From: Deltaproteobacteria bacterium | GTDB taxonomy: Bacteria > Myxococcota_A > UBA9160 > UBA6930 | DNA length: 64,000 nt | Reading direction: 5' to 3' | Assembly: GCA_029261815.1 (NCBI GenBank) | Contig: JAJDAQ010000097.1 | Coordinates: 1-64,000, forward strand | In this document: positions 1-64,000 of the stretch, one piece after another | How the letters are laid out: each line of letters starts with the position of its first letter | How positions within the stretch are numbered: position 1 is the first letter of the stretch | Translations under genes and position numbers: made by a program | Notes under the pieces: generated by a model | The model's input: only the letters and a program-made list of their open reading frames with translations | Told to the model about the DNA's origin: nothing | Database searches by the model: none

Positions 1-204
1 TGGTGGACGGCCGACGGCGGAGCGCGCATCGCGAACGCGTGCGTTCACCTGCATGGTGGCCTGGGTGCGGATATCGACTACCCGATCCATCGCTACTTCT
101 ACTGGTCCAAGGCCCTTGAACTGACCGCCGGCGGCGCCGGAGAGACATTGACGGCGCTGGGCCGCGACATGGCCGTGAATGGCCGGACGGAGTTCGTGGG
201 ATGA
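1..204 (+). CDS. acyl-CoA dehydrogenase, C-terminal fragment (5' end outside window)
   Basis: The open frame enters from the left edge and gives 67 residues before TGA. It carries the C-terminal acyl-CoA dehydrogenase signature: HLHGGLGADIDYPIHRYFYW resembles the family pattern H-x-GG-x-G-x-x-x-(D/E)-Y-P-x-x-R. The same pattern (HLHGGIGVDVEYPIHRY) ends the gene at 31402, so the two are probably the same Ltp/steroid-type FadE subgroup. The full enzyme would oxidise an acyl-CoA to the 2-enoyl-CoA using FAD. Its stop overlaps the next start as ATGA, indicating translational coupling to the MaoC hydratase, the next step of beta-oxidation. Substrate cannot be inferred from the fragment. Confidence 0.85.
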   Translation, partial: WWTADGGARIANACVHLHGGLGADIDYPIHRYFYWSKALELTAGGAGETLTALGRDMAVNGRTEFVG

Positions 205-608
205 AGACCCGCACACATGCATCCGTGGAGGTCGGCGAGACACTTCCCGACCTGGACATCGAGACGACGGCCACCATCGTGGCCGGTGGCGCCCTTGCCT
301 CACGTGACTACACGCCAGTTCATCACGACAAGTCGGCGGCACAGGCCCAGGGCCTGCCGGACATCTTCATGAACATCCTGACCACGAAGGGCTTCGTCGG
401 CCGCTATGTCACGGATTGGGCGGGCCCCGACAGCTTCCTGCAGAACGTGAAGTTGAAGCTCGGGGGACCCAACCTGCCCGGCCATCTCCTCAAGGTCCGG
501 GGAGAAGTCACGGGAAAGTCCGACGAGGCCATCGAGATCCAGGTCACGGGCCAGAATCCCTACGGAAACCACGTCACCGCCACGGTGCGCGTGGCGCTCC
601 CGCAATAG
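201..608 (+). CDS. MaoC-like enoyl-CoA hydratase (single hot-dog domain)
   Basis: 135 residues, the size of a single-domain R-hydratase or of one subunit of a heteromeric MaoC hydratase such as ChsH. The sequence SRDYTPVHHDKSAAQAQG places Asp36 and His41 five residues apart, as in the catalytic D-x4-H of R-specific enoyl-CoA hydratases. The likely reaction is hydration of 2-enoyl-CoA to 3-hydroxyacyl-CoA in the cytoplasm. It is coupled by ATGA to the upstream acyl-CoA dehydrogenase and lies 13 nt before an Ltp-like gene. In steroid side-chain catabolism a MaoC domain often pairs with an Ltp aldolase, so a non-fatty-acid substrate is possible. Confidence 0.85.
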   Translation: MKTRTHASVEVGETLPDLDIETTATIVAGGALASRDYTPVHHDKSAAQAQGLPDIFMNILTTKGFVGRYVTDWAGPDSFLQNVKLKLGGPNLPGHLLKVRGEVTGKSDEAIEIQVTGQNPYGNHVTATVRVALPQ

Positions 609-621
609 CGAAGGACCGACG

Positions 622-1791
622 ATGCCGACCACGTTGAAGGACGAAGCCGCGATCGCCGGAATCGGCCAGACGAAATACTCGAAGAACTCGGGCGTCTCCG
701 AACTGGCGCTCGCATGTGAGGCCGTGTCGAACGCGATCGACGACGCAGGCATCGAGCCGTCTGAGGTCGATGGCCTCGTCACGTTCCTGATGGATTCGAG
801 CGACGAAGTCGAGGTCGCGCGAACCGTCGGTCTCGGCGACCTCAACCTGCTCTCGCGCATTGCATACGGAGGCGGTGCTGCGGTGCCCCTGGTCCACCAG
901 GCCGTGATGGCCGTGGCGACCGGGGTCTGCAAGAACGTCATCGTCTATCGCGCACTGAATGGCCGCTCGGGCCAGCGCATGGGGCAGGGCGTTTCCGGCG
1001 ACATCATCACCAGCGACCTGATCCATTGGTCGTGGTACATGCCCTTCGGGATGTTGACGCCGGCCAGTTGGGTGGCGTTCGCGGCGCAGCGATACATGCA
1101 CGAATACGGCACGACCGAAGATTCGTTTGCGCACGTAGCGGTCTCGACGCGAAAGCACGCGGTCAACAACCCGAACGCGGCGTTCTTCGAGAAGCCGCTT
1201 TCGTTCGACGACTACTACGCATCGAAGCCCATCTGCACCCCGCTCCGGCTCTTCGACTGCTGTCAGGAAACCGATGGCGGATGCGCATTGCTGATCACGA
1301 CGCCGGAACGGGCGAGAGATCTGAAGCAGAAGCCCGCCCTGATCCGTGGTGTGTCGCAGGCTTCGTTCGATGGCCAGGAACAGATGACGAGCTTCTACCG
1401 CGATGACATGTCGTGGCTTCCCGAGATGGAACGCGCCGGCGACATCGTCTACGCGCAGAGCGGACTCGGTCCGGACGACATCGACGCCGCCATTCTCTAC
1501 GACGCGTTTACACCCGAGGTGGTGATGCAGGTCGAGACCTTCGGCTTCTGCAAGAAAGGCGAGGGCGGCGATTTCGTCAAGGACGGCAATCTCGAAGTGG
1601 GCGGCCGTCTGCCGAACAACACGCATGGGGGCCTGCTGAGTGAGGCCTACATCCACGGCGTGAACAACATCGCCGAAGGCGCGCGCCTGATCCGGGGCGA
1701 ATCCTTCAATCAACCCCAAAAATGTGACCACGTCCTGGTTTCGAGCGGTGTCGGTGTGCCTACGGGCGCGCTCATCCTCGGCCAGGCTTAG
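622..1791 (+). CDS. lipid-transfer-protein-like thiolase-fold protein (Ltp/SCP2 type), nucleophilic Cys absent
   Basis: 389 residues with the thiolase fold: N-terminal AIAGIGQTKYSKNSG and C-terminal LPNNTHGGLLSEAYIHG. Where classical thiolases carry the nucleophilic Cys, this protein reads RIAYGGGAAVPLV, with no Cys. In Ltp2/DitF-type members of the family, paired with a DUF35 protein, the reaction is retro-aldol cleavage of a 3-hydroxyacyl-CoA rather than thiolysis; that assignment is from family knowledge. AAGGACC lies 7 nt before the ATG. It sits between a MaoC hydratase and a true thiolase. A DUF35 partner is not adjacent here, though two are encoded at 19163-20112. Confidence 0.8.
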   Translation: MPTTLKDEAAIAGIGQTKYSKNSGVSELALACEAVSNAIDDAGIEPSEVDGLVTFLMDSSDEVEVARTVGLGDLNLLSRIAYGGGAAVPLVHQAVMAVATGVCKNVIVYRALNGRSGQRMGQGVSGDIITSDLIHWSWYMPFGMLTPASWVAFAAQRYMHEYGTTEDSFAHVAVSTRKHAVNNPNAAFFEKPLSFDDYYASKPICTPLRLFDCCQETDGGCALLITTPERARDLKQKPALIRGVSQASFDGQEQMTSFYRDDMSWLPEMERAGDIVYAQSGLGPDDIDAAILYDAFTPEVVMQVETFGFCKKGEGGDFVKDGNLEVGGRLPNNTHGGLLSEAYIHGVNNIAEGARLIRGESFNQPQKCDHVLVSSGVGVPTGALILGQA

Positions 1792-1800
1792 GAGAAGAGC

Positions 1801-2982
1801 ATGACTGAAGCCGTCATCGTCGAAGCGATCCGAACGCCGATTGCGCGCGGCAAGATGGGAAAGGGAGACCTCTCGGGTTTCCACGCCGCCGAACTGCTGG
1901 GCAAGCTGCAGATGGGTCTGGTCGAGAAGGCCGGTATCGAGCCCAAGGATGTCGATCAGATCTTCGGTGGCTGCGTGACGCAGGCTGGAGAGCAGTCGAA
2001 TAACATCACGCGGCACGCGTGGTTGGGTGCCCAGACCCAGGACTACACCACTGCGGGAACGACACTCGACGTGCAGTGTGGCTCGGGCCAGCAGGCGAAC
2101 AATCTGGTCAGCGCCCTGATCAAGGGGGGCTCGATCGACGCCGGGATCGCATGCGGCATCGAGTTGATGAGCCACGTAGGCCTCGGCATGAACGTGATGA
2201 ACGGGCCCGGCTATTTCGTCCCGCCGAACTATCAGTGGGACCAGCCGATGTCGCAGTTCACGGCGACCAAGCGCATCGTCGAAAAGCGCGGCTTCACACG
2301 CGAAGACGTGGACCGCTTTGCACTGTCGTCGCAGGAGAAGGCGAAGAAGGCCCAGCAAGAGGGTCGCTTCGATCGGGAGATCCTGGCACTCGAGGCCCCG
2401 GTCCTCGGCGACGACATGCAGCCGACGGGGGAAACGCGTCGGGTCGATACCGACCAGGGCCCGCGCGACACCACGATGGAAGGTCTCACGGGCCTGAAGC
2501 CCGTCGAAGAGGGCGGGATCCACACGGCCGGAAACTCCTCGCAGGTCTCGGATGGGGCCGCTGGCCTCCTGTACATGAGTGCGGAGCGGGCCAAGGAACT
2601 CGGGCTACGTCCGCGGGCGCGCATCGTTCACGACGTCGTCGTGGGTTCGGATCCGTACATGCTGCTCGAAGGCCCGATCGATGCGACGCGTCGCATGATC
2701 GACCGCCACGGCCTGGATCTGAAGAACATCGACTTGTTCGAGTGCAATGAAGCGTTCGCTGCCGTGGTACTCGGTTGGCTGCAGGAGTTCCCCGACATCG
2801 ATCCGGAGAAGGTGAACGTCAACGGCGGCGCCATTGCGCTCGGTCATCCGGTTGGGTGCACGGGATCGCGGTTGATCGTGACCGCACTTCACGAACTCGA
2901 GCGCACGGACAAGCGCACGGCATTCATCACCATGTGCTGCGGCTCGGCCGTCGGTACCGGCACGCTCATCGAGCGGCTGTAG
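1801..2982 (+). CDS. acetyl-CoA acyltransferase (thiolase)
   Basis: 393 residues, the full length of a biosynthetic/degradative thiolase. All catalytic elements are visible: Cys93 in LDVQCGSGQQANN, His349 in GGAIALGHPVGCTG and Cys379 in MCCGSAVGTGT. It should cleave 3-ketoacyl-CoA with CoA to acetyl-CoA (or propionyl-CoA) and a shortened acyl-CoA. Start ATG is preceded by GGAGAAGAGC. It follows the Ltp-like gene by 9 nt and precedes the SDR dehydrogenase by 11 nt, so the operon encodes the dehydrogenase, hydratase, hydroxyacyl dehydrogenase and thiolase steps of one beta-oxidation spiral. Substrate range cannot be read from sequence. Confidence 0.93.
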   Translation: MTEAVIVEAIRTPIARGKMGKGDLSGFHAAELLGKLQMGLVEKAGIEPKDVDQIFGGCVTQAGEQSNNITRHAWLGAQTQDYTTAGTTLDVQCGSGQQANNLVSALIKGGSIDAGIACGIELMSHVGLGMNVMNGPGYFVPPNYQWDQPMSQFTATKRIVEKRGFTREDVDRFALSSQEKAKKAQQEGRFDREILALEAPVLGDDMQPTGETRRVDTDQGPRDTTMEGLTGLKPVEEGGIHTAGNSSQVSDGAAGLLYMSAERAKELGLRPRARIVHDVVVGSDPYMLLEGPIDATRRMIDRHGLDLKNIDLFECNEAFAAVVLGWLQEFPDIDPEKVNVNGGAIALGHPVGCTGSRLIVTALHELERTDKRTAFITMCCGSAVGTGTLIERL

Positions 2983-2993
2983 GAGACAAGAAG

Positions 2994-3917
2994 ATGGGCA
3001 TTCTCGACGGCAAGGTTGCCATCGTCACTGGCGCGGGCCTCGGCCTGGGTCGCATCGAAGCACTCGCCCTCGCCGCTGAAGGCGCGAAGGTCGTGGTCAA
3101 TGACCTCGGGACCGACCTCGACGGCACCGGATCGAGCGAGTCACCGGCCCACGATGTCGTCAAGGAGATCGAGGCGGCCGGGGGCCAGGCCGTCGCATCG
3201 TTCGGTGACGTTTCGAGCTGGGACGACGCGCATCGCATCGTCCGTGAAGCGGTGGAAGCGTTCGGCGACCTCAACATCCTGCTGAACAACGCCGGTATCC
3301 AGCGCGACGGCATGATCGTGAAGATGACCGAGGACCAGTGGGACTCGGTCATTCGGGTCCACCTGAAGGGCCACTTCTCGATGATCAAGCACACCATGGA
3401 TTATTGGCGGGAGAAGTCGAAGGCTTCGGGCGGCGAACCGCTCTATGGCCGGTTGATCTCGACGGCATCGGATTCGTTCATGATGGGCAACCTGGGCCAG
3501 CCGAACTACGCGGCCGCGAAGGCCGGCATCGCCCATCTGACGCTCTCCGCAGCGCGGGAAGTGCAGCGCTTCGGCGCGACGGCCAACGTCATCCTGCCGC
3601 GGGCCCGCACCCGCATGACGATGTCGGGCCCCTGGGCCGGCATCTTCGCGCCGCCGGAAGACGGTGGCTTCGACGTGTTTGCACCCGACCATATCGGCCC
3701 GTTGGCCGCGTGGGTGGCTTCGCCGCATAGCCAGAATGTTTCCGGACAGCTGATCCAGCTGTGGGGAAAGAACATCCGCGTGTTCGAAGCGCCCAAGGCC
3801 GGACTCGAGTACGAGAACGACGAGCCGTGGACCGTCGACAACCTCCAGGCCGTACTCGGCCCGTACTTCGAAGACAAGAAGCCGATCGAGGACAGCTTCG
3901 CGCTTCCGATGATGTAA
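2994..3917 (+). CDS. short-chain dehydrogenase, 3-hydroxyacyl-CoA dehydrogenase type (MFE2-like)
   Basis: Start chosen at the ATG with AGGAG 8 nt upstream; the frame is open further upstream, but that stretch lies inside the thiolase gene. 307 residues. SDR hallmarks are TGAGLGLG near residue 11, NNAG, and the catalytic Ser...NYAAAK segment after ISTASDSFMMGN. The length and a C-terminal tail beyond the Rossmann core resemble the dehydrogenase part of peroxisomal multifunctional enzyme 2. The likely role is NAD-dependent oxidation of 3-hydroxyacyl-CoA to 3-ketoacyl-CoA, supplying the preceding thiolase. Member of the 1-4953 operon. Confidence 0.88.
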   Translation: MGILDGKVAIVTGAGLGLGRIEALALAAEGAKVVVNDLGTDLDGTGSSESPAHDVVKEIEAAGGQAVASFGDVSSWDDAHRIVREAVEAFGDLNILLNNAGIQRDGMIVKMTEDQWDSVIRVHLKGHFSMIKHTMDYWREKSKASGGEPLYGRLISTASDSFMMGNLGQPNYAAAKAGIAHLTLSAAREVQRFGATANVILPRARTRMTMSGPWAGIFAPPEDGGFDVFAPDHIGPLAAWVASPHSQNVSGQLIQLWGKNIRVFEAPKAGLEYENDEPWTVDNLQAVLGPYFEDKKPIEDSFALPMM

Positions 3918-3927
3918 GGCGGGCTGC

Positions 3928-4953
3928 ATGCGCGTCTACGCCTCCGTCGATGATCCGCACATGTCGTTGCGCGAAGTGCCCGCGCACGCGCAGCGGGCGG
4001 AGCGGCTCGGCTTCGATGGCCTGATCGTTCCCGAGGTGGTGAACGACGCGATCCTGGTATCGCTGCTCGCGCTCGAGCACACGACGACGCTTCGCGTGCT
4101 CACCGGTGTCGTCATTGCCTTCGCCCGTAGTCCGATGCTGCTGGCGCAGGACGCGTGGGGCTTGGCCGAGATGTCGGGCGGACGCTTCGAGATCGGTGTG
4201 GGTCCCCAGGTGAAGGGCAACATCGAGAAGCGGTACGGGATGCCGTGGAGCGCGCCGGCCGCCCGGATGCGCGACTACGTTGGAGGGATGCGTGCGGTCT
4301 TCGATTGTTGGCAGAACGACGCGCCGCTCCAGTACACGAGCGACGCCTACACGCTGACGCGGATGCAGCCATTCTTCAAACCCGCACCACTGGCCCACGG
4401 CGAAACGCCGCCCATCGTGATGGGTGCGATCGGTCCGAAGATGTGTGAGGTCGCCGGTGAGTTGGCCGACCGGGTCATCGGGCATCCGACGAACTCGACC
4501 CCCGAGTACCTGCGCGATGTGATGCGGCCGCGACTCGATGCGGGAAGCACGGCGGCCGGGCGGGCGCCCGGCGTCGTTGATCTCATCGCCAACCCGATGA
4601 TTGCGACCGGGCGCGACGCCGCCGCGGTGACTGCCGAGCGTGCGGCCGCGAAACAGGTGCTGACCTTCACCTACTCGACCCCGCCCTACTGGGCCACGCT
4701 CGAACATCACGGCTGGGGCGAAGTTGGCCAGGCGCTGCTCGACAAGACGCGCGCTGGGGACTGGGAAGGGATGAATGCCCTGATCACCGAAGACATGATC
4801 GATGTCCTCGTGCCGTCCGGTTCATTCGACGAGATCGCACCGTTACTGCGTGACCGCTTCGACGGCATCGCGGCCGGAATCAGCCTACGAATGCCACAGG
4901 ACCCGGCGGACGACGCCGTGTTTCGGGCAGTCGTTTCGGCACTCCGCGCATAG
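3928..4953 (+). CDS. LLM-class F420-dependent oxidoreductase (MSMEG_2256-like)
   Basis: 341 residues of bacterial luciferase-like TIM barrel: N-terminal MRVYASVDDPHMSLREVPAH, AERLGFDGLIVPE, FARSPMLLAQDAW, SGGRFEIGVGPQVKGNI, GMPWSAPAARMRDYVGG. These segments match what I remember of the F420-dependent MSMEG_2256 subfamily (TIGR03617). Such enzymes use reduced F420 or FMN; the substrate is unknown. It is the last gene of the beta-oxidation operon, 10 nt after the SDR gene, so it may reduce or oxidise an intermediate of the same pathway. Its presence suggests that the organism makes F420. Cofactor assignment rests on subfamily resemblance only. Confidence 0.85.
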   Translation: MRVYASVDDPHMSLREVPAHAQRAERLGFDGLIVPEVVNDAILVSLLALEHTTTLRVLTGVVIAFARSPMLLAQDAWGLAEMSGGRFEIGVGPQVKGNIEKRYGMPWSAPAARMRDYVGGMRAVFDCWQNDAPLQYTSDAYTLTRMQPFFKPAPLAHGETPPIVMGAIGPKMCEVAGELADRVIGHPTNSTPEYLRDVMRPRLDAGSTAAGRAPGVVDLIANPMIATGRDAAAVTAERAAAKQVLTFTYSTPPYWATLEHHGWGEVGQALLDKTRAGDWEGMNALITEDMIDVLVPSGSFDEIAPLLRDRFDGIAAGISLRMPQDPADDAVFRAVVSALRA

Positions 4954-4979
4954 TCCCCGCGCGCGTTCGCTTGCCTCCC

Positions 4980-5876
4980 TCAGCGTCCCTGCGGGCTGGA
5001 CTGGTGTCGCTCGAGGGCGGCGATGCGTGCCTCGATCGGTGGATGCGTCGAGAAGATCTGCGCGAATGCGCTGCCCCCGCGGATTCCCAATGTGGCGAGG
5101 CCATCGGGTAGCGGCTCGGGTTCGCGCGCCTGGGCGAGTCGCCGGAGCGCTCCGATCATGTTGCGGTGGCCGGCCAGACGGGCAGCGCCCTCGTCCGCGC
5201 GAAACTCCCGCTGCCTCGAGAACCAGAAGACGATCGGGCTCGCCGCGATACCGAGTACGACCTGGGCGAGAAGCGACGTCACCCAGTAGGCCGGGCCGTG
5301 TCCTTCCTCCGTCCGGAACAGGACGCGATCCACGACGTAGCCGACGACCCGCGCGAGTGCGATCACGAATGTGTTCACCACGCCCTGGATCAAGGCCAGG
5401 GTCACCATGTCACCGTTCGCGACGTGGGACACCTCGTGCGCCAGCACGGCTTCGATCTCGGCGCGATCCATCGTGGCCAGGAGCCCCTCGCTAACAGCGA
5501 CCAGGGCGTGGTCGCGACGAGCCCCCGTGGCGAAGGCATTCGGCTCCGCGGAAGGGAAGATCGCGACCTCGGGCATGCCGATGCCGGCCGCACGCGCCTG
5601 TTGGTGAACCGTCTCGACCAACCATTGTTCCCCGGCGTTGGTGGGTGCCGAGAGCACGCGGGCTCCAGTCATCCGTTTGGCCGACCACTTCGAGAGTGCG
5701 AGTGACAGGAAACTGCCGCCCATTCCAAGGATGGCCGAGAACGCCAGCAGTGCGGTCAGGTCGAGTCCGACACCATTTTCGGCCAGGATCGATGTCACTC
5801 CGAATACGGAGAGGAGAATGCCCAGCACCATCACGATGGCGATGTTGGTCGCGATGAAGAGGAAGGTTCGTTTCAT
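4980..5876 (-). CDS. htpX: HtpX-like membrane zinc metalloprotease (M48B)
   Basis: 298 residues from MKRTFLFIATN, the usual start of HtpX; an in-frame ATG 12 nt upstream (5888) lacks a ribosome site, whereas GAGGT precedes the chosen start by 7 nt. Two N-terminal membrane segments (about residues 5-30 and 38-62) are followed by the zinc motif H147-E-V-S-H151 and a distal Glu in REFRADEGAARLAGH. HtpX degrades misfolded inner-membrane proteins under envelope stress. It lies 8 nt downstream of an HPF-like gene, so the two probably form a stress operon. The 3' end is convergent with the F420 oxidoreductase gene. Confidence 0.93.
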   Translation of the reverse strand: MKRTFLFIATNIAIVMVLGILLSVFGVTSILAENGVGLDLTALLAFSAILGMGGSFLSLALSKWSAKRMTGARVLSAPTNAGEQWLVETVHQQARAAGIGMPEVAIFPSAEPNAFATGARRDHALVAVSEGLLATMDRAEIEAVLAHEVSHVANGDMVTLALIQGVVNTFVIALARVVGYVVDRVLFRTEEGHGPAYWVTSLLAQVVLGIAASPIVFWFSRQREFRADEGAARLAGHRNMIGALRRLAQAREPEPLPDGLATLGIRGGSAFAQIFSTHPPIEARIAALERHQSSPQGR

Positions 5877-5884
5877 GGATGACC

Positions 5885-6229
5885 TCATTCGTGGGGGAAG
5901 GATCGGCGCATGCGCCGGGTAGCCGTTGTTCGTTCGATCGCGAGACGCCGATCAAGTCGTTGCTCGAGGCGGCGCGCGGCGAGGGCCGCCGCACCCATCA
6001 CCGTCGGCGCGGCATCATCGACTTCGACCCGGTCGCCATTCCGGAGTTGTGCGGCGATGCGGCAGCGAATGGTCCCAGCCGGGTCCGCGTCCGAGAGCGA
6101 GATCGAGGCATGGCGGACGGCTGCGGCGTGCCTTCCGAGCTCGAGCCGGATCTTCCGCTCGATGCTCGTCTGGATCGCCGAATCCTCGGCCAAAGGGGGC
6201 TGTTGTGAGGCAGCGATGCGGACCTGCAT
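5885..6229 (-). CDS. HPF/RaiA-like ribosome-associated protein
   Basis: 114 residues from ATG with AAAGG 6 nt upstream. The frame is open for 37 more codons but those run into the divergent nhaR start. The pattern MQVRIAAS..., a central strand ISLSDADPAGTIRCRIAAQL and a C-terminal helix ALAARRLEQRLDRRL match the beta-alpha-beta-beta-beta-alpha HPF/RaiA (ribosomal S30AE) fold. The family binds 30S subunits and promotes hibernation. It lacks the long C-terminal extension of long-form HPF. Assignment is by fold pattern, not strong identity. It precedes htpX by 8 nt and diverges from nhaR. A second paralogue lies at 18371. Confidence 0.65.
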   Translation of the reverse strand: MQVRIAASQQPPLAEDSAIQTSIERKIRLELGRHAAAVRHASISLSDADPAGTIRCRIAAQLRNGDRVEVDDAAPTVMGAAALAARRLEQRLDRRLAIERTTATRRMRRSFPHE

Positions 6230-6326
6230 GGCGAGCCTTTCTGAAAGCTGGGAAGTTGGGCTGGCACCACTATCCAGAAACCGGAATGGTCTGCGTCGAA
6301 CATCGAGAAAACGAATGGGATGAACC

Positions 6327-7226
6327 ATGGAATGGCTCAACTACCACCACCTGCTCTACTTCTACACCGTGGCACGCGAAGGCAGCGTCACGCGCGCGTC
6401 CAAGGTCCTTCGTCTCGCTCAACCGACGCTGAGCGGGCAGATCCGGAAGCTCGAAGAGTCGCTGGACGAGAAGCTCTTCGTCCGGGAAGGGCGCCGGCTG
6501 GTGCTCACCGACGTCGGAAAGATGGTCTATCGCTACGCGGAAGAGATCTTCTCGATCGGTCGCGAAATGCAGGACGCACTCCGTGGTCGCCCGACGAATC
6601 GGCCAGCACGGCTCCTCGTCGGAATCTCCGATGCGGTCCCGAAGCTGGTCTGTCACCGCCTCCTGCGCACGGCCCTGGAACTGGAAGATCCCGTCGAACT
6701 CGTGCTGCACGAAGGGAAGACCAACGACTTGATCGCCGCCCTCGCACTCCAGGAGTACGACATGGTCCTGACGGACGCCCCGCTGGGTCCGCCGGTTCGC
6801 GTGCGGGCGTTCAATCACCATCTCGGCGGCTGTCATGTCGGAATCTTTGGCGAGCCGAAACTCGCCCGAAAATACCGGCGGAATTTTCCGGCCAGTCTCG
6901 ATGGGGCGCCCGTGCTGCTTCCGACACCGAACACGACGCTGCGGCATTCGTTGGACGTCTGGTTCGAATCGATCGATGTCCGGCCGGAGCAGGTGGCCGA
7001 GATCGAGGACACCGCCTTGATGAAGGTCTTTGGTCAGGACGGAACGGGGATGTTCGCTGCGCCGATCATCGTGGCCGACGAGATCAAGCGCACGCACGGT
7101 GTCCACCTCGTCGGAGCGGTCGACTCCGTTCGCGAGGACTTCTACGCGATCACGGTGGAGCGTCGGATCACTCATCCGGCTGTCGCCGCCATTGCGAATG
7201 CCGCACGCGAGGGAATCCTCGACTGA
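6327..7226 (+). CDS. nhaR: LysR-family transcriptional activator, NhaR type
   Basis: 299 residues. The N-terminal helix-turn-helix reads MEWLNYHHLLYFYTVAREGS and LAQPTLSGQIRKLEE, the characteristic opening of NhaR rather than a generic LysR (which usually shows LRxFxxVAE). A substrate-binding domain follows from about residue 92. NhaR senses Na+ and activates Na+/H+ antiporter genes in Enterobacteria. No nhaA is adjacent, but a complete Mrp Na+/H+ antiporter operon starts about 10 kb away, making it a plausible target. It diverges from the HPF/htpX operon across 97 nt, and its stop directly abuts the stop of the convergent fabI-like gene. Confidence 0.88.
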   Translation: MEWLNYHHLLYFYTVAREGSVTRASKVLRLAQPTLSGQIRKLEESLDEKLFVREGRRLVLTDVGKMVYRYAEEIFSIGREMQDALRGRPTNRPARLLVGISDAVPKLVCHRLLRTALELEDPVELVLHEGKTNDLIAALALQEYDMVLTDAPLGPPVRVRAFNHHLGGCHVGIFGEPKLARKYRRNFPASLDGAPVLLPTPNTTLRHSLDVWFESIDVRPEQVAEIEDTALMKVFGQDGTGMFAAPIIVADEIKRTHGVHLVGAVDSVREDFYAITVERRITHPAVAAIANAAREGILD

Positions 7227-8090
7227 CTACGCATGATGGGCACCCCCCAGGATGCCGAAGCCGCCATCGACACTGCGGATCTCGCCCGTGATGCGGGTAC
7301 GGGGACGCAAGAGGTGAGAAACTTCAGCCGCCAGATCGGTGCCGGTGGCGTTGCCGAGCGCTGTCGCCTTCTCCGCGGCGTCGGCGGCTTCTGCCAGATG
7401 CGGAATGGCACCGCCCGCACGGGACGCCGTATATGGGGAGAAGCGGACGGCGTTGACCCGGATTCCGCGGGTTCGCCCGAGTTCGTGCGCCAGGCCGATC
7501 GTGATGCGTTCGAGCGCGGCCTTCGCGACTCCGATGTTGAGGTAGGGGTGCCCCACGACGCGCTCCGCTCCGAGGTAGCTGAGGCTGACGACACTGCCGC
7601 CATCCGCGAGGACATCTTGTTCGGAAAGCGCGCGAAGCAGCGCGATCAGCGAGTAGGCGGATACATCCATGCAATCCAGGAACGCCTTTCGGCTGACCTG
7701 GAGCAGTGGTAAGACGCCATCCCGTCCAATCGTGGGGTCCCGAGCGATGGCGTGGACGACGCCGTCGATGGAAATCTCGCGGCGAGCGAGTTCCCGGGCG
7801 ACTTCTTCGAGACTTTCGTCCTGGCTGACGTCGCAAGGAATCGCAATCGCATCGGAGCCGAGTTCCTGGGACACCGTCTCCCGGAACGACTCGTAGGTCG
7901 CTTCCAGGTGGGCACGCGCGCGTTCCGAGAGCTGGGCATGTTGTGACGTGGGCCCGAGGCCCGTGCAGACCACGCGTGCGCCCTCGGCGACCACGTCCCG
8001 GGCAATCGCGGCGGCGAGCGAGTTCGCGTCGGTGATGCCGGTGACCAGGACCGCAAGGCCCGTCAGTTTTCCGTTCGTGGATGCCTTCAT
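7227..8090 (-). CDS. fabI: FabI-like enoyl-[acyl-carrier-protein] reductase (SDR)
   Basis: 287 residues. The divergent SDR features of FabI are visible: the N-terminal nucleotide site VLVTGITDANSLAAAIA, then LSYLGAERVVGHPY and the active-site spacing Tyr-x6-Lys in PYLNIGVAK, equivalent to Tyr156/Lys163 of E. coli FabI. The expected role is NADH-dependent reduction of enoyl-ACP in fatty-acid synthesis. The ATG overlaps the purK stop by 4 nt (ATGA), so it is the third gene of a purE-purK-fabI operon, an unusual pairing. A general SDR with another substrate cannot be excluded because several FabI loop residues differ. Confidence 0.78.
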   Translation of the reverse strand: MKASTNGKLTGLAVLVTGITDANSLAAAIARDVVAEGARVVCTGLGPTSQHAQLSERARAHLEATYESFRETVSQELGSDAIAIPCDVSQDESLEEVARELARREISIDGVVHAIARDPTIGRDGVLPLLQVSRKAFLDCMDVSAYSLIALLRALSEQDVLADGGSVVSLSYLGAERVVGHPYLNIGVAKAALERITIGLAHELGRTRGIRVNAVRFSPYTASRAGGAIPHLAEAADAAEKATALGNATGTDLAAEVSHLLRPRTRITGEIRSVDGGFGILGGAHHA

Positions 8091-9187
8091 CGCGAGACCT
8101 CGGAGCCGAGTCGGACGGCATCGACAGCACCGCTGCCCAGCCAAACCGCATGCTCGGATTCGGGAACAATCAAATGGCCAAGCTTGCGGTCGGGTGCCGG
8201 CGTCTTCCCGTAGAGATGCAATCGGGCACCGGGAATCTTCAAGACCGTTTCCGGGTCGGGAATGGACCCGATGAGGTTGACCATCGCGGTCGGTCTTACC
8301 GAGCGGGTACCGCCGAGGGGCCAGCCAACGATGGCACGAAGGTGGTTCTCGAACTGGCTGGTCTCGGCGCCTTCTTCCGTCGCGTGTCCCGAGTTGTGTA
8401 CGCGACACGCCATCTCGTTCACGATCCAGTGTCCGCCCACATCGAAAAACTCCACTGCGAGAACCCCGACATAGCCAAGCCGTTCGAGCACGGCCGACAC
8501 CAGTTCGCGCGCTGCGATCCCCGCCGGCGTATCGCGGTCTGCCGGGCTTGTCGCGGAAACACGGAGGATTCCGTTCCGATGATGATTCTCGATCGGATCC
8601 CAGAAGCGGATCTCGCCGTCGCCGCCGCGAACGGCGAGAAGCGACAGTTCCCGATCGAAATCGATCTCTTCCTCGAGCACGCAGGGGACCCGGTTCAGCT
8701 CGGCCCAAGCGGCATCGAGTCCCTCCGGCGTGCGGACGACGAGTTGCCCTTTGCCATCGTATCCCTCGAAGCGGGACTTCAGCCGAGCCCCACACGTCAC
8801 GGCCGATCGGGCGCGCGAAAGCGAACGCTCGTCTTCGATGAGATGGAACGGTGCAACCGGGGCGCCGAGGTCCGCAAAGAAGCGTTTCTCCCGGAAACGG
8901 TCCCCGGCGATCGCGAAGGCTGCTGGCGACGGGTGTACGGGGACACGATGCTCGACGGCATCGAGGATGCCCACCGGCGCGTGATCCATCTCCGCGGTAA
9001 CGACGTCGCAAGAGGACAGCAGCCCCGGCATCTCCGGGTCATCGAGCTCGGCGAGGATGTGATGTGCGACGCGCCCGGCCGGCGCGTTGGCGTGCGGGTC
9101 TACGATCCAGGGTTCGATCCCGATCCGATGCGCCGCCATCGCGAGCATGCGCGCCAGCTGACCTCCGCCGAGAATTCCCACCCTCAT
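8087..9187 (-). CDS. purK: N5-carboxyaminoimidazole ribonucleotide synthase PurK
   Basis: 366 residues of ATP-grasp enzyme. It starts [19 protein letters not shown], the standard PurK opening; [15 protein letters not shown] is the ATP-binding loop, followed by [16 protein letters not shown] and [24 protein letters not shown] near the metal site. PurK converts AIR, ATP and bicarbonate to N5-CAIR in de novo purine synthesis; PurE then makes CAIR. Both its start (with purE) and its stop (with fabI) are ATGA overlaps. Dependence on bicarbonate is notable because a bicarbonate transporter gene lies on the same strand 8 kb upstream. Confidence 0.96.
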
Positions 9188-9768
9188 CGTGCCACCTCCA
9201 GCGTCGGCTGCGGCGAGGGCAACGGAGGCACCAGGGCGCCTTCATCCGAAGGGACGGTGGGATCGACGTGCTGGAGCACGCGCGCGGTCTGCTCGGAGCG
9301 GAACTGGAGCAGCGCCTTGCGGACACCCGCGTCCTGCACAGCAATCATCGAAGCCGCGAGCAACGCGGCATTGGCGGCCCCTGCGTTTCCGATCGCGAGC
9401 GTTCCGACCGGAATCCCGCGAGGCATCTGCGCGATCGACAAGAGTGAGTCCATGCCAGACAGTGCTTTGCTCTGCACCGGAACGCCGAGGACGGGGAGCC
9501 AGGTCTTCGCCGCCATCATGCCCGGAAGGTGTGCGGCGCCTCCCGCCCCCGCGATGATGATCTCGAGCCCGCGGTCTGCCGCCGACTCTGCGTACTTGAA
9601 CAAGGCGTCTGGTGTTCGGTGAGCGGAGACGATCCGCGCCTCATGGCTGATGCCCAGATCGTCCAGGATCTCGGCGCTGTGACGCATGGTCGCCCAGTCC
9701 GACTGGGATCCCATGACGATTCCAACGCGGATGCGCCGACTCGCTTCATCGGTGGCCGCTGTCTCCAC
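9184..9768 (-). CDS. purE: N5-carboxyaminoimidazole ribonucleotide mutase PurE
   Basis: 194 residues from a GTG start preceded by AAGGAA; no ATG lies before the conserved core. [17 protein letters not shown] and [13 protein letters not shown] are the PurE substrate-binding motifs, and [17 protein letters not shown] follows. It converts N5-CAIR to CAIR. About 30 extra C-terminal residues ([16 protein letters not shown]) lie beyond the normal end and are low-complexity. It is the first gene of purE-purK-fabI, separated from the upstream Usp gene by only 46 nt, so read-through is possible. Confidence 0.96.
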
Positions 9769-9814
9769 TGTAGTTTCCTTCCTCTCTTGATCGGGGCCTG
9801 GCCCGCCTCGAGTG

Positions 9815-10759
9815 TTAGTCCGAAGCTCGGTCTTCGAGTTCGACGGGGGAGCGAAAGCCAGGAGGCTTCACGACAATCACGGAACAAGCGACGCTCCTGG
9901 CCAACGATTCCGCAGTCTCCCCAATAAGGAGTCCGGCGATTCCGGTCCTGCCAACGGATCCCATCACCAGATGCGTGATGTCGTTCGTCGCGACGAGCCG
10001 TGCGATGACATCCTTGGGTAGGCCGCGAATCAGGCGGACATCGGCGGCGTCCGTGAGGTCGCGATGTGCCGCGAGGACCTCGTCGAGATCACTCGAAACT
10101 TCGTGCCGAGCGGATTCGACGTATTCGGCCAGCTCGTCGGGCTTCATGTGGCCCCGGAGCAGCATTTCGCCCGCGGCGAGCCAGGCGGTTCCGATGGTGA
10201 ACGCACCGTCCGGACCTGCGATCGAAGCGGCCAGTTCCAGGACTCGGCTCGCGACCTCGCGTCGTACTTCTCCGACGTCGGGGTCGACCGCGGCGAGGAC
10301 ACGCCGGCCTTCGCGCGGCGGTTCCGCGCCGACGATCCAGACGGGGCAGGGGCACTTTCGAATCAGGTGCAGCGCAGTCGAGCCGAAGCGAAGGCCTCGC
10401 GGCGCGTCACTTCCTTCTGCGGCCTTGACCACGAGGTCATGGCCGTGTTCGATCGCCTTTCGCGTGACCTCGAGCCAGGGTGTTCCCCACAACAAGTCGA
10501 CATCGACTTCGATTCGCTCATCGCGCAGCGCTTGGACCTCGGATTCGATGATCTCGCGTTGGCACCGCTCCAGGAGTTCCTGGACGTCTTCGCTCGATCC
10601 GGAGGCGCGCTTGAAGCGCGTCCGAAACGGTGTGGGTTCGAGGACCCGAACCACTCGCAAGCGTGCGCCGTGTTCCACGGCCAGCACGCCGGCGTGGCGG
10701 ATCGCTGTACCCGCCTCATCGTGCAGGGCGGCATACGCCAGGATGTTCTGGAAGCGCAT
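9815..10759 (-). CDS. tandem universal stress protein (two Usp domains)
   Basis: 314 residues with two Usp domains (about 1-150 and 155-300). The second retains the ATP-binding signature G-x2-G-x9-G-(S/T), seen in [19 protein letters not shown]; the first has the degenerate form [11 protein letters not shown]. Layout is UspE-like. Such proteins bind nucleotides and support survival under starvation and stress. The start overlaps the TerB-like gene stop as TGATG, making a two-gene operon just downstream of the mrp operon. Its molecular target is unknown. Confidence 0.88.
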
Positions 10760-11313
10760 CAGGTTGGCCTCGGGACGCCAAGGGCATCCGCGACCTGGTC
10801 GATCCGCTGCTGCTCGCTCTTGGAGATCGCGCCGAGGCCCAGCCATCCTCCGGCGGTCGCACCGACTTCGGCACTGCCAGAAACGATCCGCGCCGCCTGC
10901 TGAACGAAATCCGACTGGTCGCGCCATTCGCCCGCACAGTCGAGCCAAGCCTCGAAGAGTTCGGGTTCCGGCTTCCGGCGAAGCCAGAGTTCGAGCTGGG
11001 CATGGCAGGGCCGCCCCAGTTCGAGGCCGAACCGCGTGGCCAGGGCGATTACCCGCCAACGCTCCTCGGTGTCGACCGCACCGTCGGCCCACGCGACTCC
11101 GACGAAGGGGAGGGCCTGGAAGGCACTTGCCGTCTCGGCTCGGATGCCGAGCGCGACGAGCATCCGGAGCCGTCGCGGATCGCGGATCTCGAGTTCCTCC
11201 GAGAGATCTTGCCATTCGGCCGGCGCCGCATCCGGTTGCCCGACGCAGTCGAGTTGGCTCTGGAGCCGGGTCTCGAGCGCGGATCGAACCATCTGCACGG
11301 GATTCGTCGACAT
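10759..11313 (-). CDS. TerB-like domain protein of unknown function
   Basis: 184 residues. Start chosen at the ATG 5 nt after a strong AAGGAGGTGT; an earlier in-frame start lacks this. The segment FVGVAWADGAVDTEER resembles the acidic metal-binding loop of TerB/DjlA-type helical domains (A-W-A-D-G-x-x-D-x-x-E), within an all-helical protein. TerB-like domains occur in tellurite-resistance and envelope-stress loci; no specific role can be given. It is translationally coupled (TGATG) to the tandem Usp gene and is preceded by a 92-nt AT-rich spacer after mrpG that may hold its promoter. Confidence 0.6.
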   Translation of the reverse strand: MSTNPVQMVRSALETRLQSQLDCVGQPDAAPAEWQDLSEELEIRDPRRLRMLVALGIRAETASAFQALPFVGVAWADGAVDTEERWRVIALATRFGLELGRPCHAQLELWLRRKPEPELFEAWLDCAGEWRDQSDFVQQAARIVSGSAEVGATAGGWLGLGAISKSEQQRIDQVADALGVPRPT

Positions 11314-11405
11314 GGGACACCTCCTTCGCAAGAAGGAAAGTAGGCCCCGGCCGAACCTCTGGAAAATAGATAATTAGGGCTGACCAATTCGATAAATACG
11401 AATCG

Positions 11406-11738
11406 TCAAAGGAGGAGGTCCGGGTCGTCGAGGTCGTCGCGAACCGTGCTCGGACAGCGCGGGACGCCGGCGCGATAGGCGGCATGGGTCAGCCGGTGGG
11501 CAGCGACGGGGGCCGTCAGAAGGAAGAACAGGACGATCAGTACCGCCCGCGCGGTGATGCCCAACTCGCCGACGTGGATGGCGACCGCCGCGACGATCAA
11601 GCTGACACCCAGCGTTGCGGGCTTCGTGCAGGCATGCATGCGCGTGTAGAGATCGGGAAGACGAAGCAGTCCGATGCACGCGACCAGGATCATTGCCGCG
11701 CCGGAAAGCGCGAGGAGAGCCGCAACCGTGTCCATCAT
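11406..11738 (-). CDS. mrpG: Mrp Na+/H+ antiporter subunit G
   Basis: 110 residues with three membrane helices. LLRLPDLYTRMHACTKPATLGV is the hallmark of MnhG/MrpG/PhaG. It is a small accessory subunit of the multisubunit cation/proton antiporter in the inner membrane. The start overlaps the mrpF stop by 4 nt; a second ATG three nt downstream is an equal alternative. Last gene of the mrp operon. Confidence 0.94.
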   Translation of the reverse strand: MMDTVAALLALSGAAMILVACIGLLRLPDLYTRMHACTKPATLGVSLIVAAVAIHVGELGITARAVLIVLFFLLTAPVAAHRLTHAAYRAGVPRCPSTVRDDLDDPDLLL

Positions 11739-12013
11739 TTCGGCTCTCCGTGTTCGATCGCGAAGCTGAGCGCGACCGTGCCCAGGAACGAAACCAGCGC
11801 GACGGCCATCGAGATGTCGATGAAGACCCCGAGCCCCGTTCGCATTGCGTAGAGCAGGGCCGCTGCGACCGTCGTGGATGCCATCACCTCGAGTGCTGCG
11901 ACGCGATCCGCGAGGCTCGGTCCAATGGCGAGCCGAACGAAGGCCGCTGCAAGGGCCAGCGCGAGCAGTCCCAAGGCACCCTGGGTCGCCAGATCAATGA
12001 CGGTCGAAGTCAT
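11735..12013 (-). CDS. mrpF: Mrp Na+/H+ antiporter subunit F
   Basis: 92 residues, three membrane helices. The internal segment RLAIGPSLADRVAALEVM contains the G-P-s-x-a-D-R-v-x-x-l motif typical of MrpF/MnhF. The ATG overlaps the mrpE stop as ATGA and has GGAG 8 nt upstream. Small membrane subunit of the antiporter; the order E-F-G matches the canonical operon. Confidence 0.93.
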   Translation of the reverse strand: MTSTVIDLATQGALGLLALALAAAFVRLAIGPSLADRVAALEVMASTTVAAALLYAMRTGLGVFIDISMAVALVSFLGTVALSFAIEHGEPK

Positions 12014-12480
12014 CGCAACAACTCCAGGATGCGGCGCTCGAAGCCATCCTTGATCTCCCGTCGGCACGTCGCGACGTCATCCAGGAACATCACATGAACG
12101 AAGAGCGTGCGGCGGTCGGCAGAGACATCGAGGCTGATGCTCCCCGGCGTCAGACTGATCACGTTCGCCAGCATCGTGATCTCGATGTCGGTTTCCGCGT
12201 CGAGGGGGACGGCCACGATCCCGGGCCGTGCGCGCTGGGCGGGCGTGACGATGTCCGCGGTCACGCGGAAGCTCGCGATGACGAGTTGCCCGATGAAGAA
12301 CGCGGCGAACTCGACCGAGCGCAACACCTTACGCGAATAACGTTCCGAGGATTGTTGAGGCGCGATCGCAAGGATCGCAAAGCCCAGGCCGAACCCCGCG
12401 ACGAGATTCGTGAGCGAGAACTCACCGAGCGCCGCTGCCCAGACACCCGCAAGGACGAGATTGCCAGCAAACGGGATCAT
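12010..12480 (-). CDS. mrpE: Mrp Na+/H+ antiporter subunit E
   Basis: 156 residues from MIPFAGNLVLAG, whose ATG overlaps the mrpD stop; the frame is open further upstream inside mrpD. After two N-terminal membrane helices a cytosolic region carries ITMLANVISLTPGSISLDVS, the conserved MrpE/MnhE motif (l-a-N-x-i-x-l-T-P-G-T/S). It belongs to the antiporter complex and is thought to help assembly. Normal length for the family. Confidence 0.94.
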   Translation of the reverse strand: MIPFAGNLVLAGVWAAALGEFSLTNLVAGFGLGFAILAIAPQQSSERYSRKVLRSVEFAAFFIGQLVIASFRVTADIVTPAQRARPGIVAVPLDAETDIEITMLANVISLTPGSISLDVSADRRTLFVHVMFLDDVATCRREIKDGFERRILELLR

Positions 12481-13967
12481 GTTGGGTCTCCCAGGACGGC
12501 GTTCAGGTACTCCTGCGGGTCGGCGAGCTGTTCCGCGGTCGCCAGCGCGAACGACCAGAGGGCTTCCGCTCCGACGCCTAGCGTGATCGTGACGACGGCC
12601 AGCATCGCACACGCCACCAAGGCTGCGCGCGGAAGGGGCTCGTCGAGGTGCGTTTCAGCCGGCGCGGGTTTCCAGAAGGCCTCGATCCAGATCTTGGCCA
12701 TCGAATAGATCGTGAGTAGACCCACGACAACGGCAAAGGTGACCGCGACGATCGCGTCTGCCTCGAGCGCCGAGCGGATCAGGAAGAACTTGGCGAAGAA
12801 ACCCGAGAAAGGGGGAACACCTGCCAGGGACAGGGCCGGGATCGCGAATAGCATCGTGAGGCCCAAACGTCGCTGGGAAAGTCCACCGATCTGGTCGAGC
12901 TGCTCACTTCCGCCCGCACGGGCGATCAGGCCACCGACGAGAAACAGATTGGTCTTCGTCACGATGTGATGGACGATGTAGAAGACCGCGCTCGCGAGCC
13001 CCAGCGTCGTGACGAGCGCGAGCGCGAGCACCATGTATCCGATCTGGCTCACGATGTGGAAGGAGAGGATACGGCGGACATGTGCCTGGGAGGCTGCCGC
13101 CAGGACGCCGCTGGCCATCGTGGCTGCGGCCACGGCGAGCAGGCCCGGTGCCAGGCCCAGGGCTTCCAGCGGGAAGACCAACGTGAACACTCGGAGCAAT
13201 GCGTAGACGCCCACCTTGGTGAGGAGTCCGGCAAACAGCGCGGACACCGCGAAGCTGGCGTTGGGGTAGGCGGCCGGCAGCCAGAAGAACACGGGGAATA
13301 CCCCGGCCTTGATTCCGAAAGCGATGAGCAACAGCAGCGCGGCGGGTCGGGCCGCGTCGAGCGCAGCCGGGTCGCCGAGCTTCAGCGACAGGTCCGCAAA
13401 GTTCAGGGTGCCGACCTGGCCATAGAGGAAGCCGACGCCGATGAGGAAGAACGCGGACGCCAAGAGGTTGAGAGCCACGTAGGTGATGCTGCTCGTGAGC
13501 GCTGCGCGGCCCGATCCGAGCGCGAGCAGTACGAACGACGCCAGCAGCATCACTTCGAACCAGACGTAGAGGTTGAATAGATCCCCCGCCACGAACGCGC
13601 CGCACACCCCCAGAAGGAGCACGTGTACGAAGGGGTAGAAACCGGCAGTGACGACGTCGTCGGGAATCTCGGCCGTGGAGTAGAGCACAACCGTAAACGC
13701 GACCAGTCCCGTTGCCGCCACCATCGCTGCCGAAAGCCGATCTGCTGCAAGTGTGATCCCGAAGGGTGCCGGCCAATCGCCGATCTGGACGGCGATCACG
13801 CCTTCCACGAAGACGCTCGCCAGCAGCCCCATGGCCGCCACGAACAGCCCAAAGGCGCCCAGCAACCCCACGGTTCGCTGGTAGCCCGGCCGGCGAGGGC
13901 CCAACGCGCCAAACAATGCGGCGACGAGCGGAACCAGGATGGGCGCGACCACGACGCTGGCGTTCAC
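12477..13967 (-). CDS. mrpD: Mrp Na+/H+ antiporter subunit D (NuoN/NuoM-like)
   Basis: 496 residues from a GTG that overlaps the mrpC stop as GTGA. It is a polytopic protein of the complex I NuoL/M/N family: about 14 membrane helices, GVCGAFVAGDLFNLYVWFE around the conserved Glu, FGIKAGVFPVFFWLPAAYP with the essential Lys, and SFHIVSQIGYMVLALAL. MrpD is one of the two proton-translocating subunits. The adjacent genes are complete, so the antiporter should be functional. Confidence 0.95.
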   Translation of the reverse strand: MNASVVVAPILVPLVAALFGALGPRRPGYQRTVGLLGAFGLFVAAMGLLASVFVEGVIAVQIGDWPAPFGITLAADRLSAAMVAATGLVAFTVVLYSTAEIPDDVVTAGFYPFVHVLLLGVCGAFVAGDLFNLYVWFEVMLLASFVLLALGSGRAALTSSITYVALNLLASAFFLIGVGFLYGQVGTLNFADLSLKLGDPAALDAARPAALLLLIAFGIKAGVFPVFFWLPAAYPNASFAVSALFAGLLTKVGVYALLRVFTLVFPLEALGLAPGLLAVAAATMASGVLAAASQAHVRRILSFHIVSQIGYMVLALALVTTLGLASAVFYIVHHIVTKTNLFLVGGLIARAGGSEQLDQIGGLSQRRLGLTMLFAIPALSLAGVPPFSGFFAKFFLIRSALEADAIVAVTFAVVVGLLTIYSMAKIWIEAFWKPAPAETHLDEPLPRAALVACAMLAVVTITLGVGAEALWSFALATAEQLADPQEYLNAVLGDPT

Positions 13968-14311
13968 TGGCTTTCGCCCCCGTACGCGTCGAGATCGTCG
14001 GTGTTCGCGGCGTCGCCGGCACACACAGCCAGGACGAGCGCGAACGCCAGGATCGCGAAGGCGATGACGATGGCTGTCAAGACCAATGCCTGGGGGAGTG
14101 GGTCCGCGGCGCCGGCTGCCGGAGCCAGTGCGCCCTCTGCAACGAGGGGTGGCGCCGCAACTGCGAGTCCTCCGCCGACGAAGATCAGGAGATGGCTCGC
14201 GTGCCCGAGCAAGGCGAGTCCGAGCAGGAGCGACCAGAGGCTTCCTCGGAGCAGCCAGAGCACGGCGATCCCAAACGTCGTGCCGATTGCGAGCGCCAGC
14301 AGGACGTTCAC
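13964..14311 (-). CDS. mrpC: Mrp Na+/H+ antiporter subunit C (NuoK-like)
   Basis: 115 residues from a GTG overlapping the mrpB stop (GTGA). Three membrane helices; the segment [21 protein letters not shown] contains the [14 protein letters not shown] motif that defines MrpC/MnhC, a NuoK homologue. Inner-membrane subunit coupling MrpA and MrpD. Small genes of this kind are easily missed because the open frame extends far upstream of the true start. Confidence 0.95.
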
Positions 14312-14721
14312 TTCGTCTCCTCGATGAGGGTCAGGAGAAAAGCCAAGACGACGCCTATGACGGAGAGGTAGACACCGAGGTCGAATAGCAACGGGGTTCC
14401 GACGACCGGAGATTCTCCAGGACTCGCCGCCCACCAGATCCCCGTCAGGAAGGGTTCGCCAAGGAACCATCCGACTGCGCCGCTGAGCGTCGCCACGGCG
14501 ACGCCGCAAACGGCGAGCCGCTCCGGCGCGAGCCGAAGACGCTCTCTTGCGCTCGGGGCACCTTCGGCCAGCGCAATCAGCACGAAGGCCGTGGCCGCGA
14601 CGAGGCCACCGACGAAGCCGCCGCCAGGCTCGTGATGGCCGCGCCATAGGAGGAACACCGAAAACAGCAAAAGCAGCGGGAAGAGGTATCTCGAGGCGGT
14701 TCGCAGGATCAGCAGGCTCAC
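14308..14721 (-). CDS. mrpB: Mrp Na+/H+ antiporter subunit B
   Basis: 137 residues from a GTG start overlapping the mrpA stop (GTGA). Four membrane helices; [20 protein letters not shown] is the canonical MrpB/MnhB motif and [19 protein letters not shown] follows near the C terminus. Normal full length. Together with the C-terminal domain of MrpA it forms part of the putative Na+ path in the antiporter. Confidence 0.95.
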
Positions 14722-17030
14722 GGCGCGATTCCGCCCGTGGACGTCGCGCGTCGTCGTGCGAGCAGCGACACCGCGCCCAGGGCCGCCACCGTGAGCACCA
14801 CGATCTCTCCCAGGGTGTCGAGTGACCGGAAGTCCACCAGGATCACGTTGACGATGTTTCGGCCGTGCGCGAGCGCGACACTGTTCAACTCGAAATACGC
14901 CGAAGTCGGTTCTAGGAGGCCAGGCTGGGATGCCAACAAGGACAATCCGGCCATCAACACGCCGCCTATCGTTGCGAGTACGATCGCGCTCGGGCGGTGG
15001 CTTCCCATGGTTTGGGTCTTGGCGCGTGGAAGAAGCCGAACCACGAGCGCGAAGAGGACGACCGTCAGCACTTCGACCACGAGCTGGGTCAGCGCAAGAT
15101 CCGGAGCGCTGTAGACCAGGAAGACCAGCGATACACCGACGCCCACGGCTCCGAGCGCTGCAACGGCAGCGAGTGGCGTCGGAGCGCGGAGCGTGATGAG
15201 CGAGCCCCCCATGACGAGAAGGCCCGCGGCGAGTGCGACGATCTCAAACGGCGCGATCTCGTGGACAGCGCCCACAATCGTGCCCCAGGGCAGGCCGACC
15301 GCGATGACGGCGAGCGCGGCTGCGAGCGTCGTGGCGACATAGCGTCGTGGCGAGCCGTTCTGGAGCTGGCTTGTCTGCCAGCGTGCTCCCTGAAGAAGGA
15401 CGCGCCAGCCCGCATCCCAAATGGCGCTCGGACCGGTGGCGACCCAGGGCGCGAAACGCCCAACCCACGGGACGACGCGCGCACGGTTCGTGAACACCAA
15501 GGCGCCCAGCGCGAGCGTTGCCGCGCTCGCTGCGAGGATCGGAGTAAAGCCGTGCCAGAGCGAAAGGCCCGTCGGAGCCGCCGATTGATTGATTGCAAGC
15601 GCTGCCGGTGCGATCCAGAACCGTTCGGCGGGTCCGACCAGCATCCCGGCGACGAGACCTAGCGTCCCGAGCGCGACCGGCGCGGCCTGCATCGGGATCG
15701 GCAGCGCGCGGAGAACCGGGGTTGCGCCTCTGCCCGAATCCCAGAACGGCTGGACGCCGGACCGGAGGGCCGCAAAGACCAGGCACACGGCCGACGCGAC
15801 GGTGAGGCTGCCGAGCAGACCCGCCCAGCGAGGCGCCTCGAAGACGGCTTCATAGGCCGTCTCCTTTGCGAGGAAGCCGAACAGTGGCGGAGCGCCGCCC
15901 ATGGATACGGCTGCGATGATTCCGGCCGCCGCCGTGGCCGGAAGTGCGCCGCGAAGACCACGCAGGGCCGTGAGAGAGCGGGTCCCGGTCGCGTGGTCGA
16001 TGTTTCCGGCGATCAGGAACAGCGTGGCCTTGTAAAGCGCGTGCGCCATCCACGTGACCACAAAAGCACGAGCGGCGATGGGCGTTCCCAGCCCAAGGAG
16101 GAGTGTCAGGAGGCCGAGCACACTGAGCGTCGAGTACGCGAGCAATCGCTTCAGGTCATCTTGCGCAACGGCCGCGGTGGCACCGAGGACCATCGTCGTT
16201 GCTCCTATGCCGACAAATATCGCGAACCATGCGTCGGTTCCGCCGAGGACCGGGGAGAAGCGCGCGAGCAGGAACACGCCCGCTTTGACCATCGTGGCCG
16301 AGTGCAGGTAGGCGCTGATGGGTGTTGGCGCTTTCATCGCGCCGGGAAGCCAGAAGTGCAGCGGGAACTGTGCTGACTTCGCGAATGCGCCCGCCAGGAT
16401 GCACCCGAGGATCCAAGGGTAGGCCGCATGCGCGCGGAGCAGGTCACCCGAAGCGACGATCGTCGAGATCGAAGTGGTTCCGGCGACGACGGAGATCGCT
16501 ACGAAGCCCGTGAGCAATGCGAGTCCACCTGTCGCGGTGACGAGCAAGGCTCGGCGAGCTGCAACCCGGGCCGCCTCCGTCTGGTGGTCGAACCCGACGA
16601 GCAGGAAGGATGAAACCGTCGTTAGTTCCCAGCAGAGGAACAGGACGACGAGGTCGTCCGCGGTCGCGATCCCGAGCATGGCCGCCATGAAAACGAACAG
16701 GGCGCCGTGCAGCCTCGGGAGACGAGCGTCCCCTGAGTACGCAGCCGCCGAGTAGGCGACGACGGCGGTCCCGATACCGGCAATCAGCCCGACAAAAAGG
16801 TTGCCGAGCGGATCCAACCGGAACGCCCAGGCGATTCCGGCACTCGGAACCCAGGGCGCGTGGAACTGGACGACTTCACCTGCGGCGAGAAGCGATTGCT
16901 GCCAAATCGAAACCGCAGCGATCGCTGCCGGAACGGCGCTGGCGATCAGCGGTACCCGACCGTTCCACCAACGCCCGAGGGCGGGTATCAAGCACCCGGC
17001 GGCGACCAGGCAAGGAATGACCCAATGCAT
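14718..17030 (-). CDS. mrpA: Mrp Na+/H+ antiporter subunit A (NuoL-like)
   Basis: 770 residues with about 20 membrane helices. The NuoL-like core has [20 protein letters not shown] with the conserved Glu, [21 protein letters not shown] with the essential Lys, and [19 protein letters not shown]. The C-terminal section ([20 protein letters not shown], then [20 protein letters not shown]) is the MbhD/MbhE-like part normally fused in MrpA. The start directly abuts the stop of the sbtB-like gene with no spacer. The operon order sbtA-sbtB-mrpABCDEFG links Na+ extrusion with Na+-coupled bicarbonate uptake. Confidence 0.95.
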
Positions 17031-17333
17031 TCAGACGTACTTGTCCCCGCGAACGACGGTGACGTCTTCGACGAAAGCCACGATGGCATAGTGCTCGAAG
17101 TAGTTCTCGTTGAGCGTTTCGAGGATGCGGTCCGCTGCCTCGGGTGAGACAAGGGACTCGAGGCGAACATTGGCCCCCTCGACGTCGCCGACCCGTCGGC
17201 CCCGCGAGCCCTCGCCCCGGACCTCGCTACGCGTGAAACCCTTGGCGCCCGCTGCGCGGAGGTCGCGAACCAGGCGTTCCTCGAGGACGGCCTCCGCGAT
17301 GATCGTGATGAGCTTGACCTTCATCGTCAGCAT
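17031..17333 (-). CDS. sbtB: PII-like regulatory protein, SbtB type
   Basis: 100 residues from ATG, 4 nt after AGGAGG. The ferredoxin-like PII fold is apparent: MLTMKVKLITIIAEAVLEER, a T-loop region RSEVRGEGSRGRRVGDVEGA with several Arg and Gly, and FEHYAIVAFVEDVTVVRGDKY at the end. Location 8 nt after an SbtA transporter gene identifies it as SbtB-like; SbtB trimers bind adenine nucleotides and gate SbtA in cyanobacteria. It lacks the C-terminal Cys-containing R-loop of cyanobacterial SbtB. Because mrpA follows without a spacer, it may also sense nucleotides for the antiporter; that is inference. Confidence 0.82.
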   Translation of the reverse strand: MLTMKVKLITIIAEAVLEERLVRDLRAAGAKGFTRSEVRGEGSRGRRVGDVEGANVRLESLVSPEAADRILETLNENYFEHYAIVAFVEDVTVVRGDKYV

Positions 17334-17341
17334 GTCGCCTC

Positions 17342-18298
17342 CTACTGCACCCACCACTGCGCGAAGCCGTAGAAAAGCGGAATGCCGACAGTGAGGTTGA
17401 ATGGGAACGTGATCGCGAGAACCGGCGTCAGGTAGAGACTGGGGTTCGCGCTCGGAATCGCCAATCGGACTGCAGCAGGCGCAGCGATATAGGATCCGCT
17501 CGCAGAGAGCAGTCCGAGTGCAAAGGACCCGCCGGCAGAAAGCCCCGTGGCGGCTCCGACGACGACGCCTAGCAAACCCTGAAGCACTGGCACGATGATC
17601 GCGAATGCGAGAAGGAAGGCGCCGGACTGACGTAGATCTTCGAGGCGACCCGCGGCGACTCGTCCCATCTCCAACAGGAACAACGTCAAGGCGCCCTGGA
17701 AGGGGTCGACGAAGAATGGGGAGACCTTGTCGAGGCCGGCGGGCCCGCTGAGAAGGCCGATGACGAGGCCGCCGGCGAGCAACAGGATGCTTCTGCCTGT
17801 CAGCGTCTCGCGGATTCCCTCGCCGAGGCCGCGGCCCCCGTCCATACCGCGCTGCGCGAGTACCAGCGCGACGAGGATGCCCGGGATCTCGAGAAGCGCC
17901 GCGAACGCGGGGAGAAAGCCCTCGTAGGAGACGCCGAGCGTGTCGAGATAGGAGATCCCTGCGATGAACGTGACGATCGAGATCGAGCCGTAGTGTGCGG
18001 CGATGGCGGCCGCGTCCGGGACGCCGAACCGACCGCAGCGCCGAAGAATGGCGAAGCACCAGAGCGGTGTGAGACCGCCGAGCAGCAGCACGCCGAGCGA
18101 CGGGGTCGCGATCTCCGAAAGCGACGACTCCGAAAGGGCGACGCCGCCCTTCAGGCCGATGGCGAACACGAGGTAGATCGACAACGTTGCGTAGAACGCA
18201 TCGGGCAGCTTCAGGTCGCTGCCGACGCGCGCGCCGATCCCTCCGAGCACAAACGCCAGGACCATCGGCGTCAGCAGGTTCGTCTGGATGAGGTCCAT
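17342..18298 (-). CDS. sbtA: SbtA-like sodium-dependent bicarbonate transporter
   Basis: 318 residues and about ten membrane helices. LKLPDAFYATLSIYLVFAIG, GLKGGVALSES, AHYGSISIVTFIAGI and TPVLAITFPFNLTVGIPLFY are typical of the SbtA family, with the inverted repeat of two five-helix halves. It is a little shorter than cyanobacterial SbtA (about 370) because the loop between halves is short. Expected function is Na+/HCO3- symport across the inner membrane. The PII-like partner follows after 8 nt, as in cyanobacteria. In this setting Na+ recycling would be by the Mrp complex encoded downstream. Confidence 0.88.
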   Translation of the reverse strand: MDLIQTNLLTPMVLAFVLGGIGARVGSDLKLPDAFYATLSIYLVFAIGLKGGVALSESSLSEIATPSLGVLLLGGLTPLWCFAILRRCGRFGVPDAAAIAAHYGSISIVTFIAGISYLDTLGVSYEGFLPAFAALLEIPGILVALVLAQRGMDGGRGLGEGIRETLTGRSILLLAGGLVIGLLSGPAGLDKVSPFFVDPFQGALTLFLLEMGRVAAGRLEDLRQSGAFLLAFAIIVPVLQGLLGVVVGAATGLSAGGSFALGLLSASGSYIAAPAAVRLAIPSANPSLYLTPVLAITFPFNLTVGIPLFYGFAQWWVQ

Positions 18299-18329
18299 GG
18301 CCGGGCGGAGTCCTATTCAAGAGAGTCCG

Positions 18330-18359
18330 GGGCCGGCCCGCGGCGCCGCGCGCCGGCCC
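18330..18359 (-). terminator. GC-rich hairpin between the HPF-like gene and sbtA
   Basis: Arms GGGCCGGC (18330-18337) and GCCGGCCC (18352-18359) flank the self-complementary CGCGGCGCCGCG (18339-18350). It lies in the 72-nt gap after the minus-strand HPF-like gene. No U-run follows, so it may attenuate or stabilise messenger ends rather than act as a classical intrinsic terminator. Confidence 0.4.
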
Positions 18360-18370
18360 GCATGGGGATG

Positions 18371-18709
18371 TCAGGCGGCCTGCTGTGCCGGCTGGTGAGT
18401 CGAGAAGCCCGTGTGGCGGTCGGCGCCGCGTCGGTGGAGCGCGACTTCGAGGCGGTCGGCGGCCCCACGAATGGCTTCGCAGAGATTGGAACGACTCGAC
18501 CCGACCGATACCACACCGTTCGCGGTCGCGGCTTCCAGCCGGCAATGGACGCGCTGGTCCGAGCCCTTCTCGAGCAAAGGCTCCAGCTGGACGGTCACAT
18601 GTTGGATGCGTTCGGAATGACGCCAGACAGCGAACACGATGGTCGTGCGAAGGAACTCATCGAGCCAAGCACTGCGTTCGAAGCCGTTGGTGTTGAGAAA
18701 GAGCTGCAT
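18371..18709 (-). CDS. second HPF/RaiA-like ribosome-associated protein
   Basis: 112 residues from ATG with AGGAGGAT 6 nt upstream. The profile MQLFLNTNGFERSAWLDEFL, HSERIQHVTVQLEP, QRVHCRLEAATANGVVSVGS and CEAIRGAADRLEVALHRR parallels the HPF-like protein at 5885 segment by segment (compare HAAAVRHASISLSD and ALAARRLEQRLDRR). The C terminus is a short tail rich in His and Gln. A role in ribosome hibernation is inferred from the fold. It heads the minus-strand block and lies 72 nt upstream of sbtA, separated by a hairpin. An AT-rich promoter-like region precedes it. Confidence 0.6.
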   Translation of the reverse strand: MQLFLNTNGFERSAWLDEFLRTTIVFAVWRHSERIQHVTVQLEPLLEKGSDQRVHCRLEAATANGVVSVGSSRSNLCEAIRGAADRLEVALHRRGADRHTGFSTHQPAQQAA

Positions 18710-19162
18710 TGCGATCCTCCTGGTCGAGATGGGTTGAACGATGAGCGGAGTATCGGGATCAATGATCCATTTGAAAAATAGAAAATGCATCGTCAATTCA
18801 TAGATTTTTACGAGGATAACCCAGAGCCGATGAGCAGCGATCCCTACCCGGCGACCAAGGTCTGGGGTCCGCGGGTTGAGAACGCCGTGAACGCACCGAG
18901 AGGCAGCGGAGTCCCGAGGCTCCTCTCTGGACCAGGGAGTTCGATCAGGCCCGATGGGCGCGCGATGCGCCCCTGAGGAGAGAAACCGCGGTCCGCATCC
19001 CTTGCCGCGGGCTCGTTCCTCATCGCGTCCGCCGGTCACCGGTTGTGGCGGATTTAGAACGTGTTCTAATATCCGGTGCCCCCCGATGTCTCCTCCTTCA
19101 AGGCGCCGCGCCCGTGGCCGGTGTCCGGAGTCGGCGCGGTGGGCCCCGCAAACGAGGTCCCC
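18710..19162. other. 453-nt divergent intergenic region with AT-rich promoter-like stretch
   Basis: No convincing gene is present; a 63-codon frame at 18785 has no ribosome site and no coding character. The stretch 18760-18815 is markedly AT-rich for this genome and contains, on the minus strand, TTGACG upstream of the HPF-like gene. The right half contains the KstR-like palindrome at 19054, which is 94 nt before the start of the DUF35 gene. Two promoters facing outward are likely. Confidence 0.55.
19054..19069. promoter_or_regulatory. KstR-like palindromic operator, site 1
   Basis: TTAGAACGTGTTCTAA: two perfect 7-nt arms (TTAGAAC/GTTCTAA) around GT. The inner 14 nt fit TNNAACNNGTTNNA, the consensus published for the TetR-family regulator KstR, which represses cholesterol catabolism in actinobacteria. 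It lies upstream of the DUF35/Ltp/FadD/FadE operon. Related sites occur at 30169 and 43880. No TetR gene is present in the window, so the binding protein is unknown. Confidence 0.75.
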
Positions 19163-19600
19163 ATGAGCGAACCGTCTCTCACGGCACCGCACCAGCTTTC
19201 GTACACGTACAAGCGATCGCTCGGTCCGGTGTTCTCGAAGTTCTTCACCGCACTGCGCGACCGGAAGGTCCTGGGCATGAAGCGCAGGGACGGCACCGTC
19301 CTGATGCCGCCCAAGGAATACGATCCGGACACCGGCGAGAGCCTGGACGAAATGGTCGAGCTGGCCGACGCCGGCGTCGTGACGAGCTGGGTCTGGGTAC
19401 CGAAGCCGCGTCGGCAGCAACCGCTCACCCAGCCCTTCGCCTACGCGCTGGTGCAACTGGACGGCGCGGACACCGCGTTCCTCCACGCGGTCGACGCCGG
19501 AAGCGAAGACAAGATGAGCACCGGCATGCGCGTGAAGATGCGCTGGGCTGACGAAACGATCGGCGCCATCACGGACTTCGTGTTCGTGCCGGCCGAGTAG
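19163..19600 (+). CDS. DUF35 OB-fold protein lacking the zinc ribbon Cys
   Basis: 145 residues from the ATG with GAGG 5 nt upstream; the frame stays open further upstream but crosses the operator region. N-terminal FSKFFTALRDRKVLGMKRR is the DUF35 helix, and the OB-fold follows (FAYALVQLDGADTAFLHAV, GMRVKMRWADE). The rubredoxin-like zinc ribbon normally between them has no Cys here: the equivalent text reads DGTVLMPPKEYD. DUF35 proteins partner thiolase-fold enzymes (Ltp2-ChsH2, archaeal HMGCS-thiolase) and can channel acyl-CoA. First gene of an operon with a second DUF35 and two Ltp-like genes. Confidence 0.8.
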   Translation: MSEPSLTAPHQLSYTYKRSLGPVFSKFFTALRDRKVLGMKRRDGTVLMPPKEYDPDTGESLDEMVELADAGVVTSWVWVPKPRRQQPLTQPFAYALVQLDGADTAFLHAVDAGSEDKMSTGMRVKMRWADETIGAITDFVFVPAE

Positions 19601-19608
19601 GGGGCGCC

Positions 19609-20112
19609 ATGAGCGACGACAAAAACGATCCCGTCGAGATCTTTCGCGGTCACGTGGAACTCGACTATCAGTACACGGCCGGCGTTTCTGCCTCGCGTTT
19701 CCTGCGCGCCGTTGAGCAGGGAAAATTCCTGGGCCAGAAGTGTCCCGTCGACGGTCGTGTCTACTTTCCGAGCCGCGGTTCCTGCCCGATGCACGCGGTT
19801 CCGTTTGGCGACGACTCGACGGTCGAACTCCCCGACAAGGGGACTGTCGTGACGTACTCCATCGTTCGGGTGCCTTCCGAGAACATTCCGCTGGAGCTGC
19901 CCTACATCACCGTGCAGGTGCTGATCGACGGCGCAGACACCGCCCTGGGCCACGTCCTCGACGCAAATCTCGATGACGTGCGTATGGGCATGCGGGTCCA
20001 GGCGAAGTGGAAGCCCAAGAGTGAGTGGACGACGTCCATGGCCAATATCGAGTACTTCGTGCCGATCGACGAACCGGACGCGGACTACGAGACCTACAAG
20101 GAGCACATCTAG
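19609..20112 (+). CDS. DUF35 OB-fold protein with partial zinc ribbon
   Basis: 167 residues. SRFLRAVEQGKFLGQKCPVDG carries the first ribbon Cys and SRGSCPMH a second; only two of the four usual Cys remain, with His nearby. The OB-fold follows: YSIVRVPSENIPLELPYITV, DGADTALGHVLD, GMRVQAKWKPK. It is a likely partner of one of the adjacent Ltp-like proteins, as in the Ltp2-ChsH2 aldolase complex of steroid side-chain degradation. Its stop TAG is immediately followed by the next ATG. The two DUF35 genes are paralogues but differ in their metal sites. Confidence 0.83.
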   Translation: MSDDKNDPVEIFRGHVELDYQYTAGVSASRFLRAVEQGKFLGQKCPVDGRVYFPSRGSCPMHAVPFGDDSTVELPDKGTVVTYSIVRVPSENIPLELPYITVQVLIDGADTALGHVLDANLDDVRMGMRVQAKWKPKSEWTTSMANIEYFVPIDEPDADYETYKEHI

Positions 20113-21168
20113 ATGCGTGATGTGGCCGTCGTCGGGTTCACCCAGAGCCCGTCCCTACGTCGGGAAACCGACCGAAACGAGGTGGAGATCCTGATCCCCG
20201 TGATCCAGGAACTCCGAGCACAGACTGGTATCACGAACGACGAAGTCGACTTTGTTTGTTCAGGCTCGAGCGACTACCTGGCGGGTTCGAGCTTCGCATT
20301 CATCTCCGGTCTCGATGCGGTGGGCGCATGGCCGCCCATCTGCGAAAGCCACGTGGAGATGGACGGTGCGTGGGCGTTGTACGAAGCCTGGGTGAAGATC
20401 CAGATGGGCTACGCCGACGTCGCCCTCGTCTACGGCTTCGGAAAGCCCTCGATGGGTGACGTGCCGTTGACGATGGCGCTGCAGCTCGACCCCTACATGA
20501 TGATGCCGCTGTGGCCGGATGCGATCTCGGTCGCCGCGCTGCAAGCGCGAATGGGGCTCGATGCCGGGATCTACTCCGAGCGGGACATGGCCGAACGCGC
20601 GGTGCGAGACCGCGGAAATGCGAAGTCGAGCGACGTCGCCCAGGTGAAGGGCGACTTCACCGTCGACGGGATCCTGGCCGACCCGTACATCGCGAACCCG
20701 TTGCGAAAGCACGACTGCGCGCCGATCTCCGACGGTGCGTCGGCCATGATCATCGCGACGGCCGACGTCGCGAACCGCCTGCAGGATCGCCCGGCCTGGA
20801 TTCGTGGCTTCGAACATATCTGCGAGCCGATGGACTTCGGCGTGCGCGACCTGAATGCGTCGCGTTCGACCGAGATCGCGGCAGAGAAAGCCGGTGTCCG
20901 AAGCGACAAGATCGACGTGGCGGAGCTGTCAGCACCGTTCACGCATCAACAGATCCTGATCGAGCGCGCGCTCGGTCTGGACGACGCAACGAACATCAAT
21001 CCGTCGGGGGGCGCGCTCGCGGGCAACCCGATCATGGCCGTGGGTCTCTCGCGTATCGGGGAAGCCGCAAAACGCGTGTGGGACGGCAGTGCGGATCGCG
21101 CGGTCGCACACGCCACGTCCGGACCATGCTTGCAGCAGAACCTGGTCTGCTTGCTGGAGGGCAACTAG
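20113..21168 (+). CDS. Ltp-like thiolase-fold protein, probable aldolase partner of DUF35
   Basis: 351 residues, start directly after the preceding TAG with AAGGAG 9 nt upstream. Thiolase fold: MRDVAVVGFTQSP, ISDGASAMIIATADVA and PSGGALAGNPIMAVGLSRIG. At the position of the nucleophilic Cys the text is SHVEMDGAWALYEA, with no Cys. Family precedent (Ltp2, DitF) is retro-aldol cleavage of a 3-hydroxyacyl-CoA in complex with a DUF35 protein. It follows two DUF35 genes and precedes a second Ltp-like gene after 2 nt, suggesting an obligate complex. Substrate unknown; steroid- or terpenoid-like CoA esters are a guess. Confidence 0.82.
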   Translation: MRDVAVVGFTQSPSLRRETDRNEVEILIPVIQELRAQTGITNDEVDFVCSGSSDYLAGSSFAFISGLDAVGAWPPICESHVEMDGAWALYEAWVKIQMGYADVALVYGFGKPSMGDVPLTMALQLDPYMMMPLWPDAISVAALQARMGLDAGIYSERDMAERAVRDRGNAKSSDVAQVKGDFTVDGILADPYIANPLRKHDCAPISDGASAMIIATADVANRLQDRPAWIRGFEHICEPMDFGVRDLNASRSTEIAAEKAGVRSDKIDVAELSAPFTHQQILIERALGLDDATNINPSGGALAGNPIMAVGLSRIGEAAKRVWDGSADRAVAHATSGPCLQQNLVCLLEGN

Positions 21169-21170
21169 TC

Positions 21171-22328
21171 ATGGCAGAGCTCACCGCTGTCGTCGGCATT
21201 GGTCAGACGAAGTACCAGTCGAAGCACCTCGATCATTCCATGCCGAGTCTGGTCCGCGTCGCCGCAGAAAAGGCGCTGGCCGACGCAGACTGCACCTGGG
21301 CCGACATCGACGCCGTCATTCTCGGCAAGGCCCCTGACATGTTCGAGGGCGTGATGATGCCCGAACTCTGGCTCAACGACGCCATCGGCGGTGCGTACAA
21401 GCCGATGTTGCGCGTTCACACCGCTGGCTCCGTGGGCGGGTCCACCGGGATCGTGGCCGCGAGCATGGTGCAGAGTGGCATTCACGAACGCGTACTTTGC
21501 GTGGCATTCGAGAAGCAGAGTGAGTCGAACGCGACCTGGGCGTTGTCGATCTCGATGCCGTTCTCGTTGGCGAGCGTGGCTGGTGCGGGTGGCTATTTCG
21601 CGCCGCTCGTGCGTGGCTACATGCGTCGCTCCGGTGCGCCTGAAGACACGGGAATTCGCGTCGCGGTAAAGGACCGCCAGAACGCGCTGAAGAACCCGCT
21701 CGCGCATCTCCAGCTCGAAGACATCTCCTTCGACATGGTCGCGAACTCGCCGATGTTGTGGGATCCGATCCGCTACCTCGAGACGTGCCCGTCTTCCGAC
21801 GGTGCCTGCGCGATGGTGATGGAGAGCGAAGCGCTCGCCTCGAAGCGCAGCAACAAGGTCGCCTGGATCCACGCGACCGAGATGCGAAGCGAACCGACGC
21901 AGTTCTCTGGCCGCGACCAGGTCATGCCCCAGGCCACCCTCGACAACTCGAAGGCGCTCTACAAGAAGGCCGGCATCACGAACCCGCGTAAAGAACTCGA
22001 CTGTGCCGAGATCTATGTGCCGTTCTCGTGGTTCGAGCCCATGTGGATGGAAGGCATGCGCATCGCGCCGATCAACGAGGGCTGGAAGATGACGTACGAA
22101 GGCGCCACGGCCCTCGACGGCGACTTCCCTGTGAACATGTCCGGCGGCGTGCTGAGCTCGAACCCGATCGGCGCTTCAGGCCTGATCCGCTTCGCAGAAG
22201 CCGCCCGCCAGGTGCGCGGCATTGCGGATGCCCATCAGGTCGATGGCGCCAAGAAGGCGCTGGGCCACGCCTACGGCGGCGGATCCCAGTACTTTTCCAC
22301 CTGGATCGTCAGCTCCGAAAAGCCCTGA
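21171..22328 (+). CDS. second Ltp-like thiolase-fold protein
   Basis: 385 residues from ATG 2 nt after the previous stop. MAELTAVVGIGQTKYQSKHL opens the fold, with RVHTAGSVGGSTGIVAAS replacing the Cys loop (Gly at the nucleophile position), CPSSDGACAMVMES, FPVNMSGGVLSSNPIGASGL and a C-terminal GHAYGGGSQYFSTWIV. These match the Ltp/thiolase C-domain family rather than a catalytic thiolase. With the gene at 20113 it may form a hetero-oligomer together with the DUF35 proteins. The reaction is probably C-C bond cleavage of a CoA thioester; the exact substrate cannot be read. Confidence 0.83.
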   Translation: MAELTAVVGIGQTKYQSKHLDHSMPSLVRVAAEKALADADCTWADIDAVILGKAPDMFEGVMMPELWLNDAIGGAYKPMLRVHTAGSVGGSTGIVAASMVQSGIHERVLCVAFEKQSESNATWALSISMPFSLASVAGAGGYFAPLVRGYMRRSGAPEDTGIRVAVKDRQNALKNPLAHLQLEDISFDMVANSPMLWDPIRYLETCPSSDGACAMVMESEALASKRSNKVAWIHATEMRSEPTQFSGRDQVMPQATLDNSKALYKKAGITNPRKELDCAEIYVPFSWFEPMWMEGMRIAPINEGWKMTYEGATALDGDFPVNMSGGVLSSNPIGASGLIRFAEAARQVRGIADAHQVDGAKKALGHAYGGGSQYFSTWIVSSEKP

Positions 22329-22347
22329 CCCCAAAGGACCCCCACCG

Positions 22348-23904
22348 ATGACCGATCTTGGATTCTGGAATTTTGCAGAGGCCGATCCCGACGGGATCGC
22401 GCTCGTCACGCCCGACGAGCGGCTGATTGCGCGCGCCGACCTGGCGAAGGCGTCGAATCAGGTCGCCCGCGGGCTCCGTGCGCTCGGGCTGGAAACCGGC
22501 GACTCCGTGGCCGTCGTGCTCGAGAATGGCGAAGCCATCATCGAACTCTATCTGGCCTGCTTCCAGACCGGTCTCTACCTGGTGCCGATCAACAACCACC
22601 TCGCCGGCCCCGAGATCGCCTACATCGTCGAGAACTCCGAGGCGAAGGTGTTCGTCGGCTCGACGGCGTTCACGGACACTGTCGTCCGCGCGGGCGAAGA
22701 GATGGCGATCCCGCCCAGCCATCGGTTCGCCATTGGCGGACTCGCGGGCTTCAACGACTACGCCGATATCAAGGCCGGGCAGTCGGATGCGCCGCTCGAA
22801 GACGAGATTCGAACGGCCGGCGCGGTGATGAACTACACCTCGGGCACAACGGGCCGCCCCAAGGGCGTCCGCCGGCCTCTCGCACCGATGGACCCGAACC
22901 TCATCGGCGGATTGTTCTCGGCGTTCCATCAGATGTTTGGCGTCACGCCGGCCGACAACAACGTGCATATCGTCGGCTCTCCGCTCTATCACACCGCGGT
23001 GTTGATGTTCGCTGGTTCGTCGCTCCACCTCGGCCACACCGTCGTCGTGATGGAGAAGTGGAAGCCGGAAGAGATGCTTCGCCTGATCGACAAGTACAAC
23101 GTCACCACGAGCCACATGGTTCCGACGCAGTTCAGTCGAATGCTGCAGTTGCCCAAGGACGTTCGCGAGAAGTACGACTGCTCGTCGACGCGGGCGATGG
23201 TCCACGCGGCGGCGCCGTGCCCGGTCCCGATCAAGCGGCAGATGCTCGAGTGGTGGGGCAGTTCGATCTGGGAGTACTACGCGGCGACCGAGGGTGGCGG
23301 CACGATCGTCACGCCGGACGAGTGGTTGCAGAAGCCCGGTACCGTCGGCAAGGCGTGGGCGAATGCCGAAATCAAGATCTTTGACGAGGACGGCAACGAG
23401 ATGCCGGCGAACGAGCCGGGCACCGTGTACATGCGTCGCGGCGACGCCGACTTCGAGTACTACAAGGACAAGGACAAGACGGACAAGGCGCGCCTCGGCA
23501 ACTACTTCACGGTCGGCGACATTGGTTACCTCGACGAAGACGGCTTCCTCTTCCTGAACGACCGCAAGAACGACATGATCATCTCGGGCGGTGTGAACAT
23601 CTACCCGGCCGAGATCGAGAGCACGCTCATTACGCACCCGAAGGTGGGCGACGTCGCTGTCTTCGGCATCCCGAACGATGACTGGGGGGAAGAAGTGAAG
23701 GCCGTCATCGAACCGATGCCGGGCGAGACGCCGGGCGAAGCGTTGACCGACGAGATCCTGGCCTGGGCGGCCGACAAGCTCGCCAAGTACAAGACACCGC
23801 GTTCCATCGACTACATCGAAGAGATGCCGCGCGATCCGAACGGAAAGCTCTACAAGCGAAAGCTGCGCGACCCGTACTGGGAAGGTCGCGAGCGCGCGAT
23901 CTAG
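22348..23904 (+). CDS. fatty-acyl/steroid-type acyl-CoA ligase (FadD-like, ANL superfamily)
   Basis: 518 residues from ATG; the upstream open frame lies inside the Ltp gene. Adenylation motifs are complete: MNYTSGTTGRPKGVRRP (P-loop), EYYAATEGGG, VGDIGYLDEDGFLFLNDRKN (hinge Asp and ATP-binding Arg), MIISGGVNIYPAEIE, and the catalytic Lys in PRDPNGKLYKRKL. It activates a carboxylic acid with ATP and CoA. The position between Ltp-like genes and a FadE supports activation of the substrate for the same pathway; it resembles the FadD3/FadD17-like group more than long-chain FadD. Cytoplasmic. Confidence 0.92.
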   Translation: MTDLGFWNFAEADPDGIALVTPDERLIARADLAKASNQVARGLRALGLETGDSVAVVLENGEAIIELYLACFQTGLYLVPINNHLAGPEIAYIVENSEAKVFVGSTAFTDTVVRAGEEMAIPPSHRFAIGGLAGFNDYADIKAGQSDAPLEDEIRTAGAVMNYTSGTTGRPKGVRRPLAPMDPNLIGGLFSAFHQMFGVTPADNNVHIVGSPLYHTAVLMFAGSSLHLGHTVVVMEKWKPEEMLRLIDKYNVTTSHMVPTQFSRMLQLPKDVREKYDCSSTRAMVHAAAPCPVPIKRQMLEWWGSSIWEYYAATEGGGTIVTPDEWLQKPGTVGKAWANAEIKIFDEDGNEMPANEPGTVYMRRGDADFEYYKDKDKTDKARLGNYFTVGDIGYLDEDGFLFLNDRKNDMIISGGVNIYPAEIESTLITHPKVGDVAVFGIPNDDWGEEVKAVIEPMPGETPGEALTDEILAWAADKLAKYKTPRSIDYIEEMPRDPNGKLYKRKLRDPYWEGRERAI

Positions 23905-25029
23905 ATGGACTTCGCTTTTTCAGAAGAACAGGACGAGTTTCGCAGCGTCCTGCGGCGGTTCTTCGAAGAGAACTCGGACTTGCAGGCGGTACGCAGGGCG
24001 TTCGAATCGTCGGACGGCTTCGATCGCGGTCTGTGGAAGCAGATGGCGGAAGAACTCGGTCTCCAGGGAGTGCATCTTCCGGAAGCGCACGGCGGCCAGG
24101 GCTTCGGTTTCCTCGAGCTTGGCATCGTGCTGGAAGAGATGGGGCGCGCACTCGTGCCCGGGCCGTTTCTCGCGAGCAGCGTCCTCGCGGCCGGCGTCAT
24201 TCGCCGTGCGGGGTCTCCCGAAGATCAGAAGGCGTGGCTGCCGGGAATCGCTTCTGGCGAGCGCATCGGCGCTTTGGCCCTCGTCGAGGCTACGGGAAGT
24301 TGGGACCCAGCGCGGGTGACCACAGCGGTCGAGATCGACGACGCTGGCGACGCCATCGTGACCGGAACCAAGGAAGCGGTCCTGTCGGGCGACGCGGCGG
24401 ATTTCTTTGTCGTCGTGGGCCGGAGCCCAGGCGTCGATGGCGTCTCGGTGGCCGTGGTGGATGCCGATGCAGCGGGCGTCGGCGTTCGTCCCCAGGAGGC
24501 GTTGGACCTCACACGGCGTCAGGCGCAGGTGGGTTTCGCGGGTGCGCGCGGCCGTATGTTAGGCGGAGCCGGGACCTCGCTCGCAGCGGTTGAGCAAGCA
24601 CTTCTCGAAGGCGCCGTTGCAATTGGCGCCGAGTCCGTGGGTGCGGCGGACGCAGCACTCCAGATGGGTGTTTCCTACTCGAAGGAGCGCATGCAGTTCG
24701 CGCGGCCAATTGGCTCGTTCCAGGGCTTGAAGCACATGGCCGCAGAGGTTCTTCGAGACCTGGAGCTCGCGCGCGCGGCCGCGTATTGGTCCTGGTGGGT
24801 CGCTGAGGAGGGCTCCGACGAACTCGCACAGGCAGCCCCCCTCGCCAAGGCTTCCTGCGCGGAGGCGTTTCTCGCGGCGGCGACGGCCAACCTCCAGATC
24901 CATGGTGGGATCGGCTTCACCTGGGAACACGACGCGCACCTCTTCTACAAGCGCGCCAAGTCCGCCGAGTTGCTCCTCGGCGACGGCCACGAGCAGCGTT
25001 CCGCCCTGGCCACCGCACTCGGGATCTGA
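23905..25029 (+). CDS. acyl-CoA dehydrogenase (FadE)
   Basis: 374 residues, ATG directly after the FadD stop. MDFAFSEEQDEFRSVLRRFF opens the N-terminal helical domain; the central domain carries SWDPARVTTAVEIDDAGDAI; the C-terminal domain has YSKERMQFARPIGSFQGLKH and LQIHGGIGFTWEHDAHLFYK. This is the shorter actinobacterial-style FadE, often the partner of a longer paralogue in an alpha2beta2 enzyme. No long partner is adjacent; the genes at 28950 and 30221 could serve. FAD-dependent oxidation of the acyl-CoA made by the preceding ligase is expected. The GrpB gene follows after 4 nt. Confidence 0.92.
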   Translation: MDFAFSEEQDEFRSVLRRFFEENSDLQAVRRAFESSDGFDRGLWKQMAEELGLQGVHLPEAHGGQGFGFLELGIVLEEMGRALVPGPFLASSVLAAGVIRRAGSPEDQKAWLPGIASGERIGALALVEATGSWDPARVTTAVEIDDAGDAIVTGTKEAVLSGDAADFFVVVGRSPGVDGVSVAVVDADAAGVGVRPQEALDLTRRQAQVGFAGARGRMLGGAGTSLAAVEQALLEGAVAIGAESVGAADAALQMGVSYSKERMQFARPIGSFQGLKHMAAEVLRDLELARAAAYWSWWVAEEGSDELAQAAPLAKASCAEAFLAAATANLQIHGGIGFTWEHDAHLFYKRAKSAELLLGDGHEQRSALATALGI

Positions 25030-25033
25030 TGCC

Positions 25034-25558
25034 ATGGTGGCGCGGGGACGACCGGTCAAGATCGTTGGCCCCGACCCGGGTTGGCCAGCCGCCTTCGCGG
25101 CGGAGGCGCGTGCGCTCGCGGCGTTCTTTCCGCCCGACACCGTTCGGTTCGAGCACGTCGGGAGTACGGCGGTCCCCGGACTTTCCGCCAAGCCGATCAT
25201 CGACATTCTCGCGGGAGCCACCCGCTTGGTCGTGTTCGAGCAAGCCGTGGGCCGACTTGCCGAGCACGGATACGCGTACGTCCCGGAGTTCGAAGCCGAA
25301 CTTCCCCAGCGCCGGTTCTTCCGTTGTGCGGAACGGTCGATCCACCTTCATGCGGTGGTCCACGGGGAGGCTTTCTGGACGGAGCATCTCCGCTTCCGCG
25401 ATCGCCTCCGTGCGAGCCCAGGCCTGGCGGCCGAGTACGAAGCCCTGAAGCACAGGTTGGCCGAGCGCCACCGCATGGACTCGTTCGCCTATGCGCGTGC
25501 GAAGACGCCCTTCGTCCGGCGCGTGCTCGCCAGCGACGAAGACCCATCGACCTGCTGA
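25034..25558 (+). CDS. GrpB/UPF0157 family nucleotidyltransferase-fold protein
   Basis: 174 residues from MVARGRPVKIVGPDPGW, 4 nt after the FadE stop; the open frame begins earlier but inside fadE. RFEHVGSTAVPGLSAKPIID is the GrpB signature, resembling the nucleotidyltransferase G-S-x-x-x-x-D motif, followed by ERSIHLHAVVHG. The family is found alone or fused to dephospho-CoA kinase; its activity is not established. Being last in a CoA-ester operon may be coincidence. An uninterrupted palindrome downstream probably ends the transcript. Confidence 0.88.
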   Translation: MVARGRPVKIVGPDPGWPAAFAAEARALAAFFPPDTVRFEHVGSTAVPGLSAKPIIDILAGATRLVVFEQAVGRLAEHGYAYVPEFEAELPQRRFFRCAERSIHLHAVVHGEAFWTEHLRFRDRLRASPGLAAEYEALKHRLAERHRMDSFAYARAKTPFVRRVLASDEDPSTC

Positions 25559-25830
25559 CGCGGCAGGCACACATGCTGATCCCATGCACAGCGCGGCTGC
25601 GCCGAATCACGCCCAAGGTGGCGAGGGCGTGTTGGGTTGGGTCGGAATGCGATGGCTGCGCGCGCCGTTCGAGTTGGCCCGCATCTTGAAATAGAGCAAG
25701 GAGAGCGTGCGTTCGATCCCCTCCTGCGTACGCCCGAATGGGCAAGCGCGCCCCGCACCGCGACGTCGCGGTGCGGGGCGACGTTCGTCTAGAGAGCGAC
25801 TCGCGATCTTGGCCGACCCCGCGGTCGGTC
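25559..25830. other. convergent intergenic region containing a terminator hairpin
   Basis: Region of 272 nt between the convergent GrpB and MBL-hydrolase genes. No coding frame with ribosome site was found. The only clear structure is the palindrome at 25750. Confidence 0.6.
25750..25779. terminator. perfect 30-nt palindrome, probable bidirectional terminator
   Basis: Fifteen nt (25750-25764) are followed directly by their exact reverse complement (25765-25779); the arms are GCCCCGCACCGCGAC and GTCGCGGTGCGGGGC. The stem would be very stable with the central bases as loop. It lies between two convergent genes, as expected for a shared terminator, but lacks a T-tract on either side. Confidence 0.6.
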
Positions 25831-26781
25831 TCAGTCGAGCGGGTCCACCCACAGGTCGAGTTCCCCGTTCACCGGGTAGGTGCGCGGGAAGAGGCCCGAG
25901 CCGCCGGCGGCGGTGCCGTCCTCGATGCCCTCGAGCACTGCGCCGAGATCGAGGAGGTCACGCCTCGTGAGCGCGGGCGCGCGGGTCGAGTCGAGTTTCC
26001 CGTGACCCCCGTAGGAGCGCACGTGGGTCGGCAACAGTGTGGCGGCATGGTCCACGGCCATCCGATAATCCGCGGCCGAACTCCCGGGGAGGAAGGCGAA
26101 GAGCGGCCCCGGATAGAGAAAGTCACCGGCAAAGAAATAGCCCGAGGCCTCGTCCCAGAGCGAGATCGACTCGGGCGTGTGCCCCGGCGTGTGCACCACA
26201 AGCAGTGTGCGCCCGCCGAGGTCGATCCGCGCTCCCGGCGGCCACCACTCGGTCGGCCGGAGTCGAGGGGCCGTGTAGTCCTCGATCTGGCCCAGGAACT
26301 GGTCCGGGGTTGGCACCAGGACGCCGTCGACCAGTTGGTCCCGCACGCCCGCGACGTCCATGAGCGCGATCTCGTCGAAATAGGCGAGGTTGCCGATATG
26401 GTCGTAGTGAAGGTGGGAGGGAGCGGCGACGACGGGGAGGTCGGTCACTTCCTCGACGAGCCGGCGCAGCGATGTGCGGACCCCTGGGCCCGTATCGAAC
26501 AAGACCGCCCGGTCCTCGCCCAGAATGAGATAGGCGAAGTTCCGTTGGGCGAAGCGCGGCTCGCCAATGGCCAATGTCCGCTCGTCGAGCCACTCGAGGG
26601 TGAAGTAGTCGTCCCACCACGCGACGCCCTCTTCGAGCGATTCAACCTCGAGTAGCGCGGGCGGGTCCGCCAGGGACATGACGTGGATCAGGACGGTCCG
26701 CCGGTTGGCGACGCTCCAGACGAACACGATCGTCGTCAACAACCAGAGGGCGATGAGAAACAGCACGACGGGCCGACGCAT
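25831..26781 (-). CDS. membrane-anchored MBL-fold metallohydrolase
   Basis: 316 residues. Residues 5-25 form one hydrophobic helix (VVLFLIALWLLTTIVFVWSV) that would anchor the protein with the enzyme outside. The metal site is visible: H123-x-H125-x-D127-H128 in SHLHYDHIGN, then HTPGHTPESI and FAGDFLYPG, and a final SYGGHGK. This is the glyoxalase II-like metallo-beta-lactamase fold; substrate could be a thioester, ester or lactone. It diverges from an MFS transporter gene 63 nt away, so the two may be co-regulated. Confidence 0.88.
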   Translation of the reverse strand: MRRPVVLFLIALWLLTTIVFVWSVANRRTVLIHVMSLADPPALLEVESLEEGVAWWDDYFTLEWLDERTLAIGEPRFAQRNFAYLILGEDRAVLFDTGPGVRTSLRRLVEEVTDLPVVAAPSHLHYDHIGNLAYFDEIALMDVAGVRDQLVDGVLVPTPDQFLGQIEDYTAPRLRPTEWWPPGARIDLGGRTLLVVHTPGHTPESISLWDEASGYFFAGDFLYPGPLFAFLPGSSAADYRMAVDHAATLLPTHVRSYGGHGKLDSTRAPALTRRDLLDLGAVLEGIEDGTAAGGSGLFPRTYPVNGELDLWVDPLD

Positions 26782-26844
26782 GGACCCACCGTATCACGCG
26801 AATGGGCACCACGCGGGCATCACCGGACAGGCTAGGTTTCGTCC

Positions 26845-28134
26845 GTGAAGGCCCCGCGCTCACTCCCGGCACTTCATCGTGCATTCCCGAACGTCTTCTA
26901 CGGCTGGCTGGTCGCCTCCGGCGGGAGCGCGATGTCGTTCGCCGTCGTTGGCGTCGGGTTCTACGGGCTCGTCGTCCTGCTCGATGCCCTCGTCACCGAG
27001 CGCGGTCTCGCACGCGACGACGTTTCGCTGGTCACGACGGTGTACTGGGTCGTGACGGGTCTCGTCGGTCTGGCGATTGGCCGCGGCGTCGACCGTTTCG
27101 GCGCCCGCGGCTTCATGGCCGCAGGTCTGCTGTTGATGGCGGCCGGGCTTGTCTGGATCGGTCGCATCTCGTCCGCGGTCGAGATCGTTCCCGCCTACGT
27201 GCTACTCGCGCTCGGTTTCTCGATGGCGGGCGCGATTCCCAACGGCGCCATCATCACTCGCTGGTTCGTCGCGAAGCGGGCCCGGGCAATGACGCTGTCG
27301 CATACAGGGGTCTCTCTCGGCGGAGTCCTGTTGGTCCCCCTGATGACGGGATGGATCCAGACGCACGGCTTGACGGTGGCGCTCGATCGCATCGCCGCGA
27401 TGCTGCTGCTGATGGGTCTCCCCATCGTGATCTGGGTCCTGCGTTTCGACCCGCACGACTTCGGGCTCGAGCCAGACGATGGAGAGACGGCCGACGCTGC
27501 GCCGTCCCGCGCCGTGCTGACGGCCCAGGCACGGGTCTGGCGACGATCCGACATTCTTCGTTCTCCAAGCTTCCAGATATTGGCCGCTGCCTATGCGCTC
27601 ATGCTGCTATGCCAGGTCGGATACTCGATGCATCAACTCGCGTTCCTCCGCGAGCGAATGGAAGTCGAGCTCGCCGCGTGGGGCGTTTCGGCGGTCGCGT
27701 TCGGGAGCTTCTCGGCGCGGCTCGTCCTGGGGCCGTTGGCGGACCGGCTATCGAAGCGTCGGATGGCGGCCGGGCTCTTCGTCTTCCAGGCCGCCATGAT
27801 CGTGGTGTTGGCGAATGCTGAGCGTCCGGCTGTCCTGCTAGGCGCGTCGCTCGGCTTCGGTTTTACCGTCGGAACGATCTTCATGCTGCAGGCGCTGCTG
27901 GTGGGCGAGCTGTTCGGTCGCGTGTCTTTTGCGACCGCGATGGGTCTGCAGCAGGTGGTTTCGCAGGTCGCCAGTGGCTTGGGGCCCGCGGTCCTCGGCT
28001 TGCTCGCCACCGCGTACGGCGGCTACAGCATCGCGCTGCATTGGCTTGCCGCGGGCGCGCTGATCGCGGCCGTCCTGATCCTGGGTGTGCGCATTCCGGA
28101 GCCGGCGGCTGCCGCCGGTGCTATTCGCCGGTAA
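26845..28134 (+). CDS. MFS transporter
   Basis: 429 residues from a GTG; no ATG fits before the first membrane helix FYGWLVASGGSAMSFAVVGV. Twelve helices are predicted by eye, with the MFS loop GRGVDRFGARGFMAAG after helix 2 and its counterpart GPLADRLSKRRMAAGLFVFQ in the second half. It resembles the monocarboxylate/oxalate-formate type of MFS importers. Substrate is unknown; import of a carboxylic acid for the nearby CoA-ligase pathway would fit. The final 14 nt overlap the convergent enoyl-CoA hydratase gene. Confidence 0.9.
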   Translation: MKAPRSLPALHRAFPNVFYGWLVASGGSAMSFAVVGVGFYGLVVLLDALVTERGLARDDVSLVTTVYWVVTGLVGLAIGRGVDRFGARGFMAAGLLLMAAGLVWIGRISSAVEIVPAYVLLALGFSMAGAIPNGAIITRWFVAKRARAMTLSHTGVSLGGVLLVPLMTGWIQTHGLTVALDRIAAMLLLMGLPIVIWVLRFDPHDFGLEPDDGETADAAPSRAVLTAQARVWRRSDILRSPSFQILAAAYALMLLCQVGYSMHQLAFLRERMEVELAAWGVSAVAFGSFSARLVLGPLADRLSKRRMAAGLFVFQAAMIVVLANAERPAVLLGASLGFGFTVGTIFMLQALLVGELFGRVSFATAMGLQQVVSQVASGLGPAVLGLLATAYGGYSIALHWLAAGALIAAVLILGVRIPEPAAAAGAIRR

Positions 28135-28921
28135 AGACGGGGTCGCGCTTTTCGAGGAATGCACGCGGCCCCTCGGCGGCATCCTTCGATCCCATCACCT
28201 TCATGCCGTGCTTCTGTTCGATGGCGAACGCCTCTTCCTCGGGCATGACCTCGGTCGATCGCAGCGTCGCGAGGATCGCTTTCACTGCGAGCGGGCCATT
28301 CGCTGCGATGCGGTCGGCGATCTCCCTGGCCTTGGTCAGGGCCTGGCCGTCGGGGACGACGTGGTTGATCAGGCCGAGTTCGTAGGCTCGGCTTGCCGGC
28401 AGGTCTTCGCCAGCCAGCAGCATTTCGGCGGCCACGGCATAGCCGATCTGCCTTCGCAGCCGGACGGCGCTGCCGGCCATCGGGAAGAGTCCGCGTTGAA
28501 CCTCGGTGACGCCGAAAAGGGCACCCTCGCCGGCGACCCGAATGTCGGTTCCTTGCAGGATTTCCGTCCCACCGGCACGCGCGAAGCCCTCCGCAGCCAG
28601 GATCACGGGCTTGGTCGGACGATAGGTCTTGAGCCAGGCGCCGTAGATGCGCTGCGGCTCCTTCTTGACGCGCTCCTGCCACTCATTCTCGGGCGGGCCG
28701 CCGAGTTTTCCGATCTCGGAGAGGTCCATGCCGGCGCAGAAGGTGTTGCCGCGGCCGGTCAGGATCGCGACGCGCAGGTCATCGTCCTCATCGAGCTGCA
28801 CCCACGCATCGTACAAGCGACACATCACCTCGGTGTTCACGGCATTCCGCTTCTCGGGCCGGTTGAGGGTGACGGTGAGGACGTGTCCGTCCTTCTCGAC
28901 GATGACGACGGGTTCGCTCAC
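28121..28921 (-). CDS. enoyl-CoA hydratase/isomerase (crotonase)
   Basis: 266 residues from a GTG with AAAGGAG 7 nt upstream. Crotonase features: VTLNRPEKRNAVNTEVM, the oxyanion segment RGNTFCAGMDLSEIG and KPVILAAEGFARAGGTEILQ, then a GVTEVQRGLFPMAGSAVRL loop. The second catalytic Glu position reads V-Q-R-G, similar to other steroid-operon hydratases. It follows the acyl-CoA dehydrogenase at 28950 by 28 nt, forming a two-gene operon for successive beta-oxidation steps, read leftward from KstR-like site 2. Confidence 0.92.
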   Translation of the reverse strand: MSEPVVIVEKDGHVLTVTLNRPEKRNAVNTEVMCRLYDAWVQLDEDDDLRVAILTGRGNTFCAGMDLSEIGKLGGPPENEWQERVKKEPQRIYGAWLKTYRPTKPVILAAEGFARAGGTEILQGTDIRVAGEGALFGVTEVQRGLFPMAGSAVRLRRQIGYAVAAEMLLAGEDLPASRAYELGLINHVVPDGQALTKAREIADRIAANGPLAVKAILATLRSTEVMPEEEAFAIEQKHGMKVMGSKDAAEGPRAFLEKRDPVFTGE

Positions 28922-28949
28922 GGGCGCTCCTTTTCAGTGGATGCAGACA

Positions 28950-30140
28950 CTAGCTGCGAGGGAGATCTTCGAACGGGATATCGCGCACGTCGTGCGGGTC
29001 CCTGGGCATACCGAGTACGCGTTCTGCGCAGACGTTCTTCTGGACCTGGTCCGTGCCACCCGCAATATGCCAGGCCGGCGCGAACAGGAATTCGTTCTGC
29101 CAGAAACCCTCTCGCTGGAGCGCGCGCGGGCCCAGCGCCTGAAGTGCGACGTCCGCACCGTCGGACAACATCTTCGCGAGAGCGAGTTTCATCACCGAGG
29201 ACTCGGCCATCGGCATCTCGCCGCGTCCGAGCTTCGTGACCATGCGCGCATTCAGGAGTTCGAGCGCGCGGAGCTGGGTGTAGACGCGTGCCACACCGTC
29301 CCGAACCGCAGCAGGCGCTCCGTCCGGATGGCATTCCTTGACGAGCGAAACGAGCTTGTCGAACTCGAGCATGCTCGTCATTCCACTCATGTGCATGCGT
29401 TCGTTCATGAGCGTGGTCTGTGTGACGGGCCAGCCCTGGCCAATTCCGCCGATCCGGTTCGTGTCGGGCACGCGCACGTCGTTCAGGAATGTCTCGTTGA
29501 AGTGCGACTCGCCCGTCATCTCGATGAGTGGGCGTACGTCGATTCCCGGCGTCTTCATGTCCACGATGAAGTAGGTCAGTCCCTGGTGTTTCGGGACGGA
29601 CGAGTCCGTGCGCGCGATCAAGATGCCGAGGTCGTTGTGGTCGGCGCTCGAGCTCCAGGTCTTCTGTCCGTTGATGATCCAGTCGTCGCCATCCCGAACG
29701 GCGCGTGTTGCAAGTCCCGCCAGGTCCGAACCCGCTCCGGGTTCGCTGAAGAGCTGGCACCACGTTTCGTCGCCGCGAAGCAGGGGGCCGAGGTAGCGCT
29801 CCTTCTGCTGAGGTGAGCCGTGTGCGATCAGGGTCGGCCCGACCATGCCGATGCCGACGGCCAGCATCGAGTGCCCGAGTCCGCGCTTCGTGCACTCCTC
29901 GTTCCAGATGATCTGCTCGATGGGTCCGAAGCCTCGGCCCCCGGCGGCTTCGGGCCAGGTGATGGCGCCCCAACCGTGCTCGGCGCACACCTTCTGCCAC
30001 GCGACATGGCGATGGAAGACGTCCATCTGGTCGTCACCCGATGTGTAGGAGCCGATGCCGCCGTCGGGCGAGTGCTCATCGAGGAAGGCGGTGGCCTCGG
30101 CCCGGAACGCGGCCTCGGCGGGGGAGTCGGAGAAATCCAT
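28950..30140 (-). CDS. acyl-CoA dehydrogenase, long type
   Basis: 396 residues from MDFSDSPAEAAFRAEAT; 18 further codons upstream would run across the operator and are not used. FAD/substrate motifs: WCQLFSEPGAGSDLAGLATR, DDWIINGQKTWSSSADHND, FNETFLNDVRVPDTNRIGG, and at the C terminus HIAGGTDQVQKNVCAERVLG, the flavin-binding loop. It resembles FadE subunits that form alpha2beta2 enzymes acting on bulky CoA esters. Paired with the enoyl-CoA hydratase downstream and divergent from the acyl-CoA dehydrogenase pair at 30221. Confidence 0.93.
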   Translation of the reverse strand: MDFSDSPAEAAFRAEATAFLDEHSPDGGIGSYTSGDDQMDVFHRHVAWQKVCAEHGWGAITWPEAAGGRGFGPIEQIIWNEECTKRGLGHSMLAVGIGMVGPTLIAHGSPQQKERYLGPLLRGDETWCQLFSEPGAGSDLAGLATRAVRDGDDWIINGQKTWSSSADHNDLGILIARTDSSVPKHQGLTYFIVDMKTPGIDVRPLIEMTGESHFNETFLNDVRVPDTNRIGGIGQGWPVTQTTLMNERMHMSGMTSMLEFDKLVSLVKECHPDGAPAAVRDGVARVYTQLRALELLNARMVTKLGRGEMPMAESSVMKLALAKMLSDGADVALQALGPRALQREGFWQNEFLFAPAWHIAGGTDQVQKNVCAERVLGMPRDPHDVRDIPFEDLPRS

Positions 30141-30168
30141 GAGGTGCTCTGCGAGGGGAATGCCAAAA

Positions 30169-30184
30169 TTAGAACGTGTTTCAT
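30169..30184. promoter_or_regulatory. KstR-like operator, site 2 (divergent acyl-CoA dehydrogenase promoters)
   Basis: The 14-mer TAGAACGTGTTTCA (30170-30183) fits TNNAACNNGTTNNA. Its left half is identical to site 1, and the right half deviates from perfect symmetry in two positions. It lies in the 80-nt gap between divergent acyl-CoA dehydrogenase genes, about 30 nt from one start and 37 nt from the other, so one regulator could control both directions. Confidence 0.65.
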
Positions 30185-30220
30185 TCCTGTGCAATCATGC
30201 CCAGCGTCGGAGGTCGCTCG

Positions 30221-31396
30221 ATGTACGTTGATTTCACGCCCGAGCAGAAAGCGCTCCAACAGGAGCTGCGCGGGTACCTGAACCGCCTCGTCGATGAACG
30301 CGTGCGCGCCGAACTCCAGGCTGGCACGAGTGGCGGCCCCGAGTTCCGCCGTGTGCTGCGTCAGCTCGGGAAAGATGGGTGGCTCGGGATCGGCTGGCCC
30401 AAGGCCTATGGCGGCCAGGACCGTTCGGCGATCGAGCAGTACATCTTCGCTGAAGAGATCCATCGCACCGGCTACCCGTTTCCGTTCCTCACCGTGGGTA
30501 CCGTGGGTCCCACGATCATGAAGTATGGGACGGAGGCGCAGCGCGAACGATTCCTGCCCAAGGTTCTTGCCGGCGAACTGCTCTTCTCGATTGGTTATTC
30601 GGAGCCGCAGGCGGGGACGGACCTGGCATCTCTCCAGACGCGCGCTGTTCAAGACGGCGATCACTTCATCATCAACGGGCAGAAGATCTGGACGAGTCTG
30701 GCCGATCACACGGACTACGTGTGGCTCGCGTGTCGCACCGACCCGGATGCTCCCAAGCACCGCGGCATCTCGATGATCCTGGTTCCGCTCGACGCGCCGG
30801 GCGTTTCGATGTCGCCGATCCTGACCGTGGGCGGGACCCGGACCAACGCGACGTTCTACGAGAATGTTCGCGTCCCGGTCGAGAATTGCGTCGGTGGGGT
30901 GAACCAGGGCTGGACGTTGATCACGAACCAGCTCAATCACGAGCGCGTCTCGTTGTTCAATCACAGCACGCTGCGGCTGCTCTACGACGACGTCCTGGCG
31001 TGGGCCAAGCAGGCGCCGCATCGGCTCGACGGGCACGTGATCGATGTCCCTTGGGTGCGTGCCCACCTTGCGCGTTTCCGCGCCCACCTCGAAGTCCTCC
31101 AGATGATGAACTGGAAACAGGCGTGGGACATCACGCAGGGGGGGCTGAAGCCAGCGGACGCTTCGGCACTCAAGGTCTTCGCGAGCGAGTTCCACGTGCA
31201 GGGCCATCAATGGCTGATGGAAGTGCTCGGCGAAGCCGGCACGATTCGCCCGGGCGAGCCGGCCGCCATCCTGCAGGGACGCGTGGAGAAACAGTCGCGC
31301 GCGTCCTGGGTGCTGACATTCGGCGCAGGAGTCAACGAAGTCCAGCGCGACATCATCGCCATGGCCGGCCTCGGCCTGCCGAACTACAAGAACTAA
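30221..31396 (+). CDS. acyl-CoA dehydrogenase, long subunit
   Basis: 391 residues from the ATG with GGAGG 7 nt upstream; earlier in-frame starts lie within the operator region. Motifs: FSIGYSEPQAGTDLASLQTR, HFIINGQKIWTSLADHTDYV, ATFYENVRVPVENCVGG, and the C-terminal flavin loop LTFGAGVNEVQRDIIAMAGL. Followed after 5 nt by a shorter paralogue, the arrangement of alpha2beta2 FadE enzymes such as ChsE4-ChsE5 in actinobacterial steroid side-chain oxidation. Function is dehydrogenation of a CoA ester; substrate not known. Confidence 0.93.
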   Translation: MYVDFTPEQKALQQELRGYLNRLVDERVRAELQAGTSGGPEFRRVLRQLGKDGWLGIGWPKAYGGQDRSAIEQYIFAEEIHRTGYPFPFLTVGTVGPTIMKYGTEAQRERFLPKVLAGELLFSIGYSEPQAGTDLASLQTRAVQDGDHFIINGQKIWTSLADHTDYVWLACRTDPDAPKHRGISMILVPLDAPGVSMSPILTVGGTRTNATFYENVRVPVENCVGGVNQGWTLITNQLNHERVSLFNHSTLRLLYDDVLAWAKQAPHRLDGHVIDVPWVRAHLARFRAHLEVLQMMNWKQAWDITQGGLKPADASALKVFASEFHVQGHQWLMEVLGEAGTIRPGEPAAILQGRVEKQSRASWVLTFGAGVNEVQRDIIAMAGLGLPNYKN

Positions 31397-31401
31397 CGTA
31401 T

Positions 31402-32484
31402 ATGGATTTCTCCGAGAACGAAGACCTGAAAGCCGTTCGGGAACTCGCGCGCGAGATCCTCGAGGCGCAGCTACCGACGGAGCGCATCCGCGACATCGGG
31501 GCAAGCAGCGACGGACTCGATCGCGATTGCTGGGCCGCTCTCGCAAGAGCGAACCTGCTGGGGGCCGCACTTCCCGAGGCTGTCGGGGGATCCGGTCTGG
31601 GGCTCCCCGCGCTGGCTGTGCTCCTGGAGGAAGTCGGGCGTACGGTGGCACCGGTTCCCGCGCTCGCAACCCTGGCGCTCGGCGCAGCCGCGATCGATGC
31701 CTTCGGCTCGGACGCGCAGGTTCAGCAATGGCTCCCCGGTGTCGTCGACGGCAGTGTGTTGTTGTCGGCCACGACGGCGGCGGGAACCGAGGTCCGCGCC
31801 GAGCGCAACGGCACGGCGTGGCGATTGATGGGCCAGGCGCCACTGGTCCCGGCAGCGAGACATTCCGGCGCGCTCGTGACGCCGGCAATGGTGGAAGGCG
31901 ATGGCCTGCGTCTCTTCCTGGTGAATGTGGATACTGCGGGCGTCACTTGCGAGCCCGTCATCGCGATGGATGGGCAACCCCGCGATCACGTCACCTTCAC
32001 TGGCGTGGCTGCCGAGCCGCTGGGTTCCGTCGATTCGCCCGATGCGGCAATCGCACCCGATTGGCTGGACCGGCGCGCGACCCTCGCGAGCTGTGCGCTG
32101 CAGCTGGGCGTTTGCGCGCGCGCGCTCGAGATTACGGCCGGATACGTCCGCGAGCGCGAGCAGTTTGGGCGCCCCGTCGGGAGTTTTCAGGCGGTGCACA
32201 CCCGCGCGGCGGACGCCTACATCGACCTCCAGTCCGTTCGGCTCACCTACTGGCGGGCTTTGCATGTGGAGGCCCATGGCGGCGGCGACGCGCAGGAACT
32301 CATCGGGCTCGCGAAGTACTGGGCGAGTGAAGCGGGAACGCGCATCACGGCTTCGGCCCAACATCTCCACGGTGGAATCGGTGTCGATGTCGAGTACCCG
32401 ATCCACCGGTACACGTTGTGGTCGCGTCAGCTCGCGATGCAGATGGGTAGCGCCCCCGAGCAGCTCGCCCGGCTGCGGCTGTAG
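31402..32484 (+). CDS. acyl-CoA dehydrogenase, short subunit
   Basis: 360 residues from MDFSENEDLKAVRELAREIL, 5 nt after the long subunit. The middle domain is reduced and lacks the usual S-E-P-x-x-G-S-D flavin motif; the C-terminal domain retains YVREREQFGRPVGSFQAVHT and HLHGGIGVDVEYPIHRYTLW. That split of motifs between a long and a short protein is typical of heterotetrameric acyl-CoA dehydrogenases where one FAD site is shared. The C-terminal signature is closely similar to that of the truncated gene at position 1. Confidence 0.92.
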   Translation: MDFSENEDLKAVRELAREILEAQLPTERIRDIGASSDGLDRDCWAALARANLLGAALPEAVGGSGLGLPALAVLLEEVGRTVAPVPALATLALGAAAIDAFGSDAQVQQWLPGVVDGSVLLSATTAAGTEVRAERNGTAWRLMGQAPLVPAARHSGALVTPAMVEGDGLRLFLVNVDTAGVTCEPVIAMDGQPRDHVTFTGVAAEPLGSVDSPDAAIAPDWLDRRATLASCALQLGVCARALEITAGYVREREQFGRPVGSFQAVHTRAADAYIDLQSVRLTYWRALHVEAHGGGDAQELIGLAKYWASEAGTRITASAQHLHGGIGVDVEYPIHRYTLWSRQLAMQMGSAPEQLARLRL

Positions 32485-32491
32485 GCGGCGA

Positions 32492-33898
32492 TCAGAACTG
32501 GAAGTAGATGAAGGCGACCGGGTCGGTACGCCAGAACGCGGCGATGCCGACCGCCGCGCCGATGGCGACGGCGACGCGATAGGCCAGATTCTGATTGAGC
32601 CACGCGCCACGCGATTCTTCCGAAGCCGCGATTCCATGGGTCGCGATGGGAATGAGAAGGACCGTCAGCGTCCGCCATGCGATCGGATCGTCGAGGCCCA
32701 GGCCATTCGCACCGAACATGGTGGCGACCAGCGAGAGCGCCTCACCCAACGAGTTGGCACGGAACAGGACCCAGCCAAGCAGGACCAGCGCGAATGTCCC
32801 GCCCCATGCGACCGCCGCAGGGATCGGGGGCCAGGTGCGGCTGTTGCGTCCGGAATCGTCGCCGCGGGTCGCCGAGAGCCAGGCGCCATGCCAGGCCCCC
32901 CACGCAACGTAGGTCCATGCGGCGCCGTGCCAGAGTCCGCCTAGCAACATGGTGAGGATCAGGTTTCGTCGTGTCTGGCGGCTGCTGGTCCGGTTGCCGC
33001 CGAGCGAGATGTACAAGTAGTCGCGCAGCCAGGTCGACAGTGAGATATGCCAACGCTGCCAGAACTCGCGCGGCGAGCGTGCGAGGTAGGGGTGGCGGAA
33101 ATTCTCGGGGAGGCGGTACCCGAGCAGTCGGGCGCAGCCGATGGCCACGTCCGAGTAGCCCGAGAAGTCGCAGTAGATCTGGCCCGCGAAGGCGAGCGCC
33201 GCGAACCAGGCGCCGAGCAGGCCGAGCCCCGCCGGATCCTGGAACGCTGCGTCGACCGCGACCGCCAGGGTGTCCGCGACCACGACCTTCTTCGCGAGTC
33301 CGCGAAGGATGCGCTCTACGCCCTCGGCCAGGTCGGTCCGCGAAACGGACACGCGCCGGGTGAGCTGCGGCAGGAAGTCTCGTGCACGCACGATGGGTCC
33401 AGCGACCAGCTGCGGGAAGAAACCGACGAAGAGCGCGAAGTCGAGTGGGTCGTGGCAGGTTTCGATCGTGCCGCGATAGCGATCGATCGTGTAGCTCATC
33501 GATTGGAACGTGAAGAAGCTGATCCCGACAGGCAGGATGATGTTCAGGGTGGGCCAGCCGAGGTCGATTCCGACCGACGCTGCTGCTGTGGCCAGTGACT
33601 CGGCGAAGAACCCGGCGTACTTGAAGACCGCCAGGATGCCGAGGTTGGCGGAGAGGCTGACGACCAACGCCGCGCGTCGACGAGCCGGTGCGGCACCGTC
33701 CGACATCGCGAGCCCGGCAACGTAGTCGATCACCGTCGACGCCAGGATCAGGCCCAGGAACTGCCAATCCCAGCAGGCGTAGAAGTAGTAGCTGGCGGCG
33801 AGCAGCCACACCTTGCGCGCGCGGTCCCACGGGAGCGTCCAGTGAATGGCCCAGACCAACGGCAAGAAGACAAGGAAGGCGCCGGTCGCGAAGTTCAT
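32492..33898 (-). CDS. MBOAT-family O-acyltransferase (AlgI-like)
   Basis: 468 residues, about eleven membrane helices. The MBOAT core is present: FSGYSDVAIGCARLLGYRLP, REFWQRWHISLSTWLRDYLY with His284, and LLGGLWHGAAWTYVAWGAWH with the catalytic-type His324. AlgI/PatA-type enzymes move acetyl groups across the membrane to modify exopolysaccharide such as alginate or peptidoglycan. It is coupled by ATGA to an SGNH hydrolase-like gene, as AlgI is to AlgJ, supporting polysaccharide O-acetylation. No glycosyltransferases are nearby, so the acceptor is unknown. Confidence 0.9.
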   Translation of the reverse strand: MNFATGAFLVFLPLVWAIHWTLPWDRARKVWLLAASYYFYACWDWQFLGLILASTVIDYVAGLAMSDGAAPARRRAALVVSLSANLGILAVFKYAGFFAESLATAAASVGIDLGWPTLNIILPVGISFFTFQSMSYTIDRYRGTIETCHDPLDFALFVGFFPQLVAGPIVRARDFLPQLTRRVSVSRTDLAEGVERILRGLAKKVVVADTLAVAVDAAFQDPAGLGLLGAWFAALAFAGQIYCDFSGYSDVAIGCARLLGYRLPENFRHPYLARSPREFWQRWHISLSTWLRDYLYISLGGNRTSSRQTRRNLILTMLLGGLWHGAAWTYVAWGAWHGAWLSATRGDDSGRNSRTWPPIPAAVAWGGTFALVLLGWVLFRANSLGEALSLVATMFGANGLGLDDPIAWRTLTVLLIPIATHGIAASEESRGAWLNQNLAYRVAVAIGAAVGIAAFWRTDPVAFIYFQF

Positions 33899-34917
33899 TC
33901 GGGTCGACTCGTCTGCTCGCGGATGCGGGTCCGCCTGGTCTCGATCCGATCGAACGGCGGGAGCCTGCCCGCCACGATCTCGGCGGCTTCCCTGTGACCT
34001 TGTTCATTCCAGTGCGGGTCCGGAAGATAGGGTGTCCAGGCGGGCGGACTCGGAAGGTCAATGATGCGGGCGCCCGCCGAAGCAAAGCCCGGGCGAAGCG
34101 CACGGGCTCCGCCGATCGGAACCAGGTAGTGCGCGATGCCGTCGCGCCGGACTTGGGCCAAGGCGTCGACGAATTCCGCGAAGCGTTCGCGCAGCACGGC
34201 GGGGTCTTCCGCCTCGGTGTCCGGGGATACCGAGGGAGCCCCTGAGCGCCCGCGATGAAACCGCACTCCGCCGTCGAACGGGCTTCGCGCACGCATCCAC
34301 AGGAACACACGCGTCCGAACCGCGTCGACGAAGGAGCCGCGAGCCATGCGCGCGGGATCGAGCCGATAGCCGTCGACGACGTCAGAAACTTCCGACCGTT
34401 GGCTACCGAAGCCGTGGGGGACGAGCTGGACAACCACGTCAGGCTGGAAGCGTGCGCGTTCGTCGAGCATCAAGCGCGTGATCCATGCGGCGTTGTACCC
34501 AGTCTGGCTCACGTTGAATACGATCGAGTCGTCGGGCCAGTCGCTGCGCGCGCGAAGAGCGCGTTCGAGCTCGATGTGGAAGAGCCGGTCGTCGTCTTCC
34601 ACACCGATGCCAAAAGCAAAGGATGCGCCGACCAGCATCACGCGCGGGCCGTCGGCCGCATCCGTGGCAATGCGGGCATCGCGGTAGCCCCACGCGTTGG
34701 TCGTGATCGGGTGGCCGAAGAGCCCTTCACGGCCGACCCAGGCCGTCGTGTCGGGCGCATGGCGGTAGGGGTAGGGGGGCGCAGCGACGAAAGTGCCGCG
34801 TCCCCAGTAGTCGCGGTTCGCCTCGTGCTCGGGAAAGTGGAGGCGAAGTCCGAGCTCGGTCGCGACCAATCCGGCGAGGACGCCAGCGACGATCCCGACA
34901 ACGACGCGACCGTTCAC
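33895..34917 (-). CDS. SGNH hydrolase-like protein, AlgJ/AlgX-like acetyltransferase partner
   Basis: 340 residues from a GTG. An N-terminal membrane anchor (VVVGIVAGVLAGLVATELGL) precedes a periplasmic SGNH domain: LVGASFAFGIG with Ser99 as nucleophile, an Asn block NVSQTGYNAAW, and the Asp/His pair D300-P-H302-W, the D-x-H-W motif of AlgJ and AlgX. It should transfer acetyl delivered by the adjacent MBOAT protein onto a polysaccharide, or remove it. The stop overlaps the MBOAT start (ATGA). The translation start is uncertain because no clear ribosome site is seen. Confidence 0.82.
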   Translation of the reverse strand: MNGRVVVGIVAGVLAGLVATELGLRLHFPEHEANRDYWGRGTFVAAPPYPYRHAPDTTAWVGREGLFGHPITTNAWGYRDARIATDAADGPRVMLVGASFAFGIGVEDDDRLFHIELERALRARSDWPDDSIVFNVSQTGYNAAWITRLMLDERARFQPDVVVQLVPHGFGSQRSEVSDVVDGYRLDPARMARGSFVDAVRTRVFLWMRARSPFDGGVRFHRGRSGAPSVSPDTEAEDPAVLRERFAEFVDALAQVRRDGIAHYLVPIGGARALRPGFASAGARIIDLPSPPAWTPYLPDPHWNEQGHREAAEIVAGRLPPFDRIETRRTRIREQTSRPE

Positions 34918-34942
34918 GCGGGCGGGCCCGGCGCGTCTGCGG

Positions 34943-35533
34943 CTAGAGCTCGGCCGCGGACGAGACGATGCGTCCGACGATGCCGTACTCCTGGGCTTCT
35001 TCGGGCGACATCCAGTAGTTGCGATCCGTGTCTTCTTCGACCTGCTCGAGGTCCTGGCCGGTCGCCTCGGCGATCGTGACGTTCAGCCGCTGGCGCGCCT
35101 TCAGGATCTCTTCCGCCTCGATGCGGATGTCACTCGCCGAGCCACCGACACCGCCAAGCGGCTGATGGATCATGAAGCGCGTGTTCGGCAGACAGAGCCG
35201 GTGGTCCTTGTCGACGGACAGGTAGATGTGGGTTCCCGCGCTCGCGACCCAGCCCGTGCCGATGATGCGGACCGGAGGACCCACGAAACGGATCATGTCG
35301 TGGATCGAATCGCCGGCTTCCACGTGGCCCCCCTCGGAGTGGAGGAAGATCGTGATGAGCTCATCATTCTCGGCCGCGAGGGCCAGGAGTTGCGCGGTCA
35401 CCATCTGGGCAAGCTTCGACGTGATTTCGCCGTGGATCAGGATCGTGCGCGATTCGAAGAGCTTGTCCGCGATACGGAGCAAGCCCGGTGCTGCACCGGC
35501 GGTTTCGTCGTTCTCGGGGTCTTTGTCGGCCAC
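34943..35533 (-). CDS. ClpP-like serine protease
   Basis: 197 residues from a GTG with GGAG 6 nt upstream; a TTG 69 nt earlier (35602), overlapping the preceding stop, is an alternative. The ClpP fold is clear: ESRTILIHGEITSKLAQMV, FLHSEGGHVEAGDSIHDMI, nucleophile Ser in TGWVASAGTHIYL, catalytic His in TRFMIHQPLGGVGGSASDI, and Asp in DTDRNYWMSPEEAQEYGIV. The Gly-Ser-Ala segment and missing N-terminal processing site mark it as a paralogue of housekeeping ClpP (no clpX adjacent). Probable intracellular peptidase with unknown partner; it lies just downstream of the PHP hydrolase gene. Confidence 0.85.
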   Translation of the reverse strand: MADKDPENDETAGAAPGLLRIADKLFESRTILIHGEITSKLAQMVTAQLLALAAENDELITIFLHSEGGHVEAGDSIHDMIRFVGPPVRIIGTGWVASAGTHIYLSVDKDHRLCLPNTRFMIHQPLGGVGGSASDIRIEAEEILKARQRLNVTIAEATGQDLEQVEEDTDRNYWMSPEEAQEYGIVGRIVSSAAEL

Positions 35534-35598
35534 TAGATTCTCCACGGCTGCGGAGCGTAACACTCGGTCTCTGGGGTTGCGAAGCAGGCGCCACACGA

Positions 35599-38295
35599 TC
35601 AAGGCGCCTCGAGCGGGGCCGTCAGCGTCCGGGGAAGCTCACCGGCCATCCCGGGCGGCGTCCATTCGCCGTCGGCGTCCTGGTCCACGAAGATCGGGTT
35701 GCTGAACGCGAGCGGCGTATAGCCGGGTGCGATGGCGGCGTAGGCCTCGCTCGCAGCTCCTTCGACCTCGACCGTGACGAAGGCGTCGGCCTCGAACGTG
35801 AGCGGCAGCGTGGTTTCGCTCGGTGCGGACACCGCTTGAACGACGACGGGTTCGCCGTTCACGAAGACGCGGAGTTCCGACACCGGGATCCAGTCGGGCG
35901 CGTCGACTGAAACGACCAGGCTGCCGGCTGGACCCGAGAATCGTTGGCCCGGTGCCGTCCCGCCCAGCATCACAGACAGGATCGGCCCCGAGGTTCCGAC
36001 CACGTTGCCCGCATCGAGAGCACGCGTGAACGCCGCCGGGTCGAAGCGTCCCGGATCGTCGTCCTCCAGTTGGACCAGGTTGCGAGGAATGGCCGGCAAG
36101 CGGCCCGCGCTGTGGGTGTCGCTATTTGCGGTACCCGTGTGGATGACGCCCTGGCGGAGCAGTGAGAACCAATCGGCACGGGTCAGGCGGTAGCGGTCCA
36201 TGCTCGGGCCGTTCAAGAGTTCGACCCCGTCGTAGTCGACGTCACGAGTTCCCAAGGCGGTCGGGGCTTCGATCAACGCGGCATTCGGCTCGGCGTCGAG
36301 CGGAAGTGCTGGGTCGTAGGCCTCGCCCCGGCGAGCGAGATGGGTGAAATAACTTCCGTCAGAAGGGCCGCCGGTGAAGGTGTCTCGCGGGTGATTGAGC
36401 TGTACCCAAGGTGCCGTGGGCAGTGCGCGCAAGCTGTCGAGGACATCGCGCAGGTGGCGTCCCTCGGCGTTGGTCGCTCCCCCTCGAAACGCCATTCGGT
36501 CGTACGGGACCGGCAGCGCATTCAGATGCCCGATCGTGAATGGCGCATCTCCGCCCTGGAACGCGCTCGTGACCTCCACACCCACGACGCTGGCGATGCG
36601 CGCGGCAAGTCCCAGTCGTTCGATCGCCGGTCTTGGGTCGAAGACGCGGTCGTGCTCGGTCATCACGAGGACTTCGCCGCCCATCGCCGCGAAAGCGCGC
36701 ACCTGGTCTTCGAGCGGAAACGCGGAGTCGAAACTCTCGGCCGAGTGCACGTGGAGATCTGCGCCGATCCATCCTGGTGTCGCGGTGGCTCGAGCCGGGG
36801 CCGCGATTTCGAGCGCCACGCGATCTCCGGCGGCGAGATCGAGTTGTGCGGTTCCGATGGAGTACTCGATGCCGCGCGTCGCGAGGACCCGATAGCGCCC
36901 CGGTCGTAGATCGACCGATGTCGGATCTCCGGGCACACCCGCGATCGAGACGCCGTTGGTGCGCGTTCCGACCCGGAGGGTCCTGTCTCCGACGGCGAGA
37001 CCCAGGTGGTCGTCGCCGAAGGCCGGGTCAAGCGTTTCGCCCTCGCCGATGAAGACGAGACGCATCGGGTCGCTGCTGGGGAGGTCGACGGTGGCGAACG
37101 CGGGGCCCGCAAGTCTTCCGACCTCGACGGTCTCGCCGCTGGCTTCGACCCCCTGGGTTGCTTCGAAGCCCTCTCCGCGCGTTGTGAGCTGATAGTCGCC
37201 TGACGGAACGACGAAAGAGAACTCGCCGGTCACGTCGTCGGGGCGGACTTCGGTCACAGGCGCGCCCAACGCGGTGAGGACGTGAACCCGAGTGGCCGGG
37301 TGCGCGGTCCCGCTGACACGCGTCCCGCCCTCGAACAGCGAGTCGGTGATCGACGCCACGTCGGCTTCATCGCCGACGATGATGCGTCGTTCGATCACCA
37401 ATGTCTGTTCGGTGCCCAATCGCATGAACGGAATCTGTGCGAACGAGAACAGGCCGGGCGGGTCGCCGGAGCCGAGAAAGTACGGGCGCGCAGCGAAGCC
37501 GAAGATGGAGACGTCTCCGCCGCTGGAAGCGAAAACGGGGACGGGCGTCGGCTCGCCATTCTCGGTCAAGAGCTCGGCACGATCGATCACGACGCCGTAT
37601 GCCACGCGCGGAAAGAGGTTCTCGCTTCCGACGAGAACAATGGCGTCAGCAGAAACGAACGCATCGACCATCGAGAGGAGATTGCTCGGGTTGCTGGCCG
37701 GGTGCGCGAAGCCGGAGGATCGCTCGAGGTCGGTGCGCAGTAGCGAGAAGGGCCGAAGCTGGCCGGTGGCATGCATCACGATGTCGGCCCAGGCAGAAAA
37801 GGAACCCCCATCGCCTGTCTTCCGGATCGTCGTGCGGACGGAGAGCGCGGTCGGGTCTTCCTGGTCTACCCGGTAGTGTGTCTCGATCGACAACCCAGGC
37901 GGATTCGAAACGGTTGTTAGGCTCGCGCTGCCGGAATTGACCTGCGTTCGGATCTCTTCGACGGTGATTGCCTGGCTTCGGTCTGCGTTGAGCAGAGGCT
38001 GCGTCGATCCCCACTGGTCGTTGTTCGCGCCGCATCGCGCAAGGTCGACGAGTACGCCCCCCGCAGACGACAGCGCGGATTCCCGCGTCGGGTCCGAGAA
38101 CGCGGCGCAGATCGTTCCGTTCTGGAGCGCCCAGTCGCCGACGCCGGCGGCCGCATCCGGCCCGCCCACGGAGAGCGCATCGAAACGCTCAGCCGAGATC
38201 TGCTCGGCGACGAAGGGGGAATCGCCGTGCCCGGCGGTCGGTAGGGCCAGGAGCATCACTACGGAGAGCACAGGGAAGCGGAGGATCGGTCGCAT
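35599..38295 (-). CDS. secreted CehA/McbA-type PHP metallohydrolase
   Basis: 898 residues. Residues 1-24 (VLSVVMLLALPTAGHG) form a signal peptide. About 500 residues of beta-rich sequence with repeated carboxypeptidase-regulatory-like strands precede a PHP domain: GWIGADLHVHSAESFDS with H-x-H, then VLVMTEHDRVFDP (E-H-D), and later HTGTANSDTHSAG. CehA-McbA proteins hydrolyse phosphate or carbamate esters with metal ions. The protein is probably periplasmic. Its start diverges from the CoA-transferase gene across 151 nt. Length is larger than typical family members because of the extra N-terminal domain. Confidence 0.85.
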   Translation of the reverse strand: MRPILRFPVLSVVMLLALPTAGHGDSPFVAEQISAERFDALSVGGPDAAAGVGDWALQNGTICAAFSDPTRESALSSAGGVLVDLARCGANNDQWGSTQPLLNADRSQAITVEEIRTQVNSGSASLTTVSNPPGLSIETHYRVDQEDPTALSVRTTIRKTGDGGSFSAWADIVMHATGQLRPFSLLRTDLERSSGFAHPASNPSNLLSMVDAFVSADAIVLVGSENLFPRVAYGVVIDRAELLTENGEPTPVPVFASSGGDVSIFGFAARPYFLGSGDPPGLFSFAQIPFMRLGTEQTLVIERRIIVGDEADVASITDSLFEGGTRVSGTAHPATRVHVLTALGAPVTEVRPDDVTGEFSFVVPSGDYQLTTRGEGFEATQGVEASGETVEVGRLAGPAFATVDLPSSDPMRLVFIGEGETLDPAFGDDHLGLAVGDRTLRVGTRTNGVSIAGVPGDPTSVDLRPGRYRVLATRGIEYSIGTAQLDLAAGDRVALEIAAPARATATPGWIGADLHVHSAESFDSAFPLEDQVRAFAAMGGEVLVMTEHDRVFDPRPAIERLGLAARIASVVGVEVTSAFQGGDAPFTIGHLNALPVPYDRMAFRGGATNAEGRHLRDVLDSLRALPTAPWVQLNHPRDTFTGGPSDGSYFTHLARRGEAYDPALPLDAEPNAALIEAPTALGTRDVDYDGVELLNGPSMDRYRLTRADWFSLLRQGVIHTGTANSDTHSAGRLPAIPRNLVQLEDDDPGRFDPAAFTRALDAGNVVGTSGPILSVMLGGTAPGQRFSGPAGSLVVSVDAPDWIPVSELRVFVNGEPVVVQAVSAPSETTLPLTFEADAFVTVEVEGAASEAYAAIAPGYTPLAFSNPIFVDQDADGEWTPPGMAGELPRTLTAPLEAP

Positions 38296-38446
38296 TGGGT
38301 GGATCTCCAGACGGGCGGTGGCCCGCGGGACGGGGCGGCGGCAGGGACGCCGCCTTTCGAGGCCTGCTAGCGTCCGAACCGGTCATTCTCGCGGGGGCCC
38401 GCTGCTCCCGCCACTGTGCGGCACGGCCGCGGCTCAGCGAGGACTC

Positions 38447-39697
38447 ATGCGCGTCGGCGAAGTGAAACATCCGGAGCGTGGGGATTCCGGGAAGCCCCTG
38501 GACGGTGTGCGCGTGCTCGCGGCTGAGCAGATGCAGGCGCTCCCCTACGCCACGCAGCTCCTGGTTCACCTGGGAGCCGAGGTCGTAAAGGTCGAGCCGC
38601 CTGGCCGCGGCGAGACCGGCCGGAACTCGAACCCGTTCGTGGTCGATGCCCTTGGCAACAAGGCAGGAGCGACCTTCCTTCGGCATAACCTCTCGAAGCA
38701 GAGCATCGCGCTGGACCTCAAGACCGATGCGGGCCGCGAGACCTTCAAGCGCCTGGTTCCGCACTTCGACATCGTCGCCGAGAACTTTCGCGCGGGCAGC
38801 ATGGAGCGGCTGGGGCTCGGCTACGATGTCCTGAGCGAGCTGCATCCGTCGCTGGTCTATGTCTCGCTCTCCGGGTTCGGCAAGTTGGTCGAGTCGCCGT
38901 ACGCAGACTGGCCCGCATTCGCTCCGATTGCCGAAGCGATGGGCGGCCTCTATGAGCCAACGCGCAAGGAGGGCCAGCCGCCTCCCGTCGTCGTGGCGGG
39001 AGCGCTCGGCGACAACGCGACCGCGCTCTATACCGTGATCGGCACGCTCGCGGCATTACGCCACCGCGATCGCACGGGTCTGGGACAACATGTGGATGTC
39101 TCGATGTATGACTCGATGGTGGCGATGACCGACATGGTGCCCTTCCTCTGGTCGATGGGCGCGCCAGCGCACATGGCCGGACCAGGCACCACGGCCCTGG
39201 TCGCGTCGTTCAAGGCCAGCGATGGCTATTTCGTTCTTGCGGTTCTGCGGGAGCACATGTTCGAGAAGCTGTGTCACAAGCTCGGACACCCCGAATGGCT
39301 CGACGATCCACGCTTCGCTGACCGCACGGGTTGGGCTCGGCACACCGATGACGTGATCCGGCCGGCGCTCGAAGCCTGGGCCGCAGACAAGACCAAGCTC
39401 GAAGCCGCGACGATTCTCTGTGCGGATGGCATCGTCGCGGGTCCCTCCAACCTGGCGGAGGACATTGCGGCCGATCCGCACATCGCGGCACACAACATGT
39501 TGATCGAAGTTCCCCGTCCCGACTCCGACCGGCCGTATCTCACCGTCGGAAACCCGGTCAAGATGTCGCGTCTGCAAGAGGGGCCCGTCGGTGGTTTCCC
39601 CTCTGTGGGCGAGCACACGGCAGAAGTCCTACGCGATCTGTTGGACGTCGGCGAAGAAGAACTCCAGGCGCTCCGCGATGCGGGTGCGATCGAATAG
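38447..39697 (+). CDS. CaiB/BaiF family CoA-transferase
   Basis: 416 residues from the ATG with GAGG 5 nt upstream; the open frame continues far upstream but overlaps the divergent gene. LDGVRVLAAEQMQALPYATQ, HLGAEVVKVEPPGRGE and HNLSKQSIALDLKTDAGRE are class III CoA-transferase motifs. The Asp in VVAGALGDNATALY (about residue 189) lies where formyl-CoA transferase has its catalytic Asp. It transfers CoA between two organic acids. It begins a two-gene operon with an isochorismatase-fold protein; the acid transferred is not known. Confidence 0.9.
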   Translation: MRVGEVKHPERGDSGKPLDGVRVLAAEQMQALPYATQLLVHLGAEVVKVEPPGRGETGRNSNPFVVDALGNKAGATFLRHNLSKQSIALDLKTDAGRETFKRLVPHFDIVAENFRAGSMERLGLGYDVLSELHPSLVYVSLSGFGKLVESPYADWPAFAPIAEAMGGLYEPTRKEGQPPPVVVAGALGDNATALYTVIGTLAALRHRDRTGLGQHVDVSMYDSMVAMTDMVPFLWSMGAPAHMAGPGTTALVASFKASDGYFVLAVLREHMFEKLCHKLGHPEWLDDPRFADRTGWARHTDDVIRPALEAWAADKTKLEAATILCADGIVAGPSNLAEDIAADPHIAAHNMLIEVPRPDSDRPYLTVGNPVKMSRLQEGPVGGFPSVGEHTAEVLRDLLDVGEEELQALRDAGAIE

Positions 39698-39710
39698 GAA
39701 GGAACGCGCC

Positions 39711-40322
39711 ATGGCTCGTGCTCTCGAAGACCGGATCCAGCCCGCGAAGACTGCGCTCATCACCCAGGAAATCCAACGGGGGGTCATTGGTGATCTGTCC
39801 GCGTTGCCCGACCTCGCGAAGGAGGCGAGCGCGATCCTGCCCAACATCGCGCGGCTCTGCGACGCCGCCCGTGCGGCCGGTGTGCTTGTGGTCCACTGCA
39901 CGGCCGAGCGGCGCGAGGACGGACGGGGCGCGAATACCAACGCGCGAATCTTCTCCTATATGGCGAAGATGGAGCCGCTCGCGCCCGGATCGGACCGCGC
40001 GGCCATCGTGCCCGAAGTCCCCGTAGAAGCTTCCGATGTCGTGATGCCGCGTCTTCACGGTCTTTCTCCGTTCCAGGGGACGGAGCTCGACTTCGTGCTG
40101 CGAAATCATGGCGTCGAGACCATCATCGGGACCGGTGTCAGCGTGAACGTCGCGATCACGAACCTGGCGCTCGACGCGGTGAACTCGTCCTACCAGGTCG
40201 TTATTCCAACCGACGCCGTGGCCGGGACGCCACGAGCCTATGTCGACATGGTATTCGAGCACACGCTGCGGAACGTCTCGACCCTGACGACGACGGACGA
40301 GGTGCTCGCCGCCTGGCAGTGA
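39711..40322 (+). CDS. isochorismatase-fold (cysteine hydrolase) protein with altered active site
   Basis: 203 residues from ATG after AGGAAGGAACGCGCC. Fold motifs: TALITQEIQRGVIG replaces the usual L-(V/I)-D-M-Q-N so that the catalytic Asp is Glu; ETIIGTGVSVNVAITNLALD lacks the nucleophilic Cys normally after T-x-V (Ala instead). EntB-like members also lack that Cys, so an isochorismatase-type or non-hydrolytic role is possible. It follows the CoA-transferase by 13 nt and is convergent with the large oxidoreductase gene, 7 nt apart. Function uncertain. Confidence 0.75.
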   Translation: MARALEDRIQPAKTALITQEIQRGVIGDLSALPDLAKEASAILPNIARLCDAARAAGVLVVHCTAERREDGRGANTNARIFSYMAKMEPLAPGSDRAAIVPEVPVEASDVVMPRLHGLSPFQGTELDFVLRNHGVETIIGTGVSVNVAITNLALDAVNSSYQVVIPTDAVAGTPRAYVDMVFEHTLRNVSTLTTTDEVLAAWQ

Positions 40323-40329
40323 GGCCGCG

Positions 40330-43300
40330 TCAGGCGTTCGTGCGTCGGTGGAAGGAATCCTCGAGGTCCCGCAGCTTCTCGCGGGCTTCCTCGAGGTGCC
40401 GTTCCTTCACCATGTCGTAGCCCCGCACGTATTCGGGCAAGCTGGCGATGGCGACGGCGGTCTCGAGGTTGTCCGGTGTCAGGCCGTCGAGGAGTTCAGC
40501 GACCTGGGCTTCGTAGTCCTTGATCAGCTGTCGTTCCAGCCGTCGATGCGCGCGGTACCCGAACGGATTGAACGGGGTGCCCCGCAGGAAGCGGAGCTTT
40601 CGCGTGAGCCGGAACACCGGGAGCATGTACTTCGCCGGAATGCTGAGCTTCTTGGCTCGACCGGTTTCTGCGTCGCGTGGCGCCAGGCCCGGCGCGAAGA
40701 ACAGGAAGTGGTCGGCCGCGAGATGGAGCTTCCACTCGTAGTCTCCCTCGAATTGCTGCGCGATCTGCTCTTCGAAGGTTCCATCGGTGTAGAGCCGTGC
40801 CACTTCGTACTCGTCCTTGATTGCGAGCAGCTTGAAGTAGTAACGGGCGACCGCGCGCGCGAGCGCATCCTGGTCTCCGGCCACCGAGCGCTCGCGTGCG
40901 GCGACGCGTTCGACGAACTTGCGATACCGCTTGGCGAGGCGTGCGTTCTGGTAGGCCGTCAACTCGGTCACCCGCTTCTCGACGATCCCATCCAATGTCG
41001 TCGCCAGGCCGTCGACCTGGCCGTCGCGGAGCAGCGGGCGGGCAGCCTGCTCAACCGCTTCGCGGTCGTGGGCCCAGAGTCGCCCCCAGGAAAGCGCGCG
41101 CTGGTTGGCATCGACGGCTCTTCCGTTCAGGGTGATGGCGCGCTCCAGTGCGGGGAGTCGAACCGGAATCCGGCCGAGTTGGACGGCGATGCCTAGCAAG
41201 AACATGTTCGTGTAGACGGCGTCGCCCATCAAAGCGGTTGCCAAGCTCGTGGCATCCACGATGTGGACGCCTCCGTCACCGCAGGCTTCGCGCGCGGCGC
41301 TCGTCATGGCGTCCGTCGACAAGTCCAGGTCCGCATTGGTGGCGAACTCGGCCGTCGGGGTGATGTGACCGTTGGCGACGAGCGTGGTCTGCGTTCCCAT
41401 CTTCGGGAGGTGTTCGTAGTTGGTCGCGGTCACGAGGTCGCAGCCAAGCACGACGTCGGCCCCGCCGAGTCCGATGCGCGTTGCAAAGATGTCGTCGGGA
41501 GAGGCCGCAACCCGCACGTGACTGGAGACCGGCCCGTTCTTCTGGCTGAGGCCGGTCACGTCGAGTTCCGAGACCCCCTTGCCTTCGAGGTGGGCCGCCA
41601 TCGACAGGATTGCACCAACGGTGACGACGCCGGTTCCGCCGATCCCGGCGAGGAGGACGTTGAACGGCGTCTCCAGCGCCGGTTCGGCCGGAGTCGGCAA
41701 TGCTTCGAAGACGCCACCCGCCTCAACCTGCTTGGGCGCGGCCTTCCGGAGTTGCCCGCCTTCGACCGAGACGAAGCTCGGGCAGTAGCCGTTCACACAG
41801 GAGTAATCCTTGTTGCACGACGACTGGTTGATGCGGCGCTTCCGTCCGAACTCGGTTTCGACCGGTTCGATGGAGATGCAGTTCGATTGCACCGAGCAGT
41901 CGCCGCAGCCTTCGCAGACGGCTTCGTTGATGACGATGCGTCGGTCCGGGTCCGGAAAGTCCCCCGTGCGGCGGAGGCGGCGCGCTTCGGCTGCGCAGGT
42001 CTGGTCGTAGACCAGTGCGGTGACGCCCGGAGTCTCGCGGAGCTGCTTCTGGACCGCGATCAAGTCGTCGCGGTGACGCACTTCGACGCCGGCCGGGAAG
42101 ATGCCCTTGGCGTACTTCTCCGGTTCGTTCGAGGCCACCACGATCTTCTTGACGCCTTCGGCCGTGAGCTGGTGGGCGATCTCGGGGCAGGTGATTTCGC
42201 CGTCCATCGGCTCGCCCTCAATGGGCTGGCCCCCGGTCATGGCGACCGCACCGTTCACGAGCACCTTGTACGTGATGTTCACACCCGCGGCGACGCACGC
42301 GCGAACGGCCAGAAGGCCCGAGTGGAAATAGGTCCCGTCTCCCAGGTTCTGGAAGACGTGCGGGAGTGACGTGTAGCGAGCCTGGCCGATCCAGTTGGCC
42401 CCTTCGCCTCCCATCTGGGTGGCACCGAACGTGCGACGCTCGGGAAAGAAGACGGCCATGCCGTGACATCCAATGCCACCGAGCGCGATCGAGCCCTCCG
42501 GAACGACGGTCGACGAGTTGTGCGGGCACCCGGAGCAGAACGAGGGCAGACGCTGTAGCTGTGCCGGCGGAAGAACCGGGGACACGTCGAAGCGCGGGCG
42601 AAGCGCGCGCGCGTTCTCACCGAGCTTGCGCTCGAGCCAGCCACGCAGGGCTTCCGCAATGATGGCGGGCGAGAGTTCGCCCTCCGACGGAAGGAGCGGC
42701 GCGCCACGTTCGTCGCGCTTTCCCAGCAATGTCGGTCGATCGGTTTCGTTGTAGAGGATGCGCGCGAGCTGCTCTTCCATCAGCGGCCGCTTCTCTTCAA
42801 CCACCAGGAGGTCTTCGAGCCCGTGCGCGAACTCCCGCGCTCCTTCGGGCTCGAGCGGCCAACTCATCGCGACCTTGTAGAGCGTGATTCCGAGATCGGC
42901 CGCACGTGCTTCGTCGAGTCCCAGCTCTTCCAGGGCCTGACGCACGTCGAGGTACGCCTTCCCCGTGGTCACGATTCCGAGCCGCCGGTTCGGCGAGTCG
43001 AGCACCACGCGGTCCAGCCGGTTCGCGCGAACGAATGCTTGCGCGGCGGGCAGCTTCACCTGGTAGAGCTGCTCCTCGATCTTCACCAACGTGTTGTTCA
43101 TCGTGACGTGGTGGTCGGCCTCGGGAAACGCGAAGTCGGGAACCACCGTCCTCACGCGATCGGGGCCCACGATGACCGAAGCCGCACTGTCGACCGTGTC
43201 GGTCAGACACTTGAAGGCGACCCAGCACCCCGAATAGCGAGAGAGCGCGAAGCCCATCAGGCCGAGGTCGACATAGTCCTGGACATTCGCCGGGTTGAGG

Positions 43301-43821
43301 ATCGGAACGCCGGCGTGCACGAAGGCATGTTCGCTTTGATGCGCGATCGACGAACTCTTGGCGCCCGGGTCATCACCACAGAGCGCGAGGACGCCCCCAC
43401 GTTCGGCGGTTCCCATGTAGTTCGCGTGTTTGATGGGATCGAGCGAACGATCGACGCCGGGCCCCTTGCCGTACCAGATCGAGAAGACGCCCTCGACGCG
43501 CGGACCCGGCTGCAGCACCGCTTGTTGGGTGCCCCAGATGGAGGTGGCGGCGAGATCCTCGTTCACCCCCGGCTCGAAGTGGATGCCGTTCGCGTCGAGC
43601 AGCGACTTCGCTTGCCAGAGCGCCATGTCGTAGGTGCCGAGCGGCGACCCCCGATACCCGGAAATGAAACCCTCGGTGTTCAGGCCGGCGGCCTCGTCTC
43701 GCCACTTCTGCATCAGTGGCAGGCGGACGAGCGCCTGCACGCCGGTCAGGTAGACGCGCCCGGACTCACGCGTGTAGCGGTGGTCGAGCTCGTAATCGGC
43801 ATCAAAAGAGGCGGCGGTCAT
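40330..43821 (-). CDS. fused indolepyruvate ferredoxin oxidoreductase
   Basis: 1163 residues, the fused IorA-ferredoxin-IorB form of proteobacteria. N-terminal pyrimidine/TPP domain (LPLMQKWRDEAAGLNTEGFI, GYRGSPLGTYDMAL), thiamine-binding domain with SFCSGCPHNSSTVVPEG and GIGCHGMAVFFPER, an iron-sulfur domain near residues 645-705 with VCEGCGDCSVQSNC and SCNKDYSCVNGYC, and a gamma domain NVLLAGIGGTGVVTVGAILS plus a C-terminal DUF6537-like tail. It oxidises aryl- or branched 2-oxo acids to acyl-CoA with ferredoxin. It diverges from an F420 oxidoreductase gene, sharing KstR-like site 3, so its role may be in catabolism of an aromatic or branched acid. Confidence 0.93.
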   Translation of the reverse strand: MTAASFDADYELDHRYTRESGRVYLTGVQALVRLPLMQKWRDEAAGLNTEGFISGYRGSPLGTYDMALWQAKSLLDANGIHFEPGVNEDLAATSIWGTQQAVLQPGPRVEGVFSIWYGKGPGVDRSLDPIKHANYMGTAERGGVLALCGDDPGAKSSSIAHQSEHAFVHAGVPILNPANVQDYVDLGLMGFALSRYSGCWVAFKCLTDTVDSAASVIVGPDRVRTVVPDFAFPEADHHVTMNNTLVKIEEQLYQVKLPAAQAFVRANRLDRVVLDSPNRRLGIVTTGKAYLDVRQALEELGLDEARAADLGITLYKVAMSWPLEPEGAREFAHGLEDLLVVEEKRPLMEEQLARILYNETDRPTLLGKRDERGAPLLPSEGELSPAIIAEALRGWLERKLGENARALRPRFDVSPVLPPAQLQRLPSFCSGCPHNSSTVVPEGSIALGGIGCHGMAVFFPERRTFGATQMGGEGANWIGQARYTSLPHVFQNLGDGTYFHSGLLAVRACVAAGVNITYKVLVNGAVAMTGGQPIEGEPMDGEITCPEIAHQLTAEGVKKIVVASNEPEKYAKGIFPAGVEVRHRDDLIAVQKQLRETPGVTALVYDQTCAAEARRLRRTGDFPDPDRRIVINEAVCEGCGDCSVQSNCISIEPVETEFGRKRRINQSSCNKDYSCVNGYCPSFVSVEGGQLRKAAPKQVEAGGVFEALPTPAEPALETPFNVLLAGIGGTGVVTVGAILSMAAHLEGKGVSELDVTGLSQKNGPVSSHVRVAASPDDIFATRIGLGGADVVLGCDLVTATNYEHLPKMGTQTTLVANGHITPTAEFATNADLDLSTDAMTSAAREACGDGGVHIVDATSLATALMGDAVYTNMFLLGIAVQLGRIPVRLPALERAITLNGRAVDANQRALSWGRLWAHDREAVEQAARPLLRDGQVDGLATTLDGIVEKRVTELTAYQNARLAKRYRKFVERVAARERSVAGDQDALARAVARYYFKLLAIKDEYEVARLYTDGTFEEQIAQQFEGDYEWKLHLAADHFLFFAPGLAPRDAETGRAKKLSIPAKYMLPVFRLTRKLRFLRGTPFNPFGYRAHRRLERQLIKDYEAQVAELLDGLTPDNLETAVAIASLPEYVRGYDMVKERHLEEAREKLRDLEDSFHRRTNA

Positions 43822-43879
43822 GGGGTCTCGTCACCGGAAAGGAGGCACGGTGGATCTGGGCGTGGAACCGGACCCGGAA

Positions 43880-43895
43880 TTGAAACATGTTCTAG
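43880..43895. promoter_or_regulatory. KstR-like operator, site 3 (between oxidoreductase genes)
   Basis: TGAAACATGTTCTA (43881-43894) fits TNNAACNNGTTNNA. The right half (GTTCTA) matches site 1; the left half deviates, giving partial symmetry. It lies in the 154-nt gap between the divergent indolepyruvate oxidoreductase and F420 oxidoreductase genes, 60 nt before one start and 81 nt before the other. Confidence 0.65.
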
Positions 43896-43975
43896 TCTTG
43901 GGTACCACCCTCGATCGGGCCTGGCCCGAGTCTACCCCCCGCGTGGATGCCCTCGACCGCGGCCGGAGGACCTCG

Positions 43976-44821
43976 ATGAAGATTGGTCTCGCCTTCCACG
44001 CCACCGACAAGGCCATGGACGTCGTCGATCTCGCGCGCGAGGCCGAGGCCCGTGGCTTTCACTCCCTCTACCTGCCGGAGCACACGCACATTCCGGCGAG
44101 CCGGCGGACACCGCCCCCGACCGGCGGGGACGTGCTCGGCGAGGAGTACTTCCGTAGCCCGGATCCGATCGTGGCGTTGGCGGCGGCGGCGGCGGTGACC
44201 GAGTCGTTGCTGCTGGGAACCGGGATCTCGCTCCCGATGGAGCACGATCCGATCAGCTACGCGAAGCAGATCGCGACGCTCGACCAGGTCTCGCGGGGGC
44301 GCTTCGTCTTCGGCATCGGGTACGGCTGGAACCGGGAGGAGATGGAGAACCACGGCGTCGACCCCAAGCGCCGCCGCGCGCATGTGCGCGAGAGTGTGCT
44401 CGCGATGCAGGCGCTGTGGTCCCAGGAATCCGCCGCGTTCGACGGCGAGTTCATCCGATTCGAAGAGAGCTTCCAGTGGCCGAAGCCCGTGCAGCAACCA
44501 CGGCCGCGAACGCTGATGGGTGGCGCCGCCGGACCCATCTTGTTCCGACACATCGTCGAGTACTGCGATGGCTGGATGCCAATCGGTGGCGCCGGCATGC
44601 GGGCTTCGCTCGACGAGCTACGTCGTGCCTGCGACGAAGGCGGGCGTGACTTCGACGCCATGCATCTCGTTCCGTTCGGCGTCTTCTCCGACGGTGGGAA
44701 GCTCGACTACTACCACTCGCTGGGACTCACGGAATGCGCGCTTCGAATTCCGTCGGCTCCGCGCGACGAGGTCCTGCCCGCGCTGGATGCCCTCTCCCAG
44801 TGGATCGGCTCCTTCGACTAA
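43976..44821 (+). CDS. LLM-class F420-dependent oxidoreductase (Rv2161c-like)
   Basis: 281 residues from the ATG with GGAGGACCTCG upstream. Luciferase-like TIM barrel: MKIGLAFHATDKAMDVVDLA, FHSLYLPEHTHIPAS, LLGTGISLPMEHDPISYAK, GRFVFGIGYGWNREEMENHG and WPKPVQQPRPRTLMGGAAG. The PEHTHIP and GxGYGWNREE segments are typical of the Rv2161c-like subfamily (TIGR03619), considered F420-dependent. Substrate unknown. It diverges from the fused indolepyruvate oxidoreductase gene and shares the KstR-like operator. The last nt overlap the convergent PilZ gene. Confidence 0.87.
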   Translation: MKIGLAFHATDKAMDVVDLAREAEARGFHSLYLPEHTHIPASRRTPPPTGGDVLGEEYFRSPDPIVALAAAAAVTESLLLGTGISLPMEHDPISYAKQIATLDQVSRGRFVFGIGYGWNREEMENHGVDPKRRRAHVRESVLAMQALWSQESAAFDGEFIRFEESFQWPKPVQQPRPRTLMGGAAGPILFRHIVEYCDGWMPIGGAGMRASLDELRRACDEGGRDFDAMHLVPFGVFSDGGKLDYYHSLGLTECALRIPSAPRDEVLPALDALSQWIGSFD

Positions 44822-45561
44822 CGAAGGGATCCCGCGACATCGAGCTTGCGCAGACGCCGCTGGACGAACTCCATGATCTCGGTGGCGGCGTCACCGTGAA
44901 TCTTCTCGAGGGCGATGCCCATTCCGACCGGTAGCGCCTCCTTCATGAGGTTGCCGCGAACGTTGGTCATCGCGACGCGCCCCTGCGCACGGAGGCGGCG
45001 TCCGTCGCTCCACTCGATGTCGAGCTTGACCGGGGTGCCGCGGAGCCACGGCGTCGAGATCGCGACGAAGCATCCGCCCGGAGAGACCGTGTAGAGCCGA
45101 CCTTCCTTGGCGCGGCGCGAAGCGCGTAGCTTCACCTCGGCAACCGAAGGGGCGCGGGTGGCGCGCCGCGTCTGTCGGCTGTGTCGCCAGGCCAGGGCGC
45201 GGTTCAGCTGGAAGCGCAGTGCATGCGCGTCCATCGGTTCGTAGAGCGCGAGGTCGAAACCTGCGCGGTCGAGCTCGGCCTGGCCCGTGGGTCCCGGGCG
45301 CGTGCCGTGTGCAAGCAGCGACAGGGTCGGCTCCGCGGCGACCTCGCGAAGCTTCGCCAGCGCCCCGTCGAGGGTCCCGACCGGGGCGTCCACCGGCAGG
45401 ATCGCGGCCCCGATGCCGAGCCGGGCGTTGCTTAGCGCCATGTAGGCATCCGTCGGCGTCTTGACGCGTAGGGCGCGGTGACCGAGGCGTTGAATCCGGG
45501 CAGCGAGCAGATCCATGGGGTCATCACCGCAGTCGACCAGCAGAACTGTGGATCCGCTCAT
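44818..45561 (-). CDS. degenerate receiver domain fused to PilZ domain
   Basis: 247 residues. The N-terminal half (STVLLVDCGDDPMDLLAARI, GAAILPVDAPVGT) is shaped like a response-regulator receiver but the phospho-acceptor Asp position reads Pro. The C-terminal half carries a PilZ-type barrel: KLRASRRAKEGRLYTVSPGG with R-x-x-R and a (T)-x-S-x-x-G variant of the c-di-GMP motif, then GTPVKLDIEWSDG and RVAMTNVRGN. It may bind c-di-GMP weakly. It lies beside, but is transcribed away from, the DUF11 secreted-protein cluster; the 175-nt gap could hold both promoters. Confidence 0.78.
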   Translation of the reverse strand: MSGSTVLLVDCGDDPMDLLAARIQRLGHRALRVKTPTDAYMALSNARLGIGAAILPVDAPVGTLDGALAKLREVAAEPTLSLLAHGTRPGPTGQAELDRAGFDLALYEPMDAHALRFQLNRALAWRHSRQTRRATRAPSVAEVKLRASRRAKEGRLYTVSPGGCFVAISTPWLRGTPVKLDIEWSDGRRLRAQGRVAMTNVRGNLMKEALPVGMGIALEKIHGDAATEIMEFVQRRLRKLDVAGSLR

Positions 45562-45696
45562 TTGTTTCCCTCATGGGCTGCATCGGTTGTCGAACGGGCC
45601 AGGCCGGTGATGGAGGTCACGGCAGAGCCCGATGCCCCCTGGGGAGAATCTGGCTCGTAGTAAGGGAAAGTGCCCAACCCAACCCGGCGGCCGGCC

Positions 45697-45720
45697 GATT
45701 CATCAATTCGTGAATGAATC
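45697..45720. promoter_or_regulatory. inverted repeat upstream of the DUF11 cluster
   Basis: GATTCAT (45697-45703) and ATGAATC (45714-45720) form 7-nt inverted arms with a 10-nt spacer, ending 16 nt before the first gene of the cluster. It could be an operator or a small leader hairpin. Nothing else in the gap was recognised. Confidence 0.35.
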
Positions 45721-45736
45721 CAGGGACAACCGCCGG

Positions 45737-47506
45737 ATGGGCGCGCATGGCCTAGGCCGCGGCTGCGCGTTTCTTCTGTGGGCCGTGATCGGCATTGTCT
45801 CGGCAGTGCCCGCGCAGGCCGGCACACCGCTCACGCTGTTCGAAAGCCTCGCCGGGAACCTCGACTTCACCGGAACCCAGGCGACGTTCCGCGCCGCGAC
45901 CAATCCGAACTCGTGCACGTTGAACGGAACCGCGGCCACGACACTCACGGGGATCCGTCCCGGCGCGACCGTCCGGCGCGCGTACCTCTACTGGGCTGGT
46001 TCAGGCGCAGCCGTCGACCCGACGGTGAGGTTCACGACGCCGCTCGGTACGCAGGACGTCACTGCCGACCGCACGTTCACCGAGACGTTCGTTCTCGGCA
46101 CGACGTATCGATTCTTCAGCGGGTACGCGGACGTGACCACGCTGGTGCAAAACGCTGGCAACGGCGCGTATTCGATGACGAATCTCCTGGTCGACAACGG
46201 CGCACCGTATTGCGGGGTCTCGGCCGTGTTGTCCGGTTGGAGTCTCGTGGTCGTCTACGAGCATCCGGCAGAACCCCTGCGCGTCGTCAACATGTTCGAC
46301 GGCTTCCAGTTCTTCCGCGGGAGTCAGATCTCGCTCACGCCAAACAACTTCGTGGTTCCGGCGAGCCCTATCGACGGAAAGCTCGGGCATATCACGTGGG
46401 AAGGCGACGCCGGAAACTCGTCCGCGCTCGGCGGCTTCACCGAGAACCTGAGCTTCCGCGGAAGCGCGCTCACCGATGGGTTGAACCCGCTCAACAACCA
46501 GTTCAACTCGCAGAGCAACATCAACGCCGACACCAACAGCCACGGCGTCGACTTCGACGTCTACGACATCTCCCCATTCCTGACTGCGGGGCTGTCGTCG
46601 GGAACCTCGACGTACTCCTCGGGCGGCGACCTCGTGTTGCTCTCTGCCGAAGTTTTCAGCGTGACCAATACGCCGGTCGCAGACCTGCAGATGAACAAGT
46701 CCCACACGGGAGACTTCATCGCTGGCCAGAACGGCGTCTACACGCTTTCGGTCACGAACAACGGCCCCAGCAACCACACCGGCACGATCACGGTCACAGA
46801 CCCACTGCCCGCCGGACTGTCGTTCGTGAGTGCTGTCGGCACAGGCTGGAGTTGCAGCCTTGGTGGCTCCACGGTGACGTGTACGCAGAACAACGCGTTG
46901 GCGTCCGGGGCTACGACGCCCGACATCGCGCTGACGGTCGCGGTCGCCGCGGGCGCCCCGGCCAGCATCACGAACACGGCGACGGTTTCGGGAACGCTCT
47001 TCGACAACGTCTCCGGCGACAACACCGCGAGCGATCCCACGACCGTTCGACAGCCCGTCGATCTGATCATCGTCAAGAGCGTCGTAACGGAGAGCGACCC
47101 CCACAACGGCACAACGAACCCGAAAGCGATCCCGGGTGCGACGATCCGTTACGGGATCCTGGTCACGAACCAGGGAGCGGGCTCGACCGACGCCGACAGC
47201 CTCGTTGTTAGTGACACGCTACCGGTGCAGCTCTCGATGTTCGTCGGGACTGGCGCCGCGAGTCCGGTGTTGCTCGTCGACGGGTCGCCATCGAGCACGC
47301 TCTCGATCACATGGGGCGGCTTCGCAGACCTCACAGACGACGTGGACTTCGACGACGGCGGGGGTCTGTTCAACTACGTGCCGGCCCCCGGGACCTTCGA
47401 TCCACTCGTCCGCGCCATTCGCATTCGACCCACTGGCTCGCTTCCAGCGTCCGGTGGCGGGGGGAACCCCAGTTTTGAGCTCCGCTTCAGGGCGCTCGTT
47501 CAGTGA
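45737..47506 (+). CDS. secreted DUF11-repeat surface protein (cluster gene 1)
   Basis: 589 residues from MGAHGLGRGCAFLLWAVIGI; a signal peptide ends near AQA (residue 28). Residues up to about 320 look like a DUF3344-type domain: RRAYLYWAGSGAAVDP, TNLLVDNGAPYCGVS and SGWSLVVVYEHPAEPLRVVN. Two DUF11 repeats follow (ADLQMNKSHTGDFIAGQN..., DLIIVKSVVTESDPHNGTTN). It is rich in Thr, Asn, Gly and poor in Lys, as expected for an extracellular beta-sandwich protein. No anchor sequence or sortase motif is seen. First of five co-directional genes; an upstream GTG is an alternative start. Confidence 0.82.
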   Translation: MGAHGLGRGCAFLLWAVIGIVSAVPAQAGTPLTLFESLAGNLDFTGTQATFRAATNPNSCTLNGTAATTLTGIRPGATVRRAYLYWAGSGAAVDPTVRFTTPLGTQDVTADRTFTETFVLGTTYRFFSGYADVTTLVQNAGNGAYSMTNLLVDNGAPYCGVSAVLSGWSLVVVYEHPAEPLRVVNMFDGFQFFRGSQISLTPNNFVVPASPIDGKLGHITWEGDAGNSSALGGFTENLSFRGSALTDGLNPLNNQFNSQSNINADTNSHGVDFDVYDISPFLTAGLSSGTSTYSSGGDLVLLSAEVFSVTNTPVADLQMNKSHTGDFIAGQNGVYTLSVTNNGPSNHTGTITVTDPLPAGLSFVSAVGTGWSCSLGGSTVTCTQNNALASGATTPDIALTVAVAAGAPASITNTATVSGTLFDNVSGDNTASDPTTVRQPVDLIIVKSVVTESDPHNGTTNPKAIPGATIRYGILVTNQGAGSTDADSLVVSDTLPVQLSMFVGTGAASPVLLVDGSPSSTLSITWGGFADLTDDVDFDDGGGLFNYVPAPGTFDPLVRAIRIRPTGSLPASGGGGNPSFELRFRALVQ

Positions 47507-47523
47507 AGGAAAAGGAGATTTCC

Positions 47524-48549
47524 ATGCAACCCAAACACAGCCGGTGGTACGCAAGGTGCGTACTGCTGGCGGGCCTGGTGCTGCTGCTCGCGAGCAGTGC
47601 CAACGCGGTCGGTACGCCGGCCAATACAGACATCACCAACACCGCCTCGGTGACGGCGAACTTCGGTGGGCCGCCCGTCACGGTGTTCTCGCCGCCCAAC
47701 GTCGTCACAGTGGCGGAGCTGATCGATGTCGATGTCACGGTGCTCACAGCGGGCAACGTGCTGGTGAACTCGCCAGATACCAACCAGGTGCTGACGTTCC
47801 GCGTCACCAACATCGGCAATGGAGTGGACGACTACACCCTGGCCGGGTTGGGTGTGTTGAATAACTTCACGCCAGCGCTGGCCGACATCTACCTGGATAC
47901 GGACAGCAATGGTGCGTTGAACACCGCGATCGACACTCTCTACACAGCGGGTGTCAACGATCCGGTGCTCGACGCGAACACGCCGGGGTCCGACAACATC
48001 GTGGTCTTCGTCCGGATGGATATTCCGGGCGGACCGTTGGCCAATGGCCAGTTGGGCGACGGCCAGCTCGCAGCGATCTCGAATACCGTGCCGGGTGCCC
48101 CCGTGGCTGCCGGAACAGTCTTCGCGGCTGCGGGTGACGGCGGAACGGTCGATGCCGTCGTCGGGCCGAGTGGTGGAACAGACCAGGACTTCGGGACCTA
48201 TCAAGTCTCGACGACCACTCTGGCCATCACCAAGGCCTCGAGCGTGGCCGATCCGTTCGGTGGGAGCCAGCCGGTTCCCGGCGCGACGATCACCTACACG
48301 CTCATTGTGACGGTGAGCGGCAGCGGCACAGCCAACGCCGTCGTCGTCACAGACAACATTCCGGGTAACACGACGTACGTGTTCAACTCGATGACGTTGA
48401 ACGCAGCAGCGCTCACCGACGCCAGCGATTCCCCCATCGATGACGCCGACTACAACGTCACAGCCGCCAACGCCATCACGGTTGGCCTCGGCAATGTCGC
48501 CGCGGGTGCACCCGCTTCGACGATCACGTTCGACGTGGTCATCAACTAG
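47524..48549 (+). CDS. secreted DUF11-type protein with shared N-terminal motif (cluster gene 2)
   Basis: 341 residues from ATG, 6 nt after AAGGAG; a GTG 21 nt upstream is less likely. Signal peptide residues 1-30 end in SSANA. The mature N terminus VGTPANTDITNTASVTANF has a motif repeated in genes 4 and 5. A DUF11 repeat closes the protein: LAITKASSVADPFGGSQPVP, GATITYTLIVTVSGSGTANA. It ends with strand-like STITFDVVIN. It follows gene 1 by 17 nt. Likely periplasmic or surface structural component; function unknown. Confidence 0.8.
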   Translation: MQPKHSRWYARCVLLAGLVLLLASSANAVGTPANTDITNTASVTANFGGPPVTVFSPPNVVTVAELIDVDVTVLTAGNVLVNSPDTNQVLTFRVTNIGNGVDDYTLAGLGVLNNFTPALADIYLDTDSNGALNTAIDTLYTAGVNDPVLDANTPGSDNIVVFVRMDIPGGPLANGQLGDGQLAAISNTVPGAPVAAGTVFAAAGDGGTVDAVVGPSGGTDQDFGTYQVSTTTLAITKASSVADPFGGSQPVPGATITYTLIVTVSGSGTANAVVVTDNIPGNTTYVFNSMTLNAAALTDASDSPIDDADYNVTAANAITVGLGNVAAGAPASTITFDVVIN

Positions 48550-48559
48550 GGGAAATAAC

Positions 48560-49051
48560 ATGTTTGGAACCAACAAGATCCTGAAGGCCGTCATCCTCCT
48601 CGTCGTCACGCTCGTTGCCGCGCCCGCATTCGCGGATGGCATCTCGCTGACGACGAAGGTCGAGAAGCGGCTGCTCGTGCCCTCCGCGGAGGGTGAGATG
48701 CAAGAGCGGTTCGTTCCGCCGTCGAAGGTCGTTCCCGGTGACATTGTCGCCTACACGATCTCGGCCAAGAACGACTCGGCTGAGCCCGCGGAGCAGGTCG
48801 TGATTACCGACCCCGTTCCCGAGCACATGCAGTACGTGGAAGGGTCCGCTGCCGACAACGGCGCGCGTGTTCTCTTCTCCGTCGACGGTGGGTTCCGTTT
48901 CGACGTCGCCGAGAACCTCTCGGTGACAACTGAGGACGGCTTCGTCCGTCCTGCGACAGCCGGCGACTACACGCACATCCGGTGGGTGTTCGCCGACGCC
49001 ATCGCGCCCAGCGCAGAACGCGCTGTGCGCTTCTTCGCCCAGCTTCAGTAG
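48560..49051 (+). CDS. small secreted single-DUF11 protein (cluster gene 3)
   Basis: 163 residues from ATG; upstream GGGGAAATAAC. Signal peptide VILLVVTLVAAPAFADG cleaves near residue 26. The rest is one DUF11-like sandwich: VEKRLLVPSAEGEMQERFVP, PGDIVAYTISAKNDSAEPAE, VVITDPVPEHMQYVEGSA. It is more charged than its neighbours (Glu/Arg) and lacks the N-terminal N-T-x-I-T-N motif. It may be a minor or connecting subunit. Gap of 10 nt to gene 2. Confidence 0.78.
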   Translation: MFGTNKILKAVILLVVTLVAAPAFADGISLTTKVEKRLLVPSAEGEMQERFVPPSKVVPGDIVAYTISAKNDSAEPAEQVVITDPVPEHMQYVEGSAADNGARVLFSVDGGFRFDVAENLSVTTEDGFVRPATAGDYTHIRWVFADAIAPSAERAVRFFAQLQ

Positions 49052-49089
49052 CCGGGCTTCTCCAACGCCGAATCAGGAGATTCAACATC

Positions 49090-50208
49090 ATGCATTGGGA
49101 AACACGAACGGGTCGCGTTGCGGGGGTGGTCCTCGCAGCGCTGATCCTGGGTTTGTCAGGAGCCGCTCACGCAGTGGGTACGGCTTCGAACACGCCCATC
49201 AGCAACCAGGCGACGGTCACCTTCGACGTCGGTGCCTCGGCACAGACGCCGCAGAACTCCAACATCGCCACATTCGTGGTCGACCATATGGTCGACCTCA
49301 CCGTCCAAGAGTCCAGCGCCGGATACACCGTCGTTGCGAGTGGCGGCGTCACTGAAGTTCTCACCTACACGGTGCGGAATGACGGCAACGCCACCATGGA
49401 CTTCCTGCTCACCGCGACCAACCAGGTGGGTGGCGCCGATCCGTTCGGCGGCACCGACAACTTCAATGCGCCGGTCGGTGGCACGAGCGGAATCTTCGTG
49501 GACAGCAACGCCAACGGCACCTACGACGCTGGCGTTGATACTGCGACCTTCGTCGACCAGCTGGCCGCCGACGCCACGTCTCCCGCGATCTTCATCGTGC
49601 GTGACATCGGTGCCCAGGCCAATGGGGACGTCTCCGCCATCGCCTTGACGGCGCAGGCGGCGGACGGCACCGCGGTCGGCCTTGGTGCGGCTCTCGTCGA
49701 AGACCTCGGCGCGGACGTAACCGCGGGGCCGGCGCAGGTCGTGTTCGGAGACGGCGCTGGCGATATCGATATCGCCGGCGATGGTCTCCACTCGGACACG
49801 GACGCGTTCCTTGTGGGCGCAGCCAACCTGACGGTCAACAAGGCGTCGGTCGTGATCAGCGATCCGTTCAACGGCGCGGTGAACCCCAAGGCGATCCCGG
49901 GCGCCATCGTTGAGTACACGGTGACGATCTCGAACGCAGTGGCGGCCACCGCGACGGCAACGAACGTGACGATCTCGGATGACCTGACAACCGAGATCGT
50001 GACGAACGGAACCGTAGCCTTCACGACCGACAGCTACGGCGTGGGCAACGGCATCCAGGTGACCCCTCCGGGTGGAGCGGCAACCCCGCTCAGCAACGCG
50101 GTGGACGGTGACCAGGGTGACTTCAGCGCCAACGTCGTGACTGTCAACGGTATCACCCTCACTCCGGGTGATACGGCGACGGTCCAGTTCCGAGTGACGA
50201 TCCAGTAG
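49090..50208 (+). CDS. secreted DUF11-type protein with shared N-terminal motif (cluster gene 4)
   Basis: 372 residues; ribosome site CAGGAG upstream. Signal peptide GVVLAALILGLSGAAHA ends near residue 28. The mature start VGTASNTPISNQATVTFDV parallels genes 2 and 5. A DUF11 unit follows from LTVNKASVVISDPFNGAVNP through VEYTVTISNAVAATATATNV. The domain SNAVDGDQGDFSANVVTVNG ends with TATVQFRVTIQ, parallel to STITFDVVIN of gene 2. Paralogous to gene 2 in layout and length. Low Lys and Cys-free; extracellular structural role inferred. Confidence 0.8.
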   Translation: MHWETRTGRVAGVVLAALILGLSGAAHAVGTASNTPISNQATVTFDVGASAQTPQNSNIATFVVDHMVDLTVQESSAGYTVVASGGVTEVLTYTVRNDGNATMDFLLTATNQVGGADPFGGTDNFNAPVGGTSGIFVDSNANGTYDAGVDTATFVDQLAADATSPAIFIVRDIGAQANGDVSAIALTAQAADGTAVGLGAALVEDLGADVTAGPAQVVFGDGAGDIDIAGDGLHSDTDAFLVGAANLTVNKASVVISDPFNGAVNPKAIPGAIVEYTVTISNAVAATATATNVTISDDLTTEIVTNGTVAFTTDSYGVGNGIQVTPPGGAATPLSNAVDGDQGDFSANVVTVNGITLTPGDTATVQFRVTIQ

Positions 50209-50265
50209 CTCGGTAACACGTTGCCGTTCCTGATCCCGATGCACGGTCCCCGGCGGGCCGGGCGG

Positions 50266-53200
50266 ATGGCGAATGCCTCCGCGCGGCGCGTTCGGGGACC
50301 CGTGCGTCTGGAGATCGGGAGCCTCATCATCACTTGGCTGGCGGTCGCGCTCTTCGCGGCCGCCGGCCAGGCGATGACGCCCCCGGGCACGAACATCACG
50401 AACACGGCGCAGGTCGATTGGATCTCGCCGGGGGGCCCCGTGATCACGCCGTCCAATCCGGAGACGATTGTCGTCTCTACGATCCGGACGCCTAGCACGA
50501 CGCAGATCCTGCACTACGCATCCGGCAACCCGGGCGCGTTTGCGACGCCAGTGGCCGCCGAGCGTTGTAGTACGTCCGGAACGCCGGGGGGACCCTTCGT
50601 GCCGTCACCGCCGCCTTCGGCACTCGGTGGCGGTCCAATCAATCTTGCGGCGCCGGTCGATCTGCTCGCGGGCGGTCCATTTCATCGCGGCGAACCGGCA
50701 TTCCTCCAGGTCACCGACCTCGACCAGGATGTGAACATGGCGGTGGCCGAGACCATCGTGGTTACCGTCACGTCCGCGCCGACAGGGGACACAGAGGTTC
50801 TGGAGTTGACGGAGACCGGAGTCTCGACCGGGACCTTTGTCGGTTACCTGATGACGACGGCACCGCCTCCGGTTTCAGGAGATTGCGCACTGTCGGTTGT
50901 GCCCGCGGACGCCATTACCGTGACATACGTCGACCCTGTCGACGGCACCGACTCTTCTTCGTCGGCCGCGCTCGTCGATCCGTTCGGCGTCGTGTTCGAC
51001 AGCCAGACAGGCGCCCGTATCGATGGCGCCATTGTTCGCCTGGTCGATGCCGGTACCGGCCTGCCGGCCAACGTCTTCGGAGACGACGGCGTTTCGATCT
51101 TCCCGTCCTCCGTGCTCTCGGGTGGCACCGCCACCGACAGCGGAGGCGCCGTCTACAATTTCGCCGCCGGCGAGTATCGCTTCCCCTTCGTGGCGCCCGG
51201 CAACTATCGACTCGAGGTCGGACCCCCGGCCGACTACGCCTTCCCGTCCGTCGTCCCAGACGGCACGCTGCAGACCTTGCCGGGCTCGCCTTACGCGTTG
51301 CAGGGTGGCTCGCGGGGCGCTGCATTCGTGGTTCCGCTGGGGCCAGCAATCCAGATCGACGTTCCCCTCGATCCGAGCAACGGAGGCGCCGGTCTCCTCG
51401 TTTCCAAGCAGGCGAGCCGGACGAACGCGCGCATCGGCGAGTTCATCCAGTACGTCGTGAACGTTCGAACGCCCGCCGTCGGGGTTCCCGGCCCCGTCAC
51501 CCTCTTTGACCGCTTGCCGCCGGGCTTCCGCTACGAGCCGGATTCGCTGAAGATCGACGGCGTCTCGGCGCCCGATCCCGTGATTGCCGCGAACGGGCGC
51601 TCGATGACGATTCCGCTCGGTGTGATGAACCCGGGCAGCTCGGTCGACGTTCGCTATGTCGTTCTGGTCGGAGCGGCCGCGCGGCCAGGCTCCGCGCACA
51701 ATGATGCCTACGCATCGGGCTTCAATGCGCGGTCCAATACCGCGCGCGCCTCTGTTCGCGTCGCCGCCGATGTCCTGGAAGACCGCACCATTATCCTGGG
51801 CCGGGTTCGCGTTGGAAGCTGCGAGACACCCATTCACGATCCGCACCCCGGGGTTGCCGGCGTCCGGCTCTTCCTCGAGGACGGTACCTACGTCGTGACC
51901 GACGAAGTCGGCCGTTTCCACATGACTGCGCTGTCGGCCGGGACCCACGTCTTGCAGCTCGATGTCGATACGCTGCCCGAGGGCCTCGAACCGCTCGACT
52001 GCGGTGGGCATGCCCTCGCGGGCCGCCCCTACTCGCAGTTCGTCGAACAGCAGGCCGGTGGGCTCTGGCGCACCGACTTCGTCGTGGCGCAAGAGATCCC
52101 GCCGCTACACGAGCTGCGCCAGCGACTCTCGGTCTCGCCGCGCGGCGCCCAGAGCCGCGTATCCCTGGACATCACCGGGAATGGCGGCGACTTCGAGCAA
52201 CTGGCCGCCGTGTTCATGTTGCCGTCCGGCGTGCGCGTGATCGCGGACTCGGTCCGGGTCGGAGAGGAAGCCGCGGAACCCGACGGTCTGGAAGGTGCCG
52301 TGACCTTCCGCATCGCCGCTCTGGCAGCGGGCGAGACGAAGCGCGTGACATTCTCGGTCGACCGTGAGGTTGCCGACGCCGACAGGCCGTGGACGGCGAA
52401 GGCCATGGTCAGCGGACGAAGTTTCGCGCGCACCGTCCGGACGCCTGTCGCCGAAGTGAGTTTCTGCGGTGGCTGCGAAACGGCTTCGGTCGAGCAGCAC
52501 GTGACGCTTGAAGATGCCCCGGCCAAACCGGCCGAGGTCGTCGTCGAAGAGAAGCCTGTGCTCAATCGGCCGGAGGATGCATTCGGTGGCCCGTGGCTCG
52601 CGACGGCAGCGCCCGGGAATCGCTGGCTGTACCCGGCTGAAGGTTTCAACCCCGCGATCTCGGCGGTCAAGGTAGGCATCCAGCATTCACCGGAGCATGA
52701 AGTCCGACTGCGCCTGAATGGCGAGGCGGTTTCGCCACTCAACTTCGACGGACGCATTCGCAACCGCGAAGGAACGACGGCCATCTCGCGCTGGCGCGGC
52801 ATCGATATCAAGGATGGACCGAACACGTTCGTGGCCGAGATCGTGGACGGCGAAGGCGCCGTCGTCGTGCGCCTCGAATCGCGGGTCCATTTCTCGGGCC
52901 CGCCCATCAAGGCCGAATTCGTTCGCGACGCGTCGCGCCTGGTCGCCGATGGGCGAACGGCTCCGATCCTGGCCGTGCGCTTCTTCGACCGTTACGGGCG
53001 CCCGGCGCGCGAAGGCACCACCGGCATCTTCCAGGTCGACCCGCCGTATCAGACGCAGCAGGAAGTGGATTCGTTGCGGACCCAGGCGATCACCGAGGTC
53101 GAAGGCGGAGACTTCGGGCTGGGTTCGTCCAACTACGTGGTCGGCGAAGACGGAATTGCAGAGATAGCGCTCCACCCGACGTCGGTGGTGGGCGACGTCC

Positions 53201-55809
53201 GCTTCAAGGTCGCGCTCGGTGGCGTGGAAACGGAAGAACTCGAGGCTTGGCTCGAACCGGGCGAGCGGGAGTGGGTCCTCGTCGGCCTCGGAACCGGTAC
53301 GGCTGGGTTCAATAGCTCGAGTGGCGACAGCGAGAATCGCGAGAACGCCGATGCCCGCGGCAGCGACTTCACCGAGGGTCGCGTGGCATTCTTCGCCAAA
53401 GGCACGGTCCTGGGCAAGTGGCTGCTGACAGCGGCGTATGACTCCGATGCCGAACGCACCCGACTCGGGGAACTCGGTGGCGAAGGCGGTGTCGGCGACC
53501 GACTGCTCGGTGTGATCGACCCCGAAGAGCACTACACGCTCTACGGCGATCGGACCGAGCAGGGGTCGGACGCGGCGACCTCGAACCGCCTCTACCTGAA
53601 GGTGGAACGGGAGCGGTTCTTCGTCTTGTACGGCGACTATGAGACCGGCCTCGATCAGACCGAACTCGGTCGCTACCAGCGCACGCTCACCGGCATCAAG
53701 ACAGCGCGTCGCGGTGACATCGTGAGCTGGAACGCATTCGCCACTGACACTGAGCAACAGTTCCTGAAGGACGAGATCCGCGGTCGCGGTGTCTCTGGGC
53801 TCTACCGGTTGCGCACCAGAGACGTCATCGTGGGTAGTGAGCAGGTGCAGATCGAAGTGCGCGACCGGTTCCGAGGCCAGCGGGTGATCCAGACCGACAA
53901 CCTGACGCGGAACATCGACTACGACATCGACTATGCCGCGGGCACGATCCACTTCCGGGAGCCTGTGGGCGCCCGCGACGAGAACCTCAATCCGATCTTC
54001 ATCATCGTCGACTATGAAGTGGACGGCGGCGATCAGAAGGAAGTCACCGCGGGTGGGCGCGTCTCGGCCGAGTTCCTGGACGGCGCGGTCGAGGTGGGCG
54101 CGACCGCGATCCACGAGGGCGGCGGCGACCTCGACTCCCGTCTCGTCGCTGCGGACGCGACAGTGAAGTTGGGCGAGCGCACCGAGGTGACCGCCGAGTA
54201 CGGCCGCACCACACAAGAGAACTTCCAGACTCCGGACGATCACAATGAAGCCTGGATGCTCCGCGCCGAGCATCGGGGCGAGAAGCTCGAAGCCGAAGCC
54301 TACGCCGAGCAGCAGGACGGCGGATTCGGACTCGGCCAGCAGCGTGGGAGTTCCGGAGCTACGCGCAGCATCGGCGCCGACGCGCGGTATCACGTCAGTG
54401 AGGATGTTCGTGTCGAGGGCCGACTCTACCGGGACGAGAATCTCGACAACGACGATCAACGCGCAGTCGCTGAGGCTCGTCTCGAATGGGATGATGGAAG
54501 GCGCGGCGCTCACGCAGGGGTTCGCTATGCGGCGGATCGCGGTATCGACGAGAACGCGGAGACCGTTCAACTCCTCTTGGGAGGCCATCACAGCTTCCTG
54601 GACGACCGCCTGACCTTGCGAGGCGCAACTGAGTTGGGCTTCGGGGACGAGGGCCAACACGGCGACTTCGCCGACCGGCTCCTGGTGGGCGCGGACTGGC
54701 GACTTACCGAGGCCATCACGCTCTTTGCCGAGGAGGAGTTTACGTTCGGCGAACTTCGCTCGACCCAGGAAACCCGCTTCGGGATCCGGACGACCCCGTG
54801 GACTGGGGGCACGATCGATACCGACATCACAGACGGCACGACCGAGAACGGGCGTCGTACGTTTGCGAACCTGGGCATCGGCCATCTCTGGCAAGTGCAT
54901 CCGGATTGGTCATTGGACCTGCGCGTCGAACGTTCGCAGACACTTCGTTCTTCCGAGACGCCCTTCGATCCGCAGGTTCCGCCGGCCGCCGGCACCCGCG
55001 ACGCCACCATCGAGAGCGACTTCACCGCGATTTCGGTCGGCACCGGCTACAGCAAGGAAGGCACGTCCATCAGCGCACGCGCAGAAACGCGCTTTGGCGA
55101 TACCGAAGACCAGTGGAACCTGCTGGTCGGTGCCCTCCGAGAAATCGGTGACTTCGGCTATTCGGCACGCCTTGAATTCTTCCGCACCAAGGCCGATGAC
55201 GGTGAGACCGAAAGTCTCGTCGACGGCCGCCTCGGAATGGTCTACCGGCCCCTTGATGGCCCCTTCATCGTCCTGGAACAACTCGACATCGAGTTCGAGA
55301 CCCGCGACACGGGTGGCTTTGACTTCCAGAGCCGTCGCATCATCAACCATCTGAAGCTGAACCATCAATGGGACCGGCGCACGCAGATCGGTTGGCAGCT
55401 CTCGACGAAATGGGTGGTCGATACGATCGACGATCAGCGCTTCTCGTCCTTCGGAAATGTGTTAGGCGTCGAGTTCCGCCGCGACATCGGCGAGCGTTGG
55501 GATGTGGGCTTCCACGCCCGCGTCCGCCACCTCGCCGGTGGGCAGGGCCATGGCGTCACGATGAACTACGGCGTTTCGGTCGGGCGCGTCATCGTGCGCA
55601 ACGTCTGGCTGAGCGTCGGCTACAACTTCGCCGGCTATCAGGACAGCGAGTTCTCGCGCTCCGAGTTCACGGCCAGGGGGCCGTTCATCCGCGTTCGGGT
55701 AAAGGCCGACCAGGACAGCATCCGCGAGATCCTGGGTGTGCAGCACACGTCCCGGCCGGGGCGAGCGGTCCGGGGTCCCGGGCCCACCAACGCGCAGGCG
55801 GACTTCTAG
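50266..55809 (+). CDS. giant DUF11/SdrB-like protein with C-terminal outer-membrane beta-barrel (cluster gene 5)
   Basis: About 1847 residues from ATG at 50266; ATG 50239 and TTG 50221 are also possible. A signal peptide (SLIITWLAVALFAAAGQA) precedes TPPGTNITNTAQVDWISPGG, the same mature motif as genes 2 and 4. Downstream are a DUF11 unit (SKQASRTNARIGEFIQYVVN, near 51410), a carboxypeptidase-regulatory-like/SdrB domain (RTIILGRVRVGSCETP, near 51785), an invasin-type segment (FVRDASRLVADGRTAPILAV, near 52915) and from about 53280 a long series of amphipathic strands typical of outer-membrane barrels, with DYDIDYAAGTIHFREPVG and a late GYNFAGYQDSEFSRSEF. Probably surface-exposed; adhesion or assembly role inferred. 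Confidence 0.8.
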   Translation: MANASARRVRGPVRLEIGSLIITWLAVALFAAAGQAMTPPGTNITNTAQVDWISPGGPVITPSNPETIVVSTIRTPSTTQILHYASGNPGAFATPVAAERCSTSGTPGGPFVPSPPPSALGGGPINLAAPVDLLAGGPFHRGEPAFLQVTDLDQDVNMAVAETIVVTVTSAPTGDTEVLELTETGVSTGTFVGYLMTTAPPPVSGDCALSVVPADAITVTYVDPVDGTDSSSSAALVDPFGVVFDSQTGARIDGAIVRLVDAGTGLPANVFGDDGVSIFPSSVLSGGTATDSGGAVYNFAAGEYRFPFVAPGNYRLEVGPPADYAFPSVVPDGTLQTLPGSPYALQGGSRGAAFVVPLGPAIQIDVPLDPSNGGAGLLVSKQASRTNARIGEFIQYVVNVRTPAVGVPGPVTLFDRLPPGFRYEPDSLKIDGVSAPDPVIAANGRSMTIPLGVMNPGSSVDVRYVVLVGAAARPGSAHNDAYASGFNARSNTARASVRVAADVLEDRTIILGRVRVGSCETPIHDPHPGVAGVRLFLEDGTYVVTDEVGRFHMTALSAGTHVLQLDVDTLPEGLEPLDCGGHALAGRPYSQFVEQQAGGLWRTDFVVAQEIPPLHELRQRLSVSPRGAQSRVSLDITGNGGDFEQLAAVFMLPSGVRVIADSVRVGEEAAEPDGLEGAVTFRIAALAAGETKRVTFSVDREVADADRPWTAKAMVSGRSFARTVRTPVAEVSFCGGCETASVEQHVTLEDAPAKPAEVVVEEKPVLNRPEDAFGGPWLATAAPGNRWLYPAEGFNPAISAVKVGIQHSPEHEVRLRLNGEAVSPLNFDGRIRNREGTTAISRWRGIDIKDGPNTFVAEIVDGEGAVVVRLESRVHFSGPPIKAEFVRDASRLVADGRTAPILAVRFFDRYGRPAREGTTGIFQVDPPYQTQQEVDSLRTQAITEVEGGDFGLGSSNYVVGEDGIAEIALHPTSVVGDVRFKVALGGVETEELEAWLEPGEREWVLVGLGTGTAGFNSSSGDSENRENADARGSDFTEGRVAFFAKGTVLGKWLLTAAYDSDAERTRLGELGGEGGVGDRLLGVIDPEEHYTLYGDRTEQGSDAATSNRLYLKVERERFFVLYGDYETGLDQTELGRYQRTLTGIKTARRGDIVSWNAFATDTEQQFLKDEIRGRGVSGLYRLRTRDVIVGSEQVQIEVRDRFRGQRVIQTDNLTRNIDYDIDYAAGTIHFREPVGARDENLNPIFIIVDYEVDGGDQKEVTAGGRVSAEFLDGAVEVGATAIHEGGGDLDSRLVAADATVKLGERTEVTAEYGRTTQENFQTPDDHNEAWMLRAEHRGEKLEAEAYAEQQDGGFGLGQQRGSSGATRSIGADARYHVSEDVRVEGRLYRDENLDNDDQRAVAEARLEWDDGRRGAHAGVRYAADRGIDENAETVQLLLGGHHSFLDDRLTLRGATELGFGDEGQHGDFADRLLVGADWRLTEAITLFAEEEFTFGELRSTQETRFGIRTTPWTGGTIDTDITDGTTENGRRTFANLGIGHLWQVHPDWSLDLRVERSQTLRSSETPFDPQVPPAAGTRDATIESDFTAISVGTGYSKEGTSISARAETRFGDTEDQWNLLVGALREIGDFGYSARLEFFRTKADDGETESLVDGRLGMVYRPLDGPFIVLEQLDIEFETRDTGGFDFQSRRIINHLKLNHQWDRRTQIGWQLSTKWVVDTIDDQRFSSFGNVLGVEFRRDIGERWDVGFHARVRHLAGGQGHGVTMNYGVSVGRVIVRNVWLSVGYNFAGYQDSEFSRSEFTARGPFIRVRVKADQDSIREILGVQHTSRPGRAVRGPGPTNAQADF

Positions 55810-55837
55810 GGCGTCTTAGGACCGGTTGGCGAATTAC

Positions 55838-55852
55838 GATACGCACCGTATC
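55838..55852. promoter_or_regulatory. GATACG-N3-CGTATC operator, site A
   Basis: Perfect 6-nt arms GATACG (55838-55843) and CGTATC (55847-55852) with CAC spacer. It sits 106 nt before the acyl-CoA dehydrogenase pair. The same left half-site context TTACGATACG recurs at 60315, upstream of a second catabolic operon, indicating one regulator. TetR-family binding is typical for such spacing. Confidence 0.65.
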
Positions 55853-55957
55853 TTAATCCCTCGCCCCGCTGACGGGAGTCCCCGCCAGCTCGTCGTGTCG
55901 CCACTTCCGGCGACCACCTCCGGCGACCACCCTCCTGCGACCACCGAGAGGCCTCCG

Positions 55958-57148
55958 ATGGACCTGCGTTACTCCGATGCGGACGAGAAGTTCCGCCGCG
56001 AACTGCGTTCCTGGCTCGACCAGGAAGTGCCCAAACACGGAGCGCCGCCGCCCCGCAGCGATTGGGACGCACGTCGCGACTACGACATGGGCTGGCAGAA
56101 GAAGCTCTTCGAAGCCGGGTATGCCGGGGTCAACTGGCCTTCCGAATACGGCGGCCGCGGCGCCACCCTCACCGAAGAACTCGTCTACTACGAGGAGTAC
56201 GCGCGGGCGAAGGCGCCGTACGTCGGGATGAACTTCGTGGGCCTGCGTCACGGTGGGCCGACCGTGATCGCCGAAGGCACGGAACTGCAGAAACAGACAC
56301 ACCTGCCCAAGATCCTGCGCGGCGACGAAGTCTGGTGTCAGGGCTTCTCGGAACCGTCCGCCGGGTCCGACCTCGCCGCGTTGAAGACGACGGCGATCCG
56401 CGACGGCGACCACTACGTCGTGAATGGCCAGAAGACCTGGACCTCGTTCGCGCAGAAGGCCGACTTCTGCGAGCTGCTCGTGCGCACCAACCCGGAGGTT
56501 CCGAAACACGGCGGCATCAGCTGGGTCATCATGCCGATGGACCTTCCCGGCATTTCGATCTCGCCCATCGACACGATTCGCGGAGAGAGTGACTTCGCCG
56601 AGATGTTTCTTGAGGATGTCCGAGTCCCTGTCGAGCACCTCGTCGGCGAAGAGAACGACGGCTGGCGCATCACGAACGTGACGCTGCGCTTCGAGCGCGG
56701 AAGCGCCTGGGCCCAGGACATCTACGAACTGAAGGAATTCCTGTCCGACATGGCCGAGGTCGCCCGCAACATCACGAGTGACGGCGCGACGGCGTGGGAT
56801 GACATCGGACTGCGCCGCGAAGCCGGTCACCTGGCGGCTGAGGCCGACTCGCTGTGGGCTCTGATGAAGTGGCAACTCGGAGAAGTCGCGCGGACCGGAA
56901 TGCCCGGAATCGGAGGCTCGGCTCTGAAGCTGGCCTTCACCGAACTCAATCAACGCGTCTACGAATTCGGCACGCGCCTGATGGGCCGCATGGGCCTGTC
57001 GCGCACGGACCTCGCTGGACATCGGAACGGCTACACCGTGGACACGTTCCTGAACACGCTGTCGCTCACGATCGCGGCAGGTTCGTCACAGGTGCAACGC
57101 AACATCATCTCCGAGCGAATTCTCGGAATGCCCAAGGAGAAGCGTTAG
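55958..57148 (+). CDS. acyl-CoA dehydrogenase, long subunit
   Basis: 396 residues from ATG with GAGAGG 6 nt upstream; the longer open frame crosses the operator. Flavin motifs: WCQGFSEPSAGSDLAALKTT, HYVVNGQKTWTSFAQKADFC, SDFAEMFLEDVRVPVEHLVG, and the terminal IAAGSSQVQRNIISERILGM loop. Long-type FadE, very similar in layout to those at 28950 and 30221. It is followed after 2 nt by a short paralogue, the usual pair of an alpha2beta2 enzyme. Controlled presumably by site A. Confidence 0.93.
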   Translation: MDLRYSDADEKFRRELRSWLDQEVPKHGAPPPRSDWDARRDYDMGWQKKLFEAGYAGVNWPSEYGGRGATLTEELVYYEEYARAKAPYVGMNFVGLRHGGPTVIAEGTELQKQTHLPKILRGDEVWCQGFSEPSAGSDLAALKTTAIRDGDHYVVNGQKTWTSFAQKADFCELLVRTNPEVPKHGGISWVIMPMDLPGISISPIDTIRGESDFAEMFLEDVRVPVEHLVGEENDGWRITNVTLRFERGSAWAQDIYELKEFLSDMAEVARNITSDGATAWDDIGLRREAGHLAAEADSLWALMKWQLGEVARTGMPGIGGSALKLAFTELNQRVYEFGTRLMGRMGLSRTDLAGHRNGYTVDTFLNTLSLTIAAGSSQVQRNIISERILGMPKEKR

Positions 57149-57150
57149 TC

Positions 57151-58131
57151 ATGGAGTTCCAGTTCACGGAAGACCAGACCGCGCTGCAGGAGGGCATCCG
57201 CTCGTTCTGCGAAGGGCGCTTCCCGTTCGACGGAATCGCCGAGCTCGAGAAGGCTCCCTTCTCGAAGGAACTCTGGGCCGAACTCGCCGAAATGGGCGTC
57301 TTCGGTCTTCGCCTCCCCGAAGATCAGGGGGGCGTCGGCCTGGGCATGGCGGACGCGGCCATCGTGTTCGCTGAACTCGGCAGACGCGTGGTTCCGGGGC
57401 CCACTGTCTGGGGTGCCGCCCTCGCAAGCGTGATCGACGGCGTCGCTTCGGGCGAGGTCGTGGTGAGCGGTCTCGATACGCGCCTTGCGAGTCCGGCTGG
57501 AATGACGCTCGTCGACTATGGCGACCAGCTCGACGTACTCGTCGTCCTGCGAAGCGACGGTGTGTACCGCGTCGAAGGCAGCGCGCTCTCGGGCGAACTC
57601 GTCGAAGAACCCCTCGACCCGTTGACTCCGATGCTGGCGGTGACGGACCTGCCGCAAGGCGAGAAGATCGGAGACAACGACCTCGCCCATCAGATCCGTG
57701 TCGAAGCGACCCTGTTGGCTTCCGCATTCTTCCTCGGAATGGCGGAGTCCACCGTGGAGTATGCGGTTGCGTATGCGAAGGGCCGTGAGCAGTTCGACCG
57801 CCCGATCGCGGGCTTCCAGGCGATCAAGCACATCGCGGCCGACATGTACGTGAAGCAGGAGATGGCGCGTGCGGCCGTCTACGCGGCCGCGTGCACGTTC
57901 GATGATCCCGAGATCGGGAACCCGATCCGGGCCATCGCCAGCGCGCGCGTCGTTGCGGGCGAAGCCGCCATGCACAATGCCCGGAAGTGCGTGCAGATAT
58001 ACGGGGGCATGGGCTTCACCTGGGAGATGCCGCCGCACTACTACCTGAAGCGGACCTTTGTCCTCGAGAACACGCTCGGAACCGGTGAGTTCGCCAGCGA
58101 GATCGTCGCCCGCCACATCGACGCGGCGTAA
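57151..58131 (+). CDS. acyl-CoA dehydrogenase, short subunit
   Basis: 326 residues from MEFQFTEDQTALQEGIRSFC, 2 nt after the long subunit. The middle domain is strongly shortened (VVVSGLDTRLASPAGMTLVD) and no S-E-P flavin motif is present. The C-terminal domain has YAKGREQFDRPIAGFQAIKH and QIYGGMGFTWEMPPHYYLKR. It should pair with the product of 55958. It is shorter than the equivalent gene at 31402 by 34 residues, mostly in the middle domain. A complex hairpin follows the stop. Confidence 0.92.
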   Translation: MEFQFTEDQTALQEGIRSFCEGRFPFDGIAELEKAPFSKELWAELAEMGVFGLRLPEDQGGVGLGMADAAIVFAELGRRVVPGPTVWGAALASVIDGVASGEVVVSGLDTRLASPAGMTLVDYGDQLDVLVVLRSDGVYRVEGSALSGELVEEPLDPLTPMLAVTDLPQGEKIGDNDLAHQIRVEATLLASAFFLGMAESTVEYAVAYAKGREQFDRPIAGFQAIKHIAADMYVKQEMARAAVYAAACTFDDPEIGNPIRAIASARVVAGEAAMHNARKCVQIYGGMGFTWEMPPHYYLKRTFVLENTLGTGEFASEIVARHIDAA

Positions 58132-58223
58132 CCCCCGAGCGGAGCGAACGCCAGGGATCCTTCGCGCAGCGATGTGGACCTACCGAGCCCGGAGACGCGG
58201 GCCACCGTGAGCCAACGCGCGTT

Positions 58224-58289
58224 CGCGACCCCGGCGGAACGCGAGCAACGCTCGCGTTCCGCCGCGCGCGCGTTCCGCCCGGGGTCGCG
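58224..58289. terminator. complex GC-rich hairpin between convergent genes
   Basis: Twenty nt (58224-58243) pair with 58269-58289 apart from one bulged C. A competing inner stem of 14 nt (58233-58246 with 58250-58263, loop AAC) uses the same GGCGGAACGCGAGC segment. It lies between the acyl-CoA dehydrogenase stop and the convergent amt stop; a shared terminator is the simplest reading. Confidence 0.5.
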
Positions 58290-58299
58290 TTCCGCCGCC

Positions 58300-59634
58300 T
58301 TAGTAGTCGTACCCAGACTCACCGTGCAGGGCGACGTCGAGGCCCGACCGCTCGTCATCGTCTGTCACCCGGAGCCCGACGGTCGCGTCGACGCCCTTGA
58401 GGATGATCCACGTGACGACCGCGGTAAACACGATCGTGATGACGGAGGCCAGCAGCTGCGTTCCGAACTGGGCCCCCATCGCGAGGTCGCCCTGGTTTCC
58501 GCCGAAGCGTTCGTGCGCGAAGAAGGAAACCAGCAGCGTGCCGATGAATCCGCCGACGCCGTGGACGCCGAAGACGTCGAGGGAGTCGTCGTAGCCGAGC
58601 TTTATCTTCAGGATCGCTGCGGCGTAGTAGCAGACGAAGCCGGAGACCAGGCCGATCGTGAGGCCGCCCACCGGGCCAATGAAGCCGGAGGCCGGCGTGA
58701 CCGCGGCCAAGCCCGCGATCGCCCCAGTCGCGATTCCGAGCACCGAAGGCTTCCCGAAGCGGACCCATTCGATGAACATCCAGACGCACGCGGCCGTCGC
58801 GGCCGAGATCTGCGTAACGGTGATGGCCATGGCGGCCCCACCGTTGGCGCCTAGCGCGCTGCCACCATTGAAGCCGTACCAGCCCACCCACAGCATCCCG
58901 GTGCCGATGTAACACATGGTCATGTTATGCGGGAGCATCGGCGTTCCCGGGTATCCCTTTCGGGGGCCGAGCACGATGCAGGCGACGAGGGCCGCGACGC
59001 CGGCCGTGATGTGGACCACGATTCCGCCGGCGAAGTCGAAGACGCCCATGTCCCAGAAGTAGGCGCCGTCGCCGCCCCAGGTCATGTGGCAGATCGGCAG
59101 GTAGACGAGCACCAGCCAAACGACCGAGAAGATCATCATGGCCGAGAACTTCATGCGCTCGGCGAAGGCGCCGATGATGAGGCCGGGCGTGATGATGGCG
59201 AACGTCATCTGGAAGGTGACGAAGAGGATTTCGGGGATCGTGCCCGAGAGGACGTCGCCCGTGATGCCGGCGAGGAAGGCCTTGTCGAAGCCGCCAATGA
59301 ACGAGTGGAGGTTCGTAGTGCCCGCGACCATTCCCGTGGTATCGAACGCCAGGCTGTAGCCGAAGACGGTCCACAGGACGGTGACGACACCCGCGAGCGC
59401 CAGGCACTGCATCAACACCGACAACACGTTCTTGGTGCGCACCAGGCCGCCATAGAAGAGGGCGAGTCCGGGCAGGGTCATGAAGAGGACGAGTGCCGTC
59501 GAGACCAGGATCCAGGCGGTGTCGCCGGTGTCGAGTTCGTCCGCGAATGCGGCGCTCGGAACGGCCAGGAAGAGAAGGGCAAGGGCAGTGAACCAACCCA
59601 CCTTGCGGAGCGGGGCGGGTACAGGGGATTGCAT
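58300..59634 (-). CDS. amt: ammonium transporter Amt
   Basis: 444 residues from the ATG with GAGGTG 6 nt upstream; the extra 67 codons of open frame run through the promoter region. Residues 1-32 look like a cleavable signal peptide (LALLFLAVPSAAFA), as in E. coli AmtB. Eleven helices follow with the conserved Asp/His elements: MGVFDFAGGIVVHITAGVAA and DVFGVHGVGGFIGTLLVSFF, plus GALYGGLVR-like ALFYGGLVRTKNVLSVLM. It imports ammonium. No glnK is adjacent, although glnK-amtB pairs are common. Promoter lies in the 206-nt gap before 59841. Confidence 0.95.
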   Translation of the reverse strand: MQSPVPAPLRKVGWFTALALLFLAVPSAAFADELDTGDTAWILVSTALVLFMTLPGLALFYGGLVRTKNVLSVLMQCLALAGVVTVLWTVFGYSLAFDTTGMVAGTTNLHSFIGGFDKAFLAGITGDVLSGTIPEILFVTFQMTFAIITPGLIIGAFAERMKFSAMMIFSVVWLVLVYLPICHMTWGGDGAYFWDMGVFDFAGGIVVHITAGVAALVACIVLGPRKGYPGTPMLPHNMTMCYIGTGMLWVGWYGFNGGSALGANGGAAMAITVTQISAATAACVWMFIEWVRFGKPSVLGIATGAIAGLAAVTPASGFIGPVGGLTIGLVSGFVCYYAAAILKIKLGYDDSLDVFGVHGVGGFIGTLLVSFFAHERFGGNQGDLAMGAQFGTQLLASVITIVFTAVVTWIILKGVDATVGLRVTDDDERSGLDVALHGESGYDY

Positions 59635-59840
59635 GGAGCACCTCGTGGCGGGACCGAAAGCGACCGGCAGGAGCGGCCGGGATGGGTTGTATCGCGCTGA
59701 CATTGGCTGAGTCCAGCGGAATTTGGACCTATCTGACGCACTTGTGCGGGTATGTGCACACTTGAGACGGGCTCTCGTCACTTTCTTCGCGCAACCGGAC
59801 ACGAACGCCAGGGAAGCGGGAGTGCCGGAGTACACCTCTC

Positions 59841-60281
59841 ATGTGGATTCATCCCCGTCGGCTCGCCCTCGTGGCCGGCCTGATCGTTCTTCCTTCCGCC
59901 GCCATCGCCGACAAACCGGCGGCAGCCGAGTTCGCCACGCGGCCGCCTGCCGTTGGAGCTCCGCCGCCCAGTTGGGATGGATCGCACATGCGCAGCAACC
60001 ATTGGAATCGCGACACGACGCCGGTGACGCGCCCCGCGATCCAGGGTGCCAGCGGCTACGGCGCCATGGCTGCGGGAACCGCGACACCGACGAAGCTCGA
60101 AGTCGACCGCAAGCTCGAGGCCACGACGCAGCGGGAATGGCAGCAGGGGCCACTCGCCCCCAACACCCGGCAGCCTGCAAGGCAGGCGTCTTCGGAGCCG
60201 ACGTCTCCGCGCGGCGTCAACTCGGGGATCACGCGCGGCTCGAAGCTCCGGGCGAACGCCTCATCCCGGCGTCGGCGCTAG
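59841..60281 (+). CDS. small secreted protein of unknown function
   Basis: 146 residues. MWIHPRRLALVAGLIVLPSA is a signal peptide ending near ADKPA. The mature part is Pro/Arg/Gln-rich and without predicted regular structure (PAVGAPPPSWDGSHMRSNHW, RKLEATTQREWQQG), ending in an Arg run. I recognise no family. The ribosome site is weak (GGAG 12 nt upstream). It may be a periplasmic protein; the position beside amt gives no clear hint. Confidence 0.5.
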   Translation: MWIHPRRLALVAGLIVLPSAAIADKPAAAEFATRPPAVGAPPPSWDGSHMRSNHWNRDTTPVTRPAIQGASGYGAMAAGTATPTKLEVDRKLEATTQREWQQGPLAPNTRQPARQASSEPTSPRGVNSGITRGSKLRANASSRRRR

Positions 60282-60317
60282 CCAGGATTCGGTCGCTTTG
60301 ACGGTCCTGGGGGGTTA

Positions 60318-60334
60318 CGATACGATGCGTATCG
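60318..60334. promoter_or_regulatory. CGATACG-N3-CGTATCG operator, site B
   Basis: Perfect 7-nt arms CGATACG (60318-60324) and CGTATCG (60328-60334) separated by ATG. Identical half-site to site A (GATACG) with the same 3-nt spacer and the same upstream TTA. It is 84 nt before the HMG-CoA-synthase-like gene. Confidence 0.7.
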
Positions 60335-60418
60335 AAAATCCCCGGGCCATCTGAGTCCCCGCGAGCGCGGGCCCAGGTCCCGGCCGGCAGCTGTCACAGC
60401 GGCGAAGAGGACTCCCCG

Positions 60419-61828
60419 ATGGCCGGCATCGTCTCGTACGGGGCGTACATCCCCCCCACCCGTCTTGGCTTTTCGGTCATGGGCGGTGGTGCTCCCAAAG
60501 ATGGGGGCCCCGAACGTTCCGTCGCGTGGAATGACGAAGACGCGGTGACCATGGCCGTGACCGCAGCGGTGAACTGCCTACGCGGTTTCGACCGGGCCGC
60601 CGTCGACGGAGTGCTGTTCGCCAGCACGACCTACGCGTTCAAGGAAAAACAGGGAGCCGCGCTGATCGCGAAGGCCCTCGACCTGCGTCGCGACGTGCGA
60701 ACCGCCGATGTTTCGGGCTCGGTTCGGGCCGGCACCGACGCACTGCGCGCCGCATTCGACTCGGTGGCGGCCGGTAGCGCACAGCGCGTGCTCGTGATCG
60801 CGAGCGATGCGCGGCTTGGCGCACCCGGTTCAGGGCTCGAGCGCAACTTCGGTGATGGTGCCGCGGCATTCTTGATCGGCGATGCCGATGCGATCGCCGA
60901 GGACGAGGGGGCGTTCGCCTTCGCGGAAGAAATCGTGGATGTCTGGCGAGCCGAAGGCGACGCGTTCGTGCACACCTGGGAAGAGCGCTTCGTCGTGCAA
61001 GAGGGCTATACGCCCGGTATCGCCGAAGCCGTCAACGGCCTGGTTGCGAAGCTGGGGGCATCGATCGGCGATTTCAATCGAGTCGCACTCTACGGGCCGG
61101 ACGCGCGCAGTCACGGAACTGCCGCGCGCTCACTCGGAATCGACCGTGGACGCCTGGTGGACCCGCTCTTCGGCAAGCTCGGGAACGCGGGCGTCGCATT
61201 CGCGCCGTTGCTTCTCGTTTCGGCATTGGAAGCTGCGAAGCCGGGTGATCGCATCTTGCTCGCGAACTACGGCGATGGCGGCGAAGCCTCCGCACTGTCG
61301 GTCGCGGCACCCATCGAGAAGCTCGAAGCGCGCCGGGGTGTTGCGTGGCACCTGGCCAAGCGTTGGGCGGTTCCGAAGTACGAGACGTACCTGAAAGCGC
61401 GCGACCTGCAGTCCGCCGAGTACGACGCGGGCACGAACCAGGGTCTCTCGGCCACGATCCACTTCCGCGAGCGCGAAGACGAGATTGCGTTCAAGGCCCA
61501 ACAGTGCGGAAGCTGTGGGGCGCTTCAATTCCCGGCGCAGCGAATCTGCGAGTCGTGTTATGCGAAAGACGACTTTACGCAGGTCCGTCTTTCCGACCAG
61601 GTGGGTTCCGTCGTCACGTTCACGCTCGACTTCTTCTTTCCGACGCCCGATCCGCCCACGATCGTCACGATCACAGACATTGGCGGCGCGCGCGTGCATC
61701 TCCAGCTCGTGAATATCCCGGCCGACCAGGTGCGCCCCGGGATGCCCGTCGAGTTCGAATTCCGCCGCATCCATCAGGTGGGCGGACGCCCCAATTACTA
61801 CTGGAAGGGCGTGCCGTTCGCGCAGTAG
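60419..61828 (+). CDS. HMG-CoA-synthase-like domain fused to DUF35 zinc-ribbon/OB-fold
   Basis: 469 residues. The N-terminal 330 residues follow the HMG-CoA synthase/KAS III fold: MAGIVSYGAYIPPTRLGF, VLFASTTYAFKEKQGAA, FGDGAAAFLIGDADA, LFGKLGNAGVAFAPLLLVSA. The usual active-site A-C-Y-G-G-T is replaced by SVRAGTDAL, so no nucleophilic Cys is present. A DUF35 domain follows with an intact ribbon, QQCGSCGALQFPAQRICESC, and an OB-fold. In archaea HMGCS, thiolase and DUF35 form a complex; here two are fused and the thiolase gene is next. The role may be structural or in acyl transfer. Confidence 0.85.
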   Translation: MAGIVSYGAYIPPTRLGFSVMGGGAPKDGGPERSVAWNDEDAVTMAVTAAVNCLRGFDRAAVDGVLFASTTYAFKEKQGAALIAKALDLRRDVRTADVSGSVRAGTDALRAAFDSVAAGSAQRVLVIASDARLGAPGSGLERNFGDGAAAFLIGDADAIAEDEGAFAFAEEIVDVWRAEGDAFVHTWEERFVVQEGYTPGIAEAVNGLVAKLGASIGDFNRVALYGPDARSHGTAARSLGIDRGRLVDPLFGKLGNAGVAFAPLLLVSALEAAKPGDRILLANYGDGGEASALSVAAPIEKLEARRGVAWHLAKRWAVPKYETYLKARDLQSAEYDAGTNQGLSATIHFREREDEIAFKAQQCGSCGALQFPAQRICESCYAKDDFTQVRLSDQVGSVVTFTLDFFFPTPDPPTIVTITDIGGARVHLQLVNIPADQVRPGMPVEFEFRRIHQVGGRPNYYWKGVPFAQ

Positions 61829-61854
61829 CGCGGCGCCCGCACCAGGAGGAAGCC

Positions 61855-63003
61855 ATGCAGAAGGACGCCATTCGGGACAAGGTCGCGGTCACGGGCGTGG
61901 GTTGCTGCCAGTTCGGCGAGAACTGGGACAAGAGCCCTTCCGACATGATCGTCGACGCGGCCTACGAGGCCTACGCCGACGCCGGCATCGACGAACCGCA
62001 GAAGCAGATCGATGCCGTCTTCACGGGGTCGATTTATTCGAACAAGGGCCCGCACGAGTGCAGCGACGCCCTCAAGCTCTTCGGCAAGCCGGTGACGATG
62101 GTGTCCAACTACTGCGCCACGGGCACCGATGCCTTCCGCTGCGGTGTGATGTCAATCGCGGCTGGCCTCTACGACACGGTATTGGTCGTCGGCTACGACA
62201 AGCCCAAGGACCGCGGCGTCTCCGGTCCGTCCGTCATGATGGACCGTGTGCGCGATCTCCCGCAGACGCCGGCCGGCTGGTTCGCGCTATGCGCGGCCAC
62301 GTACTTCGACAAGTACGGCGCCGGACGCGAAGACCTGGCCCGCATCGCCGTCAAGAACCATCACAACGGAACGCTGGCGCCGAACTCCTTCCTGAAGCGT
62401 GAGATCACGGTCGAAGACGCGCTGAATGGGCGCATGATTTCCTGGCCGTTCGGACTCTACGACTGCGCCGCCCAGACCGACGGGGCTGCCGCGGCCGTGA
62501 TCACGCGCGCTGACCTGGCATCGAAGGACGCCATTCTGGTGAAGGGCGTCACCGTGATCGCGGGTCCGAACCCGCAGAAGGACCCCGGCAACGATTTCCT
62601 GTCTTGGAAGCCCACGGGCTGGGCAGCCACCGACATCTACGCCCAGGCCGGAATCGACGATCCTGCCAACCAGATCGACGTCGCTCAGGTGCATGACTGT
62701 TTTACGCTGACCGAGCTGTTGACCTACGAAGACCTGGGCTTCATCGAAAAAGGGTCAGCCAAGGAACACATCGCCGACGGCAAGTTCGAACTCACGGGCG
62801 ACCTGCCGGTGAATACGGACGGTGGGCTCAAGGCCTTCGGCCATCCAACAGGTGCGACCGGCGTGCGCATGATCTACGAGAATGTGCAGCAGCTCCGGGG
62901 CACCGCAGGCGAACGCCAGGTGAGCGATCCCGGTATCGCTCTTTCGCATAACATTGGCGGGCACCCGACAGCTTGTGGGATCGCCATTCTGGGGAAGCAG
63001 TAG
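61855..63003 (+). CDS. thiolase-family acetyl-CoA acetyltransferase
   Basis: 382 residues from ATG with AGGAGG 6 nt upstream. It retains the nucleophilic Cys (SNYCATGTDAFRCG), and the C-terminal catalytic His/Cys region reads GGLKAFGHPTGATGVRM and HNIGGHPTACGIAILGKQ. This contrasts with the Ltp-like genes at 622, 20113 and 21171, which lack the Cys. It follows the HMGCS-like/DUF35 fusion by 26 nt and precedes an enoyl-CoA hydratase with a 1-nt overlap, indicating an operon for cleavage of a CoA ester. Likely partner of the fusion protein. Confidence 0.9.
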   Translation: MQKDAIRDKVAVTGVGCCQFGENWDKSPSDMIVDAAYEAYADAGIDEPQKQIDAVFTGSIYSNKGPHECSDALKLFGKPVTMVSNYCATGTDAFRCGVMSIAAGLYDTVLVVGYDKPKDRGVSGPSVMMDRVRDLPQTPAGWFALCAATYFDKYGAGREDLARIAVKNHHNGTLAPNSFLKREITVEDALNGRMISWPFGLYDCAAQTDGAAAAVITRADLASKDAILVKGVTVIAGPNPQKDPGNDFLSWKPTGWAATDIYAQAGIDDPANQIDVAQVHDCFTLTELLTYEDLGFIEKGSAKEHIADGKFELTGDLPVNTDGGLKAFGHPTGATGVRMIYENVQQLRGTAGERQVSDPGIALSHNIGGHPTACGIAILGKQ

Positions 63004-63809
63004 TGGCGGGCGAAGTCCACTACGAGGTGGCCGACCACATTGGCACCATTACGCTCGACAACCCCAAGGCGCGCAACGCGTTCGACTATGAGATGACGCA
63101 GGCGTTGCGTCGGCTCTGGGGCGAGATCCAGAGGGACGAGAACGTCCGCTGCGTGATCGTTACGGGAGCCGGCGAGAAAGCCTTCTGCACAGGTTGGGAC
63201 ATCAGCTCGACGGCGGCCGGCGATAGCCAGAAGTTCGCCAAGGTCGCACGCAAGGACGCACCCTACAGCCAGATCACGGCGATCCAGAACGAATGCTGGA
63301 CGCCCGTCATTACGGCCGTCAACGGGCAGTGCGTGGGGGGTGGCCTTCACTTCGTGGCGGACAGTGACCTCGTGATCGCGTCCGAGGGCGCCACCTTCTT
63401 TGATACCCACGTGCAGAACGGTTTGGCGGCGACGCTCGAACCGGCGGGGCTCGCGCGGCGCATTCCACTCGACGCCGTCTTCCGCCTGACCTACCTGGGT
63501 TCGGCCGAGCGCATGAGCGCGGCCGAAGCGCACCGTATCGGTCTGGTCGGCGAAGTTGTTGCGAACGATCAGCTGCTGGCGCGTGCGCGCGAACTGGCCA
63601 CGATCATCTGCGGCTACTCGCCGACGGCACTCGCGCGCAGCAAGAAGGCGATCTGGGAGAGTCTCGATCACGGGCTCGAGCCCGGCCTCGATGCCGCCTA
63701 TCGGCAGCTCGAACTCCATGCCGACCACCCCGACCAGGTCGAGGGTCCGACGGCATTCTTCGAGAAGCGCGCAGCGAACTGGGCGCCCTTCCCGGGCGAC
63801 GAGGACTAG
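63003..63809 (+). CDS. enoyl-CoA hydratase/isomerase
   Basis: 268 residues from a GTG whose G is the last base of the thiolase stop; GGGGAAG lies upstream. Crotonase motifs: ITLDNPKARNAFDYEM, oxyanion loops GEKAFCTGWDISS and AVNGQCVGGGLHFVADSDLV, and ATFFDTHVQNGLAATLEP. The position of the second catalytic acid reads Asn-Gly, suggesting isomerase or hydrolase activity rather than simple hydration. Followed after 7 nt by another crotonase gene. Confidence 0.92.
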   Translation: MAGEVHYEVADHIGTITLDNPKARNAFDYEMTQALRRLWGEIQRDENVRCVIVTGAGEKAFCTGWDISSTAAGDSQKFAKVARKDAPYSQITAIQNECWTPVITAVNGQCVGGGLHFVADSDLVIASEGATFFDTHVQNGLAATLEPAGLARRIPLDAVFRLTYLGSAERMSAAEAHRIGLVGEVVANDQLLARARELATIICGYSPTALARSKKAIWESLDHGLEPGLDAAYRQLELHADHPDQVEGPTAFFEKRAANWAPFPGDED

Positions 63810-63816
63810 CGAAGCG

Positions 63817-64000
63817 ATGGCGCACGAAAACATCCTGACGGACGTGAGTGACCGGATCGGCACCGTCACGCTGAACCGCCCAGACAAGCTCAATGCCTAC
63901 ACCACCGAGATGGGCGACGAAGTCACGGAGGTCCTTCGCGCCTGGCGGGACGACGACGCGGTGCGCGTCGTGATCCTGACGGGATCGGGCCGCGGTTTCT
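63817..64000 (+). CDS. enoyl-CoA hydratase/isomerase, N-terminal part (3' end outside window)
   Basis: Sixty-one codons are visible from ATG to the window edge. VGTVTLNRP-like IGTVTLNRPDKLNAYTTEM and VILTGSGRGF are crotonase N-terminal motifs, the latter leading into the first oxyanion loop. It is the second crotonase in a row, so the two may form a complex or act on successive substrates of the operon that starts at 60419. Confidence 0.9.
   Translation, partial: MAHENILTDVSDRIGTVTLNRPDKLNAYTTEMGDEVTEVLRAWRDDDAVRVVILTGSGRGF

Follow-up and report, generated by a model that had tools for sequence, protein, structure and literature searches.

What does a homologue of HMG-CoA synthase (HMGCS) do when it has lost its catalytic Cys, is fused to a DUF35 module and is encoded beside a thiolase? 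Such a gene, here called KS35, lies near the end of the 64,000-nucleotide stretch analysed (the window). The initial annotation described it as a Cys-less HMGCS-like protein fused to DUF35, and suggested that its synthase half had become a scaffold or a different enzyme.

Architecture of KS35

The KS35 gene starts with the ATG at 60419 and ends with the TAG at 61826–61828, confirming the coordinates, frame and length first assigned to it (Table 1). It is the single full-length copy in its own genome. The NCBIfam model NF003274 matches residues 1–329 with 200.7 bits, under its cut-off of 244, and TIGR00748 reaches 150 bits against a cut-off of 353, so that KS35 falls short of both curated models for HMGCS. 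In the C-terminal part, phmmer matched residues 348–467 to the DUF35 chain 6esq_E (E 1.1e-8), and the ribbon does retain all four zinc Cys, as had been claimed.

An AlphaFold model of the whole KS35 chain, computed with 24 sequences, had a mean pLDDT of 79.7 and a pTM of 0.82, with weak stretches at residues 171–194 and 332–351. When this predicted structure was compared with solved ones by VIA-align, the top match was the chain 6esq_I of the archaeal HMGCS (Z 44.3, 2.0 Å over 321 residues, 28% identity, KS35 residues 1–332), followed by PhlA (9skh, Z 41.7; 5mg5, Z 41.1). MucA (9vbo, 37.4) was tied with the best other HMG-CoA synthase (36.9), and Foldseek gave the same leaders. These alignments probe the synthase half, as the DUF35 half was not folded by itself.

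Table 1. KS35, its parts and its neighbours in the window
Feature	Position	Strand	Basis or remark
Acyl-CoA dehydrogenase 1 of the recurring block	55958..57148	+	
Acyl-CoA dehydrogenase 2 of the recurring block	57151..58131	+	
KS35, HMGCS-like/DUF35 fusion, 469 aa	60419..61828	+	One of 116 distinct fused proteins, itself counted
Synthase-fold half, about residues 1–335	60419..61423	+	NF003274 match 1–329; AlphaFold model; nearest 6esq_I
Thr70 codon, place of catalytic Glu82	60626..60628	+	Alignments
Val102 codon, place of catalytic Cys114	60722..60724	+	Alignments
Tyr225 codon, place of catalytic His238	61091..61093	+	Alignments
zf-ChsH2 zinc ribbon, residues 351–383, Cys 363/366/377/380	61469..61567	+	PF12172, 30.5 bits, above cut-off 23.2
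OB_ChsH2_C domain, residues 389–449	61583..61765	+	PF01796, 22.4 bits, E 1.2e-4, below cut-off 27.1
SCP2-type thiolase, partner gene	61855..63003	+	NF004810, 407.3 bits, above 403; AGGAGG just upstream
Enoyl-CoA hydratase family protein 1	62973..63809	+	Start codon uncertain
Enoyl-CoA hydratase family protein 2	63817..64000	+	Extends beyond the window; read on L031

Loss of the catalytic residues

KS35 was aligned to chain I of 6esq, whose numbering (Cys114, Glu82 and His238) serves as reference. The column of Cys114 is occupied by Val102, in the block S101-V102-R103-A104-G105-T106, as against FACKAGT in the archaeal HMGCS, and the reported absence of the catalytic Cys is therefore real. The loss extends beyond the Cys, a point that the initial annotation had missed: Glu82 is replaced by Thr70, and His238, the active-site His of HMGCS, by Tyr225. 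Thus, none of the three residues that characterize a catalytic HMGCS (Cys, Glu and His) is present. The motif ACYGGT, against which KS35 had been judged, belongs to the classical HMGCS L105, but the remaining intact relatives seen show ACKAGT, ACKAGS or ACKPGT. We trust the alignment columns because the letters at the PhlA places are the published Gly115 and Cys83, which stand at the archaeal Cys114 and Glu82 according to PMC6392133.

A family of fused proteins without the catalytic Cys

Relatives of KS35 were gathered from four sources: a pattern scan of genome contigs (26 loci); a tblastn search of plasmids (62 records, from which 18 regions were taken); 282 genomes from the window genome's own phylum, in which those relatives that bear a name carry the title Myxococcota or Deltaproteobacteria; and, in addition to chosen stretches, 247 genomes from the phylum to which a Desulfobacterales genome (G282) belongs. 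ORFs were dropped when they did not score above 100, started after model position 40 or ended before 320, as were identical or contained copies. The 143 ORFs that passed gave 122 distinct proteins, of which 116 are fused to DUF35 and six are unfused. Since some genomes contribute several paralogues, the 116 fused proteins are not independent.

None of the 116 has the Cys (one is gapped there) and none the Glu, which is Asp in four, while the His is kept in three. The residues at the Cys position are Leu (60), Thr (23), Gln (13), Val (5), Ser (4), Pro (3) and others (8, including the gap). With no Cys kept in any of the 116, its absence is not a matter of chance, and, as far as these sequences tell, it is a trait of the family and no quirk of the KS35 gene alone. 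All four zinc Cys are present in 112 of the fused proteins; zinc-ligand Cys of the ribbon are lost in L088, L090, L093 and L098. Among the six unfused proteins, four retain all three catalytic residues (L030, L085, L086 and L105) and two retain none (L099 and L142).

Because the survey was seeded by KS35 and an HMGCS model, an intact HMGCS fused to DUF35 could exist elsewhere. In the G282 phylum we deliberately sought one among 30 loci taken with the HMGCS model, in order from the best genomes down, a sample from which the unfused above-cut-off match G358:C17 was left out, and the full-length fused proteins found there all lacked the Cys. All 14 loci taken above the NCBIfam HMGCS cut-off (L120–L133) encode DUF35-fused proteins without the catalytic Cys; L120 reaches 368.8 bits against the cut-off of 244. 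The label 'HMG-CoA synthase' can therefore mislead, as pipelines based on the NCBIfam model would give it to these 14 Cys-less proteins.

Matches of at least 300 bits occur in 48 of the 282 genomes of the window's phylum by hand count, 42 of them among the 59 listed genomes of the window's class and six among the remainder; 146 of the 282 genomes are matchless. On plasmids, fused relatives occur in Sphingomonadaceae, Tistrella, Variovorax, Azoarcus, Rhodococcus, Mycobacterium, Streptomyces and haloarchaea. Our literature search, whose reach left out most subscription journals, turned up no title or abstract opening devoted to this family of Cys-less DUF35 fusions itself.

The adjacent thiolase

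The gene that follows KS35 does encode a Cys-containing thiolase, as had been noticed: it carries the motifs NYCATG, HDCF and FGHP, and the set of Cys, HDCF and GHP is typical of SCP2-type thiolases. Its nearest solved relatives include BbsB (second-best), SCP2-thiolases and the archaeal 6esq thiolase; its single-sequence model (pLDDT 35.8) was left unused. A thiolase gene on the same strand lies less than 400 nt from the fusion in 114 of the 116 cases, downstream in 111 and upstream in three. The exceptions are L006, whose thiolase is 906 nt off, and L087, for which none was found. These 114 thiolases have the nucleophilic Cys without exception, the HDC motif in 108 (six are gapped) and the GHP His in 103 (11 are gapped or cut off), and no other residue stands at any of these places. 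The likeness to the archaeal HMGCS–thiolase–DUF35 complex proposed at the outset is thus well supported, both by this pairing and by the nearest folds, the 6esq HMGCS and then PhlA.

Phylogeny and evolutionary rates

In a quick tree of 72 rows, with SH-aLRT support and no bootstrap, 58 fused rows lie behind one branch with a support of 91, below the level at which branches were starred. Three other fused rows stand near intact HMGCS and PhlA, and the haloarchaeal fused rows stand apart, together with two unfused Cys-less proteins. The topology as drawn requires at least three changes to account for the losses, of which the starred branches force one; the tree is therefore compatible with one or with several losses. 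The same holds for the number of fusions, and a direct rearrangement from the archaeal system, which KS35 had been said to resemble, is one possibility.

The thiolases were more alike than the synthase halves in 6045 of 6441 pairs of fused modules, although these pairs share ancestry, and in 101 of 113 comparisons of the window module with the others. As a control, we took the unfused HMGCS L030 and its thiolase, both of which look intact, and searched 39 genomes; at E 1e-40, the HMGCS was matched in 24 of them and the thiolase in 25. The comparison covered the 19 genomes, besides the query genome, in which one contig holds both genes at full length; it omitted G534, G561, G562 and G565 (fragments or separate contigs) and the thiolase-only genomes, and it used identities. 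Here the synthase was more alike than the thiolase in all 19 genomes, by 2–10 points. Compared with this control, the fused modules, whose synthase halves lack the active site, show the usual order of rates turned round.

The opposite arrangement was seen at two loci from one taxonomic family, L085 (2251–4481; G154:C59) and L086 (2550–4799; G244:C278). They encode an intact HMGCS with Glu, Cys and His, a separate DUF35 protein, and a thiolase in which the Cys is changed to Glu and HDC reads HDS; an ORF near these operons is presumably mevalonate-decarboxylase-like. Between the two loci, the HMGCS proteins are 75% and the thiolases 60% identical, a lead of 15 points for HMGCS that goes only somewhat beyond the control. 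We considered these Cys-less thiolases as a mirror of the fused modules in terms of rate, but the case is weak, since HMGCS also leads by 2–10 points around L030.

Gene neighbourhood and longer fusions

The neighbourhood was compared at 24 related loci that encode the fusion in full length (L005–L027 and L029), several of which end early. Both acyl-CoA dehydrogenases (ACAD) lie upstream at 16 of the 24, and the full order ACAD1-ACAD2-KS35-thiolase-ECH1-ECH2, where ECH stands for the enoyl-CoA hydratases, is found at nine. In the annotated plasmid regions, most of the neighbouring genes encode acyl-CoA dehydrogenases, enoyl-CoA hydratases, short-chain dehydrogenases (SDRs), ring-hydroxylating dioxygenases and acyl-CoA ligases, and the Myxococcota-type loci agree with this. 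Just beyond the window end, on contig C97, a tannase-like DUF6351 protein is encoded downstream of the block (L031, 5567–8056).

Ten longer ORFs start with the synthase–DUF35 unit: nine of 811–939 amino acids in the G282 phylum (L149–L157) and L072 (352–3162, 937 amino acids). In the three searched with Pfam (L149, L154 and L072), a short-chain dehydrogenase follows the unit, and in L149 and L072 an SCP2 domain comes next. Thiolase matches lie beside all nine G282-phylum ORFs, within about 170 nt; the one beside L149 is in two pieces. A dehydrogenase welded to the partner of a thiolase is what the channelled end of a β-oxidation would be expected to look like, which gives a hint of such a function.

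Relation to the estrogen degradation cluster

In the edc estrogen cluster of Novosphingobium tardaugens, a gene for an 'HMG-CoA synthase' (EGO55_13555) is placed in no step, according to PMC7793797; there, the authors placed all genes except two, and for this one they proposed another activity, such as thiolase. A plasmid locus of Novosphingobium sp. ES2-1 (L032) encodes a fusion 43–44% identical and a thiolase 69% identical to those of the window. The fusion, the thiolase and both hydratases sit beside a lipid-transfer protein, an OB-fold protein, a P450, VOC proteins and an indolepyruvate ferredoxin oxidoreductase, in the same gene order as is described for edc (PMC7793797). On the grounds of this synteny, a comparison of gene order, we propose that EGO55_13555 is a KS35-type subunit.

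The window genome also matches the ES2-1 FadD3-family ligase (46%) and a VOC-family protein that is edcB by gene order (37%), and the single match in it for the indolepyruvate ferredoxin oxidoreductase of ES2-1, a 2-oxoacid ferredoxin oxidoreductase (53%), lies in the window at 40372–43800 on the minus strand. Two further regions of the window gave tblastn matches to ES2-1, namely 237–3848 (MaoC, a lipid-transfer protein at 41%, thiolase and SDR) and 20113–32448 (thiolase-like, ligase, several acyl-CoA dehydrogenases and hydratase). We do not regard a steroid pathway in this genome as proven: the matches are hints, and such enzymes occur elsewhere too.

A probable heteromeric thiolase with an emptied synthase half

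KS35 has lost the three catalytic residues of HMGCS and has a synthase fold, the thiolase motifs beside it are intact, the pairing of the two genes is nearly invariant, and their neighbours are catabolic. Our preferred reading is that the dead synthase half and DUF35 probably form a PhlACB-like heteromeric thiolase with the adjacent SCP2-type thiolase, which would cleave a bulky β-ketoacyl-CoA thiolytically. We infer that the two proteins form a physical complex, in which DUF35 would clamp the two thiolase-fold subunits together. The synthase half, presumably inactive, would lend part of the cavity for CoA or substrate beside the active site of the thiolase, and the thiolase, with its Cys, HDCF and GHP, would perform the chemistry, presumably in the direction of cleavage. 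The setting would be a β-oxidation-like catabolic pathway, for which a steroid-like substrate may be suspected.

The role of the emptied half as cavity and scaffold is drawn from analogy with PhlA and with the MaoC domain of ChsH2. In PhlABC, as PMC6392133 reports, only residues of PhlC act in acyl transfer and a cavity of PhlA lies beside the PhlC active site; the fused MaoC domain of ChsH2 lacks catalytic residues and accommodates steroid rings, as stated in PMC11321319. The L030 control tips slightly toward the heteromeric thiolase, although the faster evolution of a subunit is no proof of its inactivity. Against this reading also stand the Asp, a mild change, at the Glu place in four and the His kept in three of the 116 proteins, as well as the conserved polar residues of the synthase half, which could form a new active site and not a cavity.

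It is these residues that favor the next reading, an unlikely one though not to be neglected, in which the synthase half is a Cys-independent enzyme of another kind (e.g. a CoA-thioester hydrolase, lyase or decarboxylase) whose active site has been rebuilt. Among 43 close relatives, E76-K77-Q78, R103, W176-R177, W187-E188, R190, D228 and R230 are each conserved in 97% or more; R177 is common to the KS35 relatives and intact HMGCS, and several of the others are new with respect to the latter. The suggestion of a different activity such as thiolase by the edc authors (PMC7793797) points the same way. However, the Cys and His positions drift among the 116 proteins, of which only 77% retain E76 and 61% Q78, and the thiolase adjoins in almost every case. 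The initial proposal of a departure from HMGCS, be it to a scaffold or to a different enzyme, fits the loss of the three residues.

It is very unlikely that the pair is a biosynthetic C-acyltransferase that builds C–C bonds, like PhlABC or MucABC. Among relatives whose function is known, the nearest that lack HMGCS activity are indeed acyltransferases, but the neighbours on the plasmids and at the Myxococcota-type loci are catabolic, and no polyketide synthase is listed in the annotated plasmid regions.

That KS35 is an intact HMG-CoA synthase, working with some other nucleophile or with a Cys supplied by another part of the chain, is highly improbable, although family models call it HMGCS-like and C53, the lone Cys of its synthase half, is present in 80 of the 116 proteins. 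The three catalytic residues are gone and the scores lie below the curated cut-offs; moreover, L005, which at 82% identity is the closest relative found, carries Ser at the C53 place and has a synthase half without any Cys, as in four of the 116 proteins overall. In eight of the 116, a Cys stands no more than three columns away from the missing one (one three before, five one before and two two after). A substitute Cys thus appears unsupported by the sequences, given the absence of C53 from L005. Finally, a decaying gene, which active-site loss alone might suggest, is extremely improbable in view of the open frame, the zinc Cys retained in 112 proteins, and the similar length and operon place in Myxococcota, the G282 phylum, Proteobacteria, Actinomycetota and Halobacteria.

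Returning to the heteromeric thiolase, we tentatively consider a wider version of it, which is possible but rather doubtful: KS35 and its relatives may represent a widespread, unrecognised class of pseudo-synthases, in which the emptied HMGCS site would be a vestibule for the bulky part of the substrate or the CoA of a thiolase acting in trans, as with the inert MaoC domain of ChsH2, and the SDR/SCP2 fusions of the G282 phylum would channel dehydrogenation and thiolysis. If so, the unplaced 'HMG-CoA synthase' of estrogen degradation would be explained. In any case, the heteromeric-thiolase reading offers a testable function for this edc gene, left without a step in PMC7793797.

Comparison with known systems

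The theme pointed to is that DUF35 joins two thiolase-fold subunits, of which one is dead and the other live. PhlACB (PpATase) of Pseudomonas protegens (PDB 5m3k/5mg5) resembles the KS35 pair in its HMGCS fold without Cys and Glu, its thiolase with a working Cys and its DUF35 with four zinc Cys. In contrast to KS35, where synthase and DUF35 form one chain among catabolic neighbours, it is encoded by three separate genes and serves phloroglucinol biosynthesis. The archaeal HMGCS–thiolase–DUF35 complex (6esq) has three parts equivalent to those of the KS35 module and the closest fold, whereas its HMGCS is unfused, retains Cys114, Glu82 and His238 and makes HMG-CoA. Benzoylsuccinyl-CoA thiolase BbsAB (PDB 7pxp) consists of a catabolic thiolase and a DUF35-type subunit; it is not known to have a synthase-like subunit. 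MucABC (PDB 9vbo/9vbt) acetylates tetramates, according to PMC10161427, and MucA ranks right after PhlA in fold, though tied with an ordinary HMGCS. In ChsH1-ChsH2-Ltp2 and Shy-Sal, DUF35 likewise joins a thiolase-fold enzyme to another domain, although this domain is MaoC and not HMGCS-like, the cleavage is aldol and not thiolytic, and, according to PMC11321319, the DUF35 of the steroid hydratase-aldolase seems unimportant for hydratase or aldolase activity.
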